The notes under the pieces are model-generated. The model was not told the origin of the DNA. It searched no databases and saw only the letters and a list, made by a program, of their open reading frames with translations. Of a DNA stretch of 64,000 nucleotides, positions 1 through 64,000 are shown piece by piece; within the stretch, counting starts at the first letter, position 1; every line of letters starts with the position of its first letter. Made by a program: the position numbers and the translations under genes. This stretch comes from a virus: the IMG/VR virus record IMGVR_UViG_3300024302_000005, positions 1 through 64,000 of that record; one strand, 5' to 3'.

Positions 1-2
1 AA

Positions 3-86
3 GAACGGCTAAAGAAACTTGAACTGGATAAATGGCCAGAGCCATGCAAATGTATTGGCTGTAGGCCGGACCTTTATGTAGGGTAA
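3..86 (+). CDS. C-terminal end of a plus-strand gene (5' part outside window)
   Basis: An open frame enters from the left edge and stops at TAA 84-86, leaving 27 residues. The visible tail reads protein-like, with a Cys cluster (CKCIGC) followed by RPDLYVG and the stop. It converges on the lysis cassette and overlaps the end of the 74-265 gene by 13 bases. No family is recognisable from so short a piece. It could be a chance open frame, but the Cys spacing and tight convergence favour a real gene end. Confidence 0.35.
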   Translation, partial: ERLKKLELDKWPEPCKCIGCRPDLYVG

Positions 87-265
87 CTGGTGCCGACAAC
101 ACAATAGGCGTCAAACTTTGCCGCGTTCATTTGTTGCGCCATAGTAGCAGCGACGGGCTTCATGCTCTGGCATTGTGAAATCGTCAGGTCTGGCATTTCC
201 ATTCGCATACAGTACGCCACCGGCTGAATGATGCACCATGACGCGACAAGGAGCCAGACGCTCAC
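74..265 (-). CDS. small membrane or secreted protein of the lysis cassette
   Basis: 63 residues. The N-terminus is a hydrophobic stretch (about residues 3-19) resembling a signal peptide, followed by a polar region with three Cys. The ATG overlaps the TGA of the preceding gene by 4 bases (ATGA), so it is translationally coupled as the last gene of the leftward lysis operon. The lipobox-like end of the hydrophobic stretch has Tyr before Cys, which is not a good lipoprotein signal, so lipidation is not claimed. Function unknown. Confidence 0.55.
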   Translation of the reverse strand: MSVWLLVASWCIIQPVAYCMRMEMPDLTISQCQSMKPVAATMAQQMNAAKFDAYCVVGTSYPT

Positions 266-465
266 TGATTTAGCTCATCGCACTCAACGCCGTGTTTGAT
301 GACGTCCTTGAACCAATATCCTGTCGCCGTTTCCTTCTGCCCCTGCATATGGTCAATGACCGATGTCGGGGGCCAGGGGAACGACGGACAGCTACTTATT
401 GTTACGCTTTGACAAGACGCCACGGGCAACAAGAATAGCATCATCAAAACTTTTGACTTTGTCAT
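262..465 (-). CDS. probable outer-membrane spanin subunit (Rz1-like lipoprotein)
   Basis: 67 residues. It begins with a positively charged MTKSK, a hydrophobic core and a lipobox LLPVASC around residue 18, so the mature protein would start at a lipidated Cys. The mature part is short and rich in Pro, Ser and Cys, as in o-spanins. The start lies inside the upstream 392-616 gene in another frame, which is the classic overlapping Rz/Rz1 arrangement. In that family the lipoprotein joins the inner-membrane spanin across the periplasm and disrupts the outer membrane. Assigned from signal, size, overlap and position, not from sequence identity. Confidence 0.6.
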   Translation of the reverse strand: MTKSKVLMMLFLLPVASCQSVTISSCPSFPWPPTSVIDHMQGQKETATGYWFKDVIKHGVECDELNQ

Positions 466-616
466 TGGCCTTGTCCCTTGCTTTGATCAAGCGCCCAGCG
501 TTGGCCGCGCTGACGCGGTTTTCACCATCTTTACGCAAACCCTCGTCCCTGAACATGCCCATAGCCAGCTCGACTACAGACATGATCAGGTTGACGAGTT
601 TAATACCGCTAAGCAT
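392..616 (-). CDS. probable inner-membrane spanin subunit (Rz-like)
   Basis: 74 residues from the ATG at 616, which overlaps the end of the holin-like gene by 8 bases; a longer frame to 658 would overlap it far more. A hydrophobic segment (about residues 4-21) is followed by a charged helical tail rich in Lys, Arg and Asp, the expected layout of a small i-spanin: signal anchor then periplasmic helix. The lipoprotein gene 262-465 starts within its 3' end. It is shorter than lambda Rz, so the assignment depends mainly on context. Confidence 0.5.
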   Translation of the reverse strand: MLSGIKLVNLIMSVVELAMGMFRDEGLRKDGENRVSAANAGRLIKARDKANDKVKSFDDAILVARGVLSKRNNK

Positions 617-803
617 CGTCGGCGTTCTTTGCTTTACCAAAGTTGAGGCCCACAACATTGATGACGTTCAGGATCATACCGATGATCTTGTCGTCTGACT
701 TCGTCGGCGTCAGCGCAGCGATGCCGGCACAGGCAGTAACCAATGCAGTGATTGCCGTCAGCCATTCAGGCATCGATGCGATGATAGCCATTAAATTACC
801 CAT
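609..803 (-). CDS. holin-like small membrane protein
   Basis: 64 residues. A hydrophobic helix (about residues 12-31, LTAITALVTACAGIAALTP) is followed by TKSDDK and a second moderately hydrophobic segment containing VINVVGLN, ending in a charged tail. This pattern resembles small phage holins next to endolysin genes. It lies directly downstream of the endolysin (805-1200) and upstream of the spanin-like pair. As a holin it would form the inner-membrane lesion that releases the endolysin. Other membrane proteins in the cassette (1200-1460, 1468-1716) are alternative holin or antiholin candidates. Confidence 0.55.
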   Translation of the reverse strand: MGNLMAIIASMPEWLTAITALVTACAGIAALTPTKSDDKIIGMILNVINVVGLNFGKAKNADDA

Positions 804-804
804 G

Positions 805-1200
805 TTACTTGTCCTTCAGTTGACGCCATTCGGCGTGTTCAAAATGGGGTAGGTCAAGGAACGATGTCCATGTTCCACCCCAAACTATTGGCACCCCGTG
901 TGCCGCTCCTGTGGCAGTGATCAGGCCCCCCAAATAATGAAATGCCTTCTGGCCCTCATCAGACCAATCGACAGGGTAGGGATACAGATCTACTGCCAGC
1001 CCAAATTGGTGCGGGGATTCCCCGGCTCGGGCCTTAGATTTCCCATCAGCGAATAATCGATCTTGCGTCAGGCCATCGCGGAGCCCAGCGACACAAGAAA
1101 AATCTATCGCCGATGCTTTGATCGCAGCCTTCACTACGACTTGCATATGGACACTCGCTGTTGAGAGGTGCCCGAGGCTGGCCGTGCCTAGTTCAAACAT
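805..1200 (-). CDS. endolysin, M15-type peptidase (L-Ala-D-Glu or D-Ala-D-Ala peptidase)
   Basis: 131 residues from ATG 1200; AAGGAC precedes it, while the GTG at 1203 would place the site too close. The M15 zinc-peptidase signature is clear: SPHQFGLAVDLYP supplies the first His and Asp zinc ligands (SxHxxGxAxD), and LPHFEHAEW near the C-terminus supplies the catalytic Glu region and third His ligand. The length equals a bare catalytic domain, as in T5-type endolysins, with no wall-binding domain. It has no signal peptide, so release should need the adjacent holin. It would cut peptide cross-links of peptidoglycan at the end of infection. Confidence 0.85.
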   Translation of the reverse strand: MFELGTASLGHLSTASVHMQVVVKAAIKASAIDFSCVAGLRDGLTQDRLFADGKSKARAGESPHQFGLAVDLYPYPVDWSDEGQKAFHYLGGLITATGAAHGVPIVWGGTWTSFLDLPHFEHAEWRQLKDK

Positions 1201-1460
1201 CACTTGTCCTTATGTATCCGGTCCATCATCTTGTCTACGTCGCGGCGAAGATACTTGACTTCGATTTGTGTCTCGACCGCCTCGTCTTTCTTTCGCCAGA
1301 GCGCACCGATCTGGTTCGCCAAGTTCTCCAGCCGTTCGTGGATCGCCTTGATGGCGTCGGCGTTTTTGGCTGCGGCTAATTTCATCGCATACCAGGCGGA
1401 AATGACACTGAAGACGGCTACACCTATCGGGATCAACCCTTCGAATGTGGTCAGGTCCAT
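1200..1460 (-). CDS. membrane-anchored coiled-coil protein in the lysis cassette
   Basis: 86 residues from ATG 1460. One hydrophobic segment (GLIPIGVAVFSVISAWYAM, about residues 8-26) is followed by a long charged amphipathic helix rich in Lys, Glu, Ala and Asp, consistent with a coiled coil. The stop overlaps the endolysin start (TGATG). This N-in/helix-out layout fits an antiholin, i-spanin-like or holin-associated protein. No family is certain. A longer frame reaching 1514 has no better start. Confidence 0.55.
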   Translation of the reverse strand: MDLTTFEGLIPIGVAVFSVISAWYAMKLAAAKNADAIKAIHERLENLANQIGALWRKKDEAVETQIEVKYLRRDVDKMMDRIHKDK

Positions 1461-1467
1461 CTGGCAC

Positions 1468-1716
1468 CTAGTTGTTGTTATCACTTGAGTAGTGAGAATC
1501 AAGCCTAGTTTCAATACGTGTTAGTGAAGCTAGGATACGGGCCTCCATACCTTCTACTACATTAGTTGTTGCGTATGTTTCAGCTATATATAACTTAAAC
1601 TTATTAAGAGCGTCCTTATTGCCTTCAATACGTCCAGTTAGTTTCCAATACAAGAAGCCTAGTAGTACCATAACAGGCATACCAACGGCATTAGCTAATG
1701 ATAGTAGATCAGTCAT
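1468..1716 (-). CDS. small membrane protein with helical tail
   Basis: 82 residues. A transmembrane segment lies near the N-terminus (about residues 9-25, ANAVGMPVMVLLGFLYWKL), then a hydrophilic helical region of about 50 residues ends in a Ser/Asp/Asn-rich tail. It starts 4 bases inside the end of the 1713-2168 gene (ATGA coupling), linking the tail operon with the lysis genes. The architecture repeats that of 1200-1460, so the two may be a divergent pair, for example holin and regulator. Function inferred only from position. Confidence 0.55.
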   Translation of the reverse strand: MTDLLSLANAVGMPVMVLLGFLYWKLTGRIEGNKDALNKFKLYIAETYATTNVVEGMEARILASLTRIETRLDSHYSSDNNN

Positions 1717-2168
1717 ATTAACTCACTAGGTAAGTATGCGTCCATATCATCCGTGTTTGTCATAGCGTCTAGTGCTGGTCCCATGACATCAGGCAAGTCA
1801 CGCAACGTCTGCTTCTCAACAGCACTGTTAGCCACTGTACGATTAGCACCGGGACGTTCAATCAGGTTGTCTTTGATCTCGTCGTCCATCTTGTCCAGCT
1901 TGGCATTACGCATACCACGAAGCTGATCAAGGCGTTCTGCACGAACCTTGGGCAGACGCCATGCGTGAACCTTCAACTCGTCACTGGTAACTTCAACAGC
2001 CAGTGTGTCAGCGTCTGGTACAATCTCAGGTGTTAGCTCAACACCGTCAACGTCATGTGTTGCCGGGATTGTTGCGGCCTTCACACGATCATCAAGGATG
2101 CCTGATACAGAGCCTTGGCCACCGACAAGTGTTCGTATGCCATTGGCTTCTACGATTAATTCATTCAT
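1713..2168 (-). CDS. tail-fibre-associated protein, possibly an assembly chaperone
   Basis: 151 residues from ATG 2168, preceded by GGAAGG and starting directly after the large fibre gene. The C-terminal half has a helical Arg/Lys/Leu-rich segment (RLDQLRGMRNAKLDKMDDEI) like the C-terminal helix of tail-fibre assembly proteins, followed by a run resembling 'LRDLPD'. Small proteins of this kind next to fibre genes often act as chaperones or fibre caps. The identity is suggested by location and the helix, not by a catalytic motif. Confidence 0.45.
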   Translation of the reverse strand: MNELIVEANGIRTLVGGQGSVSGILDDRVKAATIPATHDVDGVELTPEIVPDADTLAVEVTSDELKVHAWRLPKVRAERLDQLRGMRNAKLDKMDDEIKDNLIERPGANRTVANSAVEKQTLRDLPDVMGPALDAMTNTDDMDAYLPSELI

Positions 2169-2169
2169 T

Positions 2170-4635
2170 TTATTGCCCTTCCAATTCGCCACATATCATA
2201 ACGCAAACACCATCTGCGTCACCAAAGGCAGTGCCATCATGGATAACCACTTCAATAGTTGTCCTGTCTGAGTTAGCTTCAACCCACTTGGGGGTGTCTG
2301 CGTTATCATTAGCCGACATACCAAATGTCACAGCGTAGTTGCCACCCTCTGTCGCGTTAGATTTAAAGGGTACTGCAAATGTTACTTGGTAACGTCCAGT
2401 ACTGTTCTGGCTTACGCTTTTAATGTTGTAGCTGCTGTATATTTGGAAGCTGCTATCACCATTGAAGTACACCCAAGCGGCAAGCTTGCTCAGATCAACA
2501 CCAGCAAATTCTTCCTGCAACACCTTCACTTCATCAAACACCGTCCTGATAACTTCAGCAGGGCGACTAATCGACAGGTCCGTGGCCCCAACTTCAATGA
2601 GCGTATCGTTCCAAGATTTAAGATGTTCAAAGGCTGTGTTGGCACCCAAGGTTGCCTGTGTTGTTGCAACAAGGCCATCCCAGATCGTCATGCTATCTGT
2701 TTGAGTAACAGCGACCTTGCCGTTAGGGTCTACGTCAACGTCCAAGACAGCATCAGTAGTTCCTGATTGCAGGAGTACCTTGGCGGCTGTTTCAAACATG
2801 CCCTTTTCAGCTTCGTAGATCGCACGAACTTGTGCTGCTGATGGGGCTGTTGTTGAAAGTCTGGCTAAGGTAAGGCTGCAAGTGTCTGCGGCGTTTGTAT
2901 AATCATAACCGTCGCAACCGATGCCGAGCTTCATCGCCGCATCAGTAATTGATCCGCCGACTGTGCCTCCAGTGTTCTCCATTTCCAATACGCCATCAAT
3001 ATACATCTGGATAGCGGATGAGTTTCTGAGCAGAACAGCCATGTGCCAATCGCCGTCATCATACGTCTGCGTTCCGTCCAGCGATACGTTGCCAGCAGAG
3101 GTTAGCCAGCGGTAACGCATAACGCCACTTGTCAACAGGTGTATGCCAACATGATAAGACGCACCACTTAATGTGATCAGTAGCTCATCACCGGTATTAC
3201 CAGACGTCTTGAACCAAATCATCTGGCTGAAGTCGCCTGTTCCGATTGCGTTGTAATCTGTATCTGTTGCACGATACAGGTAATTTGTAGTGTCGCTAAA
3301 CCCACTATAAGCCAGCAACTCACCACTCGCACCGTCTGCGGAGGCCGATGTTACAGTGCCGTTCTCAGTCAGCGTGTTGGCCTTGAAGCTACGATCAGCC
3401 GTTGCAGAGTTTGCAAGCCATGCGCCCTTAATACTGCCGCAAGTATACCCACTGTTGTAAGTGCGATTGATTGTTGCAGATATAATATCTGCCGACGTTG
3501 GGGTCTTTGTTGTTGCGTTCAGACCTTGAAGAATTGTAACGCCATTTGTATGTGCGCCAACCATAGTGTTACCATTGGCAGCAACTTTACCGTCAGCACC
3601 AAAGGATATAGGTGGGTTGTTACTCGCCATTGGTCCCATTGCGCCGGACCAATCATCGGCAGTGAGCGTGGTAATTGGCGGAGAAATAAGAACAGTATCC
3701 CCGGCGTCATTGTTTGTTCCAACAATTCTGCCAAGCATGATTGCTACGCCTGTGTTTCCTGCCGTAGTAGCATAGTCCCATACGTTACCGTCGTATTTAA
3801 TAACTGAGTGACTATCTGCACCTGTCCCGTAGCTGACACCAAAGCAGGGCATCTTACCACCTGTCCGTGGATCATAAATCCAATCATCATGGACACCTGC
3901 GGCAACGCCAATCACATCATTGTTGTTCAAAGCTGGCGTTGTACTGGTAGACAGTGACCGGGGCCAGCCTGTTGTGGCTTCAGCCCATGAACCAGTGTCG
4001 TACTTGTGGATGATGTGCATACCATCTTCAGAACCGACGATAATGTAACCCATGCTCTGTGCAATAGAGGTTACAGTCGCGGCACCTGTCAGGGTTACGC
4101 TTGCAGTAGCAGAGCCACCAACAACACCTGATACGTCAATCTTCCAAAGTTCAACAGTACCATCTGCACCAGCGTCTTTAACTGTGGCGATGTACGTGCC
4201 TGAACCGTCTGGCATGACGAATGGCTGTGTAGTCGCAACGTAGGTGCCATCAGTCTCTATGACGCCTGAGATGGCGGAAGGATCAGCAGCAATACCGGTC
4301 AAATTAGAGCCATCACCTGTCGGTGTCAGATACTTGGAATCTGTCTCGGTCTTGGAATAGGTATCACCAAGGACTCGAGCCTTGTCAGCTGTGATCTGAA
4401 CAACTTCACCAGCTGTAAATGCAGGGCTAAATCCGGTCATGGTAAGACCGTCTGTAGCTACATAATCAGTGACGTCTTGTTCAATGCCGTTACGGGATAC
4501 CGTGACAGCGCCAACTCGGTATACCAGCGTGTTGCTGGCATCATCTAGTCCAGACAGAGAGGTCCCAGAAGTAGGTCGAAATACGAACCTACTAATGCTG
4601 CTATCAATCTCTGATATCTCCGTAGCAAAAGGCAT
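2170..4635 (-). CDS. large tail fibre / receptor-binding protein with LamG-like domain
   Basis: 821 residues. The N-terminal 110 residues look like a fibre-attachment domain, the middle has beta-rich repeats (WD/propeller-like, with repeated 'GTYIATVKD' and 'IIVGSEDG' style strands), and about residues 440-610 carry a concanavalin/LamG-like lectin fold (MIWFKTSGNTG, DDGDWHMAVLLRN, MYIDGVLEM, SLTLARLST). The C-terminus is another beta-rich segment. This is the likely host-recognition protein. It sits in a run of tail genes (1713-7117) in the position of the N4 tail-appendage genes. The lectin domain suggests sugar binding on the cell surface; receptor unknown. Confidence 0.7.
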   Translation of the reverse strand: MPFATEISEIDSSISRFVFRPTSGTSLSGLDDASNTLVYRVGAVTVSRNGIEQDVTDYVATDGLTMTGFSPAFTAGEVVQITADKARVLGDTYSKTETDSKYLTPTGDGSNLTGIAADPSAISGVIETDGTYVATTQPFVMPDGSGTYIATVKDAGADGTVELWKIDVSGVVGGSATASVTLTGAATVTSIAQSMGYIIVGSEDGMHIIHKYDTGSWAEATTGWPRSLSTSTTPALNNNDVIGVAAGVHDDWIYDPRTGGKMPCFGVSYGTGADSHSVIKYDGNVWDYATTAGNTGVAIMLGRIVGTNNDAGDTVLISPPITTLTADDWSGAMGPMASNNPPISFGADGKVAANGNTMVGAHTNGVTILQGLNATTKTPTSADIISATINRTYNSGYTCGSIKGAWLANSATADRSFKANTLTENGTVTSASADGASGELLAYSGFSDTTNYLYRATDTDYNAIGTGDFSQMIWFKTSGNTGDELLITLSGASYHVGIHLLTSGVMRYRWLTSAGNVSLDGTQTYDDGDWHMAVLLRNSSAIQMYIDGVLEMENTGGTVGGSITDAAMKLGIGCDGYDYTNAADTCSLTLARLSTTAPSAAQVRAIYEAEKGMFETAAKVLLQSGTTDAVLDVDVDPNGKVAVTQTDSMTIWDGLVATTQATLGANTAFEHLKSWNDTLIEVGATDLSISRPAEVIRTVFDEVKVLQEEFAGVDLSKLAAWVYFNGDSSFQIYSSYNIKSVSQNSTGRYQVTFAVPFKSNATEGGNYAVTFGMSANDNADTPKWVEANSDRTTIEVVIHDGTAFGDADGVCVMICGELEGQ

Positions 4636-4958
4636 TAGGTCAGCTCCAGAATGGCCAATGTGTAATCGATCCGGCTAGTGGCGTTAGCGCCAATCTCAAT
4701 GGTGTCACCAGCTTCCAATGTATATTTGGTGTCCAAGGCGAAAGAGTTGGTAATCGGGATATTCAGGGTATCATGAATCTGAATAGTAGCACCGGCACTG
4801 GTATCCACAATATTCATGCTGAATTCGACAACATCTGTTGCATGGATGTTAGACATGCTGCCGCCAATAACCAAGGCAGTAGTCAGAGCAGGGCAGGTGT
4901 AGACAGTTGTCAGGCTAGCTGCTGCGTGTCCGTCTGCGTTCTTAAAAGCTGATGGCAT
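4635..4958 (-). CDS. small virion/tail protein
   Basis: 107 residues, all beta-rich by appearance, with hydrophobic strands alternating with Asp/Thr loops (for example DVVEFSMNIVDTSAG and YTLEAGDTIEIGANA). The layout resembles a small phage trimeric or jelly-roll structural protein. Its stop overlaps the start of the large fibre gene (4635), so the two are co-translated, suggesting a connector or head-binding subunit of the fibre. No named family recognised. Confidence 0.5.
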   Translation of the reverse strand: MPSAFKNADGHAAASLTTVYTCPALTTALVIGGSMSNIHATDVVEFSMNIVDTSAGATIQIHDTLNIPITNSFALDTKYTLEAGDTIEIGANATSRIDYTLAILELT

Positions 4959-4970
4959 GATATCTGTCCT

Positions 4971-6098
4971 TTAACCTAATGCGATTGCCATAACGATGGC
5001 TTGTTCTGTAGCTGCTGCGGCACCGGCCGCGGTTGCTGCTGCTGTTGTAATTGCGGCTACTGCCCAAGCTGCACTGTCATAAATCATTAGCTCATCGTTA
5101 CCTGTGTGGAAGTACAGATCTCCTTCTTGGAGAGCAGAAGCATCGTTACGTGTAGCAGGATCTGAGGCCTTACCACCTTGGTAAACGTCAGCGAAGTTAG
5201 TGATATCAGCTACGTTAGCTGCAGCCGTAGAGACATCTGCAACAATAGCCGCTACCCCAGTAATATCCGTACTGATAGGGCCCAGGAGTTGGATATCAGC
5301 TGTGTCGCCAGCAACAATAGTAATATTTGCACTGTCACCGGCCACCGTAGTGATATTGCCGGAAATACCAGCTGCTGTAGTAATATCAGCACTAATTGGG
5401 CCCAATGCTTGGATATCCGCGGTATCTCCTGCAACAATCCCGATATCTGCTCCATCGGCAGCAACAGTAGCAATATCAGCAGAATCGGCTGCTACGATAT
5501 CAATATTGGTTTGTTCTGCAGAAGTAGGCTTCATTCCGAGCCAAGCAGCACCGCCTAAATCATACGTCATCATGGTGTTGAGTGTCGTATCGAAGTAGAT
5601 GGCCCCGTCTATCAAGGCGTTTCCATCGTTATCTAAGGTAGGCTGGGCAGCTGTGGAAAATGTACCAAGGAAACGATCATCAAAAGTATCAAGAGCAGCT
5701 TCTGCAGCCGTCTGTGCTGCAAGGGCACCTGTCTCTGCCGTTTCTGCGTTGTTCTCACTGGTCAATGCCGCTGCAGCAGATGCAGCTGCACCGGCTATCG
5801 TCTCAGTCAGGGCGTCATTCAGCATAATAGTTGTGACACGCAGCTCGCAAATAGAGCCAGCTGGGAAGGCGTATCCGGAAGTGTTGTCTGCCCCGCGTTC
5901 TACCGTCAACTCGTTGACGCTAATCGAGGTTACCTTAATAATCTCAACTGTACCGGGGGTTGCCAGCGTCAAATAACAATAATCAGCACCGCCAACAGCT
6001 GGAAAATCTGAAGCGTCATCCACATCGATAGTCGTCTGACTATCTGTGATCAGTGCGCTGGTTAGCGTTGTTGCGTTATTTAGGAATAATACACCCAT
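4971..6098 (-). CDS. tail fibre protein with repeated A/I/D-rich helical motif
   Basis: 375 residues. The N-terminal 110 residues are beta-rich (FLNNATTLTSALITD, TVERGADNTSGYAFP), typical of a fibre head that binds the tail. A long Ala-rich segment follows, then about six imperfect copies of an 11-14 residue unit of the form 'ITTVAGDSANI' / 'IVAGDTADIQLLGPIS' (about residues 205-300), then a small domain containing GDLYFHTGNDELMIYDSAAW. Such repeats form the shaft of many phage fibres. The protein probably links the tail to the distal receptor-binding protein encoded by 2170-4635. Confidence 0.65.
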   Translation of the reverse strand: MGVLFLNNATTLTSALITDSQTTIDVDDASDFPAVGGADYCYLTLATPGTVEIIKVTSISVNELTVERGADNTSGYAFPAGSICELRVTTIMLNDALTETIAGAAASAAAALTSENNAETAETGALAAQTAAEAALDTFDDRFLGTFSTAAQPTLDNDGNALIDGAIYFDTTLNTMMTYDLGGAAWLGMKPTSAEQTNIDIVAADSADIATVAADGADIGIVAGDTADIQALGPISADITTAAGISGNITTVAGDSANITIVAGDTADIQLLGPISTDITGVAAIVADVSTAAANVADITNFADVYQGGKASDPATRNDASALQEGDLYFHTGNDELMIYDSAAWAVAAITTAAATAAGAAAATEQAIVMAIALG

Positions 6099-6105
6099 GA
6101 TTCAC

Positions 6106-6552
6106 CTATTCTACCGTAATCGTCCAGCTGATCGTCATCGTATCTGTCTCAGCTTTCTCCACTGTAGAGAAGACAGTACGAGCTAACATGTCGCCAACTG
6201 TTGCATGATTAAAGATACCCGCTTCTTTGATAGTGGTAGTAGCAGGGGCAGTTACATCCGGAACATCTGCAGCCAAGGTGAGCTCAAAAGTGATGGTGTT
6301 ATCCAACACTACGCCACCAGCTGTATTTAGAGCTGCACGGTAAATTTCATTATCAAGCACCGTGTCAGCAATAACAGCTGCTGTGGAGCCATCACCGATA
6401 GCCATGTGTGACATTACTGCATCACCCGCTCCACCCATTCGTGAAGCAATCCAGTCGTGTCCCGCGGTAACTACCAGGTTCTTAATATCACGGACGATCT
6501 CTCCGTTAATACGAATAACTACCCGGCCAGTTAATTTAAATTTATCTTTCAT
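6106..6552 (-). CDS. phage tail/adsorption structural protein
   Basis: 148 residues. It begins MKDKFKLTGRVVIRINGEIV, then a Gly-rich ASRMGG and MAIGDGSTA, and ends with a beta strand TMTISWTITVE. This arrangement is familiar from small phage tail proteins found beside fibre genes (a beta-sandwich with a conserved 'HMAIG.GT' loop and 'EAGIF' strand). It sits between fibre genes and the Ig-like protein 6740-7117. Exact role unknown. Confidence 0.5.
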   Translation of the reverse strand: MKDKFKLTGRVVIRINGEIVRDIKNLVVTAGHDWIASRMGGAGDAVMSHMAIGDGSTAAVIADTVLDNEIYRAALNTAGGVVLDNTITFELTLAADVPDVTAPATTTIKEAGIFNHATVGDMLARTVFSTVEKAETDTMTISWTITVE

Positions 6553-6740
6553 TAGCCTAGTGCCACTCCATCTAAAACAGCCCCGTTAAGGGCAGTATTC
6601 GTCATAATCGTTCTGGTAAGTATATCGGTTACATCAACCGCATCCAGGACCTTGGCATTCTTACTACCATAGTCCACCAATACGGCTGCCTCTACCTTCT
6701 CGAAGGTAACGCCAGCTGTGGCTGTTCCTGCGGTAGGCAT
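6552..6740 (-). CDS. small protein of the tail operon
   Basis: 62 residues. Its ATG overlaps the stop of 6740-7117 and its stop overlaps the ATG of 6106-6552, so it is coupled on both sides. There are no recognisable motifs; it is hydrophobic-to-neutral with Val/Asp/Thr and looks like a short structural adaptor. The tight coupling is the main evidence that it is a real gene. Confidence 0.5.
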   Translation of the reverse strand: MPTAGTATAGVTFEKVEAAVLVDYGSKNAKVLDAVDVTDILTRTIMTNTALNGAVLDGVALG

Positions 6741-7117
6741 TAGAAGGCATCCCGTATTTTGAATTTCATCCGGTCAAACAACTTCATGATCCGGCCATTG
6801 GTATAGGTAAGTTCGATCTCACCTTCATACGTGCCTGCATCCACATCCAATGTGGTGAGGTTCCATGGCATATAACATACGCCATCCGTATAAGGAGCGA
6901 CCTTAACGCAGACCATTGTATCGAGAATTGTTGTAGCGCCCAGTAGCCGGAATTTAACACGGACAGTAGGGTCGGTAAGGTCAATGAGAGCCCAAGTGGA
7001 TGAATCATCTGGATCTAACACAAGACCAGATGCGGCCGTATTAGAATCCCGTAGAGTCAAATTGATCTCAGGTTTATCGTCACCTGCTACCAGGTTGATT
7101 GTTTCGTAATAGGCCAT
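6740..7117 (-). CDS. BppU/Ig-like N-terminal tail protein
   Basis: 125 residues. A beta-sandwich-like sequence with INLTLRDSNTAASGL, VRVKFRLLGA and GTYEGEIELTYTNGRIM resembles the N-terminal immunoglobulin-like domain of phage baseplate upper/fibre-attachment proteins. In this family the domain anchors receptor-binding proteins to the tail. It opens the tail-fibre gene run, downstream of an inverted repeat (7122-7195). Confidence 0.55.
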   Translation of the reverse strand: MAYYETINLVAGDDKPEINLTLRDSNTAASGLVLDPDDSSTWALIDLTDPTVRVKFRLLGATTILDTMVCVKVAPYTDGVCYMPWNLTTLDVDAGTYEGEIELTYTNGRIMKLFDRMKFKIRDAF

Positions 7118-7121
7118 TCAG

Positions 7122-7195
7122 TCCACCAGTTTAACCGCTACGCGGGTTGTTCTCAGCATTGGAGTTTGCCGAGCAACAATAACTAAACTGGTGGA
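7122..7195 (-). repeat. 12-bp perfect inverted repeat in the tail operon
   Basis: TCCACCAGTTTA (7122-7133) is perfectly inverted as TAAACTGGTGGA (7184-7195), with a 50-base loop that has further short pairing. It fills most of the 88-base gap between 7206-7880 and 6740-7117 and has no U-tract in the leftward direction. It could be an RNA processing or stabilising hairpin, or a partial terminator that separates neck from fibre expression. Confidence 0.6.
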
Positions 7196-7205
7196 TAAGT
7201 CAATC

Positions 7206-7880
7206 TTATACGAAACCGTTGTCGTCTAATTTAGTATTTATCTCCTGCTCGCCGGCACCCCACATACCGGAATTAACCACCTGCTTGCAGCTGGCTTCGT
7301 ACCGTAAATAGTAGGTATTGTTCTCATCCTTAATGTCACCACTAATAGCGCTGTGGGCCATGTAGGCTGCGTAGTTCAGGATGCATTCCGTATAGACCTG
7401 ACTAACTTTGAGGTCCAAAGCGGAGTTGGTGGCTACCTTGGGAGAGGCCGAATATTTCATGATAATCAAGGAACGAGCTTCGTCGTCTGTGCCCTTAATT
7501 AACGCCTTAAATGGTTCTGGAATCAGGATAGATACCTTGGTATCCACGGAGTCAACGAGCTGTACTCGAGGATCCTTAATCGTTACCGGGTCAAAGTCAG
7601 CAGCGTAATAAGCTTCCAGCGGAATAAGGAAATCAGTAGGTAAATCGAACTCTTCGCCGCTTACCGGGTTATCCAATTCCACTTGTTTCTCGATCAATTG
7701 GAACCGTTTATGTACAGCAAGGTTAGCTAAATTAACATAATCAACGAATTTGTCTTGATTAGCTAATTGCACGGTTGAGGGTGCTACATCCGGATTAAGG
7801 CTCATATCCCCGACGTTGCTAACGGCTAGCTTGCTGCAGCTGGTGCTAACTAGGAAATCAATGTAACCGGAAACTTTCAT
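7206..7880 (-). CDS. virion neck/tail protein (N4 gp67 position)
   Basis: 224 residues. An internal segment (PDVAPSTVQLANQDKFVDYVNLANLAVHKRF, then EEFDLPTDFLIPLEAYYAAD) has the look of phage tail-tube terminator or neck proteins that carry mixed alpha/beta sequence. In the N4 order the gene just before the large terminase encodes a tail component, and this gene sits there. ATG 7880 follows a good purine-rich site. The structural role is inferred from position. Confidence 0.5.
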   Translation of the reverse strand: MKVSGYIDFLVSTSCSKLAVSNVGDMSLNPDVAPSTVQLANQDKFVDYVNLANLAVHKRFQLIEKQVELDNPVSGEEFDLPTDFLIPLEAYYAADFDPVTIKDPRVQLVDSVDTKVSILIPEPFKALIKGTDDEARSLIIMKYSASPKVATNSALDLKVSQVYTECILNYAAYMAHSAISGDIKDENNTYYLRYEASCKQVVNSGMWGAGEQEINTKLDDNGFV

Positions 7881-7892
7881 GGTATCATCCTG

Positions 7893-9494
7893 TTATACGA
7901 AGTAGGAACTTCCACCTACCTGTTTAGTTTCGTCACTCCACATGTCGGAACCAAAGGACTCATCCTCTTCTTCCTCCATCGGGCCTACTTCGCTCGGCTT
8001 CCATGCATTCAATTCGGCCAGCATAGATATCGTATCGATCTGGTCATCATGCTTACTCTTGAAGCCCTTGAAAGTAGCCAATGAGAGCTCAGAAATCAAC
8101 TCCGTAAGCTGAGGACTTTCTTTTAGCTCTTCCGGCAGCCAAATTTTCTTGGCCTTAAATAGCGGTACAGCGTTCTGTTGGAACCTGCTCATCTTGTCCT
8201 TGGTAGGCCGGATACCAATGGTATTGCCAGAGCCTTGACCCTTGGACAGGGTGAAATAGTTATTACGATTGCCCATCTCATTCTGGATCCAGGCAATGAA
8301 TCCGCCCTGCTGACCGGTGACCTCGATGCCCACTTCCTGCGGGTTGTAGATTTGAACTAACCTAAACAGGTTATCGATGGACTCATCCATTAGCACCCGC
8401 TTACAGAACCCGTCTACCCACAGCCAGTCACCGTTATTGTTCAGGGCCCAGACATTTATGACACTAAAGTCCGCATGCTCCTTGTCACTTGTTGCAAAAT
8501 CAGTGGTGATATAGAAATTATACGCACCCTTATTCCGCATAACAGTGGAATGCTTGTAGTAAATAATATCGACATCGTCGATTAGGCGTTCTTCCGGGGA
8601 CATGATTCGCAGCATTAGCTCCTGATTAAAGGCATCTGTCTTACCTGCCAGCTTAGCCTTGGTATACTGATTCTTGACATAGTCATAGTTAAATCGATCA
8701 TCCCAAGCTCCGCGGAATTCTTCCCGAGTACAAGGAAAAGCTTCGCAAACAGGGTATACGTTGACATGCCAAGCTCCTGATTCGATAGCCTTATATAAGG
8801 GATCCCTAGCATTAAACGGTGTTCCGGACCAAATAGTCTTACGCTTATTTGGGTGCAGTGCGTAATCGATCGCCTTGTAAACTGTGTTCTCTACGTTCTC
8901 GATAATAGTGGGAGATTTAGCATCCTCATCGCCAATCAGATCATCAAGGATAGCCAGCTGCGGCCGGGTATTCAATTCCACTGTACCACGTACACCGGTC
9001 TTGGCACCGTGCCCAGTAACCACAAATTCCTTACCCGAGGCATTCTTAAAATGCCACCGAATGTCAGTAAATCGAGCTTTCGTGAGGTATTTGATCAGAA
9101 AAGGGCTATTTTCACAGCGCCTTTCCATCCTTAACCGCATTTTCTTAACACCGTTCTCAATACTATCTGAGACATACAGGGCGTAATCCACATCCCCAAA
9201 ACCAGGGATACCCCCGTAAACAGCAATGTAGAGAAACAGGTATTCAGCAAAAATAGTGGTCTTGGCAAGTCCGCGGGAACACATGTTAGCAATGTTCTGT
9301 TTCTTGCCTACGATGTTATCCAGCATACGGTAGTGGATGACAGGAGTTAGGTTCTCCTCACCCTCCTCACCATTAACCAATTTGATAAATGATACGAACT
9401 CCAGTGCGAACTCACTGGGCACATAGTCGTAATCTTCGGAGTAATCCGTATCATTCAGCCATTCATCGACTGTTTTCTTAATCAAATCCGTCAT
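7893..9494 (-). CDS. terminase large subunit (N4 gp68-like)
   Basis: 533 residues from ATG 9494; upstream residues of the longer frame overlap another gene. The ATPase domain has a variant Walker A SRGLAKT (residues 73-79) and Walker B LAILDD (180-185). The C-terminal RNase H-like nuclease has FYITTDFATSDKEHADFSV with a metal-binding Asp, and a late conserved Asp in KHDDQIDT. It packages DNA into the prohead through the portal. Its length matches N4-type large terminases. It is followed leftward by tail genes. Confidence 0.92.
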   Translation of the reverse strand: MTDLIKKTVDEWLNDTDYSEDYDYVPSEFALEFVSFIKLVNGEEGEENLTPVIHYRMLDNIVGKKQNIANMCSRGLAKTTIFAEYLFLYIAVYGGIPGFGDVDYALYVSDSIENGVKKMRLRMERRCENSPFLIKYLTKARFTDIRWHFKNASGKEFVVTGHGAKTGVRGTVELNTRPQLAILDDLIGDEDAKSPTIIENVENTVYKAIDYALHPNKRKTIWSGTPFNARDPLYKAIESGAWHVNVYPVCEAFPCTREEFRGAWDDRFNYDYVKNQYTKAKLAGKTDAFNQELMLRIMSPEERLIDDVDIIYYKHSTVMRNKGAYNFYITTDFATSDKEHADFSVINVWALNNNGDWLWVDGFCKRVLMDESIDNLFRLVQIYNPQEVGIEVTGQQGGFIAWIQNEMGNRNNYFTLSKGQGSGNTIGIRPTKDKMSRFQQNAVPLFKAKKIWLPEELKESPQLTELISELSLATFKGFKSKHDDQIDTISMLAELNAWKPSEVGPMEEEEDESFGSDMWSDETKQVGGSSYFV

Positions 9495-9690
9495 GTACGC
9501 CCCACTTGTCACCCATGCCGCCCTCAGAGGACTCATCGATGTCCCGGCCCAGCATATGCACACAGCTCTCGTAGCGCCCTATAGCGTCTCCTGCATGCCC
9601 CTCGTCATGGGTACACTCACCCTCCATACCAGAACCATCGCCAATCCAATAGATACAGTTCTCACACACTTCGTCGAGCCGGCTACTCAT
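9478..9690 (-). CDS. small Cys/His-rich protein overlapping the terminase genes
   Basis: 70 residues from ATG 9690. It overlaps the end of 9683-10447 (8 bases) and the start of the terminase (17 bases), so it is squeezed between the two genes. CENCIYW, C-T-H, H and C-V-H residues could form one zinc site. The acidic Gly/Asp/Glu-rich C-terminus is unusual. It may be a zinc-binding terminase accessory or DNA-interacting protein. Its reality rests on its coupled start and Cys pattern. Confidence 0.45.
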   Translation of the reverse strand: MSSRLDEVCENCIYWIGDGSGMEGECTHDEGHAGDAIGRYESCVHMLGRDIDESSEGGMGDKWGVHDGFD

Positions 9691-10447
9691 CAGTAACATC
9701 CTTGTATGTAGTCTCAACAATATCCTCTGGCTGCTTAACAGCCATGATATCACTGTGAGCTACTTCCTTAGCACTGGTCTGCCCACCCATGATCATTTTC
9801 ATCTGCTGCTGTGCAAGACGCCTGGTGGTGTTCTTAAGGTCATCTACGATGTCATTGCTGTAGGTGATATCAATATCGATTTTGGCAGCCTCAGGAGCCT
9901 TGAGATTGGTAATAAGGCTCTCTGCGGCCTTCTGTCGCACTGTCTCTGATCTAGCTCCTCGCATGAGCTCTACCTGAACATTGATAGCTTCCTGAAATAT
10001 ACCAGCATTCAGGATATGTGTGGGGACCATGGTCTGTTCCATGATCTTGGTAATCAGAGCGTTCTTACCGTAGTTATCCGCAAAACTAGCAATTTGCGAA
10101 GAAGAGGCAGATTTATTAATTAGTGCCTGATATCGATCGGGGAATACCTTGCTGTAGGCTACAGAGGCCACATCCCCCATTAGACGATAGGAAACAAACT
10201 TGATGGCGTTGATGTAGGCAGCCAGGGAATACTTCCCTGTGGATAACACTGAGCTATACGAAAGCACGTTATCTCGGAATACCCGACGCATCTCTGAATC
10301 GGACTCGGAATTAATCATCTCCACCAGGTCATCAGTAATATATTTACGGAATCGCTTATCCGGAATAGCACCTGCTATCATATCCTTGGTAAGGTGATCT
10401 GTCGTCTCCAGGTCAGCCTCAGTATCTTTCAGATTAGCGAGCTGCAT
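9683..10447 (-). CDS. terminase-adjacent conserved protein, candidate small terminase subunit
   Basis: 254 residues, predominantly helical, with GAIPDKRFRKYITDDL near the N-terminus and repeated helices after. Near the C-terminus is DDLKNTTRRLAQQQMKMIMGG, a helical region that could mediate oligomerisation. The gene directly upstream of the large terminase in N4-like phages is a candidate small terminase or DNA-recognition subunit. ATG 10447 overlaps the preceding gene. No helix-turn-helix is certain. Confidence 0.5.
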   Translation of the reverse strand: MQLANLKDTEADLETTDHLTKDMIAGAIPDKRFRKYITDDLVEMINSESDSEMRRVFRDNVLSYSSVLSTGKYSLAAYINAIKFVSYRLMGDVASVAYSKVFPDRYQALINKSASSSQIASFADNYGKNALITKIMEQTMVPTHILNAGIFQEAINVQVELMRGARSETVRQKAAESLITNLKAPEAAKIDIDITYSNDIVDDLKNTTRRLAQQQMKMIMGGQTSAKEVAHSDIMAVKQPEDIVETTYKDVTDE

Positions 10448-10748
10448 TAATTAAATCCCATCTAGTAAGCAAAATATCCCGAGGGATACCCTCTGTCTGG
10501 CATTGGTGCGGCGATACCATCCAAATGGTATCCTTCAGGTAAGCTAGAACTAAAGCATCTACCAGCTCCTGCCAATACTTAGCCCACGTACGTGTATCCA
10601 TCTTCAGACCAACTGAACTAATAAAGTCTTCTTTGTCAATCATGTTCAGATCATCGGTGTGGAGGATTAGCGGTAGCACTAAGGCTGCCGCGGTAGAGGA
10701 TAGGTTATTACTATCCTCGAGCGTCGATGTGATTATCTTGTTCTTCAT
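10434..10748 (-). CDS. hypothetical late protein
   Basis: 104 residues from ATG 10748, coupled by ATGA to 10745-11083. A helical, acidic/hydrophobic protein with DLNMIDKEDFISS and WAKYWQELVDALVLAYLKD. No known family recognised. It stands in a compact run of overlapping late genes (9478-11083), which supports translation. Confidence 0.5.
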   Translation of the reverse strand: MKNKIITSTLEDSNNLSSTAAALVLPLILHTDDLNMIDKEDFISSVGLKMDTRTWAKYWQELVDALVLAYLKDTIWMVSPHQCQTEGIPRDILLTRWDLINAAR

Positions 10749-11083
10749 GCCCTGAGCCCTCGTGTGGTCTGGGTATCCCACATGTGCTTAACGATGTAAT
10801 ATTGCTTGTCATCACCGTTAAACATTACCTCGGGATTGATCATATATTCCCGCTTGGTAAATTTCCTGACAAAATCAAACTTCTTTAGGCCACGTATGCC
10901 AAGGTTAAAGTCCCGTATCGATATTCCTGATTGCTCTGCTATCTGTGCCGGCGTCCCGGTTACCATATTATATTTATTGATCCGGTACATCATTTTTAGC
11001 AGAACTAACATAGCGGATTTATCGGAGCAGGTCTGAGCTAAATACTTAGACGCCTGCGTCCCTAACTGAAATTTATTGAACAT
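10745..11083 (-). CDS. winged-helix DNA-binding protein, RepL-like
   Basis: 112 residues. The segment TGTPAQIAEQSGISIRDFNLGIRGLKKFDFVRKFTKREYMINPEVMFNGDD has the order seen in the winged-helix domain of RepL-type plasmid initiators: helix-turn-helix, then a wing leading to 'MINPEVMFNGD'. In phages such domains occur in transcription or replication regulators. It is on the late strand next to the terminase genes, so it may regulate late genes or recognise packaging/replication sites near the 11.7-12.4 kb junction. Confidence 0.6.
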   Translation of the reverse strand: MFNKFQLGTQASKYLAQTCSDKSAMLVLLKMMYRINKYNMVTGTPAQIAEQSGISIRDFNLGIRGLKKFDFVRKFTKREYMINPEVMFNGDDKQYYIVKHMWDTQTTRGLRA

Positions 11084-11102
11084 TGCATTATCCCCAACGC
11101 AT

Positions 11103-11124
11103 CGGGGAGGGTTGCCCCTCCCCG
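11103..11124 (-). terminator. strong hairpin after the 11131-11517 gene
   Basis: A 9-bp perfect stem (C+GGGGAGGG / CCCTCCCC+G) with loop TTGC. On the minus strand there is no following U-run (ATGCGTTGGGG), while on the plus strand TTATTATTATTC follows. It probably slows or protects the leftward mRNA rather than terminating it fully; a role as a weak terminator on the plus strand is possible. Confidence 0.45.
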
Positions 11125-11130
11125 TTATTA

Positions 11131-11517
11131 TTATTCTTGCTCGAGTGCTGCTTCCATCTGTTCAATGGGAACCAGCTTGCGGCCGCCATCAACATCATCA
11201 ACAATACCGACACCAGGGACATAGGTCAGGGCTTCGGCAACCGAATAGGCATGCGGGCCATTACGTTGCTGCGTTGTAACCTGAACTACACAGCCATGGC
11301 CGGTAAACATAGCCTTGGTAGATTTCATCCAGCCTTCACGTTTACTGGATGCTTTGCACAACAGCTGGAACAAATCCCCATTACCAACCACATCGATATC
11401 TGGAACATTCTTCCGGGCCCCGGATACGTCGGAGTTATGCAGGGTCTTCTCCGTAGAGGTATCCGGATAAGGGTTAGATAGATCCATAGGTTCGCTTGAT
11501 GCACCTGCTAAGGCCAT
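11131..11517 (-). CDS. hypothetical late protein near the genome junction
   Basis: 128 residues with no clear family. The N-terminus is Ala/Ser/Pro-rich (low complexity), the middle contains FQLLCKASSKREGWMKSTKAM, and the C-terminus is acidic. It is the second gene of the leftward late transcript. It may be a small virion or packaging protein, as in the rightmost genes of N4-like phages. Confidence 0.55.
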   Translation of the reverse strand: MALAGASSEPMDLSNPYPDTSTEKTLHNSDVSGARKNVPDIDVVGNGDLFQLLCKASSKREGWMKSTKAMFTGHGCVVQVTTQQRNGPHAYSVAEALTYVPGVGIVDDVDGGRKLVPIEQMEAALEQE

Positions 11518-11532
11518 AGATATATTCCTTGA

Positions 11533-11667
11533 TTAGAGTGAAGTATTCCAATCACCCGAAACCATTATCCGGTCCATCACGATACGGTTCTTCACAGAAC
11601 GCATGCAATCGGTGCCCGAAACAAGCTGAGCCAGTTGAACTAACTTCAGTACGATGTAGGTACGCAT
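11533..11667 (-). CDS. 44-residue first gene of the leftward late operon
   Basis: An ATG at 11667 preceded by AAGGAGAATTACC gives a 44-residue protein (MRTYIVLKLVQLAQLVSG at its start) ending TSL. The N-terminal part could be a short hydrophobic helix. The ideal ribosome-binding site and its position directly after the promoter at 11712-11740 are the evidence. No function can be assigned. Confidence 0.55.
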   Translation of the reverse strand: MRTYIVLKLVQLAQLVSGTDCMRSVKNRIVMDRIMVSGDWNTSL

Positions 11668-11711
11668 GGTAATTCTCCTTCTCTCATGGGATCAGGGTAA
11701 TAGGTATGCGC

Positions 11712-11740
11712 ATATAAGCCTAAATCAATACAAATATCAA
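11712..11740 (-). promoter_or_regulatory. sigma70-like late promoter pointing left
   Basis: Read on the minus strand: TTGATA (-35, plus 11735-11740), a 17-base spacer, TTATAT (-10, plus 11712-11717; the overlapping TATATG is an alternative). It lies about 45 bases upstream of the ATG at 11667. N4 late genes use host sigma70 RNA polymerase with the phage SSB as activator, which would fit a moderately strong promoter here. Confidence 0.45.
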
Positions 11741-11761
11741 CATTTAAATCGGTTTATTACT

Positions 11762-11808
11762 GTATACGACACTTAACGGCTGGTTTAATGTCGTATACGA
11801 CATTTAAC
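11762..11808. promoter_or_regulatory. two 16-bp direct repeats spaced 31 bp, with 14-bp palindrome
   Basis: GTATACGACACTTAAC (11762-11777) and GTATACGACATTTAAC (11793-11808) differ at one base and are exactly 31 bases apart, about three helical turns. The second is part of a perfect 14-bp palindrome TGTCGTATACGACA (11789-11802). They lie just upstream of the leftward promoter, so they are likely operator or activator sites on one face of the helix. Confidence 0.6.
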
Positions 11809-11935
11809 TTTCTGTAACCCTTTGATAACACCCACTTTCTCAGCCCTAAGAATAAGAAGCGGAAAGACCTCCCTTCGTCGGTCTGTTCCTATAGGCTGCC
11901 GCCTCTGTATTTATATATTATATTTAATATATTCC

Positions 11936-12055
11936 GGGATATCCGTATTGCTTGGAACCCGCTTTCTTCGCTGCCTCTTGATCTACGCTCCCGCTGCGCT
12001 CCGCTCCGATCAATCGGGAGCTCGAAAGTCTTGGTTCCCGCAATACAGATATCCC
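11936..12055. repeat. 120-base large inverted repeat
   Basis: The arms are GGGATATC-C-GTATTGC-TT-GGAACC (11936-11959) and its inverse (12033-12055), with only a few mismatches in 24 bases. The interior forms more hairpins: CTTTC/GAAAG, TTGATC/GATCAA (11978-11983 with 12008-12013) and CTCCCG/CGGGAG (11988-11993 with 12015-12020); the last two cannot form together without a pseudoknot. It has no coding potential. It may be a terminator barrier, a replication origin structure or a packaging/terminal element at the boundary of the two divergent transcription units. Confidence 0.65.
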
Positions 12056-12149
12056 TATTCCAGTAGCTCCAGCAAGAAGGCCGTCCCCACGACCATGATC
12101 CCCAACTTCGTAACAACTAACAATGTAAGCATATAAACTCCTACTTATT

Positions 12150-12310
12150 CCCCATGATAATTAATTATATAACATCTCTTAATTAATTTACCTAATTAGC
12201 TAAATAGGAAATTTCCTATTTATTCCAATAAGCTATTAAGCTTAATTATTTTTATTATTTTTATTTTTAATATTAGCCGACTTAAGCAATTTTTTATAAT
12301 TTAAGTCCGA
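12150..12310. other. AT-rich block with 22-bp perfect palindrome
   Basis: The block is strongly AT-rich (long A/T runs such as TTTTTATTATTTTTATTTTTAA). It contains the perfect 22-bp palindrome with centre at 12211/12212 (12201-12222, TAAATAGGAAATTTCCTATTTA in two halves) and an inverted repeat GACTTAA/TTAAGTC (12279-12285, 12301-12307). No gene is visible. These are the features expected of a replication origin or of a genome-end region, lying just upstream of the first early gene. Confidence 0.55.
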
Positions 12311-12386
12311 CTGCAGTACTAACTAGGCAGGCCAGCCTCACCGAAAATACCCCCGCCCCTATTTTGCCTTAACGTCCCTTTTACAC

Positions 12387-12408
12387 ACCTGCTATCGCAG
12401 GTCAGGTA
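12387..12408 (+). promoter_or_regulatory. early promoter hairpin, copy 1
   Basis: Hairpin ACCTGC-TATC-GCAGGT (6-bp stem, 4-base loop) followed by CAGG. It is the first of four plus-strand copies that share the GC-TAYC-GC core, a G-C rich stem with covarying outer pairs, and GTNRGG immediately after. N4 early promoters recognised by the virion polymerase are hairpins of this size. It lies upstream of the 12439 gene. Counting 11 bases from the hairpin centre (N4 geometry) puts the start at the GG of CAGG. Confidence 0.6.
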
Positions 12409-12438
12409 ATTACCTTAACCTTTAACAGGAGAACTCCT

Positions 12439-12603
12439 ATGAAAACCATCAACATGATCGCAGACATGATCCAGAAAGCCATCAGCGTAGCCAACCGTGT
12501 CATCAACGGTTGCGACCATGGTGCAGCTATGTTCGAAGATGCCATGGACAACGCCAGGGCCACTCAGCTTGCTGAGATGACCAAAGCAGCAAAGTCTGCT
12601 TAA
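12439..12603 (+). CDS. first early gene, 54-residue protein
   Basis: ATG 12439 follows AGGAGAACTCCT. The protein starts MKTINMIADMIQKAISVA and is wholly helical, with Ala/Met-rich segments and a C-terminal KAAKSA. It is the first reading frame after the first hairpin promoter and ends before a terminator. Such short proteins are typical early host-takeover products. No family recognised. Confidence 0.6.
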   Translation: MKTINMIADMIQKAISVANRVINGCDHGAAMFEDAMDNARATQLAEMTKAAKSA

Positions 12604-12611
12604 GCTCTATT

Positions 12612-12645
12612 CCCAGGACCCTCAGGGGTTCTGGGTTTATCTTTA
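12612..12645 (+). terminator. rho-independent terminator after first early gene
   Basis: CCCAGGACCC / GGGTTCTGGG with loop TCAG (10 pairs including one G-T), followed by TTTATCTTT. It closes the first early unit, so the next unit is read from the promoter at 12687. Confidence 0.75.
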
Positions 12646-12686
12646 TACCTACACATACACACAAAGAGAGAGAGCCTCGAGAGGGA

Positions 12687-12708
12687 GCTTGCTATCGCAA
12701 GTAAGGAA
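12687..12708 (+). promoter_or_regulatory. early promoter hairpin, copy 2
   Basis: GCTTGC-TATC-GCAAGT with a G-T closing pair, followed by AAGG. The inner GC-TATC-GC and the outer stem covary against the other copies (CTT/AAG here against ACCT/AGGT, CCC/GGG and CCG/CGG). It lies between a terminator and the 12757 gene, the expected place for a promoter. Confidence 0.6.
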
Positions 12709-12756
12709 TAAGGTTAATCCTTATTAACTTAATTAACCCTAATAGGAGGATCTACT

Positions 12757-12960
12757 ATGTCCCTTAAATCTGTAGCTATCTTAGCAATAACCCTGGCTTT
12801 CCTTATAAGCGCAATAATTAAGGCCACTGTAGATAATCTCTACATCTTACCTGATGCTTATATCCAAGGTTATATTGGCTTAGGCATCGATGTGCTTAGC
12901 CTCTTAATCCCTATAATAGGCACTGTCCTTATTACCTTGGAATACAAGGAAGGAGAATAA
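12757..12960 (+). CDS. early small membrane protein
   Basis: 67 residues with two transmembrane helices (about residues 5-22 and 41-60) separated by a short polar loop. AATAGGAGGATCTACT precedes the ATG. As an early product it may insert into the inner membrane to alter host physiology or exclude other phages. No family known. Confidence 0.6.
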   Translation: MSLKSVAILAITLAFLISAIIKATVDNLYILPDAYIQGYIGLGIDVLSLLIPIIGTVLITLEYKEGE

Positions 12961-12962
12961 CC

Positions 12963-13193
12963 ATGTCTGGTGTATCTAATGTTGGCGACGGAGCAATACC
13001 AACACCTTTGACAGGAGGTTACCACATCTACTGTCTTGAGGTGCGTAAGAAAGGACATCAGTTGATGTCCCGGACATTCTACAATAGCTACGACCTGGCC
13101 TTTACAGCGTACTGTAAGGCTAAGGACAATGGCTATAGCACCATCACAGACCTGTTGATTTACCCAGTCTGGGTGGTTGCAGGAGAAAGCTAA
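12963..13193 (+). CDS. early hypothetical protein
   Basis: 76 residues, starting 2 bases after the previous stop with an AAGGAGAATAACC site. A small alpha/beta protein with GGYHIYCLEVRKKGHQLMSRTF and a C-terminal IYPVWVVAGES. It is similar in layout to the later early proteins 15184-15375 and others that share 'YDLAFTAYCKA' or 'DAMSAFEAVV' helices, so it may be one of a family of duplicated small early genes. Function unknown. Confidence 0.55.
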   Translation: MSGVSNVGDGAIPTPLTGGYHIYCLEVRKKGHQLMSRTFYNSYDLAFTAYCKAKDNGYSTITDLLIYPVWVVAGES

Positions 13194-13197
13194 AGAT

Positions 13198-13233
13198 CAG
13201 AGGCCCTGTAATAAGGGTCTCTGGTTATTCCTT
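13198..13233 (+). terminator. terminator of GAGGCCC/GGGTCTC family, copy 1
   Basis: CAGAGGCCCT / AGGGTCTCTG (10 pairs with one G-T), loop GTAATA, tail GTTATTCCTT. It has the same stem core as the hairpins at 13780 and 15503, as if one terminator design had been copied. Confidence 0.65.
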
Positions 13234-13251
13234 AATAGATAGACTGATAAA

Positions 13252-13272
13252 GCCCGCTATCGCGGGTTAGGA
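13252..13272 (+). promoter_or_regulatory. early promoter hairpin, copy 3
   Basis: GCCCGC-TATC-GCGGGT followed by TAGG. The loop and inner stem match copies 1, 2 and 4, and the preceding sequence GATAAA is shared with copy 4. It sits right after a terminator and before a structured leader. Confidence 0.6.
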
Positions 13273-13276
13273 GTTG

Positions 13277-13339
13277 TCTGACCTCGATGTCAGAGACCAA
13301 TGGGCAATTTTGCCCGAAGGGCTTCGGTGCGCAGCGCCG
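13277..13339 (+). ncRNA. structured 5' leader with three hairpins
   Basis: Directly after the third promoter hairpin come TCTGAC-ctcgat-GTCAGA (13277-13294), GGGCA-attt-TGCCC (13302-13315) and CGGTGC-gca-GCGCCG (13325-13339). Together they fill the space up to the 13377 gene. They could stabilise or regulate the early mRNA. This also accounts for the gene-free stretch 13194-13376. Confidence 0.55.
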
Positions 13340-13376
13340 TTGTCCTTAATTCAAATCCCAACGATAGGAGAATATC

Positions 13377-13742
13377 ATGGGTATGCTTTCAAATAAGACC
13401 AAGACCACAGTCGGCGCAGACAAGACGCCACGGGATCGTTTCATCCTGGGTAACAGCGATTGTTACTTTGAGTCGGCGCAGTACTTGACAGGCCTTATGC
13501 CTCTCGAGAAGGTGAAGAAGCTCTTTGCCAATCCGGTTACTGAGCTCATGGGTACCAAGGGCAAGAGCCTGAAGGTCATGTTCACCACTCCGGACGGTGA
13601 GATCAAGTTCATGGGCTTCGTCACTGCTGGTGATGCAAGCCTTGAGCTGGATGTCGAGCACATTCCGGAGATCATGGAGCATGTGACTGCCGGGCCAATC
13701 CTGGTAGCCGTTAATCCAGTTGATCTGGTTGCGATGTTGTAG
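13377..13742 (+). CDS. early hypothetical protein (121 aa)
   Basis: Starts MGMLSNKTKTTVG after AGGAGAATATC; a second ATG lies 6 bases on. A compact alpha/beta protein with a possible KSLKVMFTTPDGEIKFMGF beta hairpin and an acidic C-terminal half. It is the sole gene between the leader at 13277 and the terminator at 13780, and so may be strongly expressed. No family recognised. Confidence 0.6.
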   Translation: MGMLSNKTKTTVGADKTPRDRFILGNSDCYFESAQYLTGLMPLEKVKKLFANPVTELMGTKGKSLKVMFTTPDGEIKFMGFVTAGDASLELDVEHIPEIMEHVTAGPILVAVNPVDLVAML

Positions 13743-13779
13743 ATCCCTGCCTGGCCTTAGGCTGGTTCGGATCGGAGCG

Positions 13780-13815
13780 CTGGAGGCCCTGTAGTGGGGT
13801 CTCCAGTCCCTTTTT
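13780..13815 (+). terminator. terminator of GAGGCCC/GGGTCTC family, copy 2
   Basis: CTGGAGGCCC / GGGTCTCCAG (10 pairs with one G-T), followed by TCCCTTTTTAT. A strong intrinsic terminator that ends the 13377 unit. Confidence 0.75.
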
Positions 13816-13840
13816 ATAAGCTAATACGGGAGAGCATTCG

Positions 13841-14059
13841 ATGCGCCAACGTAAATCAAGTTATATCCCATTTGGGAACGGAGCTATCTTAGATCCTGAG
13901 TTCGAGGAGATACTTGAACGTATTCACTGGTCTGCAGGAGCTGAGCTATTAACCGATAAGAATGTCGAATCCGTTGAGCATAGAAGAGCTCGGAGGATCC
14001 GTGAGCGTTCTTATACAAGTACCTATTTAGACACCGAAGCGTATCTGGATAGGTCATGA
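13841..14059 (+). CDS. early small basic protein (72 aa)
   Basis: 72 residues with several Arg pairs (HRRARRIRERSY) suggesting nucleic-acid or host-protein binding. Start context GGGAGAGCATTCGATG shares CATTCGATG with two later early genes (14533, 14918). No family known. It overlaps nothing and precedes the NADAR gene. Confidence 0.55.
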   Translation: MRQRKSSYIPFGNGAILDPEFEEILERIHWSAGAELLTDKNVESVEHRRARRIRERSYTSTYLDTEAYLDRS

Positions 14060-14071
14060 CAGGAGGATGTT

Positions 14072-14500
14072 ATGATCGATTCGTTCGATGAAGAATATGC
14101 GTTCCTTAGTAACTTTTACCCTTGTGAAGTTATGTGTACCGAAAGGATCATCTACCCGACTGTTGAGCATGCCTTTCAGGCTATGAAAACAGTTGATCTG
14201 GATGATCGTCGGATCATTGCAGAGTGCCCTACTCCAGGGAAATCCAAGAGGCTGGGCCGCAAGGTCCAGCTGAGGAATAACTGGAATGCTATACGTATTA
14301 ACGTCATGCATGACCTTCTGGTACAGAAGTTTAATCAAGAGCCCTTTAGCATTCAGCTTATGGAAACTAATGGCCATGAGCTGATTGAGGGCAATCACTG
14401 GAACGATACGTTCTGGGGAGTATGCCATGGCAAGGGTAGCAATACCCTTGGCAAACTCCTGATGGATATCAGAGAGAAGTTACTATCCGAAGGACCATAA
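14072..14500 (+). CDS. NADAR-domain protein (YbiA-like)
   Basis: 142 residues spanning one domain. The NADAR signatures are visible: EEYAFLSNFYPCEV near the N-terminus, YPTVEHAFQAMKTVD, then NHWNDTFWGVCHGKGSNTLGKLLMDIRE at the C-terminus. Proteins of this family act on ADP-ribose-linked or riboflavin-pathway N-glycosides; several remove ADP-ribosylation of guanine or counter NAD-based defence. It has the whole set of conserved Trp, Gly and Asn residues. Early expression fits an anti-defence or nucleotide-salvage role. Confidence 0.8.
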   Translation: MIDSFDEEYAFLSNFYPCEVMCTERIIYPTVEHAFQAMKTVDLDDRRIIAECPTPGKSKRLGRKVQLRNNWNAIRINVMHDLLVQKFNQEPFSIQLMETNGHELIEGNHWNDTFWGVCHGKGSNTLGKLLMDIREKLLSEGP

Positions 14501-14532
14501 GGCCCACTAACCCTTAAATAGGAGGACATTCG

Positions 14533-14745
14533 ATGTCCAATTACAGTCAAGCTACTGAGTCACCCGAGTACGTTACAACGGGTAACAGCACTATCCACCC
14601 TACACCTGTATCCGATGAGGATGCAGTGAAGGTTGTTCCTAAATGGCAGTTCGACATGGGTATCCCATGGAAGGCCATGACTCCTCAGCAACAGCGTGGC
14701 CGGCGTAAAGAGATGCGTCGTAATTCGTTGAAATCCAATGGATAA
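14533..14745 (+). CDS. early hypothetical protein (70 aa)
   Basis: 70 residues. A disordered N-terminal half (Ser/Thr/Pro-rich) is followed by KWQFDMGIPWKAMTPQQQRGRRKEMRRNSLK with a strongly basic tail. Preceded by AGGAGGACATTCGATG. The basic tail suggests nucleic-acid binding. Overlaps the next gene's start by 8 bases. Confidence 0.5.
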   Translation: MSNYSQATESPEYVTTGNSTIHPTPVSDEDAVKVVPKWQFDMGIPWKAMTPQQQRGRRKEMRRNSLKSNG

Positions 14746-14902
14746 GACCATGTTGATGCCACTGTTAGCGCTTATGTTTGCGCTTGCAGTGGTAGGCCTC
14801 TTTGTACTCCACAATGAGACAAAGAGAATAGGCTACAACAACGGATACGCAGCATGCGAATCCAATGAGCTAAGGCATATGCCTTTAACCCTTAAACCTT
14901 AA
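14738..14902 (+). CDS. early small membrane protein (54 aa)
   Basis: 54 residues. One transmembrane helix (about residues 5-24, MLMPLLALMFALAVVGLFVL) is followed by a basic, then polar, tail. The ATG overlaps the end of the 14533 gene, so it is probably translationally coupled. A likely early inner-membrane protein; function unknown. Confidence 0.55.
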   Translation: MDKTMLMPLLALMFALAVVGLFVLHNETKRIGYNNGYAACESNELRHMPLTLKP

Positions 14903-14917
14903 GAATGGAGTCATTCG

Positions 14918-15187
14918 ATGGCCGTTAATCCTGAAGACCATATCACTACCGATTGGGGTACTGATCTGGGAGTTAAGACGCTGGCATTGAGCGCAATCAA
15001 TGCATTAGAGGCTGCACTACCTGGAGAGCCATTCTCCAAGCAGTTCGGTTATGAGTTCAAGAAGTGGTGCACAGAACATAACGTGTTCTACTACTGCCGC
15101 TGCGGTGAAGACTTCAGCTGGATTCATGGGACTCATTTGGCCCGTGAAGCCAAGGCTGACTACGTACTCATGGAGAGTCTCTCATGA
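14918..15187 (+). CDS. early hypothetical protein (89 aa)
   Basis: 89 residues; ATG preceded by AATGGAGTCATTCG. A segment CTEHNVFYYCRCGEDFSWI has three Cys in a CxxxCxC-like arrangement that could bind zinc. The C-terminus overlaps the next ATG (TCATGAG). No family recognised. Confidence 0.55.
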   Translation: MAVNPEDHITTDWGTDLGVKTLALSAINALEAALPGEPFSKQFGYEFKKWCTEHNVFYYCRCGEDFSWIHGTHLAREAKADYVLMESLS

Positions 15188-15375
15188 GCTACGTGTTAGC
15201 TGGTTGGGTTAACAACCACATCGCGCTGCCAGAGCAACGGTTCTCTACGCCAGATGACGCTATGAGTGCGTTTGAGGCCGTTGTGGCAGCTCCTGTCACG
15301 CCTGTTGAGGTTACCCTGTGGGAGACACAGGGTAGGCAATACAAGCTAATCAAGGACTTCTATGATGTTCAATGA
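15184..15375 (+). CDS. early hypothetical protein (63 aa)
   Basis: 63 residues, coupled by ATGA to the previous gene. The sequence AGWVNNHIALPEQRFSTPDDAMSAFEAVV and VTLWETQGRQYKLIKDFYD suggests a small alpha/beta fold like the 12963-13193 product. Likely an early host-interaction protein. Confidence 0.5.
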   Translation: MSYVLAGWVNNHIALPEQRFSTPDDAMSAFEAVVAAPVTPVEVTLWETQGRQYKLIKDFYDVQ

Positions 15376-15478
15376 GAACTTCAAGATCCGTCACTTAATC
15401 ATCTATTCAATAGTCGGAGCAGCAGGGACCTATGGGTTCCTGGTGTTCGGGCTGTCGTTAGGTCAATTCCTCAAATAG
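15362..15478 (+). CDS. early tiny membrane protein (38 aa)
   Basis: 38 residues starting at ATG 15362 (a second ATG follows at once), overlapping the previous gene by 14 bases. It is one transmembrane helix (LIIYSIVGAAGTYGFLVFGLSLG) with a short basic N-terminus. Real status rests on the coupled start and the clear membrane segment. Confidence 0.45.
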   Translation: MMFNENFKIRHLIIYSIVGAAGTYGFLVFGLSLGQFLK

Positions 15479-15502
15479 CTAATACCGTTGGAATACCAAC
15501 AG

Positions 15503-15540
15503 AATAGAGGCCCTTAATTGGGTCTCTATTTCTTTTTTTA
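15503..15540 (+). terminator. terminator of GAGGCCC/GGGTCTC family, copy 3
   Basis: AATAGAGGCCC / GGGTCTCTATT, an 11-pair stem with one G-T, loop TTAATT, followed by TCTTTTTTT. The best example of the family, with a full U-tract. Confidence 0.85.
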
Positions 15541-15560
15541 AGATGGTGTAGGAGAACACT

Positions 15561-15872
15561 ATGGGAAAGCGCATTAAAAGATCCGCAAAAAGTAAGATAT
15601 CCCAACAAAAAGCAGCTGCTCATCTGCTGCCTAAGCACGATCCAGGCTTATCATCTACTGACTGCCCTGCATGCCCTCAAAGCAAGGGTGGTATCGTTGG
15701 AATGCTAGGCAACACGGTACACTACCGCTGCAGAGATTGTGGAATCGGTTTCTTTCGTGAAATAGATTGTACCTCCTGCAAGCATAGCTCAGACAATAAT
15801 GGTAACTGCATGGGCTGTAATGAATGCGATGATGACTTTAGCAGCTGGGAGCTAGTCGATGTGTACACGTAA
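15561..15872 (+). CDS. early zinc-ribbon protein
   Basis: 103 residues. A basic N-terminus (GKRIKRSAKSK) is followed by CPAC ... CRDC and then CTSC ... CMGC-C, giving two or three zinc knuckles. Small zinc-ribbon proteins in phage early regions often bind RNA polymerase or DNA. It overlaps the next gene by 14 bases. Confidence 0.65.
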   Translation: MGKRIKRSAKSKISQQKAAAHLLPKHDPGLSSTDCPACPQSKGGIVGMLGNTVHYRCRDCGIGFFREIDCTSCKHSSDNNGNCMGCNECDDDFSSWELVDVYT

Positions 15873-16425
15873 ATGCCAAACAGCTGGTTGCGTATTCGAA
15901 ACAACTGGGGCTGATAAGTGGATAGCTCACTCCAAAGAATGTGTGCAAATAGCCCTTAATCAGTGGAATACTGTCCTGCAGTACCACCAAATGCCCAGAC
16001 AGGTGCTACAACAGATGGGTAAGACACGCCCAACAGTGCTGGACACTATTCCGAAGGAAGTGGTGCTGAGAGGTCCTAAGCATGCTGTAGGGCCCTTCCA
16101 TACCGCCAGGATGTGGGAGTTCTATCAGTGGTACTGGACCGGGACGCAGGTAATTACCCAAGCGCCTACTGGCCAGTATGACCACTTCGGCAACACCACC
16201 CATGCTAAAAGGCATAGGGGAGTGTGGAAACGTAAGCAGATAGTCTGCCTGGAATACTGGGTAGACCAAGGGGATGATGGCCATACAGACTTCATTCACC
16301 GCGGTATGCTGCTCTGTACTCAAGGGCAGCTCAATGATGCACAGAATGATGGTGACACCTGGGGTTACCGTCCGATAGCTAATATCGACTGGTGTAAGCT
16401 GATCAAAGCGGAGAAATGGGGATAA
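15859..16425 (+). CDS. hypothetical early protein (188 aa)
   Basis: 188 residues with an N-terminal Cys motif (CTRKCQTAGC ... C) and a central region rich in aromatic and His residues (WEFYQWYWTG, KRHRGVWKRKQ). No known family. The start overlaps the zinc-ribbon gene and the two may be one functional pair. Confidence 0.55.
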   Translation: MCTRKCQTAGCVFETTGADKWIAHSKECVQIALNQWNTVLQYHQMPRQVLQQMGKTRPTVLDTIPKEVVLRGPKHAVGPFHTARMWEFYQWYWTGTQVITQAPTGQYDHFGNTTHAKRHRGVWKRKQIVCLEYWVDQGDDGHTDFIHRGMLLCTQGQLNDAQNDGDTWGYRPIANIDWCKLIKAEKWG

Positions 16426-16428
16426 CCG

Positions 16429-16575
16429 ATGACACATAAAATCGAAGAGACTAAGAGACCATGGGGTGAGGAAATCACCCTTCGTCAATTTATTGATGAA
16501 ACCCTTAACAGGACAACTAAACGCTGGCTATTCAACGTATTCCTGTTCTTGGGTGTTATAGCTTTAATTAGCTAA
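16429..16575 (+). CDS. small early membrane protein (48 aa)
   Basis: 48 residues. An amphipathic N-terminus is followed by one C-terminal transmembrane helix (WLFNVFLFLGVIALIS). Stop and next start overlap (TAATG). Topology would be tail-anchored. Function unknown. Confidence 0.5.
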   Translation: MTHKIEETKRPWGEEITLRQFIDETLNRTTKRWLFNVFLFLGVIALIS

Positions 16576-16778
16576 TGGGTACCGGTAACCAACAAGATCA
16601 CTATTCCTATCTCGAGCGGCTTAAAAAGATAGGGAATGTACCAATGCACGGAGCAGGACCTTACCTGGGTCTACGCTTCCAAATGACTCTTCATGAGGCA
16701 CAGGTAGTGCTGCAGGGATGGTTCAGATCCAAGGAAATACGGGAGAAAACCGATGACTTCCAAAATAGTAATCTTTGA
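16575..16778 (+). CDS. hypothetical early protein (67 aa)
   Basis: 67 residues coupled to the previous gene by TAATG; its end overlaps the HAD gene by 26 bases. Mostly helical, with GAGPYLGLRFQMTLHEAQVVLQGWF in the middle. No family recognised. Confidence 0.5.
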   Translation: MGTGNQQDHYSYLERLKKIGNVPMHGAGPYLGLRFQMTLHEAQVVLQGWFRSKEIREKTDDFQNSNL

Positions 16779-17367
16779 CATAGATGGTACGCTCGCTAAT
16801 CTAGAGCACCGTCTTCATTTTATCCGGCCGGAAGTAGGGAAAACATACCAAACCAAGAAATCTGACATTCCTTATGAAGTCACGGCAGTGGATTACAAAA
16901 CCAAAACAGTTTGGTTGCGGGGGTTACCGGAGAACCCTACCACTATTTTGCCTACTAACTGGAAAAATCTTAAATTCAAGCCAGATTGGGATGCTTTCCA
17001 CGGTAACGTGGATGGTGATGCTCCTATCCAGGAGATGTTAGATCTCTGCTGGATGTATCTCAAAATGCGTAGTAACTTTCATAATCACCCTGGTGTCATC
17101 TTCGTAACAGGGCGTATGCGCTCCTGTGAGCTCGCTACAAGGCTTTGGCTGGAAAAGCACCTCAAGTACTCCGCGGAGAGCTTTACGCTCCTCATGCGGC
17201 CAGATAGTGACTACAGGCCCGACTTTGAGATCAAGGAAAAGATCCTTCATGAACTAAAGGCTAAGGGCATTAATCCCATCCTGGCCTTTGACGATAGGCA
17301 AACGGTCGTAGACATGTGGAGACGTAACGGTGTCCGCTGCGCTCAAGTAGCCGAGGGAAATTTCTAG
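16753..17367 (+). CDS. HAD-superfamily polynucleotide 3'-phosphatase-like protein
   Basis: 204 residues. HAD motif I is FDIDGTLA (residues 8-15, catalytic Asp), motif II FVTGR, then RPDFEIKEK supplies the motif III Lys, and FDDRQTVVDMWRRNG is motif IV. The last part closely follows the C-terminal phosphatase domain of T4 polynucleotide kinase (..DDRxxVVxMWRxxGxxCxQVAxGxF). It would remove 3'-phosphates from nicked RNA or DNA. It lacks the kinase half. A role in repairing cut tRNA or DNA ends during infection is likely, with the adjacent ADP-ribose-related genes as further anti-defence partners. Confidence 0.8.
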   Translation: MTSKIVIFDIDGTLANLEHRLHFIRPEVGKTYQTKKSDIPYEVTAVDYKTKTVWLRGLPENPTTILPTNWKNLKFKPDWDAFHGNVDGDAPIQEMLDLCWMYLKMRSNFHNHPGVIFVTGRMRSCELATRLWLEKHLKYSAESFTLLMRPDSDYRPDFEIKEKILHELKAKGINPILAFDDRQTVVDMWRRNGVRCAQVAEGNF

Positions 17368-17570
17368 TGACTAAATACAAAATAGATCCAACGGTAGTTA
17401 GTGTAAACAGGGACGCCCTTAGGCAGGTGCTGATTGTTGCAATCATAGCCAGGGATACTGCTTTAGCAGAGTCCAATGACTACACCTTCCCTACTCATTA
17501 CCGAGAAGCTAAGGCTGAAGATTGGCGTGTTTTAATGGCTGCCATAGCAAAACTGGAAGATACGGTATGA
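17367..17570 (+). CDS. hypothetical early protein (67 aa)
   Basis: 67 residues starting at GTG 17367, overlapping the HAD stop (TAGTG). Helical, with VNRDALRQVLIVAIIARDTALAES. Next gene starts inside its stop (ATGA). No function inferred. Confidence 0.5.
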   Translation: MTKYKIDPTVVSVNRDALRQVLIVAIIARDTALAESNDYTFPTHYREAKAEDWRVLMAAIAKLEDTV

Positions 17571-17761
17571 ATAACCGCAGCCCAGTAATCAAGGTTAAGG
17601 CTGAGGATCAATGCATTGGGTGTGTATTTTACCACCCGGAATGCCTCGATCTTAAGAAGTTCCAACCTAATAACCGGAGATGGTGTGCTAACGGATCCTA
17701 TCATGCTCCTGCCATCTGTAAGGCCGAGGGTACGATATTTGTACCAAGGGTTAACCGATAA
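17567..17761 (+). CDS. early Cys-rich protein (64 aa)
   Basis: 64 residues from ATG 17567 (ATGA coupling). CIGC ... C ... C ... C spacing (CIGCVFYHPEC, WCANG, ICK) could bind zinc or an iron-sulphur centre, as in small phage modulators. Ends right before the promoter hairpin at 17763. Confidence 0.5.
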   Translation: MNNRSPVIKVKAEDQCIGCVFYHPECLDLKKFQPNNRRWCANGSYHAPAICKAEGTIFVPRVNR

Positions 17762-17762
17762 A

Positions 17763-17784
17763 GCCGGCTACCGCCGGTTGGGTA
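17763..17784 (+). promoter_or_regulatory. early promoter hairpin, copy 4
   Basis: GCCGGC-TACC-GCCGGT followed by TGGG. It shares GATAAAG upstream with copy 3, while the loop differs at one position (TACC). It directly precedes the DUF4326/SLOG gene pair. Confidence 0.6.
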
Positions 17785-17802
17785 TTCCAAAGGAGATCAA
17801 AA

Positions 17803-18066
17803 ATGCCCATTACAGTAGTTAACAAATATGCTTCGCTGTATGACGTTTACATCGGTAGAGGCACTAAATGGGGGAATCCATTTGTTATTGGCAAAGATGG
17901 TTCCCGTGAAGAAGTTATCCAAAAATTTGAAGAACATCTTCAAAATAGCCCGGAATTGCTCGCTGCATTGCCTGAGCTAAAGGACAAGACTTTAGGCTGC
18001 TTCTGCAAACCTAAAGCCTGCCATGGTGATATTCTTAAGGAATACGCGGAGGCAGGCCATGATTGA
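17803..18066 (+). CDS. DUF4326-family protein
   Basis: 87 residues. It carries the features of DUF4326: YIGRGTKWGNPFVIG near the N-terminus and LGCFCKPKACHGDIL near the C-terminus. The domain often occurs with nucleotide or ADP-ribose enzymes. AAAGGAGATCAAAA precedes the ATG. It overlaps the SLOG-like gene by 8 bases, suggesting a joint function. Biochemical function unproven. Confidence 0.8.
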   Translation: MPITVVNKYASLYDVYIGRGTKWGNPFVIGKDGSREEVIQKFEEHLQNSPELLAALPELKDKTLGCFCKPKACHGDILKEYAEAGHD

Positions 18067-18487
18067 AACCCCGTTCGGACTAATCATAGCAGGCGGTAGA
18101 GACTTCACCGACTACGCTATGATGGAGAAAGCTTTTATGAAATTCGTGGGTGACACGGATGATCAAAGCATAACTATCATATCCGGAACAGCTGGTGGAG
18201 CCGATCGACTCGGTGAACGCATAGCTAAGGAATATGGCCTTCCCTTGCTCCAAATGCCTGCAAATTGGAATAAACACGGCAAATCTGCTGGATATATCCG
18301 TAATGCGGAGATGGCTGTGCAAGGAACCCACCTATTAGCTATGTGGGACGGGCAGAGCCGAGGCACTAAGCACATGATCGAGACTGCCATGAAGCAAGCT
18401 TTGACAATCGAGGTCGTAATGTACACCGCTCCTCCTCGCAAGAAATATAGCGAGAGGAACATCATTCAGCCAATAACGGAGACATAA
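18059..18487 (+). CDS. SLOG-superfamily (YspA/DUF2493-like) nucleotide-binding protein
   Basis: 142 residues from ATG 18059. A Rossmann-like start (FGLIIAGGRDFTDY), ISGTAGGADRLGERIAKEYGLP and ANWNKHGKSAGYIRNAEMA are hallmark segments of DUF2493/YspA-like SLOG proteins, which bind nucleotide-derived ligands or ADP-ribose. With NADAR (14072) and DUF4326 (17803) it makes a set of likely NAD/ADP-ribose-linked early genes. Confidence 0.8.
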   Translation: MIETPFGLIIAGGRDFTDYAMMEKAFMKFVGDTDDQSITIISGTAGGADRLGERIAKEYGLPLLQMPANWNKHGKSAGYIRNAEMAVQGTHLLAMWDGQSRGTKHMIETAMKQALTIEVVMYTAPPRKKYSERNIIQPITET

Positions 18488-18488
18488 C

Positions 18489-19211
18489 ATGGCGAAAATT
18501 CGCTTAAACAACGATAAACGGGGTGTTCTGCATGGTCTTGCAGCACGAGTGGTAAAAGCCACTCCCATCGATCCATCCACTGAAGCTCGTGTAAACAAGG
18601 CTGAGAAGGTATACGATAGTACCTTTGCTGCTTTGGCCTCAGCAACGGTTAAGGCTGTGGTCAAAACACAGAATGCCAAAGAGATGGTTGTGCTGAAGAA
18701 ACACCGTTTCCTCGCAGATTGCCATCAAATTTGGGGAGTGAACCTGGATACCCAAGAGGTTATCCAGGTAAACTTGTTTAACGCTACTGCTTACCAGCGT
18801 ATTCATCCTATAAATCATTTACATGATTATAATGAGCGGCATGTACGCCAGCGGGATGAGAATACAGCAAGGGATAAAACAGAGATATCTGTTATCCAAG
18901 GTGGGAAGGGCTCTTACCAATCCCCTCTGCCGTTAAATGCTAAAACTTTGAGGCTAACGGGTGAGCTGAAACGTGCAACCGAAGAGCTGAATATTGCTAT
19001 CACCCTGGATGCCGAAAAGCGCAGTACAATCCTGAATGATTTCACTGCTCTCATTGAATGCTCCAAGACCTTCGAAGATGTGGTGGCAATCTGGCCTGAA
19101 GCCGCTGAAGTGACTGATGAAATCATGGGTCACTCTCAACAAGTAGCCCTTATGTCCTCTGATGCTGTCGAGCGTATCAAGGCCAATATGGCTATCCGCA
19201 ACAAACCTTAA
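18489..19211 (+). CDS. hypothetical protein (240 aa), early
   Basis: 240 residues. The N-terminus (MAKIRLNNDKRGVLHGLAARVV) is a basic helix, the middle has KKHRFLADCHQIWGVN, and the C-terminal half is a helical segment typical of an alpha-hairpin. Faintly like the 'nucleotide modification associated' (Nmad5-type) phage proteins, but not firmly. It ends before the structured region 19219-19373. Confidence 0.5.
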   Translation: MAKIRLNNDKRGVLHGLAARVVKATPIDPSTEARVNKAEKVYDSTFAALASATVKAVVKTQNAKEMVVLKKHRFLADCHQIWGVNLDTQEVIQVNLFNATAYQRIHPINHLHDYNERHVRQRDENTARDKTEISVIQGGKGSYQSPLPLNAKTLRLTGELKRATEELNIAITLDAEKRSTILNDFTALIECSKTFEDVVAIWPEAAEVTDEIMGHSQQVALMSSDAVERIKANMAIRNKP

Positions 19212-19218
19212 CCAAATT

Positions 19219-19373
19219 CTGGCTGTGCCTGAATGATGGGACCTGGGAAGTGAAAGCCCAGGCGACCAGTGTTAACTCTCAACAAGGGTGAGATAGCTGG
19301 TGTAAGTATGAAATCCATCTCCGAAAGGTACCAACGGTGTCCCGGTTCGATCCCGAGCTATAGGCACAGCCGG
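19219..19373 (+). ncRNA. structured intergenic RNA candidate
   Basis: A long-range stem CTGGCTGTGCCT (19219-19230) with AGGCACAGCCGG (19362-19373) encloses at least two hairpins: CCTGGG-aagtgaaag-CCCAGG and ACCAG...TCTCA-acaaggg-TGAGA...CTGGT. Near its 3' end lies CCCGG-TTCGATC-CCGAG, a tRNA T-arm-like hairpin with one mismatch. No reading frame with a good start fills it. It may be a novel regulatory RNA or the remains of a tRNA-containing insertion. Confidence 0.5.
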
Positions 19374-19386
19374 TCTCAATTAGATA

Positions 19387-19614
19387 ATGGGGAAAGTTTT
19401 GCCAAAAAAATTAAAGAGAATCGATCGACAAGAATTCGCCTATTGCCAAATGTCTAAGCGCAAATTCGTTGTAATGCGACGTATGATCGCTACTGACGAT
19501 GTGTGGACACGTTGGGCAGATTGCGAACTCGAAGGAGCTGCAAAGCGTATTGTTAAAACCATGAACGATAACCCGGAAAGGTTATTCAGCAATACCGCAC
19601 TTAGTTCCAAATGA
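19387..19614 (+). CDS. hypothetical small protein (75 aa)
   Basis: 75 residues, basic N-terminus (GKVLPKKLKRIDRQE), then SKRKFVVMRRMIATDD and a helical C-terminus. There is no clear ribosome-binding site at ATG 19387; an alternative ATG lies at 19450. It precedes a perfect 10-bp hairpin. Moderate support only. Confidence 0.4.
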   Translation: MGKVLPKKLKRIDRQEFAYCQMSKRKFVVMRRMIATDDVWTRWADCELEGAAKRIVKTMNDNPERLFSNTALSSK

Positions 19615-19618
19615 GAAA

Positions 19619-19652
19619 AGGGCTACGTGTTTTAAACGTAGCCCTCCTTCTC
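19619..19652. terminator. bidirectional terminator between convergent genes
   Basis: AGGGCTACGT / ACGTAGCCCT (10 perfect pairs, 19619-19645), loop GTTTTAA. The minus-strand reading is followed by TTTTCTC and the plus-strand by CCTTCTC. It separates the rightward gene ending 19614 from the leftward gene ending 19668. Confidence 0.75.
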
Positions 19653-19667
19653 GCCGGGTTGTTGGTA

Positions 19668-20360
19668 TTAGGCTTGGGTAACGCCTACCAGACCTTGTTT
19701 GGAGCCATTATCCTGAACATGCATCCACAACACCAATTCCACTGAACCATCGAGCGTAGTATCCGGATTAACAGTACCGCGGACATCACCAGTAGTGGTG
19801 GTAGCTACCGTAGCATCGGCAGCTACGAAGACAGAAGCCAGCTTCTCTTCCACTGCATCGGCGTAGAATGCCAATACATCGGATTCAGCAGTAAGGACAT
19901 ACGGGAGACCGAGAACGTCTCCTGTGCCCACTGTCAGGGATGTGACATCACCTGAAACAGTAACATCAGAGACTGTCTTGAATGCCTTTGTACCCGCCAG
20001 GCTAGTGCCACTGGCACTGGCTTCAGACATTACGTTGTCATAGACGTCGGTACCAGTAATCGTAATAACAGCGGTGCCTGTCCAGGCAGCTACGATGTTA
20101 CGAGGAACATCCATAACACCTGCAAGAGCACCAGCTGCGATAGCTACAGCAGCAGTGGCACTGACAGAGAAGACACCCAGGGCAGTTAGGTCCTGAGATA
20201 CAACGATACCATTAGGGTCACCAACAATAGGGGAACCCATTGAAATCTTGCTAACGGCCATCATGGGGACGCCTGTTCGCCCATTTGAACCAAGTAAAGG
20301 AGCATAGCGACCTTTACCAGCATACATTTCAGTAGCTAATGAAACAGTGTGTTTAGACAT
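19668..20360 (-). CDS. capsid decoration-like protein (N4 gp17 position)
   Basis: 230 residues from ATG 20360 (GGAGTTTTATA precedes it). Small residues dominate (Ala, Gly, Thr, Val), with repeated beta-rich segments such as AVITITGTDVYDN, VSDVTVSGDVTSLTVG and GTVNPDTTLDGSVELVL. This fits an Ig-like or beta-sandwich surface protein. It sits on the opposite strand inside the early region, exactly as the N4 decoration gene does. It probably decorates the capsid and is expressed late from its own promoter (20381-20401). Confidence 0.7.
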   Translation of the reverse strand: MSKHTVSLATEMYAGKGRYAPLLGSNGRTGVPMMAVSKISMGSPIVGDPNGIVVSQDLTALGVFSVSATAAVAIAAGALAGVMDVPRNIVAAWTGTAVITITGTDVYDNVMSEASASGTSLAGTKAFKTVSDVTVSGDVTSLTVGTGDVLGLPYVLTAESDVLAFYADAVEEKLASVFVAADATVATTTTGDVRGTVNPDTTLDGSVELVLWMHVQDNGSKQGLVGVTQA

Positions 20361-20380
20361 TATAAAACTCCGTTTGAGAA

Positions 20381-20401
20381 GCGGAAGATTCCGCAATTAT
20401 A
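20381..20401 (-). promoter_or_regulatory. late promoter for decoration gene with dyad
   Basis: Minus strand: a perfect TATAAT (plus 20396-20401) without a good -35, followed directly by the dyad GCGGAA-TC-TTCCGC (20381-20394). A strong -10 with weak -35 suits an activator-dependent late promoter (N4 SSB with host polymerase). It points to the 20360 start. Confidence 0.45.
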
Positions 20402-20461
20402 CGCGAGAGAAGAATCTACAACCTACGACCAAATGTCAAATAAACTTATGGAGATTTGTTT

Positions 20462-22207
20462 ATGTCCGAAGAATGCATCGACCAATATGCACTAGAGACC
20501 TCGTGGTCTACCCGCTTAGCTGATGACATCGTCATCGAAGCCATCCAAGGGGACATTCCCTTGAATATGGAACTAAAGATCCTGGATGTTCTCACCGAGA
20601 TCAACCGGGGCAAAGTCCCAACCAAAGATCTCTTTATCCGTTTGTTCACCATTGTCCTGCGGGATAAGGTGGGTAAACCCGTCCAGGCTATAGCTACCCA
20701 GATGGGGTTTGCTGCTGGAATCAAGAGTGCTTCTAAAGCATTCGAGTGGGGAATTCTGCTACTTAAGGAATGCCGTGAGGCAGGCCTGTATAAGTTGGAG
20801 AAGACGGAAGAAGAGTGGTATGTCCGTCCAAACTTCACTTTGGACAAGCAAACTTGCAAAAAGTTGGATAAATTGCAGTATTTACCTCCAATGAAGACCG
20901 TGCCAATTGATTGGACCGATAACCACGACGGTGGGTGGCTCTGGGAAACCAAGCACATACTCCTCGGGAACCGGTTCACTAAGCACGATATGCCTCTGGC
21001 ATACGATGTCATCAATACTCTCCAAGGCATAGCCTGGGAGATCGATCCGGATACCTATCTGCTCGAGAAGCAGACTAATCATAACCTTAATAAGAAGAAA
21101 TTCTTACGGGTCATTGATGCCTATTTAGGTCATCCCTTTCACTTTGTATGGCGTTATGACTCCCGCGGTAGAAGCTATTCCTCGGGATATGACCTAAACC
21201 TTCAAAGCAACGAATATGGTAAAGCCCTTATTTCGCTGCATAACAAGGAAATGATCACCAAAGCTGAAAACCTGTTGGTGGCCATAGCTAACCATGCCGG
21301 CAAGGATAAGCTGACATGGGAAGAGCGAATCGCTTGGGCTATCAGCGTGGAAAACACTGATGACATCGAGTGGGAAGAGCCTATCCTGGGACGTAAGGCT
21401 ATTCGTGCATATGAAGATATGCAGGCCCGTAAACCTTCCGGATACGTTATGAGCCTTGATGCTACGGCATCTGGGCTACAGATCATGGCAGCTCTATCGG
21501 GATGCCAAGAGACGGCTAAGTACACCAATATGGTGGATCCCAATAACCGGTACGATCTGTACACTGAGGTAGCTGAAATGATCAATGATCAGCTGCCTAA
21601 GCCAGTACCTCGTAAAGTCACTAAGCAATGCGTAATGACCCACTACTATAACTCTAAGGCTACGCCTAAGGGTTTGCTCAGCGAAGAAGAGCTGGCGGTG
21701 TTCTACAAGACCACCGAAGGGCTCCTACCGGGGGCTGAGGAGGTCATGAAGGTTATCAACATGTGCTGGGATGACCAAGCAGACCATCACTCTTGGGTGA
21801 TGCCTGACGGCCATACAGTGTACGTACCAGTGGTGGAAGCCACTAACGCTACGTATGTTGATGAAGAACTCGGTGATATCCCGCTCAGATTCTATGAGCA
21901 AGGTAAGTCCGAGAACTACAGGTCTCTGTGCCCTAATGTTATCCATAGTGTGGATGGCTATGTGGCTCGAGAGATGATTCGTCGATGCGACTTCCAGCTT
22001 AGCCATATCCATGACTGCTTTGTGTTTAGCCCTGATCACCTTCAGGACGTTGCACAGGCGTATCGTGAGATCATGGCAGAGATTGCTCGAAGCGATCTAC
22101 TACAAGATATCCTTATCCAGATCACCGGTGATAACACTCACCGGATCACCAAGATGAGTACTGATTTGGATGAATGTATCTTAGACAGCAGCTACATGTT
22201 GTCGTAA
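20462..22207 (+). CDS. single-chain phage RNA polymerase (RNAP II-like, T7 superfamily)
   Basis: 581 residues from ATG 20462 (GGAG 9 bases upstream). The motifs of single-subunit polymerases are in order: DSRGR (DxxGR, about 233-237), motif A DATASG (Asp 333), motif B R384-xxx-K388-x7-Y396 (RKVTKQCVMTHYYN, with Asn after Tyr instead of Gly), HSVDG and motif C HIHDCF (Asp 518). It should transcribe middle genes. N4 makes this enzyme from two polypeptides (gp15 and gp16), while here one gene carries all motifs. Confidence 0.9.
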   Translation: MSEECIDQYALETSWSTRLADDIVIEAIQGDIPLNMELKILDVLTEINRGKVPTKDLFIRLFTIVLRDKVGKPVQAIATQMGFAAGIKSASKAFEWGILLLKECREAGLYKLEKTEEEWYVRPNFTLDKQTCKKLDKLQYLPPMKTVPIDWTDNHDGGWLWETKHILLGNRFTKHDMPLAYDVINTLQGIAWEIDPDTYLLEKQTNHNLNKKKFLRVIDAYLGHPFHFVWRYDSRGRSYSSGYDLNLQSNEYGKALISLHNKEMITKAENLLVAIANHAGKDKLTWEERIAWAISVENTDDIEWEEPILGRKAIRAYEDMQARKPSGYVMSLDATASGLQIMAALSGCQETAKYTNMVDPNNRYDLYTEVAEMINDQLPKPVPRKVTKQCVMTHYYNSKATPKGLLSEEELAVFYKTTEGLLPGAEEVMKVINMCWDDQADHHSWVMPDGHTVYVPVVEATNATYVDEELGDIPLRFYEQGKSENYRSLCPNVIHSVDGYVAREMIRRCDFQLSHIHDCFVFSPDHLQDVAQAYREIMAEIARSDLLQDILIQITGDNTHRITKMSTDLDECILDSSYMLS

Positions 22208-22213
22208 ACTGAT

Positions 22214-22244
22214 GGGCTCCCTTAGGGGAGTCCATTATTTTTTT
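22214..22244 (+). terminator. intrinsic terminator after RNA polymerase gene
   Basis: GGGCTCCC-TTAG-GGGAGTCC (8 pairs with one G-T), then ATTATTTTTTT. Separates the polymerase gene from the 22315 operon. Confidence 0.85.
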
Positions 22245-22314
22245 CATTGAGGCCAAGACTTAATATTACAGTATGTGATTCACTGGATGTACCCGCTTAT
22301 TTAGGAGGAGTTTA

Positions 22315-22506
22315 ATGTTGTTTTTTGCAGTGGATTCCTGCGCCTTAAAAGGCTGCTTAAGTTGGCGTATGGGGAACAAATGCGCCAAGGATCAGATGGA
22401 TATCCATACCATGCTGAAGTACTCAGCTAATATCCACGATAGTGAGAACTGCTTAATACGTAAGCAGATGAACGACTACAGATTGACTAATATGCTGGAG
22501 AAATAA
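22315..22506 (+). CDS. hypothetical small protein (63 aa)
   Basis: 63 residues with four Cys (CALKGCLSW, CAKD, ENCLI). TTAGGAGGAGTTTA precedes the ATG, a strong site. Starts the replication-region operon after the terminator at 22214. Possibly a zinc-binding modulator. Confidence 0.5.
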   Translation: MLFFAVDSCALKGCLSWRMGNKCAKDQMDIHTMLKYSANIHDSENCLIRKQMNDYRLTNMLEK

Positions 22507-22507
22507 T

Positions 22508-23131
22508 ATGCGGATTGCCGAATCCAAAAAGAAATCCATGAAGACCGAAATTATGCAGGATTTGTACAAATCACTAGCTCAGACGCTTAGTGATAAGAAA
22601 GATGCAATAGCTAAAAAAGCGTACGGGCTATTCATGGCTACCTTGTCCGAGCAGCTAGAGGCTGTACCAAAGAACATGCTTAATTACGAAAATAGCTATT
22701 CGATAAAAGTTAAGTATAAGCAAGATAAGGACAGCCTAAGCTATGATATTGACGAATCATGGTCTTATTATTTTAGCGATCCTTCGCCGTCTCCGAGCGC
22801 GATGAATGGGAATAACTACAGTAATAATTATAGAGGTAAGCTGCCCCCTGAGCTAATGGAAGAGGCGGCTACCTTGTGCAACGCCCTTATAGCTTTGAAC
22901 GAGGAGCGGAGTGAAATGCAGGATTTCCTTGATGAAACCCTGGAGCGCCACTCAGGCCCCAAGGCTTTGCGTGAGGCATGGCCTGAATCCCTCCACAAGT
23001 ATCTGCCTGTCATAGCTCCGCGTAAGCCCAGGGTTAAGAAGGCCGATCGCCCTGTAGCCATTGAAGAGCCTGCCATTGCTGTCCCAACAGCACTAAACAA
23101 CCGCCTTGTCACTAACCTCCTCGAAAGTTAA
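22508..23131 (+). CDS. hypothetical protein (207 aa)
   Basis: 207 residues, starting one base after the upstream stop. An N-terminal helical region with many Lys and Asp, a polar stretch DPSPSPSAMNGNNYSNNYRGK, then a helical C-terminus with basic patches (APRKPRVKKADRP). Placed directly before the AAA+ ATPase gene. In N4 the AAA+/VWA pair is also preceded by proteins of unknown role. Function unknown. Confidence 0.5.
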   Translation: MRIAESKKKSMKTEIMQDLYKSLAQTLSDKKDAIAKKAYGLFMATLSEQLEAVPKNMLNYENSYSIKVKYKQDKDSLSYDIDESWSYYFSDPSPSPSAMNGNNYSNNYRGKLPPELMEEAATLCNALIALNEERSEMQDFLDETLERHSGPKALREAWPESLHKYLPVIAPRKPRVKKADRPVAIEEPAIAVPTALNNRLVTNLLES

Positions 23132-23134
23132 TCA

Positions 23135-24184
23135 ATGTCAATATTCAACGTCAACGCCACAGATCTTCGTGAATGCCTGATCGAGGATCTTAAAGTGGGG
23201 CTAACACCCATGGTGGCTTCTAGTCCCGGAGCAGGCAAATCCGATATTATTAATGAGATTGCCGAGGTCTTTAAGCTAAAGGTTATCGACCTCAGGGTAT
23301 CTCAGTGTGAGCCTGTAGATATGCAGGGCTATCCGGATACCCGAGAGGTTCCCGGTAAATTATCTCGGATGACATTTAACATCCCAGAGTATTTCCCTAT
23401 TAAGGGTGAAGACGAAGTACCCGAAGGTTACGAGGGCTGGCTCTTATTCCTGGATGAATTTAACTCCGGTAATAAGCAAACCGAAGCAGCTGCTTATAAG
23501 CTTGTTTTAGATAAGGCTGTCTATTTACATAAATTACACCCTAAATGCTTAATTATAGCAGCGGGTAATTTAATAACAGATAGGGCTATTGTTAACACCC
23601 AAAGTACAGCGACGACGTCTCGCCTAACCCACTACCGTTTAATAGTGGAACCAGAGGTCTGGATTGAGTGGGCTAATAAGAGCGGTATTGATCACCGTAT
23701 TATCTCTTATATTAAATTTAAGCCTGCAGCTCTGGATATGTTTGATCCGGATACTTCCGAGATGACATTCCGTTGTCCGCGGACTTGGGCCTTCGCTTCG
23801 AAGACCATCAAGAACAAAGAGACCATCGATCGCATTACCAAGATCCGGCTAGCCGGAACAATTGGTGAAGCTGGTGCAGTGGAACTGGCGACCTTTACAG
23901 AGATCTATCAGGACCTACCTACTATAGAGCAGATCCTGACAGACCCTGAGAAGGGCTGGAAGGTTCCTGGCGATGAGCATCCGGATCGGTTGTTTGCGAT
24001 AACGACAATGTTATCTCATGCGATGACCCCGCAAAATATCGATACGGTAATTATCGCCATCAATCGGCTACCTATAGATTTCCAGGTGATAACCTTCAAA
24101 GATGTATATAAAAAATCCCCTGAACTTAAGGGGCATGCTAGCATCTTGACCTGGATTTCCGAAAACTCATCCGTGATGTTCTAG
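23135..24184 (+). CDS. AAA+ ATPase, MoxR-like (N4 gp24-like)
   Basis: 349 residues. Walker A SSPGAGKS (29-36) and Walker B LFLDEFN (around 105). SRLTHYRLIVEP is a sensor or Arg-finger-like region. MoxR-type AAA+ proteins remodel partner complexes. N4 encodes such a protein together with a VWA-domain partner, and here the VWA gene is at 25091 with the ligase between them. Likely acts in replication or host takeover; the exact role of the pair is unknown. Confidence 0.8.
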   Translation: MSIFNVNATDLRECLIEDLKVGLTPMVASSPGAGKSDIINEIAEVFKLKVIDLRVSQCEPVDMQGYPDTREVPGKLSRMTFNIPEYFPIKGEDEVPEGYEGWLLFLDEFNSGNKQTEAAAYKLVLDKAVYLHKLHPKCLIIAAGNLITDRAIVNTQSTATTSRLTHYRLIVEPEVWIEWANKSGIDHRIISYIKFKPAALDMFDPDTSEMTFRCPRTWAFASKTIKNKETIDRITKIRLAGTIGEAGAVELATFTEIYQDLPTIEQILTDPEKGWKVPGDEHPDRLFAITTMLSHAMTPQNIDTVIIAINRLPIDFQVITFKDVYKKSPELKGHASILTWISENSSVMF

Positions 24185-24196
24185 GAGGGCATTATT

Positions 24197-25081
24197 ATGA
24201 CAGACCTCAAACCAATGCTGGCAGCTGCAGTAACTAACGAACAGCTGGCAGAGATTCTCGAGACGAAACACCTCATTGCCTCCCCCAAATTAGACGGTAT
24301 CAGATGCACCATCCAAGATGGTGTAGCCCTATCACGCAGTCTGAAGAAAATCCGTAATCCCTATGTCCAAGAGAAACTGGGACACCAGAAATTTAACGGA
24401 TTGGATGGGGAACTCATTGTGGGGGATCCCACAGCTCATGATGTGTACCGGGTAACCAATGGCGGCGTCATGCGTGGCCATGGGGAGCCTGAGTTCACGT
24501 TCTACGCCTTTGATAACCTCCTGTATCAGGAGAACTATCAGAAGCGCCTGAGCAGCATCGTCGGGGACGGTGACGTCATCGAGCGGCATCAATGTGATGT
24601 GGTCCTGACCGTCGAAGACCTAATCGAGGTCGAGGAGAAGTATCTACAGCAGGGCTACGAAGGTGTCATCCTTCGAGATCCTGATGGTGCCTACAAGAAT
24701 GGCCGATCTACGGTCAAACAAGCAGGCATGATGAAGATGAAGCAATTCATCGATGCTGAAGCTACTGTCATTGGTATGGAAGAGCTAATGCATAACGCCA
24801 ATGAGTCATTTACTAATGAGCTCGGCCGTACTGCTAGATCTTCCCACCAGGAAGGCAAAGTACCTATGGACTCCATGGGTGCTCTAGTCTGTAAGGATGT
24901 GAAGACGGGTGTCGAATTTAATATCGGCACCGGATTCTCAGCCAATGACCGTAAGGTCATCTGGACTAAACGAGCGGAGCATATGGGCCAATTGGTAAAG
25001 TACAAGTCTTTCCCGATCGGTGTTAAAGATGCTCCGCGGCATCCTGTCTTCCTGGGGTTCAGAGACCAAGACGACCTATAG
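24197..25081 (+). CDS. ATP-dependent DNA ligase
   Basis: 294 residues. Motif I SPKLDGIRC (catalytic Lys 31), motif III TFYAFDNLL, motif IV GYEGVILRDP and motif V MMKMKQF. The size equals a minimal ligase (nucleotidyltransferase plus OB fold), like T7 or chlorella virus ligase. It seals nicks in replication and repair. AGGAGGGCATTATT precedes the ATG. It is inserted between the AAA+ and VWA genes. Confidence 0.9.
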   Translation: MTDLKPMLAAAVTNEQLAEILETKHLIASPKLDGIRCTIQDGVALSRSLKKIRNPYVQEKLGHQKFNGLDGELIVGDPTAHDVYRVTNGGVMRGHGEPEFTFYAFDNLLYQENYQKRLSSIVGDGDVIERHQCDVVLTVEDLIEVEEKYLQQGYEGVILRDPDGAYKNGRSTVKQAGMMKMKQFIDAEATVIGMEELMHNANESFTNELGRTARSSHQEGKVPMDSMGALVCKDVKTGVEFNIGTGFSANDRKVIWTKRAEHMGQLVKYKSFPIGVKDAPRHPVFLGFRDQDDL

Positions 25082-25090
25082 GAGTTCCTC

Positions 25091-26170
25091 GTGCAAATTG
25101 ATCTCGACGCTAAAATGCTCAAGGCTAAAATTGAGCTAATGACTAAGTCTGCTTTTCTCTCAACAATCTCGTTAAGTATCCGACAAATGATGTCGGAGGA
25201 ACAGGCTACTGCATGGACCAATGAACGGTGGATAAAATATAATCCCAATTTCATTAAGCCATTGTCGGTAGCTGAGCTAGCAGGTCTTATTGCGCACGAA
25301 TGTTGGCATATTGCATTTCAGCATCTATCTCGTAGAGGTGACCGTGACCCTAGGGTTTGGAATGCTGCAGGTGATTATGTAATCAACTGGCTGCTTATTA
25401 AGGCAGGCTTCCAAATTCCTCATGGTGGACTAATCGATCCGCGGTTCGAAGGCATGTCCACTGACGAAGTCTATAATATTTTGATTGCTGAAGGCTTCGA
25501 ACCTCCCGGTGGAAATATCTGGGATATCCTGGGTGAGCCCGGTACTGCTGAAGAGCAAGACGCTGTCCGTGACATTCTGGTACGGGCCCAGATGCAGGCA
25601 CAGACAGCTGGGGAAGCCGGAACTATCCCCGGAGAAGTTACCCGGATAATTGACAAGCTGGTGAACCCCAGACTGCCATGGCCAGTACTGCTTAATAGAT
25701 TCCTGGATGCTCGTATCCAAGAGGAGTATTCCTGGAACAGGAAGAGCCGTAGGTACAGGCCATTCATGCCTAGCATGCAGAGCTATGGACTAGGCCATCT
25801 AACCTGGGCCATTGATACCAGTGGCAGTCAGAACGACGAGGACCTACGTGCAGATCTAAGTGAGATCAAAGGTGTCCGTGATGTTCTAAGACCCGAAAAG
25901 ATGACTATCATCGATTGTGATGCCGTAATCCATAATGTCTGGGATGTAGATCAGAACACTGACATCATGTCTCTGAAGTTCACCGGTAATGGTGGTACTA
26001 AATTCCAACCAGTTCTGGATTACGTCGAAGAACATCCTACCCAAGCTCTGGTGTATTTCACCGATCTGTATGGTGAGCAGAACCTGAAGCCTGTAGACTA
26101 TCCCGTCCTGTGGATTTGTAATTCCGGACATGCTCCTGCCCCGTTTGGGCAGACGATCTATATCGACTAA
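25091..26170 (+). CDS. VWA-domain protein with zinc-peptidase-like N-terminus (N4 gp25-like)
   Basis: 359 residues from GTG 25091. The N-terminal domain has HECWH (His 69, Glu 70, His 73), a zincin-like motif of the DUF2201 type. The C-terminal VWA domain has the MIDAS DTSGS (Asp 242) and a later VYFTD.Y strand. MoxR AAA+ and VWA partners usually work as a chaperone pair for metal insertion or complex assembly. In N4 a related pair exists with unknown function. It would act with the 23135 gene. Confidence 0.75.
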   Translation: MQIDLDAKMLKAKIELMTKSAFLSTISLSIRQMMSEEQATAWTNERWIKYNPNFIKPLSVAELAGLIAHECWHIAFQHLSRRGDRDPRVWNAAGDYVINWLLIKAGFQIPHGGLIDPRFEGMSTDEVYNILIAEGFEPPGGNIWDILGEPGTAEEQDAVRDILVRAQMQAQTAGEAGTIPGEVTRIIDKLVNPRLPWPVLLNRFLDARIQEEYSWNRKSRRYRPFMPSMQSYGLGHLTWAIDTSGSQNDEDLRADLSEIKGVRDVLRPEKMTIIDCDAVIHNVWDVDQNTDIMSLKFTGNGGTKFQPVLDYVEEHPTQALVYFTDLYGEQNLKPVDYPVLWICNSGHAPAPFGQTIYID

Positions 26171-26193
26171 CAATAATAATAAGGAGCTCGAGA

Positions 26194-28035
26194 GTGGCGA
26201 TAACGACAGTAATTTTGATCAAAGAAAACGCTCTGGATCTATCAGCGATCGATAGTTACTATTTAGATCTGCTGGAAAAGGAAGGCATTCCGAAGAGCTC
26301 CGTAACGGTGCTACCTCTACTCTACAACACCCCGAAGAAGGTGATAGCTAAGACGGCCAAGGCTTATTTAGATAAGCTACTATCGAAGATCCCAGACACT
26401 GTCACTAATCTTATTATTGCCGACAGTCCTTATTTCAAATTCATCTCAAAACTCCAGAAAATAACTTCTGTCTACGGAGCTGTTGTTCCCGGAGGATACG
26501 ATGGATATGAGAAATTCAATTGCGTCTTTGTTCCAAATTATAAATCCCTGTTCAAGCAACCCGACAACGATAACTTAATTCAGATAGGGCTTAAGGCTAT
26601 AGCTGGTACAGCATCAAAGGTACGTATCAATTACGCCGGCTATGCATTTAAACATGGTTCAGAACGAGAGCTGCTGGATGCACTGTATGTGCACCCAGAG
26701 CTTACGGTAGATGTGGAAACCACCGGGCTGACTCTGGATGATTACATCATCTCTATCGCCTTTGCTTGGAACAAGCATGAGGGTATCGCTATCGACATCT
26801 CTATTACAGGGATGCATTACGTCAAGGAATTCCTCGAGTCCTATAAGGGCAAGATGATCTTCCACAACGGCCTATTCGACATCAAGTTGATGGTGAGACG
26901 TTGGTGGATGGAGCATGCTAAAGACATGGTCGGAATGATGGAAGGTATCCAGTTTTTCAAGGATACCGACGACACTATGTTGATGGCGTATCTCGCCAAG
27001 AATTCCACCACACAGGTGTCATTAGGTCTCAAGGACTTAGCTCTGGATTACGTAGGTAACTACGCTATCGATATCGAGGATGCTTCCAAATACCCCAAGG
27101 CAGAGCTGCTGGAGTATAACCTGATTGATGCTCTCGGCACCTTCTATGTTTACGAGAAGTACAGGGAGGAGCTGACCTCTGAGCCCTACCTGCAGATCTT
27201 CCAACCGAGTATCTATCCAATCCTGAAGATGATGCTGACGGGGCTGCCTGTGGATTCTAGCAGGGTCAAAGAAGTGCATACGATCCTCTCCGCTAAGGAG
27301 AAGGTCCTGAGAGACCAGATTCGTCAGAACACTTGCGTAATAGAGTTCAACGATCAGTTACGTGCCGACACCTGCAAAAAAGCAAACGAGAAACTTAAGG
27401 TGCTTGTTAAAACAGTAGCCGATTTCGAGGATGTGGAATTTAATCCAGGTAGTCATGTCCAATTAGCCAATCTGTTATTTAAGATCCATGATCTTCCAGT
27501 TCTGGACACCACCAAAACAGGGGCACCCGCCACCGGTGCAGATACCCTAGCAGATTTGTGTAATCATACAAAAGACCAAGATATCCTGGATCTATTAAAG
27601 TTCGTTATCGATCTAGCTGATGTAACTAAGATTAATGGCACATTTATCAAGGCATTCCTGCGGGAAGAGGATCTGCTGCATGGCAGCCTTAAGTTGGGCG
27701 GTACCCAATCCGGCCGGCTAGCTAGTCATGATCCTAATCTGACCAATATCCCCAGCCATGGCGCTAACGGTAAACTCGTGAAGAGCTGTGTCGTAGCTGA
27801 GGATGGGTGGTTATTCGGAGGGGCTGATTTCAACGCTCTAGAGGAGCGGGGAGGAGCTATCCTTACTCAGGATCCCAACCGTATTAAGGTATACACAGAT
27901 GGCTACGATGGGCACTCTATGAGGACCCATAAGTATTTCTCCGAGAAGATGCCAGATATTGTAGAGGCTTTAGTTAAAGCTGAGACAGCTACTAATTTCT
28001 GGATCAACGATGCCGGGGAGTATTGCTGTGATTGA
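26194..28035 (+). CDS. DNA polymerase, N-terminal part (exonuclease and motif A)
   Basis: 613 residues from GTG 26194 with AAGGAGCTCGAGA before it. The 3'-5' exonuclease domain has TVDVETTGL (about residue 172), HNGLFDIKL and later Asp motifs. The polymerase domain begins with SGRLASHDPNLTNIPSHG and motif A GADFNALEERGG (about 543-555). It stops after MPDIVEALVKAETATNFWIND, before motif B. The rest is encoded at 28554-29261 beyond a homing endonuclease. Family A, N4 gp39-like. The two parts must assemble, since motif A here and motifs B/C there are needed together. Confidence 0.9.
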   Translation: MAITTVILIKENALDLSAIDSYYLDLLEKEGIPKSSVTVLPLLYNTPKKVIAKTAKAYLDKLLSKIPDTVTNLIIADSPYFKFISKLQKITSVYGAVVPGGYDGYEKFNCVFVPNYKSLFKQPDNDNLIQIGLKAIAGTASKVRINYAGYAFKHGSERELLDALYVHPELTVDVETTGLTLDDYIISIAFAWNKHEGIAIDISITGMHYVKEFLESYKGKMIFHNGLFDIKLMVRRWWMEHAKDMVGMMEGIQFFKDTDDTMLMAYLAKNSTTQVSLGLKDLALDYVGNYAIDIEDASKYPKAELLEYNLIDALGTFYVYEKYREELTSEPYLQIFQPSIYPILKMMLTGLPVDSSRVKEVHTILSAKEKVLRDQIRQNTCVIEFNDQLRADTCKKANEKLKVLVKTVADFEDVEFNPGSHVQLANLLFKIHDLPVLDTTKTGAPATGADTLADLCNHTKDQDILDLLKFVIDLADVTKINGTFIKAFLREEDLLHGSLKLGGTQSGRLASHDPNLTNIPSHGANGKLVKSCVVAEDGWLFGGADFNALEERGGAILTQDPNRIKVYTDGYDGHSMRTHKYFSEKMPDIVEALVKAETATNFWINDAGEYCCD

Positions 28036-28570
28036 TCAAACTAGCCTGTATAGGCATTTCTCGAAAGATGATTCCCTACTTTACATAGGGATATCCCTAT
28101 CTGCTTTAAATAGATTAGGTCAACACTCCTCTAATTCACATTGGTACACCAAAATTTCTAAGGTGACCATTGAGCATTTTGATACACGAACAGCAGCAAT
28201 GGCAGCGGAGAGAGAAGCAATTATCTTGGAAAAGCCTGCTCATAATATTCAACATGTTGGAGGCAGTATATTTGAAAAAGAAGCAACTAAATGTATCGAA
28301 GTTGCGGAGAAAGTGCTGGGCGCAAGAGATGAATTTATCACTCGCATCGTAAACATTAAACTCATGTATGGCTCTGCAGAATTAGCGAATGAATTACAAA
28401 TACCCCATAAGGCTCTAAAGGCATTAATTGATACAGGACAATTAGGATACGTAAAAAGTATGGGGGAATATGACAAAGTGGATAGAAGAAAATTCATGAT
28501 ATCTGGTTGGCAAGTTATCGACTATATGGAATCCATATCTACTAGGAGCTCTCATGAAAAAAATAACTAA
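28028..28570 (+). CDS. GIY-YIG homing endonuclease splitting the DNA polymerase
   Basis: 180 residues from GTG 28028, preceded by GGGGAG 7 bases upstream; it overlaps the upstream polymerase by 8 bases. The N-terminal GIY-YIG nuclease has SLYRHFSKDDSLLYIGIS, NRLGQHSS and AEREAI(ILEKP) with the catalytic Arg/Glu region, then KPAHN. The C-terminal half is a DNA-binding region with a helix-turn-helix-like SAELANELQIPHKALKALI. It lies exactly between DNA polymerase halves and leaves no room for an intron, so it looks like a free-standing homing gene that split the polymerase. Confidence 0.85.
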   Translation: MIDQTSLYRHFSKDDSLLYIGISLSALNRLGQHSSNSHWYTKISKVTIEHFDTRTAAMAAEREAIILEKPAHNIQHVGGSIFEKEATKCIEVAEKVLGARDEFITRIVNIKLMYGSAELANELQIPHKALKALIDTGQLGYVKSMGEYDKVDRRKFMISGWQVIDYMESISTRSSHEKNN

Positions 28571-29261
28571 AGAGGAATATTTGGTAGGTGTCATCAACTC
28601 CATCGCCACCAAATACCCCGATCTAAGATATGACTCCAAAGCTCCTACCTTCGCACTGCAATATATGGGCACAGCCTTTACCCTGCATAAGCGAAGTGGC
28701 TTCCCAATGCCACAGGCTATTGCTATCGAGAATTCATTCCATGAACTGTATGCAGTTTCGGATGAATTTAACGAGCGTAATAAGCAATTTATGATCGAGC
28801 ATGGCTATATCGAGTGTGCCTTTGGCCTTAAGCTAAGAACCCCGATAATTGCAAAGTGTGTGATGGGGACGTCCAAGACACCTTACGAAGCTGACCGAGA
28901 AGTGCGCAGTGCCAACAACGCAGTAACACAGTCTTGGGGCATGCTGTTAAACCGTGCAATGATCGCCGTAAACCGACGCATCGAAGCTAGTAAATACCGG
29001 TTCGATATCTTTCCGGTCAACATGATCCATGATGCAGGATACTTCAAATTTCGTGAGGATCCTAAAGTTATCCAATTTCTGAACAACGTTCTAATCGAAG
29101 AGATGCAATGGAACGATCACGATAAAATTAGATCAACAGAGGTCCCAATGATGGCTTCCCTTGAGATAGGGAAATCATGGGACAAACAATTCGAATTACC
29201 CAATAACGCTAGTATCGAGGAAATCAACGATGTCATTTCAACTATCTCAGGACCAGAATGA
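28554..29261 (+). CDS. DNA polymerase, C-terminal part (motifs B and C)
   Basis: 235 residues from ATG 28554, overlapping the endonuclease by 17 bases, with ACTAGGAGCTCTC upstream, so it has its own start. Motif B is LRYDSKAPTFALQYMG (Arg 25, Lys 29, Tyr 37) and motif C is NMIHDAGYF (His 159, Asp 160). It completes the 26194-28035 polymerase. The residues just before motif B (EEYLVGVINSI) resemble the region after GEY at the end of the first part. Confidence 0.9.
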   Translation: MKKITKEEYLVGVINSIATKYPDLRYDSKAPTFALQYMGTAFTLHKRSGFPMPQAIAIENSFHELYAVSDEFNERNKQFMIEHGYIECAFGLKLRTPIIAKCVMGTSKTPYEADREVRSANNAVTQSWGMLLNRAMIAVNRRIEASKYRFDIFPVNMIHDAGYFKFREDPKVIQFLNNVLIEEMQWNDHDKIRSTEVPMMASLEIGKSWDKQFELPNNASIEEINDVISTISGPE

Positions 29262-30525
29262 TGCCATTAGGGGCATCTGTGATATCTTCTTGGATATCAA
29301 TCTAGAGAAACATGCTCTGGCTGTCCTAACTGGATCTGCAGGGGTAGGTAAAACTACCGTGGTAGCTGAGATAATCGAGGCACTGCGGGCTAACTCTCCC
29401 GGCTTAAATATTGAGTTGTGCGCCAGTACCCATAGGGCTGCTGGGGTACTTCAAAATATTGTTGGAGGAGAAGTATCTACTGGTCACTCCCTGTTCAAGC
29501 TACGTCCATCTATTACCAAGTACGGCAAAGAAACTCTGAAGAGCACAGGCCCTTGTCTTATCCCAAATGGATCAGTCGTCATCATTGACGAATCTTCCAT
29601 GCTTGGGAATATATGGCTAAAGGCTGTGGTGGAAACTATTAAGGATCGACATCTGAAGATCCTGTTTGTGGGAGACCCATATCAGTTGGCACCTCCTAAG
29701 GACGTCTGTAGTATCTTCGATGGATCACTGCCTACCTTTACCCTGACCAAGGTACACCGCCAGGATATCGATAATCCTATCCTCAATAAAGCTATTGAGT
29801 ATCGTGATTTCATCCGCGGTGTTCGAGCTACAGAACCTACCCTGTCAACTGATCTAAATGAACTCGGCCAGGGTATTCAGATGCTGGAGCATGCTGACTT
29901 CGTTAGTGGGTTCGTCAAGCGGTATATTAATTACGTGGCCGGCGAAGAGGTGGATGTACCTTTATGCACATTCACTAACGAGTCTGCTATTAACTACAAT
30001 AGCATGATCCGGAAGGCTGCGTACTTCCTGGGAGATACTATCCTGCCCTTCTACGAAGGAGAGCGATTGGTATCCAATGCTATTGTTAAAAACGGTGACC
30101 GTGTTGCTTTAAACAACAACGAATCGGTGACTGTTATTAGCTACTCTACTGCAGACCATAAGGGTATTCCCGGCTACAATGTGAAGGTTCAGGGATCTGC
30201 TGATTCCTTCAACCGATCAGGGGTTAAGACAGTATTCTGCCCAGCCACTAAAGCTGCTGCAGACAAGATTTTAGATATCTGGTTGAAGGATGCTAAAAGT
30301 ACCAAGTCTTCAACGAACTGGATACAGTACTACGAGCTCAAGAATTCTCTGGCAGACCTGCGGCCGCCATTTGCCGGGACAACTCATAAGGCCCAGGGTG
30401 GCACCTATCATGCGGTATTTATCGATAGGGTAAATATCAATAAGTGCCATGACCCAATCACTCGGGCCCGGCTAATGTATGTAGCTCTTACTCGAGCTAG
30501 CACCAACGCATACGTCAACACTTGA
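29230..30525 (+). CDS. SF1B DNA helicase (RecD/Dda-like)
   Basis: 431 residues, starting inside the end of the polymerase gene. Walker A GSAGVGKTT (35-43), motif Ia STHRAAG, Walker B IIDESSM (118-124), motif III FVGDPYQLAPP, motif V TTHKAQGGTYHAV and motif VI LMYVALTRAS. It unwinds DNA at replication forks in N4-like phages. Its motifs are close to those of the helicase domain within the virion polymerase (41169-53915), suggesting common origin. Confidence 0.88.
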   Translation: MSFQLSQDQNDAIRGICDIFLDINLEKHALAVLTGSAGVGKTTVVAEIIEALRANSPGLNIELCASTHRAAGVLQNIVGGEVSTGHSLFKLRPSITKYGKETLKSTGPCLIPNGSVVIIDESSMLGNIWLKAVVETIKDRHLKILFVGDPYQLAPPKDVCSIFDGSLPTFTLTKVHRQDIDNPILNKAIEYRDFIRGVRATEPTLSTDLNELGQGIQMLEHADFVSGFVKRYINYVAGEEVDVPLCTFTNESAINYNSMIRKAAYFLGDTILPFYEGERLVSNAIVKNGDRVALNNNESVTVISYSTADHKGIPGYNVKVQGSADSFNRSGVKTVFCPATKAAADKILDIWLKDAKSTKSSTNWIQYYELKNSLADLRPPFAGTTHKAQGGTYHAVFIDRVNINKCHDPITRARLMYVALTRASTNAYVNT

Positions 30526-30532
30526 TAATTTA

Positions 30533-30558
30533 CACGAATGAGGTTAACTTCAGTCGTG
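30533..30558 (+). terminator. weak hairpin after the helicase gene
   Basis: CACGA-a-TGAGG-TTAA-CTTCA-g-TCGTG: 10 pairs with a one-base bulge pair on each side. No strong U-tract (GATTATTAATTG follows). It may be a processing or weak termination signal ahead of the HNH gene. Confidence 0.35.
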
Positions 30559-30582
30559 GATTATTAATTGAAAGGTGCTGGC

Positions 30583-31071
30583 ATGACTCCAGAGCAATTA
30601 CGTGAATACATCTCCTATAATCCTGTACTCGGTACATTCACCTGGGTACAGACCACCTCGTCGAGAGTGCAAATGGGGAACCCTGCAGGCGGAATAAATA
30701 GCCGCGATGGGTACCACGAAGTTACACTTCACGGAAAGCATTGGTATGGTCATCGACTAGCTTGGTATCTGACACACGGGGTACTGCCTAGAATGATCGA
30801 CCATGTAAATCAGGATAGGGGAGATAATCGTATATCCAATTTACGGGAAGTGAGCTATTCCGACAACGCTAAGAATTGTGGCGTCTCCAAAAACAGTACC
30901 ACCAAGGTCACGGGGGTATACCCCATGCCCAAAAATAGTGGGAAGTGGAGAGCACAGATCACGGTGAATTATAAATCTATTCACCTAGGGGTATTTGACA
31001 CCCAAGAAGAGGCCATTGCTGCAAGAACAGCAGCTAAAATTGAACACAAATTTCACAGGAATCACAGCTGA
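30583..31071 (+). CDS. HNH homing endonuclease with AP2 domain
   Basis: 162 residues from ATG 30583. The HNH core is visible as YHEVTLHGKHWYGHRLAWYLTHG ... IDHVNQDRGDNRISNLREVS. The C-terminal part, TTKVTGVYPMPKNSGKWRAQITVNYKSIHLGVFDTQEEAI, has the YLRG/AP2-type beta-sheet DNA-binding layout. A free-standing mobile gene between helicase and PD-(D/E)XK nuclease genes, which in N4 are close neighbours. Its stop overlaps the next ATG (TGATG). Confidence 0.85.
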   Translation: MTPEQLREYISYNPVLGTFTWVQTTSSRVQMGNPAGGINSRDGYHEVTLHGKHWYGHRLAWYLTHGVLPRMIDHVNQDRGDNRISNLREVSYSDNAKNCGVSKNSTTKVTGVYPMPKNSGKWRAQITVNYKSIHLGVFDTQEEAIAARTAAKIEHKFHRNHS

Positions 31072-32057
31072 TGGGCTACGAATACACAAACAAACACAAT
31101 GTCTCCTTGGCGCTAGCCGTCTTCTTAATGTTTGACGATTACGAATATGACGACAGGCCTAACTCTGTTAGCGCCACAGGCGTTATGCGACCACTAAGGC
31201 AGCTTGTACTTACACAGCAAAATAAACAGTTGCTTAAAAATGTGGACATTTCTGATTTGGTAGCATCCAGGATGGGACAAGCCATTCACTCCGGGTGTGA
31301 AGAGGCCTGGACTAGCCCAGAGAATGTAGCTAAAGCTCTCCGGGTGCTAGGAGCATCCGAATCCAGCATCGGGCAGGTTAAGATTAACCCTACTGTGGTG
31401 GAGCCTGGGGATATCCCTGTTTACGTAGAGCAGCGCACTGAAAAAGCCATTCTGGATTACATTATTTCTGGCAAGTTTGATCTTGTACTTGACGGTACTC
31501 TCAATGATTATAAGTCCACATCTGTATGGACTCTGATCTACGACAGTAACGCCGAGAACTATACGATTCAGGGCAGCATCTACAAGTGGCTGAACCCTGA
31601 TAAGATCACTTCAGATTACATCAATATCAACTACATCTTCACCGACTGGTCAGCTTCTAAAGCTCGTCAGGACCCCAAGCAGTATCCACAGCAACGGGTA
31701 CTGACCAAGAAGTACCCACTGTGGGAGCCCCACTACACCGAAGAGTGGCTGAAGAATAAATTGGATATGTTCTCTCGTCTGGAAAAAGCTACTCAAGCTG
31801 AACTCCCGGAGTGCACCGACGAAGAGCTCTGGGCATCCAAGACCACCCATAAATATTACAAGAACCCAGCTAAGACAGACCGCTCTACCAAGAACTTCGA
31901 CACCATGGATGAAGCTATTCAACGCAAATCTGCTGATGGTGACGTAGGTAAAATTGTGACCGTACCTGGGGAAGTTAAAGCTTGCCGGTACTGCCCGGTA
32001 GTTGGTGTATGTGACCAAGCCGAACTGATGATGGCTGCCGGCCGTCTTGTAATCTAG
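31071..32057 (+). CDS. PD-(D/E)XK nuclease with Cys cluster (RecB/Cas4-like)
   Basis: 328 residues. The nuclease core has SGKFDLVLDGTLNDYKSTS (Asp and DYK motif), and a C-terminal CRYCPVVGVC cluster with a likely fourth Cys upstream could hold an iron-sulphur site as in Cas4/AddB. It sits where N4 has a replication gene (gp42). It probably acts in DNA replication or end processing. Confidence 0.7.
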   Translation: MGYEYTNKHNVSLALAVFLMFDDYEYDDRPNSVSATGVMRPLRQLVLTQQNKQLLKNVDISDLVASRMGQAIHSGCEEAWTSPENVAKALRVLGASESSIGQVKINPTVVEPGDIPVYVEQRTEKAILDYIISGKFDLVLDGTLNDYKSTSVWTLIYDSNAENYTIQGSIYKWLNPDKITSDYININYIFTDWSASKARQDPKQYPQQRVLTKKYPLWEPHYTEEWLKNKLDMFSRLEKATQAELPECTDEELWASKTTHKYYKNPAKTDRSTKNFDTMDEAIQRKSADGDVGKIVTVPGEVKACRYCPVVGVCDQAELMMAAGRLVI

Positions 32058-32066
32058 GGGATCTAC

Positions 32067-34220
32067 ATGAAAAGTTACCACCCGTTATCTGAAAAGATAG
32101 TCGATATTCTTGTGCGCAAGGTCAATAACGATAACCGTCATTTCTTCCGGATCCTGGTAGGCTATTACTTGTCTAAGGTAGCCTCCATGATGCGGTGCAA
32201 CATTCAAACAAATGACCGCGATGTAATTCCGGTCAACACATATGTGCTCAATCTGATGATCTCTGGAACTGGCAAAGGCCATTCCACTAATATTTTAGAA
32301 CGAGAGTTCGTTGGGCCCTTCAAGAAGGAATTCCTGGGTAAGGTATTTCCGCAAAAGGCCGAAGAGCACATCCGTGCTTTAGCTGAAGAAAAAGCTAGAG
32401 AGCGAGTCCAAAGCGGTCAAAGTCTGGTGTCCCTCGTTGAGGAAGTTGCTATTCAGCAATCAAAATTTGACTCCCACTTTGACCGTCTTGGTGAGCTCGC
32501 ATTTAGTTTCGACAGTGCAACAACACCTGCTGTTAAGCAGATGCGTGAGAAGCTCCTATTAGCCTCTGCAGGTTCCATGAACTTGGAACTGGATGAGGTG
32601 GGCTCGAACATGTCCGGTAATGCTGAGGTGCTTAATACGTACCTTGAACTCTACGATGTCGGGAACATTAAGCAGAAGCTTATTAAGAACACCGTGGAGA
32701 ATGTTAGATCAGAGGAGTTACCTGGTAACACTCCTACTAATCTAATGCTATTTGGTACTCCCACCAAACTACTGGATGGTGGTAAGGTCGAAGAGGAATT
32801 CAAACAATTCTTGGAGACCGGTTATGCGCGTCGTCTTTTATTCGGTTACACTGTTAGCACTCATCGTACTGTATATAAGTCAGCTAAAGAGCGCTATGCC
32901 CATATGGTAGACGCCAGTCTGGCTAAAGATGTGGCTGAGATTCAGTCACTATTTGCCAGCTTTGCCAAACGTCCCTTCAATCCAGTACTGCAGGTCTCAG
33001 AGGAGAACTCTATTTATCTGATCGAGTATCAGATGAAATGTGAAGCTCTGGCTGACCAGATGAAGGAGCATCTTGCAGTGCACAAAGCAGAGATGATGCA
33101 CCGCTATTACAAGGCTCTTAAATTAGCCGGGGCGTACGCTTTTGCGGATAACTCATCGACAGTGAACAAGGAGCACCTGGACTACGCTATCAGCGTGGTT
33201 GAGGACTCCGGTGAGGCTTTCCACACACTTATGCGGAAACAGGGCCCCTATGAGCGCCTAGCCCACTACCTGGCAGGCTGTGACAACGAAGTGACCCAAC
33301 ACGAGCTGATCGAGGAACTGCCCTTCTATAAGGGCTCTGAGTCCCAGCGACGGGATCTAATGACATTAGCTATGTCGTACGGTTATAAAAATAACATCAT
33401 CATTCGGAAACGATCGATGGATGACATTGATTTCTTCTCCGGAGAAACCCTGAGAGAGACCGACCTAGCTAATGTGACGGCCGGTATTAGTCAGGAGATG
33501 ACCTACAATTACTCCACCCAATTCCCTCCATTTGATCAGCTCTACAAGCTGACTACCGCACCATCGTACCATTACACAGCTCATGGCTTCGTAAACGGGC
33601 ACCGTAAGGGTGAGAACGCTATAGCAGGGTTCAATCTATTAATCCTGGACTGTGATGGTGACGTCAGTATCAACATGGTTAAGGCACTGCTGGAAGATTA
33701 TACATTTATGATCTCCACCACTAAACGCCATACCCCTGAGATCAACAGATTCAGGCTGATATTACCTATATCTCATCATCTTAAATTGTCTCCGGAAGAG
33801 TATTCCAGGTTCATGGTCAACGTATTCGAATGGCTGCCATTCCCTGTTGACGAATCTGCTAAGGACATAGCTCGTAAGTGGGCTTCCCATCCTGGGACCT
33901 ACGAATATAACGATGGGTCTATTCTGGATGCCACTCTGTTTATTCCGGAAACTAAACGATCTGATGAGATGAAGGCACAGCTAACAACGGCTGGTGTCAA
34001 CAACATCGAGCGCTGGTTTCTTACTCACACCTCCCGCGGCAACAGAGCTAACCATCTATATCGTTACGGTATGGTAATGGTTGATGCAGGGTTGCCTTTA
34101 GGTGAGATTATTCAGAAACTGGAGACGTTCAATAATAGTTTGGAAGCACCGCTTCCGGATGATCAGTTCAGGAATAGTACGGTTAAATCTATTAGCCGTG
34201 AAGTTCAAAAGCGTGGTTAA
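32067..34220 (+). CDS. primase/ATPase-like replication protein (N4 gp43-like)
   Basis: 717 residues. The N-terminal half has an ATPase-like P-loop SGTGKGHST (66-74) and the region NLELDEVGSN, as in DUF3987-type helicase-like proteins. The C-terminal half has LLILDCDGD (about 526), RFRLILP and a following acidic motif, like the archaeo-eukaryotic primase fold. It likely synthesises primers and carries ATPase activity for replication. The strong RBS at 32055 (GGGGATCTACATG) supports the start. Confidence 0.75.
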   Translation: MKSYHPLSEKIVDILVRKVNNDNRHFFRILVGYYLSKVASMMRCNIQTNDRDVIPVNTYVLNLMISGTGKGHSTNILEREFVGPFKKEFLGKVFPQKAEEHIRALAEEKARERVQSGQSLVSLVEEVAIQQSKFDSHFDRLGELAFSFDSATTPAVKQMREKLLLASAGSMNLELDEVGSNMSGNAEVLNTYLELYDVGNIKQKLIKNTVENVRSEELPGNTPTNLMLFGTPTKLLDGGKVEEEFKQFLETGYARRLLFGYTVSTHRTVYKSAKERYAHMVDASLAKDVAEIQSLFASFAKRPFNPVLQVSEENSIYLIEYQMKCEALADQMKEHLAVHKAEMMHRYYKALKLAGAYAFADNSSTVNKEHLDYAISVVEDSGEAFHTLMRKQGPYERLAHYLAGCDNEVTQHELIEELPFYKGSESQRRDLMTLAMSYGYKNNIIIRKRSMDDIDFFSGETLRETDLANVTAGISQEMTYNYSTQFPPFDQLYKLTTAPSYHYTAHGFVNGHRKGENAIAGFNLLILDCDGDVSINMVKALLEDYTFMISTTKRHTPEINRFRLILPISHHLKLSPEEYSRFMVNVFEWLPFPVDESAKDIARKWASHPGTYEYNDGSILDATLFIPETKRSDEMKAQLTTAGVNNIERWFLTHTSRGNRANHLYRYGMVMVDAGLPLGEIIQKLETFNNSLEAPLPDDQFRNSTVKSISREVQKRG

Positions 34221-34257
34221 TTTAGTACTGTAACAACTCCCACAAAAGGAGGTCGGT

Positions 34258-34278
34258 ATGCGCCATCATTTGTTGTAG
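34258..34278 (+). CDS. six-codon leader minigene
   Basis: A perfect Shine-Dalgarno AAAAGGAGGT lies before ATG 34258, encoding MRHHLL and TAG. It sits 35 bases ahead of a strong hairpin terminator (34313). Such a tiny translated leader before a terminator resembles an attenuator. It fills the gap between 34220 and 34368. Confidence 0.35.
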   Translation: MRHHLL

Positions 34279-34312
34279 TCACAGCTAATAATTTCGATTC
34301 ATCAATTTCAGG

Positions 34313-34345
34313 AACCCCCGGCACCCACTGTCGGGGGTTTTCTGT
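34313..34345 (+). terminator. strong intrinsic terminator
   Basis: AACCCCCGGC-acccact-GTCGGGGGTT (10 pairs with one G-T) followed by TTTCTGT. It is one of the most stable stems in the window and separates the primase gene from the gene at 34368. Confidence 0.75.
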
Positions 34346-34367
34346 GCCTCATATTATGGAGATAAAC

Positions 34368-36395
34368 ATGAGCAACTTTGCAGCCTTTAAGGCGGCCGTA
34401 CAACGTCAGTTCGGTCGAATGACCACTGATAATAGCCTCCTGTTTATCGCTGATGTCAGCGGTAGTGACATGTGGGATATGTACCTCGATAGTTTCCCCG
34501 CAGGTACTAATGAAATTTACAAGGAACGCCGTGAATTCGACTGCCAGTGCTGCAAGTCATTCATCAAGCGTATGGGCAACGTAGTAGCCATCGACGATAA
34601 TAACCAGATGATCTCTATCTGGGATGGTGAAGTCGAAGCTCCCTTTGATGTAGTCTCTAAAGCTATGTCCCGCTGGGTCAAATCAGCCCCTGTACGTGAT
34701 GCTTTCTATTCCTGGGAGCACAAGGTCGGAACTGACGTCAATCACGCCTACAACGAAGATACGGGCGGTACGATGACCTGGGAGCACTTCTATTTGGAAG
34801 TACCTCATGCATTTTTCATGGGCAAAGATCTCATCGACTCCAAAAAGGGCCGTATCCGGGATCAGCGTAACGTATTCAAGCGTTCCCTGGATGAGCTAAC
34901 CTGGAACTCTGCTGAAATAGTTCTGGAACTAATCGATCAGGGCTCTCTGTACCGTGGTGATGAATTCCGGGTAGCTGTTGCAGCTTTCCTGGAGCTATCC
35001 CACAAGTACGAAGATGTCCTGGATAGCCAGAAGGACCTCTGGTGCTGGAAACAATCACGATCTAACCCAATGGGTGGGATCCGTAATACGGCTATCGGGA
35101 CGTTGTTAATCAACATCTCTGAAGGCCTAGAGCTAGATGTTGCCGTAGGTAAGTTTGAGGCAGTGGTAGCACCCACTAATTACAAACGACCTAAGGCCAT
35201 CTTCACCCAAGCCATGCTCAAGGAAGCTGAAGGCACCATCACTGAGATGGGCTATCTTAGCTCCCTGGGCAGGCGTCATGCTAAGATGGACGACATCACT
35301 GTTAATGATGTCCTATTCCTTAATCGGCATGTTGCTAAGACACCAAGCAATGTCTTCGAGGAGATGGCTACGGAAGTAGCTGTTAATCCTAAACAGCTGG
35401 ATAAAGTCGAAGAAGTTAGCGTAGCTGACTTTATCGAGAAGATCCTGCCCAAGGCAGAATCCATCCAGTTGATGATGGAGAATAAGCACCAGGGTAACCT
35501 GGTGACCCTTATTGCACCACAGGATGCTGAAGCCCCTACTATGTTTAAATGGGGTAACAACTTCTCGTGGACCTATGCCGGTGACGTAGCCGACAGCATG
35601 AAGCAGCGTGTTAAAGCTGCTGGTGGTAAGGTCGATGGTGTCCTTCGTTTCTCTTTGCAATGGAACGATACTGGAACTAACCAGAGTGACTTTGACGCTC
35701 ACTGTGTTGAGCCACAGGGCAACCTGATTAGTTACCAAAGTAAGGTTAACCGCCGTACTGGTGGTACTCTCGATGTGGATATTCAAAATCCACGGGGAGA
35801 GATTGCCGTCGAAAACATCACATGGGCCGACCTCACTAAGATGGATGAAGGTCCTTACAAGTTCCTGGTCCACAATTACTCCCATCGTGGTGATGCCACA
35901 GGCTTTACCGCGGAGATCGAGTATGAAGGTCAGCTCTATTCGTACACTCACGATAAGGAGCTAAAACAGGATGAGAAGGTTGTTGTTGCTGAGATGACTC
36001 TTAGCAAGACCGATGGCATCAAGTTTACGAAGTCACTGGATTCGACGTATACCCAGAAGGAACTTTGGGGTATCAAGACCAACAGCTTTGTAGATGTGTC
36101 GTCAGTAATGCGTAGTCCCAATTATTGGGATGGAGCTAATGGCTCCGGCAATTCCCATCTCATGTTCTTCCTGAATGGCTGTGTTAACTCCAACAATCCA
36201 CGGGGTTTCTACAACGAATTCCTGCAGGAACCTCTGCTTGAGCACAAGCGAGTATTCGAAGCTCTCGGATCTAAGATGCGGGTTGAGTACGCCCTGGACC
36301 AGATGTCTGGTCTCGGCTTCTCTACCACACAGCGCGGTAGCGTCGTAGCTAAGATCGAGGGTTCCTTTGCCCGCACTATTAAGATCAACTTTTAA
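34368..36395 (+). CDS. large hypothetical protein with DUF2135-like domain
   Basis: 675 residues from ATG 34368 (ATGGAGATAAAC precedes). The N-terminal region contains EFDCQCCKSFIKRMGNV. The C-terminal region (about 430-560) has QSDFDAHCVEPQGNLISYQSK, TGGTLDVDIQNPRG, AVENITWADL and GPYKFLVHNYSHRG, matching the beta-sandwich of DUF2135/YfaP-type domains. Located among replication genes and preceding tRNAs. Function unknown; its DUF2135-like end suggests a protein-binding surface. Confidence 0.6.
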   Translation: MSNFAAFKAAVQRQFGRMTTDNSLLFIADVSGSDMWDMYLDSFPAGTNEIYKERREFDCQCCKSFIKRMGNVVAIDDNNQMISIWDGEVEAPFDVVSKAMSRWVKSAPVRDAFYSWEHKVGTDVNHAYNEDTGGTMTWEHFYLEVPHAFFMGKDLIDSKKGRIRDQRNVFKRSLDELTWNSAEIVLELIDQGSLYRGDEFRVAVAAFLELSHKYEDVLDSQKDLWCWKQSRSNPMGGIRNTAIGTLLINISEGLELDVAVGKFEAVVAPTNYKRPKAIFTQAMLKEAEGTITEMGYLSSLGRRHAKMDDITVNDVLFLNRHVAKTPSNVFEEMATEVAVNPKQLDKVEEVSVADFIEKILPKAESIQLMMENKHQGNLVTLIAPQDAEAPTMFKWGNNFSWTYAGDVADSMKQRVKAAGGKVDGVLRFSLQWNDTGTNQSDFDAHCVEPQGNLISYQSKVNRRTGGTLDVDIQNPRGEIAVENITWADLTKMDEGPYKFLVHNYSHRGDATGFTAEIEYEGQLYSYTHDKELKQDEKVVVAEMTLSKTDGIKFTKSLDSTYTQKELWGIKTNSFVDVSSVMRSPNYWDGANGSGNSHLMFFLNGCVNSNNPRGFYNEFLQEPLLEHKRVFEALGSKMRVEYALDQMSGLGFSTTQRGSVVAKIEGSFARTIKINF

Positions 36396-36407
36396 CAGGA
36401 GATACCA

Positions 36408-36794
36408 ATGGCTACTGCCAAACTATTTGAGAAAGCTGTCCGTGCTAAACTCCGGTTTATTACGGAGCGTGGTGTAGTGTCCCTCGAAGATTTGTGGGAC
36501 TTGCCCTTGTCGGCATTGAACGACCTGGCAAAGAACACTAACCGAGAGGTCAAAGCTTCGGAAGAAGAAGATTTCTTGAAAACTGCTACTGCTAAGGACA
36601 AGTCCTTGGCTCTGCAGTTTGAGGTTCTTCTGTACGTCCTGAAGACCAAAGTGGAAGAGCGGGATGCCAAGATTGCTTCCGTCGCCAAAGCTGAGCAGAA
36701 GGCCAAGTTGGTCAATGCTCTGGCTCGTAAGCAGGATGCTTCCATGGAAGCTATGTCTGAAGAAGAGATTCAGGCAGCTATCGCTGAACTCTAA
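36408..36794 (+). CDS. hypothetical helical protein (128 aa)
   Basis: 128 residues, Lys/Glu-rich, predicted long helices (AVRAKLRFITERGVV, KAEQKAKLVNALARKQ). A good AGGAGATACC site precedes it. It ends right before the tRNA region. No family assigned. Confidence 0.55.
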   Translation: MATAKLFEKAVRAKLRFITERGVVSLEDLWDLPLSALNDLAKNTNREVKASEEEDFLKTATAKDKSLALQFEVLLYVLKTKVEERDAKIASVAKAEQKAKLVNALARKQDASMEAMSEEEIQAAIAEL

Positions 36795-36801
36795 CAGTTA
36801 A

Positions 36802-36880
36802 AACCTCCTAGCTTAACGCAGAGCACCGATCTTCCAGAACATATCGGGGGTTGCAGGTTAAAGTCCTGCGGGGGTTACCA
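36802..36880 (+). pseudogene. degenerate tRNA-Gly(TCC)-like gene
   Basis: An acceptor AACCTCC (36802-36808) pairs with GGGGGTT (36870-36876) and is followed by A-CCA. D-stem GCT..AGC, T-arm GCAGG-TTAAAGT-CCTGC and anticodon stem CCGAT/ATCGG are present, but the anticodon loop is 12 bases (CTTCCAGAACAT) instead of 7, the D-loop lacks GG and the T-loop has A instead of the invariant C. Removing five bases from the loop gives CT-TCC-AT, a Gly anticodon. It looks like a decaying tRNA. Confidence 0.5.
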
Positions 36881-36885
36881 AATTT

Positions 36886-36960
36886 GAGGAGGTGGCGGAA
36901 TGGTTACGCGCCAGATTGCAATTCTGGTTTATGCGAGTTCAAATCTCGCCCTCCTCTCCA
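36886..36960 (+). tRNA. tRNA-Cys (GCA)
   Basis: Complete cloverleaf: acceptor GAGGAGG / CCTCCTC, D-arm GCG...CGC, anticodon arm CCAGA-TTGCAAT-TCTGG with anticodon GCA, variable TTTAT, T-arm GCGAG-TTCAAAT-CTCGC, discriminator T and encoded CCA. The U73 discriminator is the cysteine identity base. Starts 5 bases after the degenerate tRNA. Confidence 0.93.
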
Positions 36961-36978
36961 ATTTTACAGGAGAGCCAA

Positions 36979-37512
36979 ATGGCTAAAGAAAACAAAGGCC
37001 AGCTTAACCCACGGTCACAAGGTCGGCGGTATATTACAGAGCTGCTGAACCAGCACACCGAAAAGGTCAATGATCTGTATGTTAAATACCTCAATGGTAT
37101 GACAGATAAGTTGGTGGCCGAGGAAGTTATACGGGTACACCCGGAGTCAGATTTCGATGGTGACTCCGTAAACGGTATCCGTAGCCGTGCCTGGGGCATG
37201 ATTTACAAAGAGCCTAAGCCAGTAAAACTGACCAATGCGCTGCGCATTGCAAAGTTGGAAGAAGACAACGTCGAGTTGGCAAATACCAACAAAGAGCTGG
37301 CAGAAAATAACAAAAAGATGATGGCTTACATCAAGCAGATCAGCGGAGTCCAGGATAATAGCGACAAAGCTGGTGGCACAGAGTCACCTATGTCTGATAA
37401 GATGGCCGGCGCAACTGAAGCAGGTGATGTTGTTACCGCTATCTTTGATGCAACAAAACAAACAACCAAGCCTGAACTGGTCGTAAATACTGCTAATACG
37501 GTAGGTGATTAA
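36979..37512 (+). CDS. hypothetical coiled-coil protein (177 aa)
   Basis: 177 residues from ATG 36979 (AGGAGAGCCAA precedes). A basic N-terminus (KENKGQLNPRSQGRRYI), then a possible DNA-binding helix region, then a coiled coil (LEEDNVELANTNKELAENNKKM). The C-terminal third is polar and disordered. May bind DNA or act as a transcription modulator. No family named. Confidence 0.55.
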   Translation: MAKENKGQLNPRSQGRRYITELLNQHTEKVNDLYVKYLNGMTDKLVAEEVIRVHPESDFDGDSVNGIRSRAWGMIYKEPKPVKLTNALRIAKLEEDNVELANTNKELAENNKKMMAYIKQISGVQDNSDKAGGTESPMSDKMAGATEAGDVVTAIFDATKQTTKPELVVNTANTVGD

Positions 37513-37605
37513 TATTTGTGAGAGGATACCCAGAACACTGTTAAGGGCCCATCGTCCCCCCAGGATGTGGTCCCTGTCCCGCAGTGGCGAGGGAATGAAA
37601 TATCT

Positions 37606-37659
37606 TATACAGGGCTAGTCCGTCCATCACACGGCAAATGTTATGGCGGCTCCTGTATA
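37606..37659 (+). ncRNA. structured RNA element in 37.5-37.9 kb gap
   Basis: Perfect 8-bp long-range stem TATACAGG (37606-37613) / CCTGTATA (37652-37659) encloses a hairpin CCGT-ccatcac-ACGG (37620-37634). The whole gene-free stretch 37513-37886 is dense in pairing. Similar design to the elements at 19219 and 38624. Function unknown. Confidence 0.5.
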
Positions 37660-37800
37660 GCAACGGCTTATCACCAAGCATGCTCACTTCAATAGCCTTA
37701 ATTGGCGCATCCTAATGCAGTTCGATTCTGCTGGGTTGCTGACATTTGGTAAGAAAAAGCAGGTTCAACTCCTGCCAGTTACACAGGCCGGTTAATCTAG
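37660..37800 (+). pseudogene. decayed tRNA-like sequences
   Basis: Two T-arm-like hairpins: GCAG-TTCGATT-CTGC (around 37717) with a partial acceptor AGCAAC / GTTGCT, and GCAGG-TTCAACT-CCTGC (around 37759). Their D and anticodon arms do not pair well. They look like eroded tRNA genes downstream of tRNA-Cys rather than working tRNAs. Confidence 0.35.
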
Positions 37801-37886
37801 TATTCCCGGAGTACAGAGCGGAGGGTTCCGTGAGCATGACACCTCGGAAAGACGGGGAGCTAATTTAATTTAATCAGGAGATACCC

Positions 37887-38615
37887 ATGACTGTTAACGA
37901 CCATCTGTTGTTAATATCAGGCAAGAGTGCGACTGGTAAATCTGCCAGTCTCAAAGATCTAAAAGAGCAGGATGGTGTCCTATACCTGAACTGCGAAAAT
38001 GGTAAGAAGCTACCATTCGTCAACAAGTTTAAGCAGTTGACCGTTACTGATACCAGTCAGATCCCTCAGGCGTTCGAGCAGGCCGAGTTAATGCCTGATG
38101 CGCATACTATCATCATTGATACGCTGACGTTCCTGATGAACCTGTATGAGTCCACCAAGGTATTGAATTCAGAAAACACAATGAAGGCCTGGGGTAACTA
38201 CGCCCAGTACTTCCAACTGCTCATGTCCCAGTGTGTAGCTAAATCCACCAAGAATGTGATCTTCCTAGCTCACTCCTCTGACATTTACAATGAGAAGGAG
38301 CTAGCTACCGAGACCATGGTTAAGGTCAAAGGTTCTTTGATGAACAACGGTATCGAGAGCTTCTTCACTACTGTCATCTCCTCCAAGAAGATGCCCCTAT
38401 CTCAGCTAACAGATACGGTGGCTAAATCTCCTCTGTTTACGATTACCGAGGAAGACGAGCTCTTGGGATTCAAATATGTATTCCAAACCCGGCTAACTAA
38501 GGAAACCGTTAACGAGCGGATCCGTAGTCCCATGGGAATGTGGCCAATCAATGAAACTTTCATTGATAATAATGCACAGAATGTGCTTGATAGGCTCCAC
38601 GACTATTACAGCTAA
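37887..38615 (+). CDS. RecA-like ATPase (Sak4-type, AAA_24)
   Basis: 242 residues. Walker A SGKSATGKS (11-19), Walker B HTIIIDTLTF and later NVIFLAHSSD (motif III-like with Gln/His). This is the layout of Sak4-type single-strand annealing or recombination ATPases in phages. ATTTAATCAGGAGATACCC precedes the ATG. It stands just upstream of SSB and resolvase genes and would assist recombination or replication restart. Confidence 0.7.
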   Translation: MTVNDHLLLISGKSATGKSASLKDLKEQDGVLYLNCENGKKLPFVNKFKQLTVTDTSQIPQAFEQAELMPDAHTIIIDTLTFLMNLYESTKVLNSENTMKAWGNYAQYFQLLMSQCVAKSTKNVIFLAHSSDIYNEKELATETMVKVKGSLMNNGIESFFTTVISSKKMPLSQLTDTVAKSPLFTITEEDELLGFKYVFQTRLTKETVNERIRSPMGMWPINETFIDNNAQNVLDRLHDYYS

Positions 38616-38623
38616 CCCTGGTG

Positions 38624-38715
38624 TCCCCAGAGGTTAGGGCAGTAGTGTAAGCCATGCCTGCGCATCCCATATCTCCCACTGTTTTGCGCGGTACTACTGC
38701 CCTATCCCCTGGGGA
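38624..38715 (+). ncRNA. long multi-stem hairpin between genes
   Basis: TCCCCAG/CTGGGGA (38624-38630 with 38709-38715), then GGGCAGTAGT/ACTACTGCCC (38637-38646 with 38693-38702), then GCGCA/TGCGC (38660-38664 with 38685-38689). The 22 pairs are coaxial with internal loops and there is no U-tract. It may be an mRNA-stabilising or RNase III-type processing structure. Explains the gene-free space 38616-38738. Confidence 0.55.
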
Positions 38716-38738
38716 TACTTACTTTTACGGAGACCAAG

Positions 38739-38924
38739 ATGCCCGACGAACTACTCGATGAAAAAGAAACGGCAACCAAAAACCTATTAGCAGATTCTGT
38801 TATTTTAGGGATCATCGCCGTGGAAGATGCCATTGGTCGTACTCTTATTCAGTACCCTACTATGACATTACGGGAATTCACTGTTGTGCTGAAACAGCAT
38901 AAAGAAAAGATCCATAAGCTCTAA
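38739..38924 (+). CDS. hypothetical small protein (61 aa)
   Basis: 61 residues, acidic and helical, with LDEKETATKNLLADSVILGIIAVEDAIG. GGAGACCAAG precedes the ATG. It follows the long hairpin. No family known. Confidence 0.5.
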   Translation: MPDELLDEKETATKNLLADSVILGIIAVEDAIGRTLIQYPTMTLREFTVVLKQHKEKIHKL

Positions 38925-38941
38925 CGGAACTGGGTACTTTT

Positions 38942-39130
38942 ATGCTACAATACATGTCCGTTTTAACTGATGAAGACACCGGTGCACAGACCTTGATATT
39001 CCAGTTTACGGAAGGGGAATTATCTTTTGAATGCCCCACTGGACTTTCTGCAGCAGAGGCTATTGGCGTATTTAAGGCCTTTGTTTCTGTAGCTGAAGAT
39101 ATCATCGAAAACGAAAAGACCATCCACTAA
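38942..39130 (+). CDS. hypothetical small protein (62 aa)
   Basis: 62 residues (a later Met at 38954 is possible). A small beta/alpha acidic protein with QTLIFQFTEGELSFEC and an acidic helix. Weak ribosome-binding site. Precedes the SSB gene. Confidence 0.45.
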   Translation: MLQYMSVLTDEDTGAQTLIFQFTEGELSFECPTGLSAAEAIGVFKAFVSVAEDIIENEKTIH

Positions 39131-39188
39131 CTACCCAGCTATTACCTTCGGTAATGCTAATCCATCCATTCATATAAGGAGACTATAT

Positions 39189-39923
39189 ATGTCCACAGAA
39201 TGGGACCTGCCAACCAATGTCGAAACTACATCCATCGAGCGTGTCGGTGGTGGTTACGCTTGGGAATCTGGTGTCTATGACACCGTGGTTAAGATGGTAT
39301 ATCTTAATCAATCTGCGTCTGAAGCCGTAAGCTTCAATGTCATCCTGGAAAACCAGGCCGGCAAAGAGCTGAAGGAATCTTTCTGGATCAAATCCGGTAA
39401 GGCCAAAGGCAACAAGACGTATTACACCAAAGACGGCAAAGATTATCCTTTGCCCGGTTACTCAGTAGCTAACTCATTGTGCGTGGCCGCCACTGGCGAA
39501 AGCCTGGCCAAGTGCATGGCAACTGCTGAAAAGAAAACCATCAACATCTACAACCCCGAACTCAAGAAAGAAGCTCCTACAGAGCGTCCTGTATTGATGG
39601 GTCTTGCTGGTGTGAAGGTTAAGGTGGCTGTTCATCAGATCACCGAAGACAAAACTGCAAAGAATGAAGCAGGCGACTACGTGGCTACTGGCCAATCTCG
39701 CACTGTCAACGAATGCAAGTTCTTCGGCAATGAAGCTGGTAAGACCACTGAGGAAATCCTCAGTGACTCCGACGCCACCATGTTCGATAAGTGGGCCGAA
39801 AAGAATACCGGTACCGTTATCGACAAAACCACCAAAGGTACTGCAACAGGCGGAACGTCTGCTGCTGATATCATGGGTGGCGGTACAACCGCACCTGCTG
39901 AATCTGCATCACTTTTCGGATAA
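39189..39923 (+). CDS. single-stranded DNA-binding protein (N4 SSB-like)
   Basis: 244 residues. N-terminal OB-like beta strands (ESGVYDTVVKMVYLNQ, VSFNVILENQAGKEL, FWIKSGKAKGNKTYY), then a KDGKDYPLPGYSVANSL region typical of N4-type SSB, and a flexible C-terminus ending AESASLFG with a hydrophobic tip. N4 SSB coats single strands and also activates late transcription by host RNA polymerase. AAGGAGACTATAT precedes the ATG. Confidence 0.8.
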   Translation: MSTEWDLPTNVETTSIERVGGGYAWESGVYDTVVKMVYLNQSASEAVSFNVILENQAGKELKESFWIKSGKAKGNKTYYTKDGKDYPLPGYSVANSLCVAATGESLAKCMATAEKKTINIYNPELKKEAPTERPVLMGLAGVKVKVAVHQITEDKTAKNEAGDYVATGQSRTVNECKFFGNEAGKTTEEILSDSDATMFDKWAEKNTGTVIDKTTKGTATGGTSAADIMGGGTTAPAESASLFG

Positions 39924-40381
39924 TGCGGGTCTGCGGTATAGATCCAGGTAACAATGGAGCTCTATGTGTTTTGGATACTAATCGTCCAGGGCATGTAGAG
40001 CTACTGGATATCGCCAAGTCTACCACATACTTGATGACTCATTGGCTCCATAACCAACAGGTAGATATTGTCTGGAGAGAGGATGTTCATTCCTTATTCG
40101 GCATGTCTGCTAAATCTAATTTTGGCTTCGGAAGAAGCGTAGGTATCGTTACCGCGGTATCTGAGATCGTGACCAAAGGTATTGTAGCTAAAACCGTAAC
40201 CCCTAAGGTATGGCAAAAATACGCCGGGGTAACAGCCAAGGGCAAGGCAATCAAAAAAGAGGTGAGCTTAATAGCCACCACCTTATACCCATTAGCTAAT
40301 ATTTACGGACCGAAAGGAGGCCTACTTGATGGCCGCTCGGACGCACTATTAATAGCCCATTACGGGGTTAACCACTCTTAA
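39923..40381 (+). CDS. RuvC-like Holliday junction resolvase
   Basis: 152 residues. The RNase H-fold pattern GIDPGNNGAL (residues 5-14), VWREDVH (Glu and Asp around 53) and LDGRSDALLIAH (Asp near 142) gives the acidic metal-binding set of RuvC-type resolvases. Its start overlaps the SSB stop (TAATG). It likely cleaves recombination or replication intermediates before packaging. Confidence 0.8.
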   Translation: MRVCGIDPGNNGALCVLDTNRPGHVELLDIAKSTTYLMTHWLHNQQVDIVWREDVHSLFGMSAKSNFGFGRSVGIVTAVSEIVTKGIVAKTVTPKVWQKYAGVTAKGKAIKKEVSLIATTLYPLANIYGPKGGLLDGRSDALLIAHYGVNHS

Positions 40382-40391
40382 GGAGAGTAAG

Positions 40392-41012
40392 ATGAAGATC
40401 GAAATTAACATCGATATCGAAGCTATTGTTCGTGAGGAGATCCGCAACTTTGTTCGTGAGAACCTCGTAATCAACAATGTTGTTGGTGCTCGAAATGCTG
40501 CCTCAGCCAGTGCAGCTACAGTAGGTACCTCTGATGAAGTATCCGTCACAGTTACACCTGAAGTACAGGCACCATCTGCTACCAAGTCCAAAGGACCTTC
40601 TGGTGGCGGTGAGTGGGAGTATGCTGCTAAGATCGGCAAACGTCGTTCCAAGGCAGACATTGCCCTGCACGATAAGGAAGTAGCTCTTGATCGGCTGCTG
40701 ACTCCGGAAGAAAAAGGGATCGAAGCAGCCCATGTGGAAATCAATGAGCAGACTGAAGTTGATGCCAAGGCAGCTGAGAAAGAGCGTGTACGAATTGACG
40801 CTATGGCTCAAGAGGGCCTGGATGCAGCTACAGCTGAAGCAGAGGCAGAAGCGGCAGCAGCAGCTGCTGAAGGACCTGCAGATGATGATAGCGCAGCTGA
40901 GGGCGATGCAGAGGCATCAGTCGAAGTTTCAGACGAGACGGAGACTGTAATCCCGGAGGGCGAGCAAATCCCAAAGTCAGAGCCGTTAGATACCCAATCT
41001 CTGTTTGACTAA
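40392..41012 (+). CDS. Ala/Glu-rich hypothetical protein (206 aa)
   Basis: 206 residues. A short N-terminal amphipathic segment (KIEINIDIEAIVREEIRNFV), a basic middle (GEWEYAAKIGKRRSKADIAL) and a long acidic Ala-rich tail (AEAEAAAAAAEGPADDDS). Low complexity and disordered. Good AAGGAGAGTAAG site. Likely a coiled/disordered linker protein in the replication or late region. Function unknown. Confidence 0.55.
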   Translation: MKIEINIDIEAIVREEIRNFVRENLVINNVVGARNAASASAATVGTSDEVSVTVTPEVQAPSATKSKGPSGGGEWEYAAKIGKRRSKADIALHDKEVALDRLLTPEEKGIEAAHVEINEQTEVDAKAAEKERVRIDAMAQEGLDAATAEAEAEAAAAAAEGPADDDSAAEGDAEASVEVSDETETVIPEGEQIPKSEPLDTQSLFD

Positions 41013-41182
41013 TGTGGAAAAACATTAAGTATTTCCTCTACACCCTGATTACTCTCGCCGTAGGTATCCCAGTGTTACTGGGCCTATGGTGGAGCATTCA
41101 GGTTGTTGTAGTCATCATCATCGGTGGACTAGTGTTTGTTGTTTACAAAATTTTAGATACTGAGCAAATTAAAAAGTCTTAG
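41012..41182 (+). CDS. small membrane protein at convergent overlap
   Basis: 56 residues with two transmembrane helices (about residues 7-27 and 29-47). The ATG overlaps the upstream stop (TAATG). Its end overlaps the end of the virion polymerase gene by 14 bases on the opposite strand, so there is no terminator between the converging transcripts. Confidence 0.6.
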   Translation: MWKNIKYFLYTLITLAVGIPVLLGLWWSIQVVVVIIIGGLVFVVYKILDTEQIKKS

Positions 41183-44100
41183 TAAACCAATCCCAGACAT
41201 CTTCGACGTTAGATGGGCCAGCTATTGTAGAGGCTGAATCTAGCAGGTCACCTTGTCCCAACAATGTTGGCATGAGGTTGCCTGTTAGAGGTCCGCTAGC
41301 GTTAGCTAAGGTCTCTACATCCAGGCCATACTGCATGCCAGCTGCAACACCAATACCAGTTGGCGATCGCTGCAGCATGTTACGCACTGATCTAATATTA
41401 CGAAGCTTATAGGTCAGGAATGGTGAGAAGCCCATGGAGTTTAGTACCTCCAGGATCGGGTGCATATTCTCATCAAACAGTACGAACTGATCGATAGCAT
41501 CATGCAGTGCGTCCTCAAAGGACTGCCCTTTCACATCCACTGCATGGCTAATCATTACATACCTACCCAAGAAATCAGTGATTTGCACGATTTTCTTGTG
41601 GGTACGGTAGACCTCACTATCTCTGTGCAAGACGATATTCTTCGCAATAGACGTCAGCTGACTAGGTATTTTGTCAGTATATTGTGTAACCTTATCCTGC
41701 TGCATGACACTGTTCATCCGGTTTAAATACCCCTTGGAAGATGACGTATTTACGTCCTCCACCACTAGGGAGTTAAGACCGAATGCGCTGAGCAGGTGAA
41801 TAGGGTTATTATTCACTTCAGCTGTTACAGCATCATACTCAGATTGCACTTTAGGCTTCTCGAGTACCGAGGCTACTTGCAGCTTTTGATGCAGATCTCT
41901 CTGCTTCTCGGTATCTGCCTCATATCTAATATACGCTTGATACCCTTCCCGCATCTTCTTAGCAGTGTATGCTGGGGAAATTCCGCGGATGGTTAGAGCC
42001 AGCAGGTTACTGACAAAGTTGTTAATCACCACCATCAATGTGGCCATTACAACACGCTCCATACCGAAGGACATTACCTCTCGGATGCCAGCATATCCCC
42101 TCCGAATAAACGTCTTCATCCAACCTAAAGATTCATTCTGCAGGAACTCAAGGTTAGCCGGGTTCAGGGCACTATACCCAAATGTCTTATACACAATATT
42201 TTCACGCACCATGAACTTACCGTCCAGGGAGAATTTGTGCATGTACTCTCTGACCTCCCTAGGGAGCTTACGGTACTGCTCATGATACTTGGACTTAGGA
42301 TCCAGGATATCCACAAACATCTTCTCATTGCCTGGATACACCTTCACCCACTCTTCGCCCAATACGTCTATAGTGGCTTTGTCTGCATCAATAGTGTTCT
42401 TCTTATTGATGTAGGAAGACCTCATGTGAGCAAACACATTCTGAAATTCCATATCAGGTTGGAAGATAGCTTCTACGCTATCTGCATTCATGATTACCCG
42501 GTAATCAACGATGTTATTCTTGCCATCCCGGATAGGGCTGAGACGTTGCTCTTCGTCTTCAATACCCATCTTCTCCAGATTTGATTCCCTCTTGTGGATC
42601 TTGGCAATGTGGGCCCGGATCGCAGATATATCTGGTGTCTTATCGGCTTTCTGGAACTTCTCATTTTTAGCTAAAATATCAGACAATAAGGTACCGCTGT
42701 GATGCAGACCAGTTGTCGACAGGATACCCGATACGTGGCGGTTCTCAGGCATCGATCTAGACACATACATCACGTTATGGGCCTGAGGTACTCCAGGGAT
42801 GTTACCCATCTTGTAAACGTGTGGGTAGCCCTTCCTGGCCATGGCTTTACGTTCCTCTGGAGTATCTACTCCAGTGATCATGTCGGTCAGGTCATCAATA
42901 CGATCTACAGTGAAACCCTTCTGGGTCTGGATACCGTTACCGTCAAATAGATTATCTAAAGACATAGCTACGAATGCCCTGTGCCTATTCAGCATAAACT
43001 CAAAGGCGTTGGTATCCGGATCAGCTTCGAGCTCTCTGGCCATCATATCTTTGACCACTGCATTATCTTCGCTCTTCTGACTAAGCAATGCAGACAGTGT
43101 AGCAATGGCATCCATTCTGCGGATGGTATTTGCGTTTAAGGCATCACCAGTAAGATACGTGGCCGCTATTGTGGATACGTTAAAATGCCCTTGTGGACGT
43201 TTACGCTTCTTGGTAGCCAAGAAATACCCCAACTCCATGGTGTATTTGAATGCCATAGATGTAGATTTAAGATTAGATGCTTTAGCTAATTTCTTGATCT
43301 CTTGCTTAATTAGAGCAGGATTGCCGATCAGCTTAACGATTTGCTGTGGTGTCATGCCTACGTCGTCAGCCAGTAGGCTCTGCAGATCAGTCTTCAATAC
43401 CACGCGGGTAATAGCTTCACGAGCTTGTTTGCTGATCTCTTCCGAGTTAACAGATTTCCATGCAGCATTCATGGTGCGCACGGAATCTCGCTCCACTTGT
43501 TGGAATAGCTTGTTAATATTCACCTTGGCAAACAGCAACCGCTTAATAAGCTTGAGCGTAAGAGCTCCTTTGCCTACTTCATCAGCCAATGCTTTAGTGA
43601 GACCGGTGATCTGACTGTACCCAGCAGTCACCATGGCGTCCCTAGCTGCACCTTCACCGAGAGCAGCGACACCAATAGCAGCAGCTGATCGGGAAACCTT
43701 ACCCAGTGCGTTATTAGGAGAAGCCTTAATAGCTTTGTGCACTGCAGCAGAGATGAACTCTCTGATCATCTTATCAGAGCCACGTACCAGATCTCTTGTC
43801 TTGGTCTCTAGCTTACTGGCTTGGGAATCATGCCTAGTCTGGATATCAATGAGAGATACCAAAATAGCTAGCGATTCCTCATGCGCATTCTCTTTGTTCT
43901 TACGAAAGATTACTCGAGTAAACGAATCTACTATTAGATCAATCAGGTGGACAAACCGGCCAGCTAAGGTCGTACCGCGGTCAGGCAATACCGTTGTGAA
44001 GCTTTGAGTGATCCGGATCATCGCAGGATTAGTAGTGGCATACGCCAAGAATTCTTCAGGGAGATGAGCAGCATCTGGACCAAATACATAATTGTATTGA

Positions 44101-47100
44101 TCCTTAGCTAGCTTGATCTCACTCGGAGTAGCAGTACCTGGGATATGGCTGAGGAAGGCTTTAAATCCTCCCTGCTTATCGACAAGCTTCTTGGTCTGCT
44201 TACGCACCTCACGGATCTGGTCACCTATCAGAGGGTTATCCCGAATAGCCTGAACAGTCATGGCATGCAGCAGTTCATGCGCATACACCTCCTGAGGAGA
44301 GTATTCGTTACGATTACCAGGCAACTGCCTGCTCAGAGATACCGTCATACGCTTGTTAACGCTATCGTAGGCACCTTGAGTAACCCCATTGATCTGTTCC
44401 ACCGTCATACGGACAGCACCTATGGAGTCCAATCCTCGGCCCATTGTGTCGATAATACGCTGTAGTGTAGCAGAGTGAGAGTCCATCTCTTGCTGGGTAC
44501 CGTAATAATGGCGAGAGATGTTCTTAAAGCGAGAGAGCAGAGCAGTGACACTAGCCTTCGTAATATCCTTGGAGAACACCGTCTTCTCATCGCTTTTCTC
44601 TTGGTTACCCAGAGAATTATACGCCTCTACCACAGCCTTTATGTCAGCATCGATAGTAGCTTGGGTCTCTCCAAGATCTACCGTTACCTCGTACTTACGT
44701 AGCTCAGCTTCCATCTTGGCAATGTTGCCATCATAGGCTGCTCCAACTTTGGCACGATAACCTTCCAAAATAGTGGTGTTATTCGTGGTATCCCCAGTCA
44801 GCAGACTAATAATTATTTCTCTTACATTAATCCGATCTTCCGTAGGGAACATCTCTTTGAGGGTCTCGGTCATTCCGCCGATGTACGGGTTATTTATGCT
44901 GTCTGCCAAAGCTATATTCACAAAATCACGAGCTGTTTCAGCAGTGTACTGAGCTAATATATTAGCTACTTCGTGAGGAGAATTGTTTCTGAACATCCCA
45001 GTAATGTAGTTACGCACGGAATCTGCAAGCCTAGCTACTGCAGGGTGGATCAGGAACATGGCCATCTTGTGAGCAGTACCAGCTGCCTGGATCTCTGCTA
45101 CAGCAGAGTCCATGGACTTACCAGCTTCAGGGTTAGTCTCGGACATATTAGGAATATACATCTGACTGGGCTCTAGACCCTCTGTAGATTCGATTTCTCT
45201 TAGCTCATCCTTCTTCTGAGTGGCTTCATTAGCATGTGAGATAACTACCTGCCGCAGCTCTGCAACATCTTTTTTATCTGTTCCTTCTAAAAACCGGTTA
45301 ACGTGCGCAGTGTCACGGATCCAGTTTTCTACCTCTGTCATCAAGGCAGTCCCGTTATCCGCATCCAACTGCTCAGTTGCAATAAGGACCTTCTCCATCT
45401 GATCTTTCATGATCAGAGACAAGTTCACATCAGGAGAGAGACCTAACCGCTTAAACTCTGCATTATATATTTCAGCAAATTCTGCTAATAGCTCAGGACG
45501 ACCAAATGCTGCATCGTACAGTGGCAGAAGGTGAGGTACTTTATCTAATGACAGAGCCAGCAAGGCAGCATCCGTATTGATAATACCTCGGATCAGCGCG
45601 CTAACTCCAGGTGCACTAAACGTCTGTTGCCGGGCAGTAGCCGTGACATCTCGGGTACCTCCGTCAACGTGATCTTGCACACGAACACTTACGGTATGAG
45701 CGTTGCTATCAGACTTATCCGATACCCGTTTACTCATATCAATAAATGAGTCTACGCCTGCGTCAGACAATGGGCCCTTATATTGTGGCAGCCACTTCTT
45801 CAGCCCATCCTGAACTAGAGCAACCGTCTCAGATTCAGTAAGGCTAGATCGTTTTTCATCAGCTAGTTTTTTATCCCTAGCTGCAATGAAATGTGCCATG
45901 AATACGGCATGCATGATCTCACCGGCTTGAACCACAGCCATCCGGTAATCCTTGGTATCTCCAAGGAGAGCATCCAATCCTCGAGCTAATCTAGGCTCAA
46001 TGATTTGCTTGATTACATTCTGGAAGATCTCTTCGTTAAACTCATGCCCCTTATGCATGTTGTTCTTGATCTTGTTGCCTACATTGTTGCCCATACCCAG
46101 GACATCCAACTGGCGTTCAAACTCTTCAATCTGCTTAGCACCCTCTACTTTGTCAGCAATATAGAGCCTACGCAGTACACCAATCTCTTGGTATAGATGA
46201 GAGATAATAGTTTTGGCCACCCCAGTAGCTACGGCAGGATTGCCGGCACCATACTGAGACATGACGAAAGGATACTTAGCTAGATCTCGTGCATCCTGAT
46301 CAGCTAGGTCAGGGAACAGGTAAGCAAGAGCCTGTGACCGTGCTACGTACGTCTCAGACAGCTTATCCAACCAATCCTGATCTTTGCCCTTCTCTTCTTC
46401 ATGGTACGTAAGGGCTACGTCCATTCCGGAATAGTGCTGAATTAGTGCACCCAGATCCATATAGGTATCGACAGGGATCTTGTCCCCATCATCCCTATCC
46501 TTATTAAGGGCGTGGATACCCCCCTCAAGGTGGGTGGTTTCCTCAGGTGTTTTACCAATATACACCGCAGTCTGGTTAAGGTGCTTCTCCAGAGTTTCCC
46601 GATCATTAAATGTAGGGAACTGGAATATGTTGATAGCAAACCCGTTAGCTACACCATCAATCTCCGCAGGGATATCAGACTCGAAGTTCATCTTGGGAGC
46701 TTCTGGGGCTACGGGAATAGCTTCACCGGTAGCCTTGGCGGTTTCTACTGCAACAGCATGCTTATCCATCGCCGTCATATGCGCCTTCCAGGCAGCATGG
46801 TAAGGAGCGTATATGGATAGGGCATGCAGGCCACCCAGGAGAGAGATATCAGCTCCTGAATATGGGCTATTTTCTTTGGTGTACAGTTTCAGAACTACAG
46901 CATTAAATTTCTCCATGTCCACTTTAGACATGTTGGAGTCAGCTGCCCTAAGAAGAGCTATGGCTTCCTGGATATCAGCATCTTCCATGTACTCATTGAA
47001 GGTGCTTACGATATTCACCGGTACCCGCTTATCTACTTTGTAGCCTAGGGCGTACATCGCAGCGAACTGGAACAGGTGCAGGTTCTCTTTGGTAAATGTG

Positions 47101-50100
47101 GTCGTCCCCTGTGGAGCAACGGCCCACCGCGTAAAGTGACTGTTCTGTGGGTTTACACCCAGACCAACCTGCATAATACGATGCTGAGACTGCAGGGCGT
47201 ATTTGAAGAAGAAGTTCTTCAGTTTGCCTGCCGTGCTAAATTTAAGAACACTATCCAGTGCATCTGTCTTACTGCCATTAGAGGCATTGGCCGAAGTAAC
47301 ATACGCCTTGGTGTCTGTTTTCTCATCTACGGGAACAACCCCCATCAGGAGTTCTACGGTACCCCGGAAATCTTCAGACATTGCAGCTATTAACGGCAAC
47401 GTAGAGGTTTCACCCCAGACTACATTCTGCAGTTTCTCTAGCACTTCACGCATCTTCTTTGGAACATCACCAAAGGATCTGCGGATGCTGCTAGCCGTAA
47501 ACTTTGCAGGAGCCTGCAAAGGAGCTGAATTAGAGTCGTTCTCTGCACCATCAGTCAGCACACTAATTGCTGCATTATTTAGTTCAGTGCTTTTCTCGAG
47601 CTCCTCTACGGAACCCTGCTCAACAGCGTGAGTAATATGTTTGTATTGCTGTCCGTGAGTAAAGTTCCTGCCATCACCTTCTTCGGATTCAGCAACTTCT
47701 TTAGCTTGTTGGGGCGTATACCCAAAATCCCATTTGCCGACGTTAACATTAATGAATGCTACGGTACTGCCAGGAACCTGTGCTTCGTTATTTATGATCT
47801 CAAAGGCCATGGATCCCAGGGCAGTACCTAAAGAATCCACGTAAGCAGCAGTGTATTTACTGCTAGCTGAAATACCCAGGGATGCCAGGATGACATTAGC
47901 TACAGACTGCACAGCTTGTTTGTGATCTAGGCCGACCCCTTCGAGGGCATTATAGTCAGTTGCAGATAGTGCCCTACGCCGATCGCCGTACAGGAACTCC
48001 CCTTTTTCTTGGTCTGAAGATAGCGGATTATCATTAGTATTTTGAGCAATCCAGTTCTGAGCACCCATCATCAAGGCAAACACCACCTGAGGGGGCAGCA
48101 CGGCTTCCCCTGTGAGCACTGTCTTACCGTCTTCGACTTTGGTAGAGAACTGCTCAAGGAGCCTCAGAGGGGTCTTCAGGGCAGGGGCAAAGCCATTACC
48201 TGCTATGTAATCGTCAGAAGTAACCAGATTAGCGTAGGCAGCAGCGTAAGCAGTATACCGGTTAGCGTACAGCTCAGCGCCTTCATCACTTAGCCCGATA
48301 GCCCGCAAGGCATCCATCAGTGTCTGAGGACTGTTGAAAGCCTCTGACGGGATGTTAAACAGCCCTACCCGCTTCTTGGTAATTTTTACCAGTTCAGCGA
48401 AGGTTTTATTCTTGAGGGTAATACCTGATTTGGTAGAACCCATGATCTGCTGATTAACGAATTCGGATACGAAGCTTACCGTAGCATCCAATACAGGCAA
48501 GGTTTCGGTCAGGATGAGTTTCTTAAACTCACCTGCCTTCTTGCCTACCTTAGTACCCGCCTTTTTAATGGGGGTGCTGAAAGTCTCGTTAGCTTGCCCG
48601 GTCTCTACCAGCAGCATACCACTGGCTTCGAACACCTGACCTAACAAGGTATTGTCTGTTTTAGCTAGACCTAACAATTTAGAGACACTGGCAACCAACT
48701 GAGACCAGATAGAGCCCTTGGGCTTAGCTGCATTAGGTAGATCGATTGCCTTCATATCCATCAGCAGACGCTGAAGATGCTTGTTGGTCAGGCCGTACGT
48801 CATTAACTCGTCAGCATGCTTAATTGTAGTGAGCCTATTAAGCATGCTTTTATCATAGTCAGAAACATTATTAGCAGGATCCGCAACATACTCTTTGATG
48901 TGCGCAGCAATGGCTTCTAGTTGAGCTACAGCATCTCGTTGAGTTTGACTGTTAGGGGATTTGAATGCACTAACGGCTGCCACATGCAGTAGTTCATGCA
49001 GAGTAAGCTCTTCATTTAAGGCACCGGGACTAAGCGTAACTAGCTTAGCAACTACTTCTCCGGTTCCCTCTATAAGATCGTAGTCAACATACCCGTCAAA
49101 TTCTTCATCTTCTCGCTGTACTCGCACACCTGTGTATTGAACCTTTACAGCACCTACTTTACCAACCAAGGCTTTAGCGAGCTCTACATAGGCGGGGTTA
49201 GTAGCTGTATCAATAAGCTGCTGAAGCAAGACATTCGCTGTTGTGCCCTTCTTGATTAGGGCAATTACTTTGTCCGTTAAACTAGCGGAGTCATAGTCCT
49301 TCTGGCGTTGGGTTAGCTCGGTAGTGCTGGCAGCAGTAACCGTGCCTTCAGGAGCACTTTCCACCTTCTCTGTGGTGTCTGCACCGACATTGGTATTCTG
49401 TGAGCTAAAGTTAATGGAGTCCGCGGACACTTCAGTAGAGCCGGCATTCCTATTAGCAGAATGCATAACCAACTTATCCGTAGGACGGCTGGTAGCCACA
49501 TAGAGTGCCTGATAGCTATTCTTGGGAGAACCATTGGTCCACCCGCCAATGCTATTCAGGCCATCCTCCATAACATACACATTACGGTACGTAGAGCCTT
49601 GGGCCTTCCAGGCAGTGATCGCGTATGCAGGATGCATCTCGATATTAGCTATGCGAGATACAGCGACATTCTGCTCTTTGAACTTGGTGTACTGCTCTGC
49701 ATTTAGACGTTTTTTAGCCTTAGCGTATTCAGCTGAAATAGCCTCTTGCAACGTCTTTCCATCAGGGAAAGTATCCGTATCAGTTACAGCAGGAATTCGT
49801 GTTTTTATTTCCTCGCCGTTAATAAGGTCCCTCATCAGGACCTCTTGATACGGAATAGATACCCCTTCAAATTCCAGGTGCTCCACCTCACCTACTTCAA
49901 GGATTTCATATTCACTACTATTCCAGATAGCTGCATCGCCCTCATCCTTGGGCTGCAACTTCACAGTGGAATAGGACATCAACACATCACCTACAGCATG
50001 GATGCCGTAGACACGGGTATCGCCAAACAACCGCTCAAAGATATCTCTGTTCAGATTAAAGACAGAGGCACCTTGGTTCCGATTATTCTCATTAAATGCC

Positions 50101-53100
50101 GTAACGATCCGAGTGCTTAATGGGTTCAGCAAGTAATCTTTAACGAAGGAGGTAGCTACGAATTCAGCGTCTCCGGTAAATATGACACCAGAGTTAGTAG
50201 ATTCTGAGAAATTAGTCTTCCGGTCACCTTTAGTGATCAGAACCGCTTTCTCTTTGATCTTCTCTTGCAGCGTCTTAACATCATCCAAGACAGCAGTGAA
50301 CAACCCAGTAAGCCCTAAGATAGGAGACTTACCAATTTGCCGCTGAGGCTTGAGTAACTTGACCCGGTTAGGGTATTCAGCTTCATCGAAGACAGGGCTA
50401 TTAGAGTTACGGCCGAACAGGGCACTAGCAGCAACCTTGAGAGCTTCTTTAGCTGAACGAATAGGTGCCAGCTGTGCAGAATCACCGAGGAAGAGTACTT
50501 TTATACCACGTTCCGCGGCTTTCTCTTTAATCAGCTGGGTCATGTTCTCACCCAGCATCGATGCTTCATCGACAACCAGTAATTTAATGCCCTCTAGCTT
50601 ATCACCATCCAGATCTTCAATATCCTCTAGACCCTCTTTCCTCTGTTTTTCATCAGTAGGAATGAGACCTAAAGCAGTCCAGATAGTACTGGCTTCCTCG
50701 CCGGTAGCCTTAGCTAGGATAGCTTTAGCTTTATTAGTGGTGGCTGTGTACAGAATTTGTTTCTTGGTCAAGCCAGAGTTTTCGATGATCTTGCTAACAA
50801 CAGTGGTTTTACCAGTGCCACCACGACCTTCAAGAACAAATTCCCTAATAGCTGATCCGGTATCTTTCAGCCAATCACCAATCTTGTCGATCGCTACCCG
50901 CTGTTCAGCGTTAGCGTATCCACCAGGAACCACCTCATATTTAGGCTCTTTGATGACTGTGTCATCTTCAGCTACCGTATCTTCTTCTGTCTCCGATACC
51001 TCCCCAGCAGGGACGTCCTCTGTTTCGGCTGCCTCAACATCTGGAGACTCTTCTGTGTTGTCCGGAGTTCCGTCCTGGTCCGCAGCATCATCTCCCGCAT
51101 CAATATTAGCCGGTGGAGCGTCTGGGGGAGGTGGGTTCTGCTCAGATACCCCTTCTTGTTCAGAAGATGTATCGCCAGCTGTGCTGCTAGCTGTATCAGG
51201 TGCAGCCTCAGCTGAGACGGTTTCCGTGCCTTCAAGATCGTTAATTGCATCTACGTCCTCTTCGGTAATATCTTCAGCTGTTCTGTTTTCTTCCTGTGCG
51301 TTTAATTCCTCTACGGCAGCAGCTAATGCCACTGCTTCTCGCGTAGCAGCAGCAGCAGTCTGAGCGAAGGTGGTGTCCTTGTGGCCCATGGCCAGCTTGA
51401 ACATAGCTTCACCGTAATCAGCTTCCTTGCTGACGGTACCAATGAACTCACCAGAGTTCTGGTGGATCTCGTATACATATTCTTTATTGTCTCGAGCTAT
51501 TTTGAATGACTCTGCGGTCATCTCAGTATCTTGGGTGTACTCCATTACCCGGTTACCGCCAGCAGCGACATTACCTCTTACGTATACCGGTTTCCCTGTC
51601 TTAGCTTCCTTCTTGGCAGCAGCCACAAAAGCATTATGCTTACGACGAATATTACCAGAGTGCACAGACATACGCTGAAGAGAAGTCTTCATGGCCAGTA
51701 CTGCAGGAGCATTACCTGGATCAGCTAGTAGTGTCTTTGCCGCGGTATTGATCTCGTCGAAATACGTGTTGAAACCTTTCCAACGGGTAGAGGTACCATC
51801 GATGCTCTCTTGGTGTACGTCTTCAGAGCTCTTACCGGCTTTAGTTAATACAGCCTTCTCTATTTCAGTTAGCTCTTTACCCAGTTTCTGGGTAATTTTC
51901 AGGTTCTCTACCTGGGCTTTATCTGCTTTGGTCTTGGCTTCTTTATCAGCTTTTTCAATAACAGCAGGAGCTACATCCTCCCCAGATATGACATTACGGA
52001 AAGTACCATCTTCTTTTTCCGCAGCAGCCGCTTCCTGTTCCTCAGCCTCTTTAGTAGCTACAGCAAGTGTAGCCAGGAATTCAGTTTTCTTAGCTTCTTT
52101 ACGGGCAATTTGTGCCTCTGTCAAAGCTCTCTTACCTACCCGTTGTAGAGTAGCTAAAGACTCTTTAAGAGTCTCCGGATTGTCAGTTATGGTGTCGAGG
52201 GCAGCATCTAATTCAGTATCGGTAATCTCCGATACGGCCAGTGCTTCCTCAGCCGCAGTCTTAGCAGCTTCAGCTGCTTTAGTCTCCGCTACCTCGGGGC
52301 GTACCCGTTCAGGCAAAGCGTCATATTCTGCTTGTACAGCTGCACGGTCCTCTGCGGTGAACTCTGGATTCTCAGCAGTTAGCTGCTCCAGTAGATCAGC
52401 ACGTTCAGCCAGAATAACCTCTTTATTGGGGTGATTAGGCGTATCTTTGAGGATTTGCTCGATCACATCAACACGTTCATTAATGGCATCACCCGCAGGT
52501 GTACCTTGAACAGTTTCTGATTGAGCTAATTGCTCACGCAATCCTGCAGCTCTGGATTTAGCAGTAGCTGCTTTAATAGGAGTTACGACAGCTGCTTTGG
52601 TTACTCCAATAGTTGCTCGTGCAGCCACCATGGCGCTTACACCACCAGGAGTACCTAGAGCTTCTGCCAAGGCATCATGAGCAATTGCACCGGTATCTGT
52701 GATCTTACCAGCTTGAGCTAGCTGTTCGGCCGTAGCAGTAATACCACCAGATACACCCTCACCAACCAGCGCTAGTGTTGGGCGCACTATGGTTAGATTA
52801 GCTATAGAAGCTGGTAGAGATTTATTTACAGCTCTAACTGTTTTCTGTACCCAATTAAGGCGAGCTATTGGGATGGCTTTAAGTGCAGCCATATCACCAA
52901 ATTTCTCAGCCACTGTGGCTACAGCAGACCATGCTTTAATTCGGCCAAGTTCTTTAGCTGAAGGCTCTCTGTTATTAGTAGTCCTGAATTCCTCTATAGC
53001 TTGGTTACCTTTACCAACAGCAAGTGACGTCAGAATAGCTGACTGCGCAATTGGACCACCAACAGTGAAGGCAATCATGTAGGGAACGCTGTCTATACCA

Positions 53101-53915
53101 GATTCCAAGAATGTACCTAGATCGTTAGTGACAGCGTTCCATGCTGCAGCCCAATTACCGTCGTTCTTAGCGATAACTTCAAATGCCTTTTGTGCTGTTA
53201 ATTGATCAGCACGGTTAACAGGGACATGTTTCTTTACACCCTTACCGAAGGCTTCAATGGCATCAAATTGAGCTTTATTTGTTGTAGCTTGTTTGTCGAG
53301 CTCAGCAATTCTTTTATGTTTGCTGGTAGCCCGGAAAGTATCATCAGACTCCGTACGTTCAACGTCTTGACCTAAAGTACGATAAGTCTCCAACTCCTGA
53401 GGAGTAACCACTTCATCCAGGCGGTTAAACCGCTTGGCACGTTGGTTGTGGAGATCTACTTCATTATTGAGAGTAGTGTTACCTGTGAAGGCAGAAGCGC
53501 CCTGAACTCCCAGGTCTACGGCCGTACTGGCTATGCCATGTACCCGGTTGCCTGCATTGCCAATAGGAGCAAAGTCCTCGATAGCCTGATTCTCTTGGGC
53601 ATCCCGGATGGCGTATGTTTTAGCTGTTAGTTCATCAAGTCCGCGGACTACGTTACCTGCAGTATTCTTGACCGAATAGGTACCGTCTTGGTGCTTGGTT
53701 ACATTACCTTGCCGATTTACAACAGGAGAAGCAGGTTCATCTGTGTAGATGTTTTGATTATTAATTCCTTGGATTACATCATTTACGGAATCATCAGCAG
53801 CTAGTTCCATATGCATACCCACTAAGCTCCCTTGCTTAGCAGACTGTATTGCTGATTTTGCAGAACGTACTCGTTGGGCTATCGATTGTTTAGCGGCAGA
53901 GACAGGACCAGCCAT
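41169..53915 (-). CDS. virion RNA polymerase with embedded SF1B helicase and two zincin-like modules
   Basis: 4248 residues. Order: helical N-terminus; acidic Pro/Thr-rich linker (about 890-995); SF1B helicase (about 1005-1490) with GRGGTGKTT (about 1030-1038), VVDEASM (about 1111), FLGDSAQLAPI, AWKAQGSTY and LYVATSRPTDKL (about 1473); first HELLH at 1640 with a later DELMTYGLTN; then the RNA polymerase core with motif A EIDGVANG (Asp 2420), motif B R2543-xxx-K2547-x7-Y2555-G and motif C PLYDAAFG (Asp 2801); second HELLH at 3213 with EEFLAYATTN; and a long C-terminus. Motif spacing fits N4 virion polymerase. It lies at the N4 gp50 position and should be packaged and injected with the DNA to transcribe early genes. 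Lacking His before the motif C Asp is an odd substitution. Confidence 0.9.
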   Translation of the reverse strand: MAGPVSAAKQSIAQRVRSAKSAIQSAKQGSLVGMHMELAADDSVNDVIQGINNQNIYTDEPASPVVNRQGNVTKHQDGTYSVKNTAGNVVRGLDELTAKTYAIRDAQENQAIEDFAPIGNAGNRVHGIASTAVDLGVQGASAFTGNTTLNNEVDLHNQRAKRFNRLDEVVTPQELETYRTLGQDVERTESDDTFRATSKHKRIAELDKQATTNKAQFDAIEAFGKGVKKHVPVNRADQLTAQKAFEVIAKNDGNWAAAWNAVTNDLGTFLESGIDSVPYMIAFTVGGPIAQSAILTSLAVGKGNQAIEEFRTTNNREPSAKELGRIKAWSAVATVAEKFGDMAALKAIPIARLNWVQKTVRAVNKSLPASIANLTIVRPTLALVGEGVSGGITATAEQLAQAGKITDTGAIAHDALAEALGTPGGVSAMVAARATIGVTKAAVVTPIKAATAKSRAAGLREQLAQSETVQGTPAGDAINERVDVIEQILKDTPNHPNKEVILAERADLLEQLTAENPEFTAEDRAAVQAEYDALPERVRPEVAETKAAEAAKTAAEEALAVSEITDTELDAALDTITDNPETLKESLATLQRVGKRALTEAQIARKEAKKTEFLATLAVATKEAEEQEAAAAEKEDGTFRNVISGEDVAPAVIEKADKEAKTKADKAQVENLKITQKLGKELTEIEKAVLTKAGKSSEDVHQESIDGTSTRWKGFNTYFDEINTAAKTLLADPGNAPAVLAMKTSLQRMSVHSGNIRRKHNAFVAAAKKEAKTGKPVYVRGNVAAGGNRVMEYTQDTEMTAESFKIARDNKEYVYEIHQNSGEFIGTVSKEADYGEAMFKLAMGHKDTTFAQTAAAATREAVALAAAVEELNAQEENRTAEDITEEDVDAINDLEGTETVSAEAAPDTASSTAGDTSSEQEGVSEQNPPPPDAPPANIDAGDDAADQDGTPDNTEESPDVEAAETEDVPAGEVSETEEDTVAEDDTVIKEPKYEVVPGGYANAEQRVAIDKIGDWLKDTGSAIREFVLEGRGGTGKTTVVSKIIENSGLTKKQILYTATTNKAKAILAKATGEEASTIWTALGLIPTDEKQRKEGLEDIEDLDGDKLEGIKLLVVDEASMLGENMTQLIKEKAAERGIKVLFLGDSAQLAPIRSAKEALKVAASALFGRNSNSPVFDEAEYPNRVKLLKPQRQIGKSPILGLTGLFTAVLDDVKTLQEKIKEKAVLITKGDRKTNFSESTNSGVIFTGDAEFVATSFVKDYLLNPLSTRIVTAFNENNRNQGASVFNLNRDIFERLFGDTRVYGIHAVGDVLMSYSTVKLQPKDEGDAAIWNSSEYEILEVGEVEHLEFEGVSIPYQEVLMRDLINGEEIKTRIPAVTDTDTFPDGKTLQEAISAEYAKAKKRLNAEQYTKFKEQNVAVSRIANIEMHPAYAITAWKAQGSTYRNVYVMEDGLNSIGGWTNGSPKNSYQALYVATSRPTDKLVMHSANRNAGSTEVSADSINFSSQNTNVGADTTEKVESAPEGTVTAASTTELTQRQKDYDSASLTDKVIALIKKGTTANVLLQQLIDTATNPAYVELAKALVGKVGAVKVQYTGVRVQREDEEFDGYVDYDLIEGTGEVVAKLVTLSPGALNEELTLHELLHVAAVSAFKSPNSQTQRDAVAQLEAIAAHIKEYVADPANNVSDYDKSMLNRLTTIKHADELMTYGLTNKHLQRLLMDMKAIDLPNAAKPKGSIWSQLVASVSKLLGLAKTDNTLLGQVFEASGMLLVETGQANETFSTPIKKAGTKVGKKAGEFKKLILTETLPVLDATVSFVSEFVNQQIMGSTKSGITLKNKTFAELVKITKKRVGLFNIPSEAFNSPQTLMDALRAIGLSDEGAELYANRYTAYAAAYANLVTSDDYIAGNGFAPALKTPLRLLEQFSTKVEDGKTVLTGEAVLPPQVVFALMMGAQNWIAQNTNDNPLSSDQEKGEFLYGDRRRALSATDYNALEGVGLDHKQAVQSVANVILASLGISASSKYTAAYVDSLGTALGSMAFEIINNEAQVPGSTVAFINVNVGKWDFGYTPQQAKEVAESEEGDGRNFTHGQQYKHITHAVEQGSVEELEKSTELNNAAISVLTDGAENDSNSAPLQAPAKFTASSIRRSFGDVPKKMREVLEKLQNVVWGETSTLPLIAAMSEDFRGTVELLMGVVPVDEKTDTKAYVTSANASNGSKTDALDSVLKFSTAGKLKNFFFKYALQSQHRIMQVGLGVNPQNSHFTRWAVAPQGTTTFTKENLHLFQFAAMYALGYKVDKRVPVNIVSTFNEYMEDADIQEAIALLRAADSNMSKVDMEKFNAVVLKLYTKENSPYSGADISLLGGLHALSIYAPYHAAWKAHMTAMDKHAVAVETAKATGEAIPVAPEAPKMNFESDIPAEIDGVANGFAINIFQFPTFNDRETLEKHLNQTAVYIGKTPEETTHLEGGIHALNKDRDDGDKIPVDTYMDLGALIQHYSGMDVALTYHEEEKGKDQDWLDKLSETYVARSQALAYLFPDLADQDARDLAKYPFVMSQYGAGNPAVATGVAKTIISHLYQEIGVLRRLYIADKVEGAKQIEEFERQLDVLGMGNNVGNKIKNNMHKGHEFNEEIFQNVIKQIIEPRLARGLDALLGDTKDYRMAVVQAGEIMHAVFMAHFIAARDKKLADEKRSSLTESETVALVQDGLKKWLPQYKGPLSDAGVDSFIDMSKRVSDKSDSNAHTVSVRVQDHVDGGTRDVTATARQQTFSAPGVSALIRGIINTDAALLALSLDKVPHLLPLYDAAFGRPELLAEFAEIYNAEFKRLGLSPDVNLSLIMKDQMEKVLIATEQLDADNGTALMTEVENWIRDTAHVNRFLEGTDKKDVAELRQVVISHANEATQKKDELREIESTEGLEPSQMYIPNMSETNPEAGKSMDSAVAEIQAAGTAHKMAMFLIHPAVARLADSVRNYITGMFRNNSPHEVANILAQYTAETARDFVNIALADSINNPYIGGMTETLKEMFPTEDRINVREIIISLLTGDTTNNTTILEGYRAKVGAAYDGNIAKMEAELRKYEVTVDLGETQATIDADIKAVVEAYNSLGNQEKSDEKTVFSKDITKASVTALLSRFKNISRHYYGTQQEMDSHSATLQRIIDTMGRGLDSIGAVRMTVEQINGVTQGAYDSVNKRMTVSLSRQLPGNRNEYSPQEVYAHELLHAMTVQAIRDNPLIGDQIREVRKQTKKLVDKQGGFKAFLSHIPGTATPSEIKLAKDQYNYVFGPDAAHLPEEFLAYATTNPAMIRITQSFTTVLPDRGTTLAGRFVHLIDLIVDSFTRVIFRKNKENAHEESLAILVSLIDIQTRHDSQASKLETKTRDLVRGSDKMIREFISAAVHKAIKASPNNALGKVSRSAAAIGVAALGEGAARDAMVTAGYSQITGLTKALADEVGKGALTLKLIKRLLFAKVNINKLFQQVERDSVRTMNAAWKSVNSEEISKQAREAITRVVLKTDLQSLLADDVGMTPQQIVKLIGNPALIKQEIKKLAKASNLKSTSMAFKYTMELGYFLATKKRKRPQGHFNVSTIAATYLTGDALNANTIRRMDAIATLSALLSQKSEDNAVVKDMMARELEADPDTNAFEFMLNRHRAFVAMSLDNLFDGNGIQTQKGFTVDRIDDLTDMITGVDTPEERKAMARKGYPHVYKMGNIPGVPQAHNVMYVSRSMPENRHVSGILSTTGLHHSGTLLSDILAKNEKFQKADKTPDISAIRAHIAKIHKRESNLEKMGIEDEEQRLSPIRDGKNNIVDYRVIMNADSVEAIFQPDMEFQNVFAHMRSSYINKKNTIDADKATIDVLGEEWVKVYPGNEKMFVDILDPKSKYHEQYRKLPREVREYMHKFSLDGKFMVRENIVYKTFGYSALNPANLEFLQNESLGWMKTFIRRGYAGIREVMSFGMERVVMATLMVVINNFVSNLLALTIRGISPAYTAKKMREGYQAYIRYEADTEKQRDLHQKLQVASVLEKPKVQSEYDAVTAEVNNNPIHLLSAFGLNSLVVEDVNTSSSKGYLNRMNSVMQQDKVTQYTDKIPSQLTSIAKNIVLHRDSEVYRTHKKIVQITDFLGRYVMISHAVDVKGQSFEDALHDAIDQFVLFDENMHPILEVLNSMGFSPFLTYKLRNIRSVRNMLQRSPTGIGVAAGMQYGLDVETLANASGPLTGNLMPTLLGQGDLLDSASTIAGPSNVEDVWDWFTKTF

Positions 53916-53936
53916 GGTTATAATATCCCATTGGTA

Positions 53937-55625
53937 TTAAGGGTTCAGTAGTTTTTGCAGTGCCGTGTTAGACAATACTTTATTTTGCATTGCCGCTGGA
54001 AGTTGGTCCATAAGAGCTTGTAATAGTACGTCTTTACTAAGACCGGAAACATCTCCCTTATGTAGACCACCAGAGTCCCCATACCCAGGAAGATACAAAT
54101 CATTTCGATCTATGGTATCGCTGTCTCCAATGGTGTTATTCAGGACCTTTACTACGGCTACACTAATTGCAGTGGAGGAGATACCCGCTTTGCTTAACAA
54201 ATTCTGTGCTTTAGCCATTACGTTTTTAATGACCCTACGTGTTTTAGCACCATCAACAGTGGCTTCACCTGTAGAGGTAAAGCGTTGATTCAATGAGTCT
54301 GCAAGCTCTCCGTAGGAGCCTGTACGTAGTTTGCTGGCAAAGCCCAGTTCGACTTTGGTAGCACCAAGGTTAGCTTCAACAGCTGCTTCATTTAGATCCT
54401 TTACCTGCTTATCTTTGGCGTCTACCTGGGCAAGGAAAGAGCTAACATTTGGATCAGATTTAATATGTTGTTTAGCTATCTGGGCAAGATGGCGTTCTGA
54501 TAGCCCCTTGTTCTCGGGTTTACCACGAAGACCAGATACAATCTTGGATTCTAACGTAGCACGTAAATTCTTAGGAGCAGCCAAGATAGCTGCAGACATT
54601 CTACCAGTAGTATAGGCAGCCAGTACACCTTGAGTTACTACACCTCCAAGGGCATTTCGTGCACTAGAAAATGTCTGGATCTGAGCCCCTCCCGGAACTG
54701 TCGCAAGTATTGCTGCACCCGTCTGGGAGCTAAGAGAATCTTTAGTAGCCCGAGCAATTCGGGCAGTCATATCTGCAGACAGCTCTCTGGTACTCTGCAT
54801 TTCTTCCAGTTTACCCAAGGCAGCATTACGCTCGGCCGTAGTCTTACCAGGATCCGCAAGGGTATCCAGGAGAGGCTGAGCCTTGGTGTCATTGGTAAAG
54901 ACTGTTTTTTGTTTAGCTAAATCACGAAGACTTTTTGCACGGGTTTCTTCCGTAAGGGTAGCGTCATCCCGAATACGTTTTTGCTCTTGGTTAAAAGCAA
55001 TACGGGCCCGAAAGTCTTTAGCAGCATTTATTTGAGATGTAATCTCATCACGTTCGTTCTTGTCTCTGGCAAATTCCAGAGAATCTTCCAGTTGCCGTAA
55101 CCGCTTGGGATCTGCTTTTTCGTTAAATTCAATTTCTTGTTTGGTCTTTTTACGAGCAAGTTCAGCAGTATTCCGCTGGGATTCTGCTGTTAACCGTTGG
55201 GATGCAGAGGTTAGCAGGTCATCTGCTTTACCAGCTTCATCACTTTCAAAGGATGCTTGATCACGCACTTCTTGACGATCTAACCGAAGGTTCTGGTCGA
55301 CAGCACGTTGTTCATCAGCTACCCGGAAATCCTGATTCTGTAGATCTGTGACAGCAGAGGTAACTGCACTATCATCCATGAAGGCTCGTGTAGCTTCATC
55401 AGCTTGCTGAACTGCATTCTTGCGGTCAGCATCTGTAGGCAAAGACTGCAAATAGGATACAAACTCTGCAGTATCCCGTTTGGTCTTCTCATCGCTGAAG
55501 TCCTGTACTTCATCACCAAGCCCACTAATAGCGTCTCCAAGACCTTTGCCCGCATCACTGAAGGCCCTGAGAGATGCACCATGATTAGGACCAGACACAT
55601 TTCTCCAGGTAATAGGCGTTGCCAT
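53937..55625 (-). CDS. internal virion/ejection protein (N4 gp51-like position)
   Basis: 562 residues from ATG 55625 (AGGAGAAGATTG precedes; the TTG at 55628 is less likely). It starts TPITWRNVSGPNHGASLRAFSDAGKGLGDAISG, a form common to phage internal virion proteins, then a long charged coiled coil (rich in Gln, Glu, Arg, Lys; about 70-260) and a Gly/Ala region (TGAAILATVPGG). Likely co-ejected with the virion polymerase. Confidence 0.65.
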   Translation of the reverse strand: MATPITWRNVSGPNHGASLRAFSDAGKGLGDAISGLGDEVQDFSDEKTKRDTAEFVSYLQSLPTDADRKNAVQQADEATRAFMDDSAVTSAVTDLQNQDFRVADEQRAVDQNLRLDRQEVRDQASFESDEAGKADDLLTSASQRLTAESQRNTAELARKKTKQEIEFNEKADPKRLRQLEDSLEFARDKNERDEITSQINAAKDFRARIAFNQEQKRIRDDATLTEETRAKSLRDLAKQKTVFTNDTKAQPLLDTLADPGKTTAERNAALGKLEEMQSTRELSADMTARIARATKDSLSSQTGAAILATVPGGAQIQTFSSARNALGGVVTQGVLAAYTTGRMSAAILAAPKNLRATLESKIVSGLRGKPENKGLSERHLAQIAKQHIKSDPNVSSFLAQVDAKDKQVKDLNEAAVEANLGATKVELGFASKLRTGSYGELADSLNQRFTSTGEATVDGAKTRRVIKNVMAKAQNLLSKAGISSTAISVAVVKVLNNTIGDSDTIDRNDLYLPGYGDSGGLHKGDVSGLSKDVLLQALMDQLPAAMQNKVLSNTALQKLLNP

Positions 55626-55640
55626 CAATCTTCTCCTAAA

Positions 55641-56114
55641 TTAACCGCCAACGAGCTGAAGGTGGCTGATATCTGTATTGGCTTGAGTACCTTGAATGTA
55701 CCGTTGACGTGCACGAATTTGGTTATTAATGGTGGTTTCCTGGTTAGCCAGGTTGGCATCAGCAATTCTGCTCTCTTGAGCAAAGGCTTTCTTGGCAAGA
55801 CCTAAGGACTTAATAGATGCCCAACCTTGAGCTAATCGACCAAGTCCACCGAGGACACTACCTGCAGCGCCAAGGGTACCTTGGTTAAATCCGAATCCTT
55901 GTTTCTGACTATTAAAGTCAGGAATATTTGCTTTATTCAATCGAACCCGATCAGCAATTACTCTATTTTGCTCGCTTAGATCATTAGCTTGGGCAGTAAC
56001 ACCAAGCGGGACTTGAAGTCCCTGTATAGATCCATACCCACCTTGCCCAAAGTTATTAACGTCCTCATCAATATCTTCAAACTGACCGGTCTGAGCATTA
56101 TACTTACGTACCAT
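55641..56114 (-). CDS. virion structural protein (N4 gp52-like)
   Basis: 157 residues. A Gln/Gly-rich N-terminus, a central GTLGAAGSVLGGLGRLAQGW (glycine-rich hydrophobic segment that may span a membrane), then a helical charged C-terminus with many Gln. Such proteins often ride inside the N4 head or tail and take part in DNA entry. It lies between two other virion genes. Confidence 0.6.
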   Translation of the reverse strand: MVRKYNAQTGQFEDIDEDVNNFGQGGYGSIQGLQVPLGVTAQANDLSEQNRVIADRVRLNKANIPDFNSQKQGFGFNQGTLGAAGSVLGGLGRLAQGWASIKSLGLAKKAFAQESRIADANLANQETTINNQIRARQRYIQGTQANTDISHLQLVGG

Positions 56115-56175
56115 TACAATCTCCTGGGTTCATTGTTATCCGCACCCTAGCTGGGTTTGGAGTAAATGTCTATTT

Positions 56176-59100
56176 CTAAGCCATATCAGTATTAAACAAA
56201 GTGTCTCTTATTCCATCGATATTGTAGATTTCGAACTGTAATGGGACAGATTCAACCGATTGAGAAATAAGAGCTGGTGGCGACATAGGGTTATCTATTG
56301 CCGCAGTAACATAAGTACTAAGTAGATTAATCGGGGTAAATCCGTCATGATCTAACATTAAACCCCTACGTATTTTATCGAGATAATATTGGCGGGTATC
56401 CGTTATTTCCCTGAATTGTTCCTCAGCTGCTGAAAGATCTTCGTATTCTCCTTCTACGTAGATCTCTGCCACACGGCTGATATACGTTGTGGATGTCCCA
56501 AACATCTTAGCTACATCGAAGAAGTCGATGGAGTTAAAGCTCATGGTATCGAAATTGAAGGATCCCATTGTAACACTAGCTACAATACTCAGAGCTACAG
56601 CCAATTCAGGTTCATCTTTAGCAACCATGGTGATGGCTGCCTTAATGATCTGATTCTGAATAAATCCAATAGCAAAGCTAAGTAGAGTGGGTGCCCAGGC
56701 TATTGTACTAACCCCTGCGATACCCGCAGTCACGGTAGCTGTAGATACGATACCGGTTACAGGGGCAGATATTGATAAAACCCCTCCAGTAAGAAACTGA
56801 CCTGTACCTGTTATGGTCACGAGGCCTGACTCAGCTATGGTGACAGGGACTGCTGTCACAGCTCCACCACCAGAGGCGAGCCCAGTACCTACTGCAGAGC
56901 CACCAGCAGCCCCTCCAGCTGCTCCTCCACCTGCGGCAGCCGTACCCTGAAAAGCAGCAGATAGATAAGGAGCTACGTAAAACGCTACAACAATTAGGAT
57001 AATGATGAAAACAATCATCAATAAACTACCAAATCCACTAGTCTCAATAATCTCAAAATGAGCTATATAGATAGATGCATGTGTGCCGGCCAGGAATAAC
57101 TGGGTCATCTCCCGGTTAGATAGTTCATCTACGAAATTGTAAATAAACGGTACCATTAAGTCATCTGGCGCACCCAGGTTAAATTTGACCATCCGGAAGT
57201 TACCGGTGTCCCCGTCAACTACCTTCAGGGCCCCGATAGGACCAGCTACGGTGTAGGCGTCTAATCCAGATACATCACAGTAATAATAGGTGATACTTTG
57301 GCCTGAGGTGGTCTCTTCAGAGGCCCCTGGGACAATCTGTAATGTTCCACTTGCATTCTCGTATACCAGATCAGGGGTTAGGTATAACAGGGAGCTAACA
57401 GAGCCATCCGGATCATTTAATGTCAGGGTATAGCGCATGCGCGCTGTTACCTGCATCCAGTTGGTGGCTTCACCAGTTGTTGTACCGGGGTTCACTACAC
57501 CACTACCAGCTAAGAACAATGCCACCTCAGCAAGGGTGTCGGCTTTGTACCCTACGTTATAGGTGCCCTTACCTGAGGATACGTAGTAAGGGGATACCAG
57601 ATCTCCTCCGGAGAACCTGGACATATCTGAGTAATAGATACCGTTCTCAACACTGCCACTATCTGCATCAATCTCAGTTACCGTAAAATGCTCATAGGTA
57701 ACATAGTTGAACTGGAACAGGAATTTATAGTCATCTGTGGTCACTATTACGTTGTTGACTGGCTTATCATCAGATGCTGGTGCAGCGTCATAAAGACCCT
57801 TGGTAACGCCCTGTGCAGGGTACAGATTCAGGAATATCTTAAATAGATACCCCATACCTGCTTGGGACGTATCCCACATACGCACACCGAAATTGATGTA
57901 GATATGGTCTAAATCACCCGGATCTACATCAGGATCATCCAATATGGAGTCTAAAACGGCTTCTGCATCCAAACTAACTAATTTACAGAGATCCTCAATC
58001 TGCTGCTGTTTAGCAGCTGGGAAGGTCGTGTAGTTATCGTTGCTTATCCGTAATGGAATAGCAGGCATGCACTGCAATACAGTGGCGTCAATGTTAATAG
58101 GATTCTCTGGATCATCTAGATCCGGGTACGTTCCTGTGCCTACCTGATAAACAAATATGTACTGCCGGGCTGGCGCACTATTGGCATAATAATAAGAAAT
58201 GTAGTGCATGCCTGTAGGCCTACTAGGCACGGTGTAGGGCAGCACCACTTCCACCCCGGCATCATTATAGACTGTAATGGTGTAGGTATCTGGGCCTTCG
58301 TTGTAGACTGTAGCACCAAAATCTACATGGAAACGGGTATCCGCCAACATAGCATCAGAAGTAGCTACTTCATCGGTGATAGTTATCTGGTGATTCTTAA
58401 CGGTCACATCCGTGGTAGTTCCGGCAGAGGTGGATTCACTAATCGATCCCAGATCGGTTGTCAGCTCGTCAAACGAGGTTACCTCGTTGCTCACTTCAAT
58501 CAGCATATTATACAGGACAGTGCTGGAAGTAGATCCTGGAGATGTAGAGGTAGAGGGGAAAGCCCCACTGCCTATTACGTTTGCACCCACATCATAATCG
58601 GTATTATCTTGAAGCCACTTCCGGATCCAGGAATTGGTATCTAAGGCTCCTACATACGACTGCTCAGGGGTACAAGCTTCACCCTGTTCTATAGCAAGAG
58701 CAGCTGCCAGCTCCACATATTCCACATATGTGATAGCAGACTCAAGATCAGGAAAACCTTCAAAATAGTCTCCATCTTCAATAAAATTGGTAAATTTACG
58801 CAGATTTCCCTTAATACTACGGAAAGCACTAGCGTAAATTAGATCTGCAGCAATATCCGAATTAGTGAGAATAGCCGCAGCTACCACATTACCTAACTGG
58901 TTATGACTATCAGGCTCATCAAATAACTTGATGTTATGTACTTCATAATACTCAACAGTCTGCTCTGTATCGAAACCCAATAGAGACATAATCGCAGAAA
59001 GAACTATCTCAACAATCTGAATAATAATTTCGACGATTACAGTGATGATCTCAATTATGACTTCAAATACAGCCGAAATAATGTTGGCAATGAAGCTCAT
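56176..59100 (-). CDS. large membrane-active virion protein (974 aa)
   Basis: 974 residues. The N-terminus (residues 2-42) is a long run of Ile/Val with acidic Glu (SFIANIISAVFEVIIEIITVIV), a possible amphipathic or membrane segment. The middle is beta-rich. At about residues 690-740 is a true transmembrane stretch SLLMIVFIIILIVVAFYVA followed by a Gly/Ala-rich loop. Large tail/ejection proteins with such segments help to pass DNA through the cell envelope. Position fits the N4 tail/internal gene run. Exact homologue not settled. Confidence 0.55.
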   Translation of the reverse strand: MSFIANIISAVFEVIIEIITVIVEIIIQIVEIVLSAIMSLLGFDTEQTVEYYEVHNIKLFDEPDSHNQLGNVVAAAILTNSDIAADLIYASAFRSIKGNLRKFTNFIEDGDYFEGFPDLESAITYVEYVELAAALAIEQGEACTPEQSYVGALDTNSWIRKWLQDNTDYDVGANVIGSGAFPSTSTSPGSTSSTVLYNMLIEVSNEVTSFDELTTDLGSISESTSAGTTTDVTVKNHQITITDEVATSDAMLADTRFHVDFGATVYNEGPDTYTITVYNDAGVEVVLPYTVPSRPTGMHYISYYYANSAPARQYIFVYQVGTGTYPDLDDPENPINIDATVLQCMPAIPLRISNDNYTTFPAAKQQQIEDLCKLVSLDAEAVLDSILDDPDVDPGDLDHIYINFGVRMWDTSQAGMGYLFKIFLNLYPAQGVTKGLYDAAPASDDKPVNNVIVTTDDYKFLFQFNYVTYEHFTVTEIDADSGSVENGIYYSDMSRFSGGDLVSPYYVSSGKGTYNVGYKADTLAEVALFLAGSGVVNPGTTTGEATNWMQVTARMRYTLTLNDPDGSVSSLLYLTPDLVYENASGTLQIVPGASEETTSGQSITYYYCDVSGLDAYTVAGPIGALKVVDGDTGNFRMVKFNLGAPDDLMVPFIYNFVDELSNREMTQLFLAGTHASIYIAHFEIIETSGFGSLLMIVFIIILIVVAFYVAPYLSAAFQGTAAAGGGAAGGAAGGSAVGTGLASGGGAVTAVPVTIAESGLVTITGTGQFLTGGVLSISAPVTGIVSTATVTAGIAGVSTIAWAPTLLSFAIGFIQNQIIKAAITMVAKDEPELAVALSIVASVTMGSFNFDTMSFNSIDFFDVAKMFGTSTTYISRVAEIYVEGEYEDLSAAEEQFREITDTRQYYLDKIRRGLMLDHDGFTPINLLSTYVTAAIDNPMSPPALISQSVESVPLQFEIYNIDGIRDTLFNTDMA

Positions 59101-59114
59101 TAGTTAACGCCCTG

Positions 59115-59657
59115 TTAGGTAGGCTCGGCGTTAGCAATCTGAGTATTAATATTGCCGGTACCAGTTTCGTTGATCGCTGTAACACCCGTAGATGCCACAC
59201 CCGCAGTAGAGACGTTAATGCTCCATGCGTCCAGGATAGTCTTAAGGTACTTCTGATCAGCATTCCACTGGAAACCCTTAGCTTGCTCAGTGTACAGGAC
59301 ACCTTGAGCTCCCATGATACTACCAACTGCAGGAGCAGTCTTGGAAGTTTGCTGGGTCTGGGCGTACTCAGTAATCTCTTTCTGAGCTAGTAGGGTGACT
59401 TCTGCATTGGTCCGTAGCACCTCTGCATTAGTCTTCTCTGTACCAAGAACAAATGCAGCAGCTTGCTGCATAGCTACCTGGATGGCTCCCAGATACACGG
59501 TGGCGTAATCTGTACCGGTAATACGGCCAAGATTGAATTGAGCATCCAGGTGAGCTGTAGCAGCTTCCATTAGATCATCAAATACACCATCGCCGGTAAC
59601 TACGTTAGCGGCACTGGTAGCAATATTGGTTGTTAGATTAGCTACGGTAATCGTCAT
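59115..59657 (-). CDS. virion structural protein (180 aa)
   Basis: 180 residues. The segment TGTDYATVYLGAIQVAMQQAAAF followed by EKTNAEVLRTNAEVTLLAQKE and KGFQWNADQKYLKTILDAWSIN is typical of small podovirus virion proteins near the capsid gene. Helical with Asn/Thr/Gln repeats. Stop overlaps nothing; it is one of the tightly packed late genes. Role inferred as tail/neck. Confidence 0.55.
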   Translation of the reverse strand: MTITVANLTTNIATSAANVVTGDGVFDDLMEAATAHLDAQFNLGRITGTDYATVYLGAIQVAMQQAAAFVLGTEKTNAEVLRTNAEVTLLAQKEITEYAQTQQTSKTAPAVGSIMGAQGVLYTEQAKGFQWNADQKYLKTILDAWSINVSTAGVASTGVTAINETGTGNINTQIANAEPT

Positions 59658-59659
59658 GA

Positions 59660-60262
59660 TTAAGCGTCTCCACGAGCTTTCTGGGCTGTGCCAATGGCGG
59701 CGATTTCTTCAGCGGATAAATCGTCCAGGCGTTGGACGTTAAACTTCTTAGTCAAATAAGCCTGAAGAGTCTTCTCACCATTAGGCAGAGTGATCGGCCG
59801 GAACTTCTGCATCTGGGCAGAGTCGATCTGATCGAGGATGATCTGTGGGATGTGCCAACCTTCGTCGTTATTGAAGGGCACGAATTTCTTAATCATACGG
59901 CCGTTGTTAACCGCGGAACTACCAACGGTAAAGATAAGGCCTGGATAGGTAGCCATCAATGGATCATTGGGGCTGACGATGACACGAACAAGGGCCATGG
60001 CACGTTGTTCTTTGGTCATCTTGCTGCCCTTAGGCAGCTTGGTCACTGACTTAGACAGTTCAGGGTCAACAGTTGGTTTAGCAGCTGTATGAGCCCGCTC
60101 ATTGGACTCTTCAGGCTTGGAAGCAGCTGCCTTGTAAGTACCAGCACGAACATCTTCCAGAGTAGAGCGCAGCTTGTCAGTCCCCGTTTTATGATGAAGG
60201 ACCACTTCGTTAGCTTTTAGCTCTTCCCGGATTTCCTCATCAGTCATTTCGGAGATTTCCAT
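59660..60262 (-). CDS. capsid-region structural protein (200 aa)
   Basis: 200 residues. N-terminal helical region, a KTGTDKLRSTLEDVR segment (SAP-like), then FVPFNNDEGWHIPQIILDQIDSAQMQKF, a block seen in proteins encoded next to phage capsid genes. Located just downstream of the major capsid gene. Likely a head accessory protein. Confidence 0.55.
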   Translation of the reverse strand: MEISEMTDEEIREELKANEVVLHHKTGTDKLRSTLEDVRAGTYKAAASKPEESNERAHTAAKPTVDPELSKSVTKLPKGSKMTKEQRAMALVRVIVSPNDPLMATYPGLIFTVGSSAVNNGRMIKKFVPFNNDEGWHIPQIILDQIDSAQMQKFRPITLPNGEKTLQAYLTKKFNVQRLDDLSAEEIAAIGTAQKARGDA

Positions 60263-60296
60263 CGTGTCGTATTCCTTAGTTAATTATTAAAAGTAG

Positions 60297-60320
60297 CCCC
60301 CAGGAGTTTCCTCCCAGGGG
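60297..60320 (-). terminator. terminator after major capsid gene (weak U-tract)
   Basis: Minus strand: CCCCTGGGAG-GAAA-CTCCTGGGGG, 10 pairs (two G-T), followed by CTACTTTTAATAA. Lies between the major capsid gene and 59660-60262; likely partial, producing high capsid mRNA. Confidence 0.65.
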
Positions 60321-60329
60321 CCGGTTTTA

Positions 60330-61607
60330 TTAGACAGCTACGAGAGCAGTCCAGATAATACCAAGACGTTCAGGGCGCAGAGCCATAAAGCCGTAGTACC
60401 ATTTGATCGAATAGAACCCGATCTCGCCGTAAGGATCATCGCGGTTAGCGATCTCTTTACCAGGCTTCTTGTGGTTGACCACAAACTTGACGGACTTACC
60501 GTCAGTCTGGAAGCCAATGGTAGTAAAGGCACCATCACCAACGACCAGCATTGGGTAGATGTCCGCACCGTTTTGACCGTTACCGGCTGTATCAGCAGCA
60601 GAAGCACCACCACCTTCGTCGTACTGCATCTCAGGAACAACCACGATACGGAACTGGTCAATTGAACCAATTTCGCCATTCATGATGTTGCCGGCATCAG
60701 CATACTTCTCAACAGAGACGAATGCAGGTGCACTATGCAGGTCAACCATTGCCCGCAGAGCTGGGATCAGCTCTGAACCAACGTACATGACACGGCCACC
60801 ATTAATGGTCTTCGTATCAATCATACGGCTACCGGCGATGATCTTCGTCTGCTTTGGAGTCTTGTTGTTGTCCAGAGCAATCGAGAGGTTCATCAGATCG
60901 GTATATGTAACAACTTCGTCAACGGTCAGCTTAGTCGTGCCGCCCATGTAATAAGCTGTACCGTTAGCTGTGGCATTGGTGATCAGATCTGCCTGAAGCT
61001 CGGCTTCAGTCAGTTCGTTGGCACCAACCAGGGCTTCCGTGGTGATATGGGACAGCAGCTCGGCGTCCGAATCAAAGTCCATGGATTCCTGAGTGTATTC
61101 CGTGAAGAAACCACGCTTATACAAGTCACCTTCGACTTGCAGACGGGTGAAACCAACACGGTTAACACGCCCACCGTTCTCAGTCAGAGCCGGGATCTTG
61201 GAAGTAATAGTACCGGTATCTTTGGAAGAGCCATACAAGAACTGACCATTCTCAGCGACTTCACCACCAACACCAGCGGCTGTTACTGCAGCGCCTTCGT
61301 TAGCTTCTGTGGAGCTTTGCAGCACACCAGAAGAGTTCCAGGCTGACCAAGTACCAGCAGTCAGAGCTGTACCAGCGGCATCAATGCCCTGGTCATTTAC
61401 GTTGCGATCGTCGAGCAAGGGGACATATACGTCCTGCTTGATCTTTTTACCCATATGCTTAGGCATGGCGCGAACGTCAGCCAAAGGCATAAAGTATTGC
61501 TGATCACGAACAGCAATGATGGCTTTTTTGTAGTAATAATCAGTACGGGCCTGTGCACCAATCTTGGACGGGGTTCCACCCGCAGGGTCGTTATAGAGCT
61601 GTACCAT
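60330..61607 (-). CDS. major capsid protein (N4 gp56-like)
   Basis: 425 residues. Starts [17 protein letters not shown], then [25 protein letters not shown] and a [20 protein letters not shown]-type segment. It has HK97-fold-like spine and P-domain patterns ([48 protein letters not shown]) and a C-terminal [11 protein letters not shown]. The length and position (between scaffold and gp55-like gene) match N4-type MCP. It assembles the icosahedral head. Confidence 0.85.
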
Positions 61608-61637
61608 TGGTAAAGTTCCTCAATGAGAGTTTACCAG

Positions 61638-62813
61638 CTAGGTTGTCCCATACTTCTTCATGAATTCGTCATCAGAGAGTCCCAAGAAATCTTCGGAGTT
61701 CCCTTTGTCTTTTCCAGAAGGAGCATGTTTAGCTGGCGCTGCTGCATTACGCTTATTCTTACGCTCTGCATCAGCTTTGGATTTATCGTCATTCTCTTGA
61801 GATACGTTTGCAGCTTTAGGGCTATCTGTCACAGGTTCGAGAATACCATCTTTTTGAAGCTGATCAGCGATTTGCTTGTAGGCGTCAACATCGGAAATGC
61901 CATCTAGTCTACCTAGGGCCTTCTCCTGTTGCATCACTGAATTAACCTTATCGTACACACCATTTTCCATGTGCGCGTTGATAACGCTAATAATGGTCGG
62001 GTTATCAGAAACAGTAGCTTTGCTACCTTCATCCCATTCCTTAGTCAAAACGTCGATAGTTTTGCTAAAAGAAGGAGACTCTTTAATCCCGTCCAGCACT
62101 TGATCTAGATCGTATTCTTTATCTGAAACAGAGTAATCCGTAGGCTTGTAGTCATCCGTGGATGCATCCGTATCAACATCAAGAGGGTCTATCCCACTTT
62201 CTTTGATCAGCTTAGCTACTGCTACAGGATCCTTCTTCGACAGATCAATGAGGTTGTGCAACTTGGCCTCGTCGAGGAGACCGTTGTTTTCCAACATCTT
62301 GATTACCTTCAGATTAGGCTTCATTTGAGCCATCTTCTTCTGGTAGTTAGCGCCCATCTGCATCAGACGGACGATATCCTGAGGATCGGAAACCTGCATA
62401 TCAGAGCCATTGGCTTTGAAAGGTTTAGTGACCTCTTTATATGCACTTTCGTAATTAAACTCGGTGGTATCCTGGGTATCCCCATTCGTTTCCGTTGAGT
62501 CTTCATCACCAGTATCAGGAGATTCTGATTCATCACCCTCTGAGGAAGTTTCGAGCTCTTGTTGGGTATCCCCGTCAAGTTGGCCTACTTCTTCTTCGTC
62601 AGCTGTTTCTTCAGTGTGCTCTTGTGCTTCACTATTTTCTTCCTCTGTTTGACCAGAGGTCTCTTCTGCTGAGGTTTGACCCTCAGCAAGCTCTTCTGAC
62701 GCCTCACCTTCAGCTTCGACCACTGGGTCGTCGGCCATGAAGGCAGATTCGTCTTGATTCATAAAGTCCTCATCGGACATTGTGAGTGCGCTTGCTGTAT
62801 TTTCTCCAGCCAT
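61638..62813 (-). CDS. scaffolding protein (acidic)
   Basis: 391 residues. The N-terminal 130 residues are extremely rich in Glu, Asp and Ser (EEVGQLDGDTQQELETS), then a helical middle and a basic/Ala C-terminus (ADAERKNKRNAAAPAKHAP). Such composition is typical of phage scaffolds; it is adjacent to the major capsid gene and the portal gene. Not present in the mature virion, in the usual model. Confidence 0.75.
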   Translation of the reverse strand: MAGENTASALTMSDEDFMNQDESAFMADDPVVEAEGEASEELAEGQTSAEETSGQTEEENSEAQEHTEETADEEEVGQLDGDTQQELETSSEGDESESPDTGDEDSTETNGDTQDTTEFNYESAYKEVTKPFKANGSDMQVSDPQDIVRLMQMGANYQKKMAQMKPNLKVIKMLENNGLLDEAKLHNLIDLSKKDPVAVAKLIKESGIDPLDVDTDASTDDYKPTDYSVSDKEYDLDQVLDGIKESPSFSKTIDVLTKEWDEGSKATVSDNPTIISVINAHMENGVYDKVNSVMQQEKALGRLDGISDVDAYKQIADQLQKDGILEPVTDSPKAANVSQENDDKSKADAERKNKRNAAAPAKHAPSGKDKGNSEDFLGLSDDEFMKKYGTT

Positions 62814-63166
62814 TATGCAGCTACCTCATCAACATCCGTAATATCTTCAGCCAGGATATCCTGGCGGGTTTGCTCATGTTCGCCAATGGCTTCATCCATT
62901 TCGGCACCACGACGCATAACCATATCAAAGTACTGAGCCAAGGCACCAACACCGGTAATCATGTTGTCGATCATTTTCTGGCTATCGTCACCCAGGTTAG
63001 GGTTACTCTTTGCCATGACCAGTCGAGCGGCTTCTTCCTGGAAGTAGCCTTTTTCAATGACATCCTTAAATGCCTTGGTGTTGGACAGCTTAACATAGCT
63101 ATCACGCAAAGAGCGCATGCTCTTGGCTACATCAATTTGAATTTCGACTTGTTCGAGATCGTTCAT
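62813..63166 (-). CDS. small late protein between scaffold and portal (117 aa)
   Basis: 117 residues, strongly helical, with VAKSMRSLRDSYVKLSNTKAF and acidic C-terminus (DILAEDITDVDEVAA). The stop overlaps the scaffold start. Commonly found between scaffold and portal genes in N4-like phages; role unknown. Confidence 0.6.
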   Translation of the reverse strand: MNDLEQVEIQIDVAKSMRSLRDSYVKLSNTKAFKDVIEKGYFQEEAARLVMAKSNPNLGDDSQKMIDNMITGVGALAQYFDMVMRRGAEMDEAIGEHEQTRQDILAEDITDVDEVAA

Positions 63167-63199
63167 AAAACACCTGTTTTTGAGCTAAATGGGCCAGAA

Positions 63200-64000
63200 T
63201 CAGTTAGATTGTGATCCATTAATAGCGTCAAAGGCCTTATTGTCAAGATTACTTAATCGATCATGCTCTTTACCTTCCATGGTTTGAGCATGCTTAATTT
63301 CATTAGCTTCCGTCTCTCGAGCGTTAGCTACACCAGATTCACGTTCTACAAAGTCCAGATCCTTGCCATCTGAATCACTATCCATGTTGCGGGCCTTGGC
63401 CTGCTCAGTGGCTGTCTTAGCGGTCTTCAGCTGGACATCTACTGCATTCTCTTGGCCTTTAGCAGTCTCGTTGGCTACTTGTGCCTCGAGCAGTGCAATC
63501 TCCAACATAGCCTTTTTCTGAGCTAATGGATCCGGCTCTGGCTTAAATTCAATGATCTTTTTACCTAGGGCAGGCATTTTACGTAATTTAGCAATATCAG
63601 CTAAAACGATCTGACTCATCTCCATTGGCATCGTATTGCCCATGGTTTGGAGCATAAATGCCAATTCACTGGCCTTTTGCTCATCAGCCTCTGCAGTAGA
63701 GATATCCAGCTTAATGTCGTATTTACCACCAAGATCATTACGATCGATGCTAACCAACTCTTCGTTGGTTATCCGGATGACTTCTTGGTCATCCAGGAAT
63801 TCAGCATTCATCGAGATAATCTTACGGCCGATCTTATTCATGCCGTTGGAGAGCCTGCGCAGGATACCAAGCTCACGCTTGGATGTAGCATCAAGGGCTG
63901 ACCTAATACCAGTGGCCGTAGTTCCCAGTGCCTGGCCTGAAATGCCCTGTGTGAACGCCTTAACCCCTGTCAGGGCCTCAGCGTCGTTATTCTGCATATT
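63200..64000 (-). CDS. portal protein, C-terminal part (5' end outside window)
   Basis: The frame is open to the right edge, leaving about 266 residues. Visible segments GIRSALDATSKRELGILRRLSNGMNKIGRKI, DDQEVIRITNEELVSI and the long helical C-terminus (QKKAMLEIALLEAQVANETAKGQENAV) fit the wing and barrel region of N4 gp59-like portals. The protein forms the DNA gate and binds the terminase. The gene's start lies beyond 64000. Confidence 0.8.
   Translation of the reverse strand, partial: NMQNNDAEALTGVKAFTQGISGQALGTTATGIRSALDATSKRELGILRRLSNGMNKIGRKIISMNAEFLDDQEVIRITNEELVSIDRNDLGGKYDIKLDISTAEADEQKASELAFMLQTMGNTMPMEMSQIVLADIAKLRKMPALGKKIIEFKPEPDPLAQKKAMLEIALLEAQVANETAKGQENAVDVQLKTAKTATEQAKARNMDSDSDGKDLDFVERESGVANARETEANEIKHAQTMEGKEHDRLSNLDNKAFDAINGSQSN

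Follow-up and report, generated by a model that had tools for sequence, protein, structure and literature searches.

How a polymerase that is unable to use linear duplex starts on DNA that is just entering the cell is known in outline for phage N4 only, where opening is achieved by host gyrase and SSB: the N4 virion RNA polymerase (vRNAP) shows no activity on native linear DNA and needs gyrase supercoiling together with EcoSSB (PMC4496689). The window analysed here, a stretch of 64,000 nucleotides of viral DNA, raises this question again. In a first-pass annotation, one of its genes had been read as coding for a virion RNA polymerase into which a complete SF1B helicase and two zincin-like modules are built, much as in phage polyvalent proteins. 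It has to be asked whether this reading holds, which part of the architecture is new and what a helicase might do in such a protein.

Architecture of the helicase-bearing polymerase

The gene is a single ORF with an ATG start that encodes 4,248 aa without internal stops. It occupies the position of the vRNAP gene gp50 of N4, and the order gp50-gp51-gp52-gp53-gp54-gp55-MCP-TMP-portal is the same as in N4. All motifs named in the first-pass annotation were found at the residues given for them, and the full motif set is far beyond chance. Its profiles, predicted fold and active-site residues mark the protein as a virion RNA polymerase of the N4 type with an SF1B helicase and a zincin of the ejection-protein type inserted at the joint between N-terminal domain (NTD) and polymerase (Table 1), and several unrelated enzyme domains are thereby combined in one giant protein of the late block. 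Homology and synteny suggest that the virion contains this protein and delivers it into the host along with the DNA.

Table 1. Position of the polymerase gene, its domains and motifs, and further genes of the window.
Feature	Residues	Position	Strand	Basis
Helicase-bearing N4-like vRNAP (gp50 homologue)		41169..53915	-	single ORF, N4 gene order, 0 cysteines
NTD, N4 NTD equivalent (injection domain)	~1-880	51276..53915	-	blastp; boundary approximate
Acidic low-complexity linker	~881-985	50961..51275	-	35% D+E
Putative SF1B helicase (Dda/RecD2/Pif1-like)	~986-1500	49416..50960	-	all motifs intact; profiles, predicted fold
Helicase motif I (Walker A) GRGGTGKTT	1030-1038	50802..50828	-	motif search, alignment
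Helicase motif II VVDEASM	1114-1120	50556..50576	-	motif search, alignment
Helicase motif III FLGDSAQLAPI	1142-1152	50460..50492	-	motif search, alignment
Helicase motif V AWKAQGSTY	1435-1443	49587..49613	-	motif search, alignment
Helicase motif VI LYVATSRP	1471-1478	49482..49505	-	motif search, alignment
Putative zincin module 1 + linker (N4 C1/podophage ejection-protein type)	~1501-1780	48576..49415	-	sequence evidence
Zincin 1 HELLH	1640-1644	48984..48998	-	invariant in alignment of relatives
Predicted third metal ligand, zincin 1	E1703	48807..48809	-	invariant in alignment of relatives
Single-subunit RNA polymerase domain	~1821-2980	44976..48455	-	boundaries approximate, from L137 and N4
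RNAP motif A EIDGVANG (N4 mini-vRNAP D559)	D2420	46641..46664	-	alignment to N4
RNAP motif B RDLAKYPFVMSQYG (N4 R666/K670/Y678)	R2543/K2547/Y2555	46248..46289	-	alignment to N4
RNAP motif C PLYDA (N4 D951)	D2801	45510..45524	-	alignment to N4
Putative zincin module 2	~3000-3330	43926..44918	-	sequence evidence
Zincin 2 HELLH	3213-3217	44265..44279	-	motif search, alignment
Predicted third metal ligand, zincin 2	E3288	44052..44054	-	co-occurrence with HExxH
C-terminal helical domain C2, N4 CTD homologue	~3331-4248	41172..43925	-	profile match
Stand-alone Dda-like helicase, 431 aa, N4 gp37 type		29230..30525	+	groups with N4 gp37-type helicases on tree
gp51-position gene, 563 aa		53937..55628	-	N4 ejection-protein order; 0 cysteines
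gp52-position gene, 157 aa		55641..56114	-	N4 gene order; 0 cysteines
Major head protein (gp56-like)		60330..61607	-	93% identity to counterpart of sister phage L137

The protein matches PHROG_2206 (vRNAP) at 5.8e-176, and a polymerase profile built without N4 retrieves the N4 mini-vRNAP (PDB 2po4) at 9e-36. D2420, R2543 and K2547 align with their N4 counterparts and are invariant across 106 distinct vRNAPs, all of which have Y or F at position 2555; D2801 is kept in all except one gapped row. As the first reading had it, motifs A, B and C are spaced as in N4, and every catalytic residue (D, R, K, Y, D) is present. The NTD matches the N-termini of the 1.026.O and JA-1 vRNAPs and shares 36% identity with ORF1 of L137 (blastp), the acidic linker resembles the linker of ~100 aa in N4 (907-1006; PMC12633501), and a profile of the conserved C-terminal domain C2, again built without N4, matches N4 gp50 2439-3448 at about 1e-128. 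N4 gp50, the Schitoviridae vRNAP (PDB 2po4, 9pnr), thus shares with the present protein its gene position, the plan NTD-linker-RNAP-CTD, the polymerase catalytic residues, an HExxH module and a chain free of cysteine (0 in 3,500 residues). Unlike this 3,500-aa protein, the 4,248-aa vRNAP carries a complete predicted helicase plus a zincin between NTD linker and polymerase, and has two intact putative zincin sites, one on each side of the polymerase. No counterpart of the N4 hairpin contact W129 was found by alignment, as is also the case for most N4-like vRNAPs, and a search of the likely early region (9.4-20.6 kb) for a family of hairpin promoters found none.

For the embedded helicase, motifs I, II, III, V and VI are intact, and the columns G, GTGKT, DE-S, GD-Q, QGSTY and R are conserved over 23 divergent copies. 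The segment matches AAA_30 (8e-20) and AAA_19 (3e-17) of Pfam as well as the PHROG Dda-like helicase (6e-60), and its own profile aligns with almost the whole of Dda at 1.7e-41. It is modelled by AlphaFold as a complete SF1B helicase (pLDDT 80, pTM 0.82), for which Foldseek gives T4 Dda (3upu) as the top match (E 2.9e-25, TM 0.77 on target), followed by DSH9, RecD2 and Pif1. Motifs I-VI and the overall fold are common to T4 Dda, RecD2, Pif1 and the embedded domain, although identity to T4 Dda in the Foldseek alignment is only 18% and, unlike these enzymes, the embedded helicase lies within a polymerase predicted to be ejected. A recent copy of the phage's own stand-alone Dda-like helicase is ruled out as its source by the helicase tree.

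Conservation indicates that both HELLH segments are zincin-type modules, as had been proposed. Among 20 relatives of zincin 1 (15-30% identity), the only strictly invariant residues are H, E, H and the downstream E; for zincin 2, E3288 is present in 52/52 sequences that retain HExxH versus 1/51 that have lost it, and each module therefore pairs HExxH with a conserved downstream acidic residue. The E-x-x-x-Y/A-x-x-TN block that had been noticed after each HELLH is real and best read as a predicted third-ligand motif E-x6-T-N (E1703, E3288). The AlphaFold model of zincin 1 is moderate (pLDDT 67) and gave no significant Foldseek matches; its sequence profile matches HExxH ejection proteins. Modules of this type occur in T7-like internal core or podophage ejection proteins with HExxH (phiNV3 gp38; PDB 9sfn, 8vb2), and Serratia phage Parlo has one in a DarB-like protein. 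Whereas the T7-like and podophage ejection proteins and the Parlo protein are without RNAP, zincin 1 is located here between helicase and polymerase.

Since the window comes from a metagenomic virus record, such a chimera might have arisen through wrong joining of contigs, or the P-loop might be there by chance. An artefact of this kind has a negligible probability: one frame is open across 12.7 kb, the embedded helicase has the full fold and motifs, and in an independent contig, that of the sister phage L137, the same N-terminal domain is again followed by this helicase (45% identity). We regard an artefact as excluded on these grounds.

Helicase and polymerase in relatives

The first-pass annotation had suggested that the combination may be a new architecture, which holds for the helicase but not for the zincins. 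N4-like vRNAPs are described to "always" carry zincin-type domains (Iyer 2017, PMC5512222), and HExxH in N4 C1 was seen in 2025 work (PMC12633501), which rules out the zincin modules as a new element. In the 2017 work on polyvalent proteins, giant multi-enzyme proteins of the late block that combine RNAP and zincin like the 4,248-aa vRNAP, N4-like RNAP is fused to zincin, ART, lysozyme and PBECR, with no helicase listed among its fusion partners; the helicases reported are SWI2/SNF2 (SF2) and UvrD, and the terms RecD, Dda, Pif1 and SF1 are absent from the main text (PMC5512222). The helicase is absent from all 12 reference Schitoviridae vRNAPs, the matches listed for three helicase queries against 50,697 isolate-phage records include none within a vRNAP, and no description of an SF1B helicase within an N4-like vRNAP was found in the literature searched. 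The helicase is hence the new part, while the combination of RNAP and zincin was already described.

Scans of viral contigs gave nothing with single-protein queries, while alignment queries found relatives. The helicase lies upstream of the polymerase in the same chain in this phage and in L050, and downstream of it in L101, L148 and other uncultivated relatives; L131, L144 and L147 encode it as a gene of its own in the order RNAP-helicase-CTD, and in L137 it sits in the gene immediately preceding the RNAP gene. Domain order equals gene order across these associations. On the helicase tree, supported branches force the copies embedded in vRNAPs into three separate positions, and the RNAP tree shows five places with helicase association (this phage and L137; L028/L031/L032/L037/L104; L148; L131/L144/L147; L050). 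By these phylogenies, at least three helicase lineages that are placed apart from one another have become associated with the vRNAP in uncultivated relatives, which suggests at least three separate gains.

Possible role of the helicase

Fusion and adjacency of helicase and RNAP in these relatives point to one working unit, and the demands of the N4 vRNAP described above make the need for a helicase plausible. The reading we favour, to which we assign about even chances, sees in the helicase a motor fuelled by ATP that works in cis: on the phage DNA that enters first, it would open or pull the duplex for the polymerase. The packaged vRNAP would be threaded out with the gp51/gp52-like ejection proteins and refold in the host cell, where the helicase would translocate along the incoming DNA, probably in the 5'-3' direction and at the expense of ATP. 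Opening or pulling the linear duplex would provide single-stranded template for a polymerase unable to use ordinary linear duplex, and would supplement or replace host gyrase and SSB. Both enzymes would act on one string, joined by the peptide bond here; in split-gene relatives a single disulfide from one chain end to the next probably takes its place. For the CTD, a role in DNA binding or unwinding was suggested by Bellis et al. (PMC12633501). It counts against an opener that most N4-like phages have no built-in helicase, and so do the two findings on hairpin promoters, the missing W129 counterpart and the early region in which no shared hairpin family was found. The several separate helicase-polymerase associations nevertheless suggest that some phages bring their own.

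A helicase fixed to the inner membrane together with the ejectosome might instead reel the genome in, with promoter opening not involved. SF1B enzymes such as Dda and RecD2 are generally known to move along single strands, which would suit such a motor, but they also require a single-stranded track and are poor at pulling duplex. N4 has a short tail, its genome enters stepwise and driven by transcription, and its vRNAP is an ejected, membrane-associated protein (PMC4496689), all of which agrees with a role in entry. The sequence offers nothing that separates an entry motor from template opening, and we consider the former possible, if rather unlikely. A little less probable still is counter-defence in the polyvalent style, in which the helicase would strip host proteins from the entering DNA or remodel its ends (e.g. 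against RecBCD, restriction enzymes or SSB coats) and share with the polymerase only the delivery vehicle. The same helicase family is also found within other giant phage proteins, one of which (L140) matches a virion structural protein profile, and as N4-type RNAP was not found in those loci, the role need not be linked to transcription; polyvalent proteins moreover pair SWI2/SNF2 motors and methylases in anti-restriction (PMC5512222). Yet the fusions and adjacencies are separately placed and specifically with RNAP, and neither methylase nor nuclease was detected next to the helicase here. The likeness to Dda, a replication and recombination helicase and the nearest characterised fold relative, could finally indicate a pre-loaded Dda that acts in replication after entry and not in early transcription; this is highly improbable, since the phage has a separate Dda-like helicase in its replication block, from which the embedded one did not arise by recent duplication.

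Cysteines and chain joints

The 4,248-aa vRNAP contains no cysteine, and single-chain vRNAPs mostly have none. In 11 phages with split vRNAPs, by contrast, exactly one cysteine lies within 12 residues of the end at 32/32 junction-facing ends, with 0 cysteines among about 41,000 other residues. This rule was derived from four phages and later held in others, including newly retrieved ones. An origin at the DNA level, from the coupling motif TGTAAATAATG, accounts for adjacent genes only and is insufficient, because in L225, L227 and L228 the two vRNAP genes are 1.7-6.6 kb apart and the cysteines stand in other sequence contexts. The pattern itself is a measured one; the disulfide that it suggests between chain ends is predicted from sequence.

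We consider it probable that N4-like vRNAPs are modular enzyme strings with an exchangeable helicase cartridge that occur in two covalent forms, either as a cysteine-free single polypeptide or as two or three polypeptides arranged end to end with a single disulfide at each joint; their order would be preserved for threading through the tail, and the pieces would part in the reducing cytoplasm. Comparison of vRNAPs thereby offers an approach to the question of how nearly 400 kDa of protein can pass through a channel with a width of about 35 Å: the chain is free of cysteine, domains can be gained, relocated or detached, and in split forms the ends at the joints bear lone cysteines. If true, virions would contain redox-cleavable, ordered protein strings, with a possible use for the delivery of large proteins. 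L124 and L141, two apparent exceptions with two overlapping frames and no cysteine, are best read as frameshifted single chains.

Results and Discussion

The source record belongs to an uncultivated virus in IMG/VR and is 75,502 bases long. The gene layout of the window follows the N4 plan (see table), with the ORF of the virion RNA polymerase (vRNAP) adjoining the genes at the gp51, gp52 and gp53 positions in N4-like order. Sigma-70-like promoter matches are depleted across the vRNAP region, with 3 found versus 19.1 +/- 4.3 expected from shuffles. The protein matches PHROG_2206 (virion RNA polymerase) at 5.8e-176, and profiles built without N4 retrieve both the N4 mini-vRNAP 2po4 (9e-36, RNAP domain) and N4 gp50 2439-3448 (~1e-128, last 1,000 residues). 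Residues D2420, R2543, K2547, Y2555 and D2801 align with N4 D559, R666, K670, Y678 and D951. Among 106 distinct vRNAPs there is no variation at the first catalytic D, the R or the K; the Y position holds Y or F, and the last D is absent from one gapped row only.

Features of the window and of related loci of uncultivated viruses (L numbers)
Feature	Locus	Position	Strand
Major head protein, tape measure, portal, terminase	window		minus
N4-type RNAP, DNA polymerase, Dda-like helicase, exonuclease, primase, Sak4-like annealing protein	window		plus
vRNAP, single ORF of 4,248 aa, gp50 position	window	41169-53915	minus
vRNAP region depleted in sigma-70-like promoter matches	window	40700-54200	
Region searched for hairpins	window	9400-20600	
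tRNA-Cys	window	36886-36960	plus
YAcAr domain (SLOG family, PF10686), stand-alone gene	window	18023-18487	plus
YAcAr domain, start of RNAP-bearing protein	L137	12129-13100	
Head protein, compared segment	window	60330-61607	
Head protein, compared segment	L137	3-881	
vRNAP, 3,902-aa frame	L050	1364-13069	
Helicase-tree placement 1	window protein, L137		
Helicase-tree placement 2 (L131 and L144 helicases join in larger supported set)	L028/L031/L032/L037/L148 group		
Helicase-tree placement 3	L050		
Giant-protein helicase fusions without N4-type RNAP, helicase near C-terminus	L138, L139, L140, L143, L149, L151, L154, L184, L186, L192		
Giant-protein helicase fusions without N4-type RNAP	L145, L162, L179, L214 and others		
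Loci of the joint-cysteine count	L131, L144/L219, L147/L218, L220, L221, L224, L099, L057/L225, L068/L227, L228, L137		

The first-pass annotation had described a complete SF1B helicase within this polymerase, and both the observation and its reading as a helicase were confirmed. Residues ~986-1500 match AAA_30 (8e-20) as well as AAA_19, and a Dda-like PHROG covers most of them at 6e-60. The AlphaFold model, based on an alignment of 22 relatives, reached a pLDDT of 80 and a pTM of 0.82; Foldseek against the PDB placed T4 Dda first (E 2.9e-25), followed by Deep-Sea Helicase 9, RecD2, RecD and Pif1, and a PDB-sequence profile search agrees. Taken together, these matches identify an SF1B helicase with every motif kept and a predicted fold nearest to T4 Dda.

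Polyvalent N4-like vRNAPs as such are already known, with ART, lysozyme and PBECR named beside the RNAP, while the polyvalent-protein helicases named are SWI2/SNF2 and UvrD (PMC5512222); the new part is the helicase. Checking whether Schitoviridae vRNAPs already carry it, we found it in none of 12 reference proteins. Three helicase queries against 50,697 phage records gave, among the matches listed, only stand-alone helicases or unlabelled genes and none under a vRNAP; two doubtful matches were inspected and both proved to be stand-alone genes. The open-licence papers found name no helicase beside an N4-like RNAP.

Relatives were gathered by profile scans of uncultivated viruses. The helicase precedes the polymerase in L050, as in the window protein, and follows it in the vRNAPs of L028/L101, L031/L102, L037/L107, L032/L168 (5,940 residues), L104 and L148. 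In L131, L144 and L147, RNAP, helicase and CTD are three adjacent genes in the order of the fused domains. L137, a sister of the window phage, encodes the counterpart of residues 22-1517 including the helicase (45 % identity) as one gene and that of the remaining vRNAP as the next (45 %), the latter opening with a SLOG/YAcAr domain at the place of the first zincin module. The head proteins of the two phages are 93 % identical, yet their vRNAP pieces only 36–45 %, so that the vRNAP would be either very fast evolving or else exchanged. In L050, motif B has F in place of Y, and stretches before the helicase resemble by eye Rossmann-like and acetyltransferase domains, with no Pfam confirmation. 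Helicases of the same SF1B family are also fused to giant phage proteins at loci without an N4-type RNAP, and the L140 protein has an additional match to a profile for virion structural proteins. The helicase looks like a cartridge common to such giant proteins.

A helicase tree of 72 rows requires three changes to account for the vRNAP copies, each forced by supported branches, and the phage's own stand-alone Dda groups with N4 gp37-type helicases. The RNAP tree (106 rows) places helicase association in five places. Both trees were built quickly, have SH-aLRT as their only branch support and include some rows with long branches; we stand by three gains, the details of which transfer or loss could alter.

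On native linear DNA, N4 vRNAP shows no activity; its promoters require gyrase supercoiling and EcoSSB, and the genome is pulled in partly by transcription (PMC4496689). The CTD of N4 vRNAP inhibits the polymerase, and a role in binding or unwinding DNA has been suggested for it (PMC12633501). A polymerase-attached helicase would supply single-stranded template in cis, and it is plausible that it opens the template for the vRNAP. The domains, intact motifs, recurrence and domain or gene order underlying this proposal are observed. We infer packaging, ejection, helicase polarity, target DNA and the tie to transcription. The equivalent of N4 W129, a hairpin-promoter contact, is absent from the window protein, as from most N4-like vRNAPs. 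Perfect short GC-rich hairpins number 65 in the region searched, versus 11–24 in base-shuffled sequence, an excess that may be due to composition given this simple control. They share no sequence family, and the search gave no support for N4-like hairpins in this phage.

The two zincin-like modules also belonged to the architecture that the first-pass annotation took as possibly new; for them novelty did not hold, as Iyer et al. already described such modules in the vRNAP family (PMC5512222). The first (HELLH 1640) matches a DarB-like protein of Serratia phage Parlo, T7-like internal core proteins and, by its profile, ejection proteins with solved structures (9sfn at 7e-25; also 23sg and 8vb2). 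In an alignment of 20 relatives, strict invariance is confined to H, E, H and the later E1703. Its fold was not confirmed by the AlphaFold model and Foldseek search. The second (HELLH 3213) is of the type found in Vibrio N4-likes, and the N4 C1 site fits the first type better. E3288 of the second module occurs in 52/52 vRNAPs with HExxH and in 1/51 without; the Fisher p of 7e-29 is overstated because related sequences are not independent. Joint conservation and joint loss support a putative three-ligand metal site.

More unusual than the built-in helicase is the split, cysteine-jointed form of the vRNAP. The 4,248 residues of the window vRNAP contain no cysteine and neighbouring virion genes only 4 in 3,155, versus 52 in 4,806 for the replication-side genes; 73 of 82 complete single-chain RNAP+CTD ORFs are cysteine-free. 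Split pieces carry one cysteine at each joint-facing end and none elsewhere. This rule, derived from L131, L144, L147 and L137, correctly predicted that, in L099, L057 and L068, the gene preceding the short vRNAP gene encodes a single cysteine at its C-terminus. The newly fetched L220, L221, L224 and L228 also obey the rule, as does L226 in the half that is visible; the newly fetched unsplit vRNAPs L222, L232 and L238 have no cysteine. Altogether, 32/32 joint-facing ends from 11 phages hold exactly one cysteine and the remaining ~41,100 residues none, with a chance of 10^-63 under uniform placement, kinship ignored. The split genes do not always touch (L225, L227, L228).

The simplest reading of this pattern would be one inter-chain disulfide per joint, remaking a single string. 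Such a string would allow ordered ejection and would separate in the reducing cytoplasm. The same one-per-end placement may instead serve metal bridging or another thiol bond. Cysteine and disulfide terms are absent from the main text of the N4 structure paper (PMC12633501), and our literature search met no report of the junction-cysteine pattern. The sole tRNA gene in the window is a tRNA-Cys, in a phage with nearly cysteine-free virion proteins.
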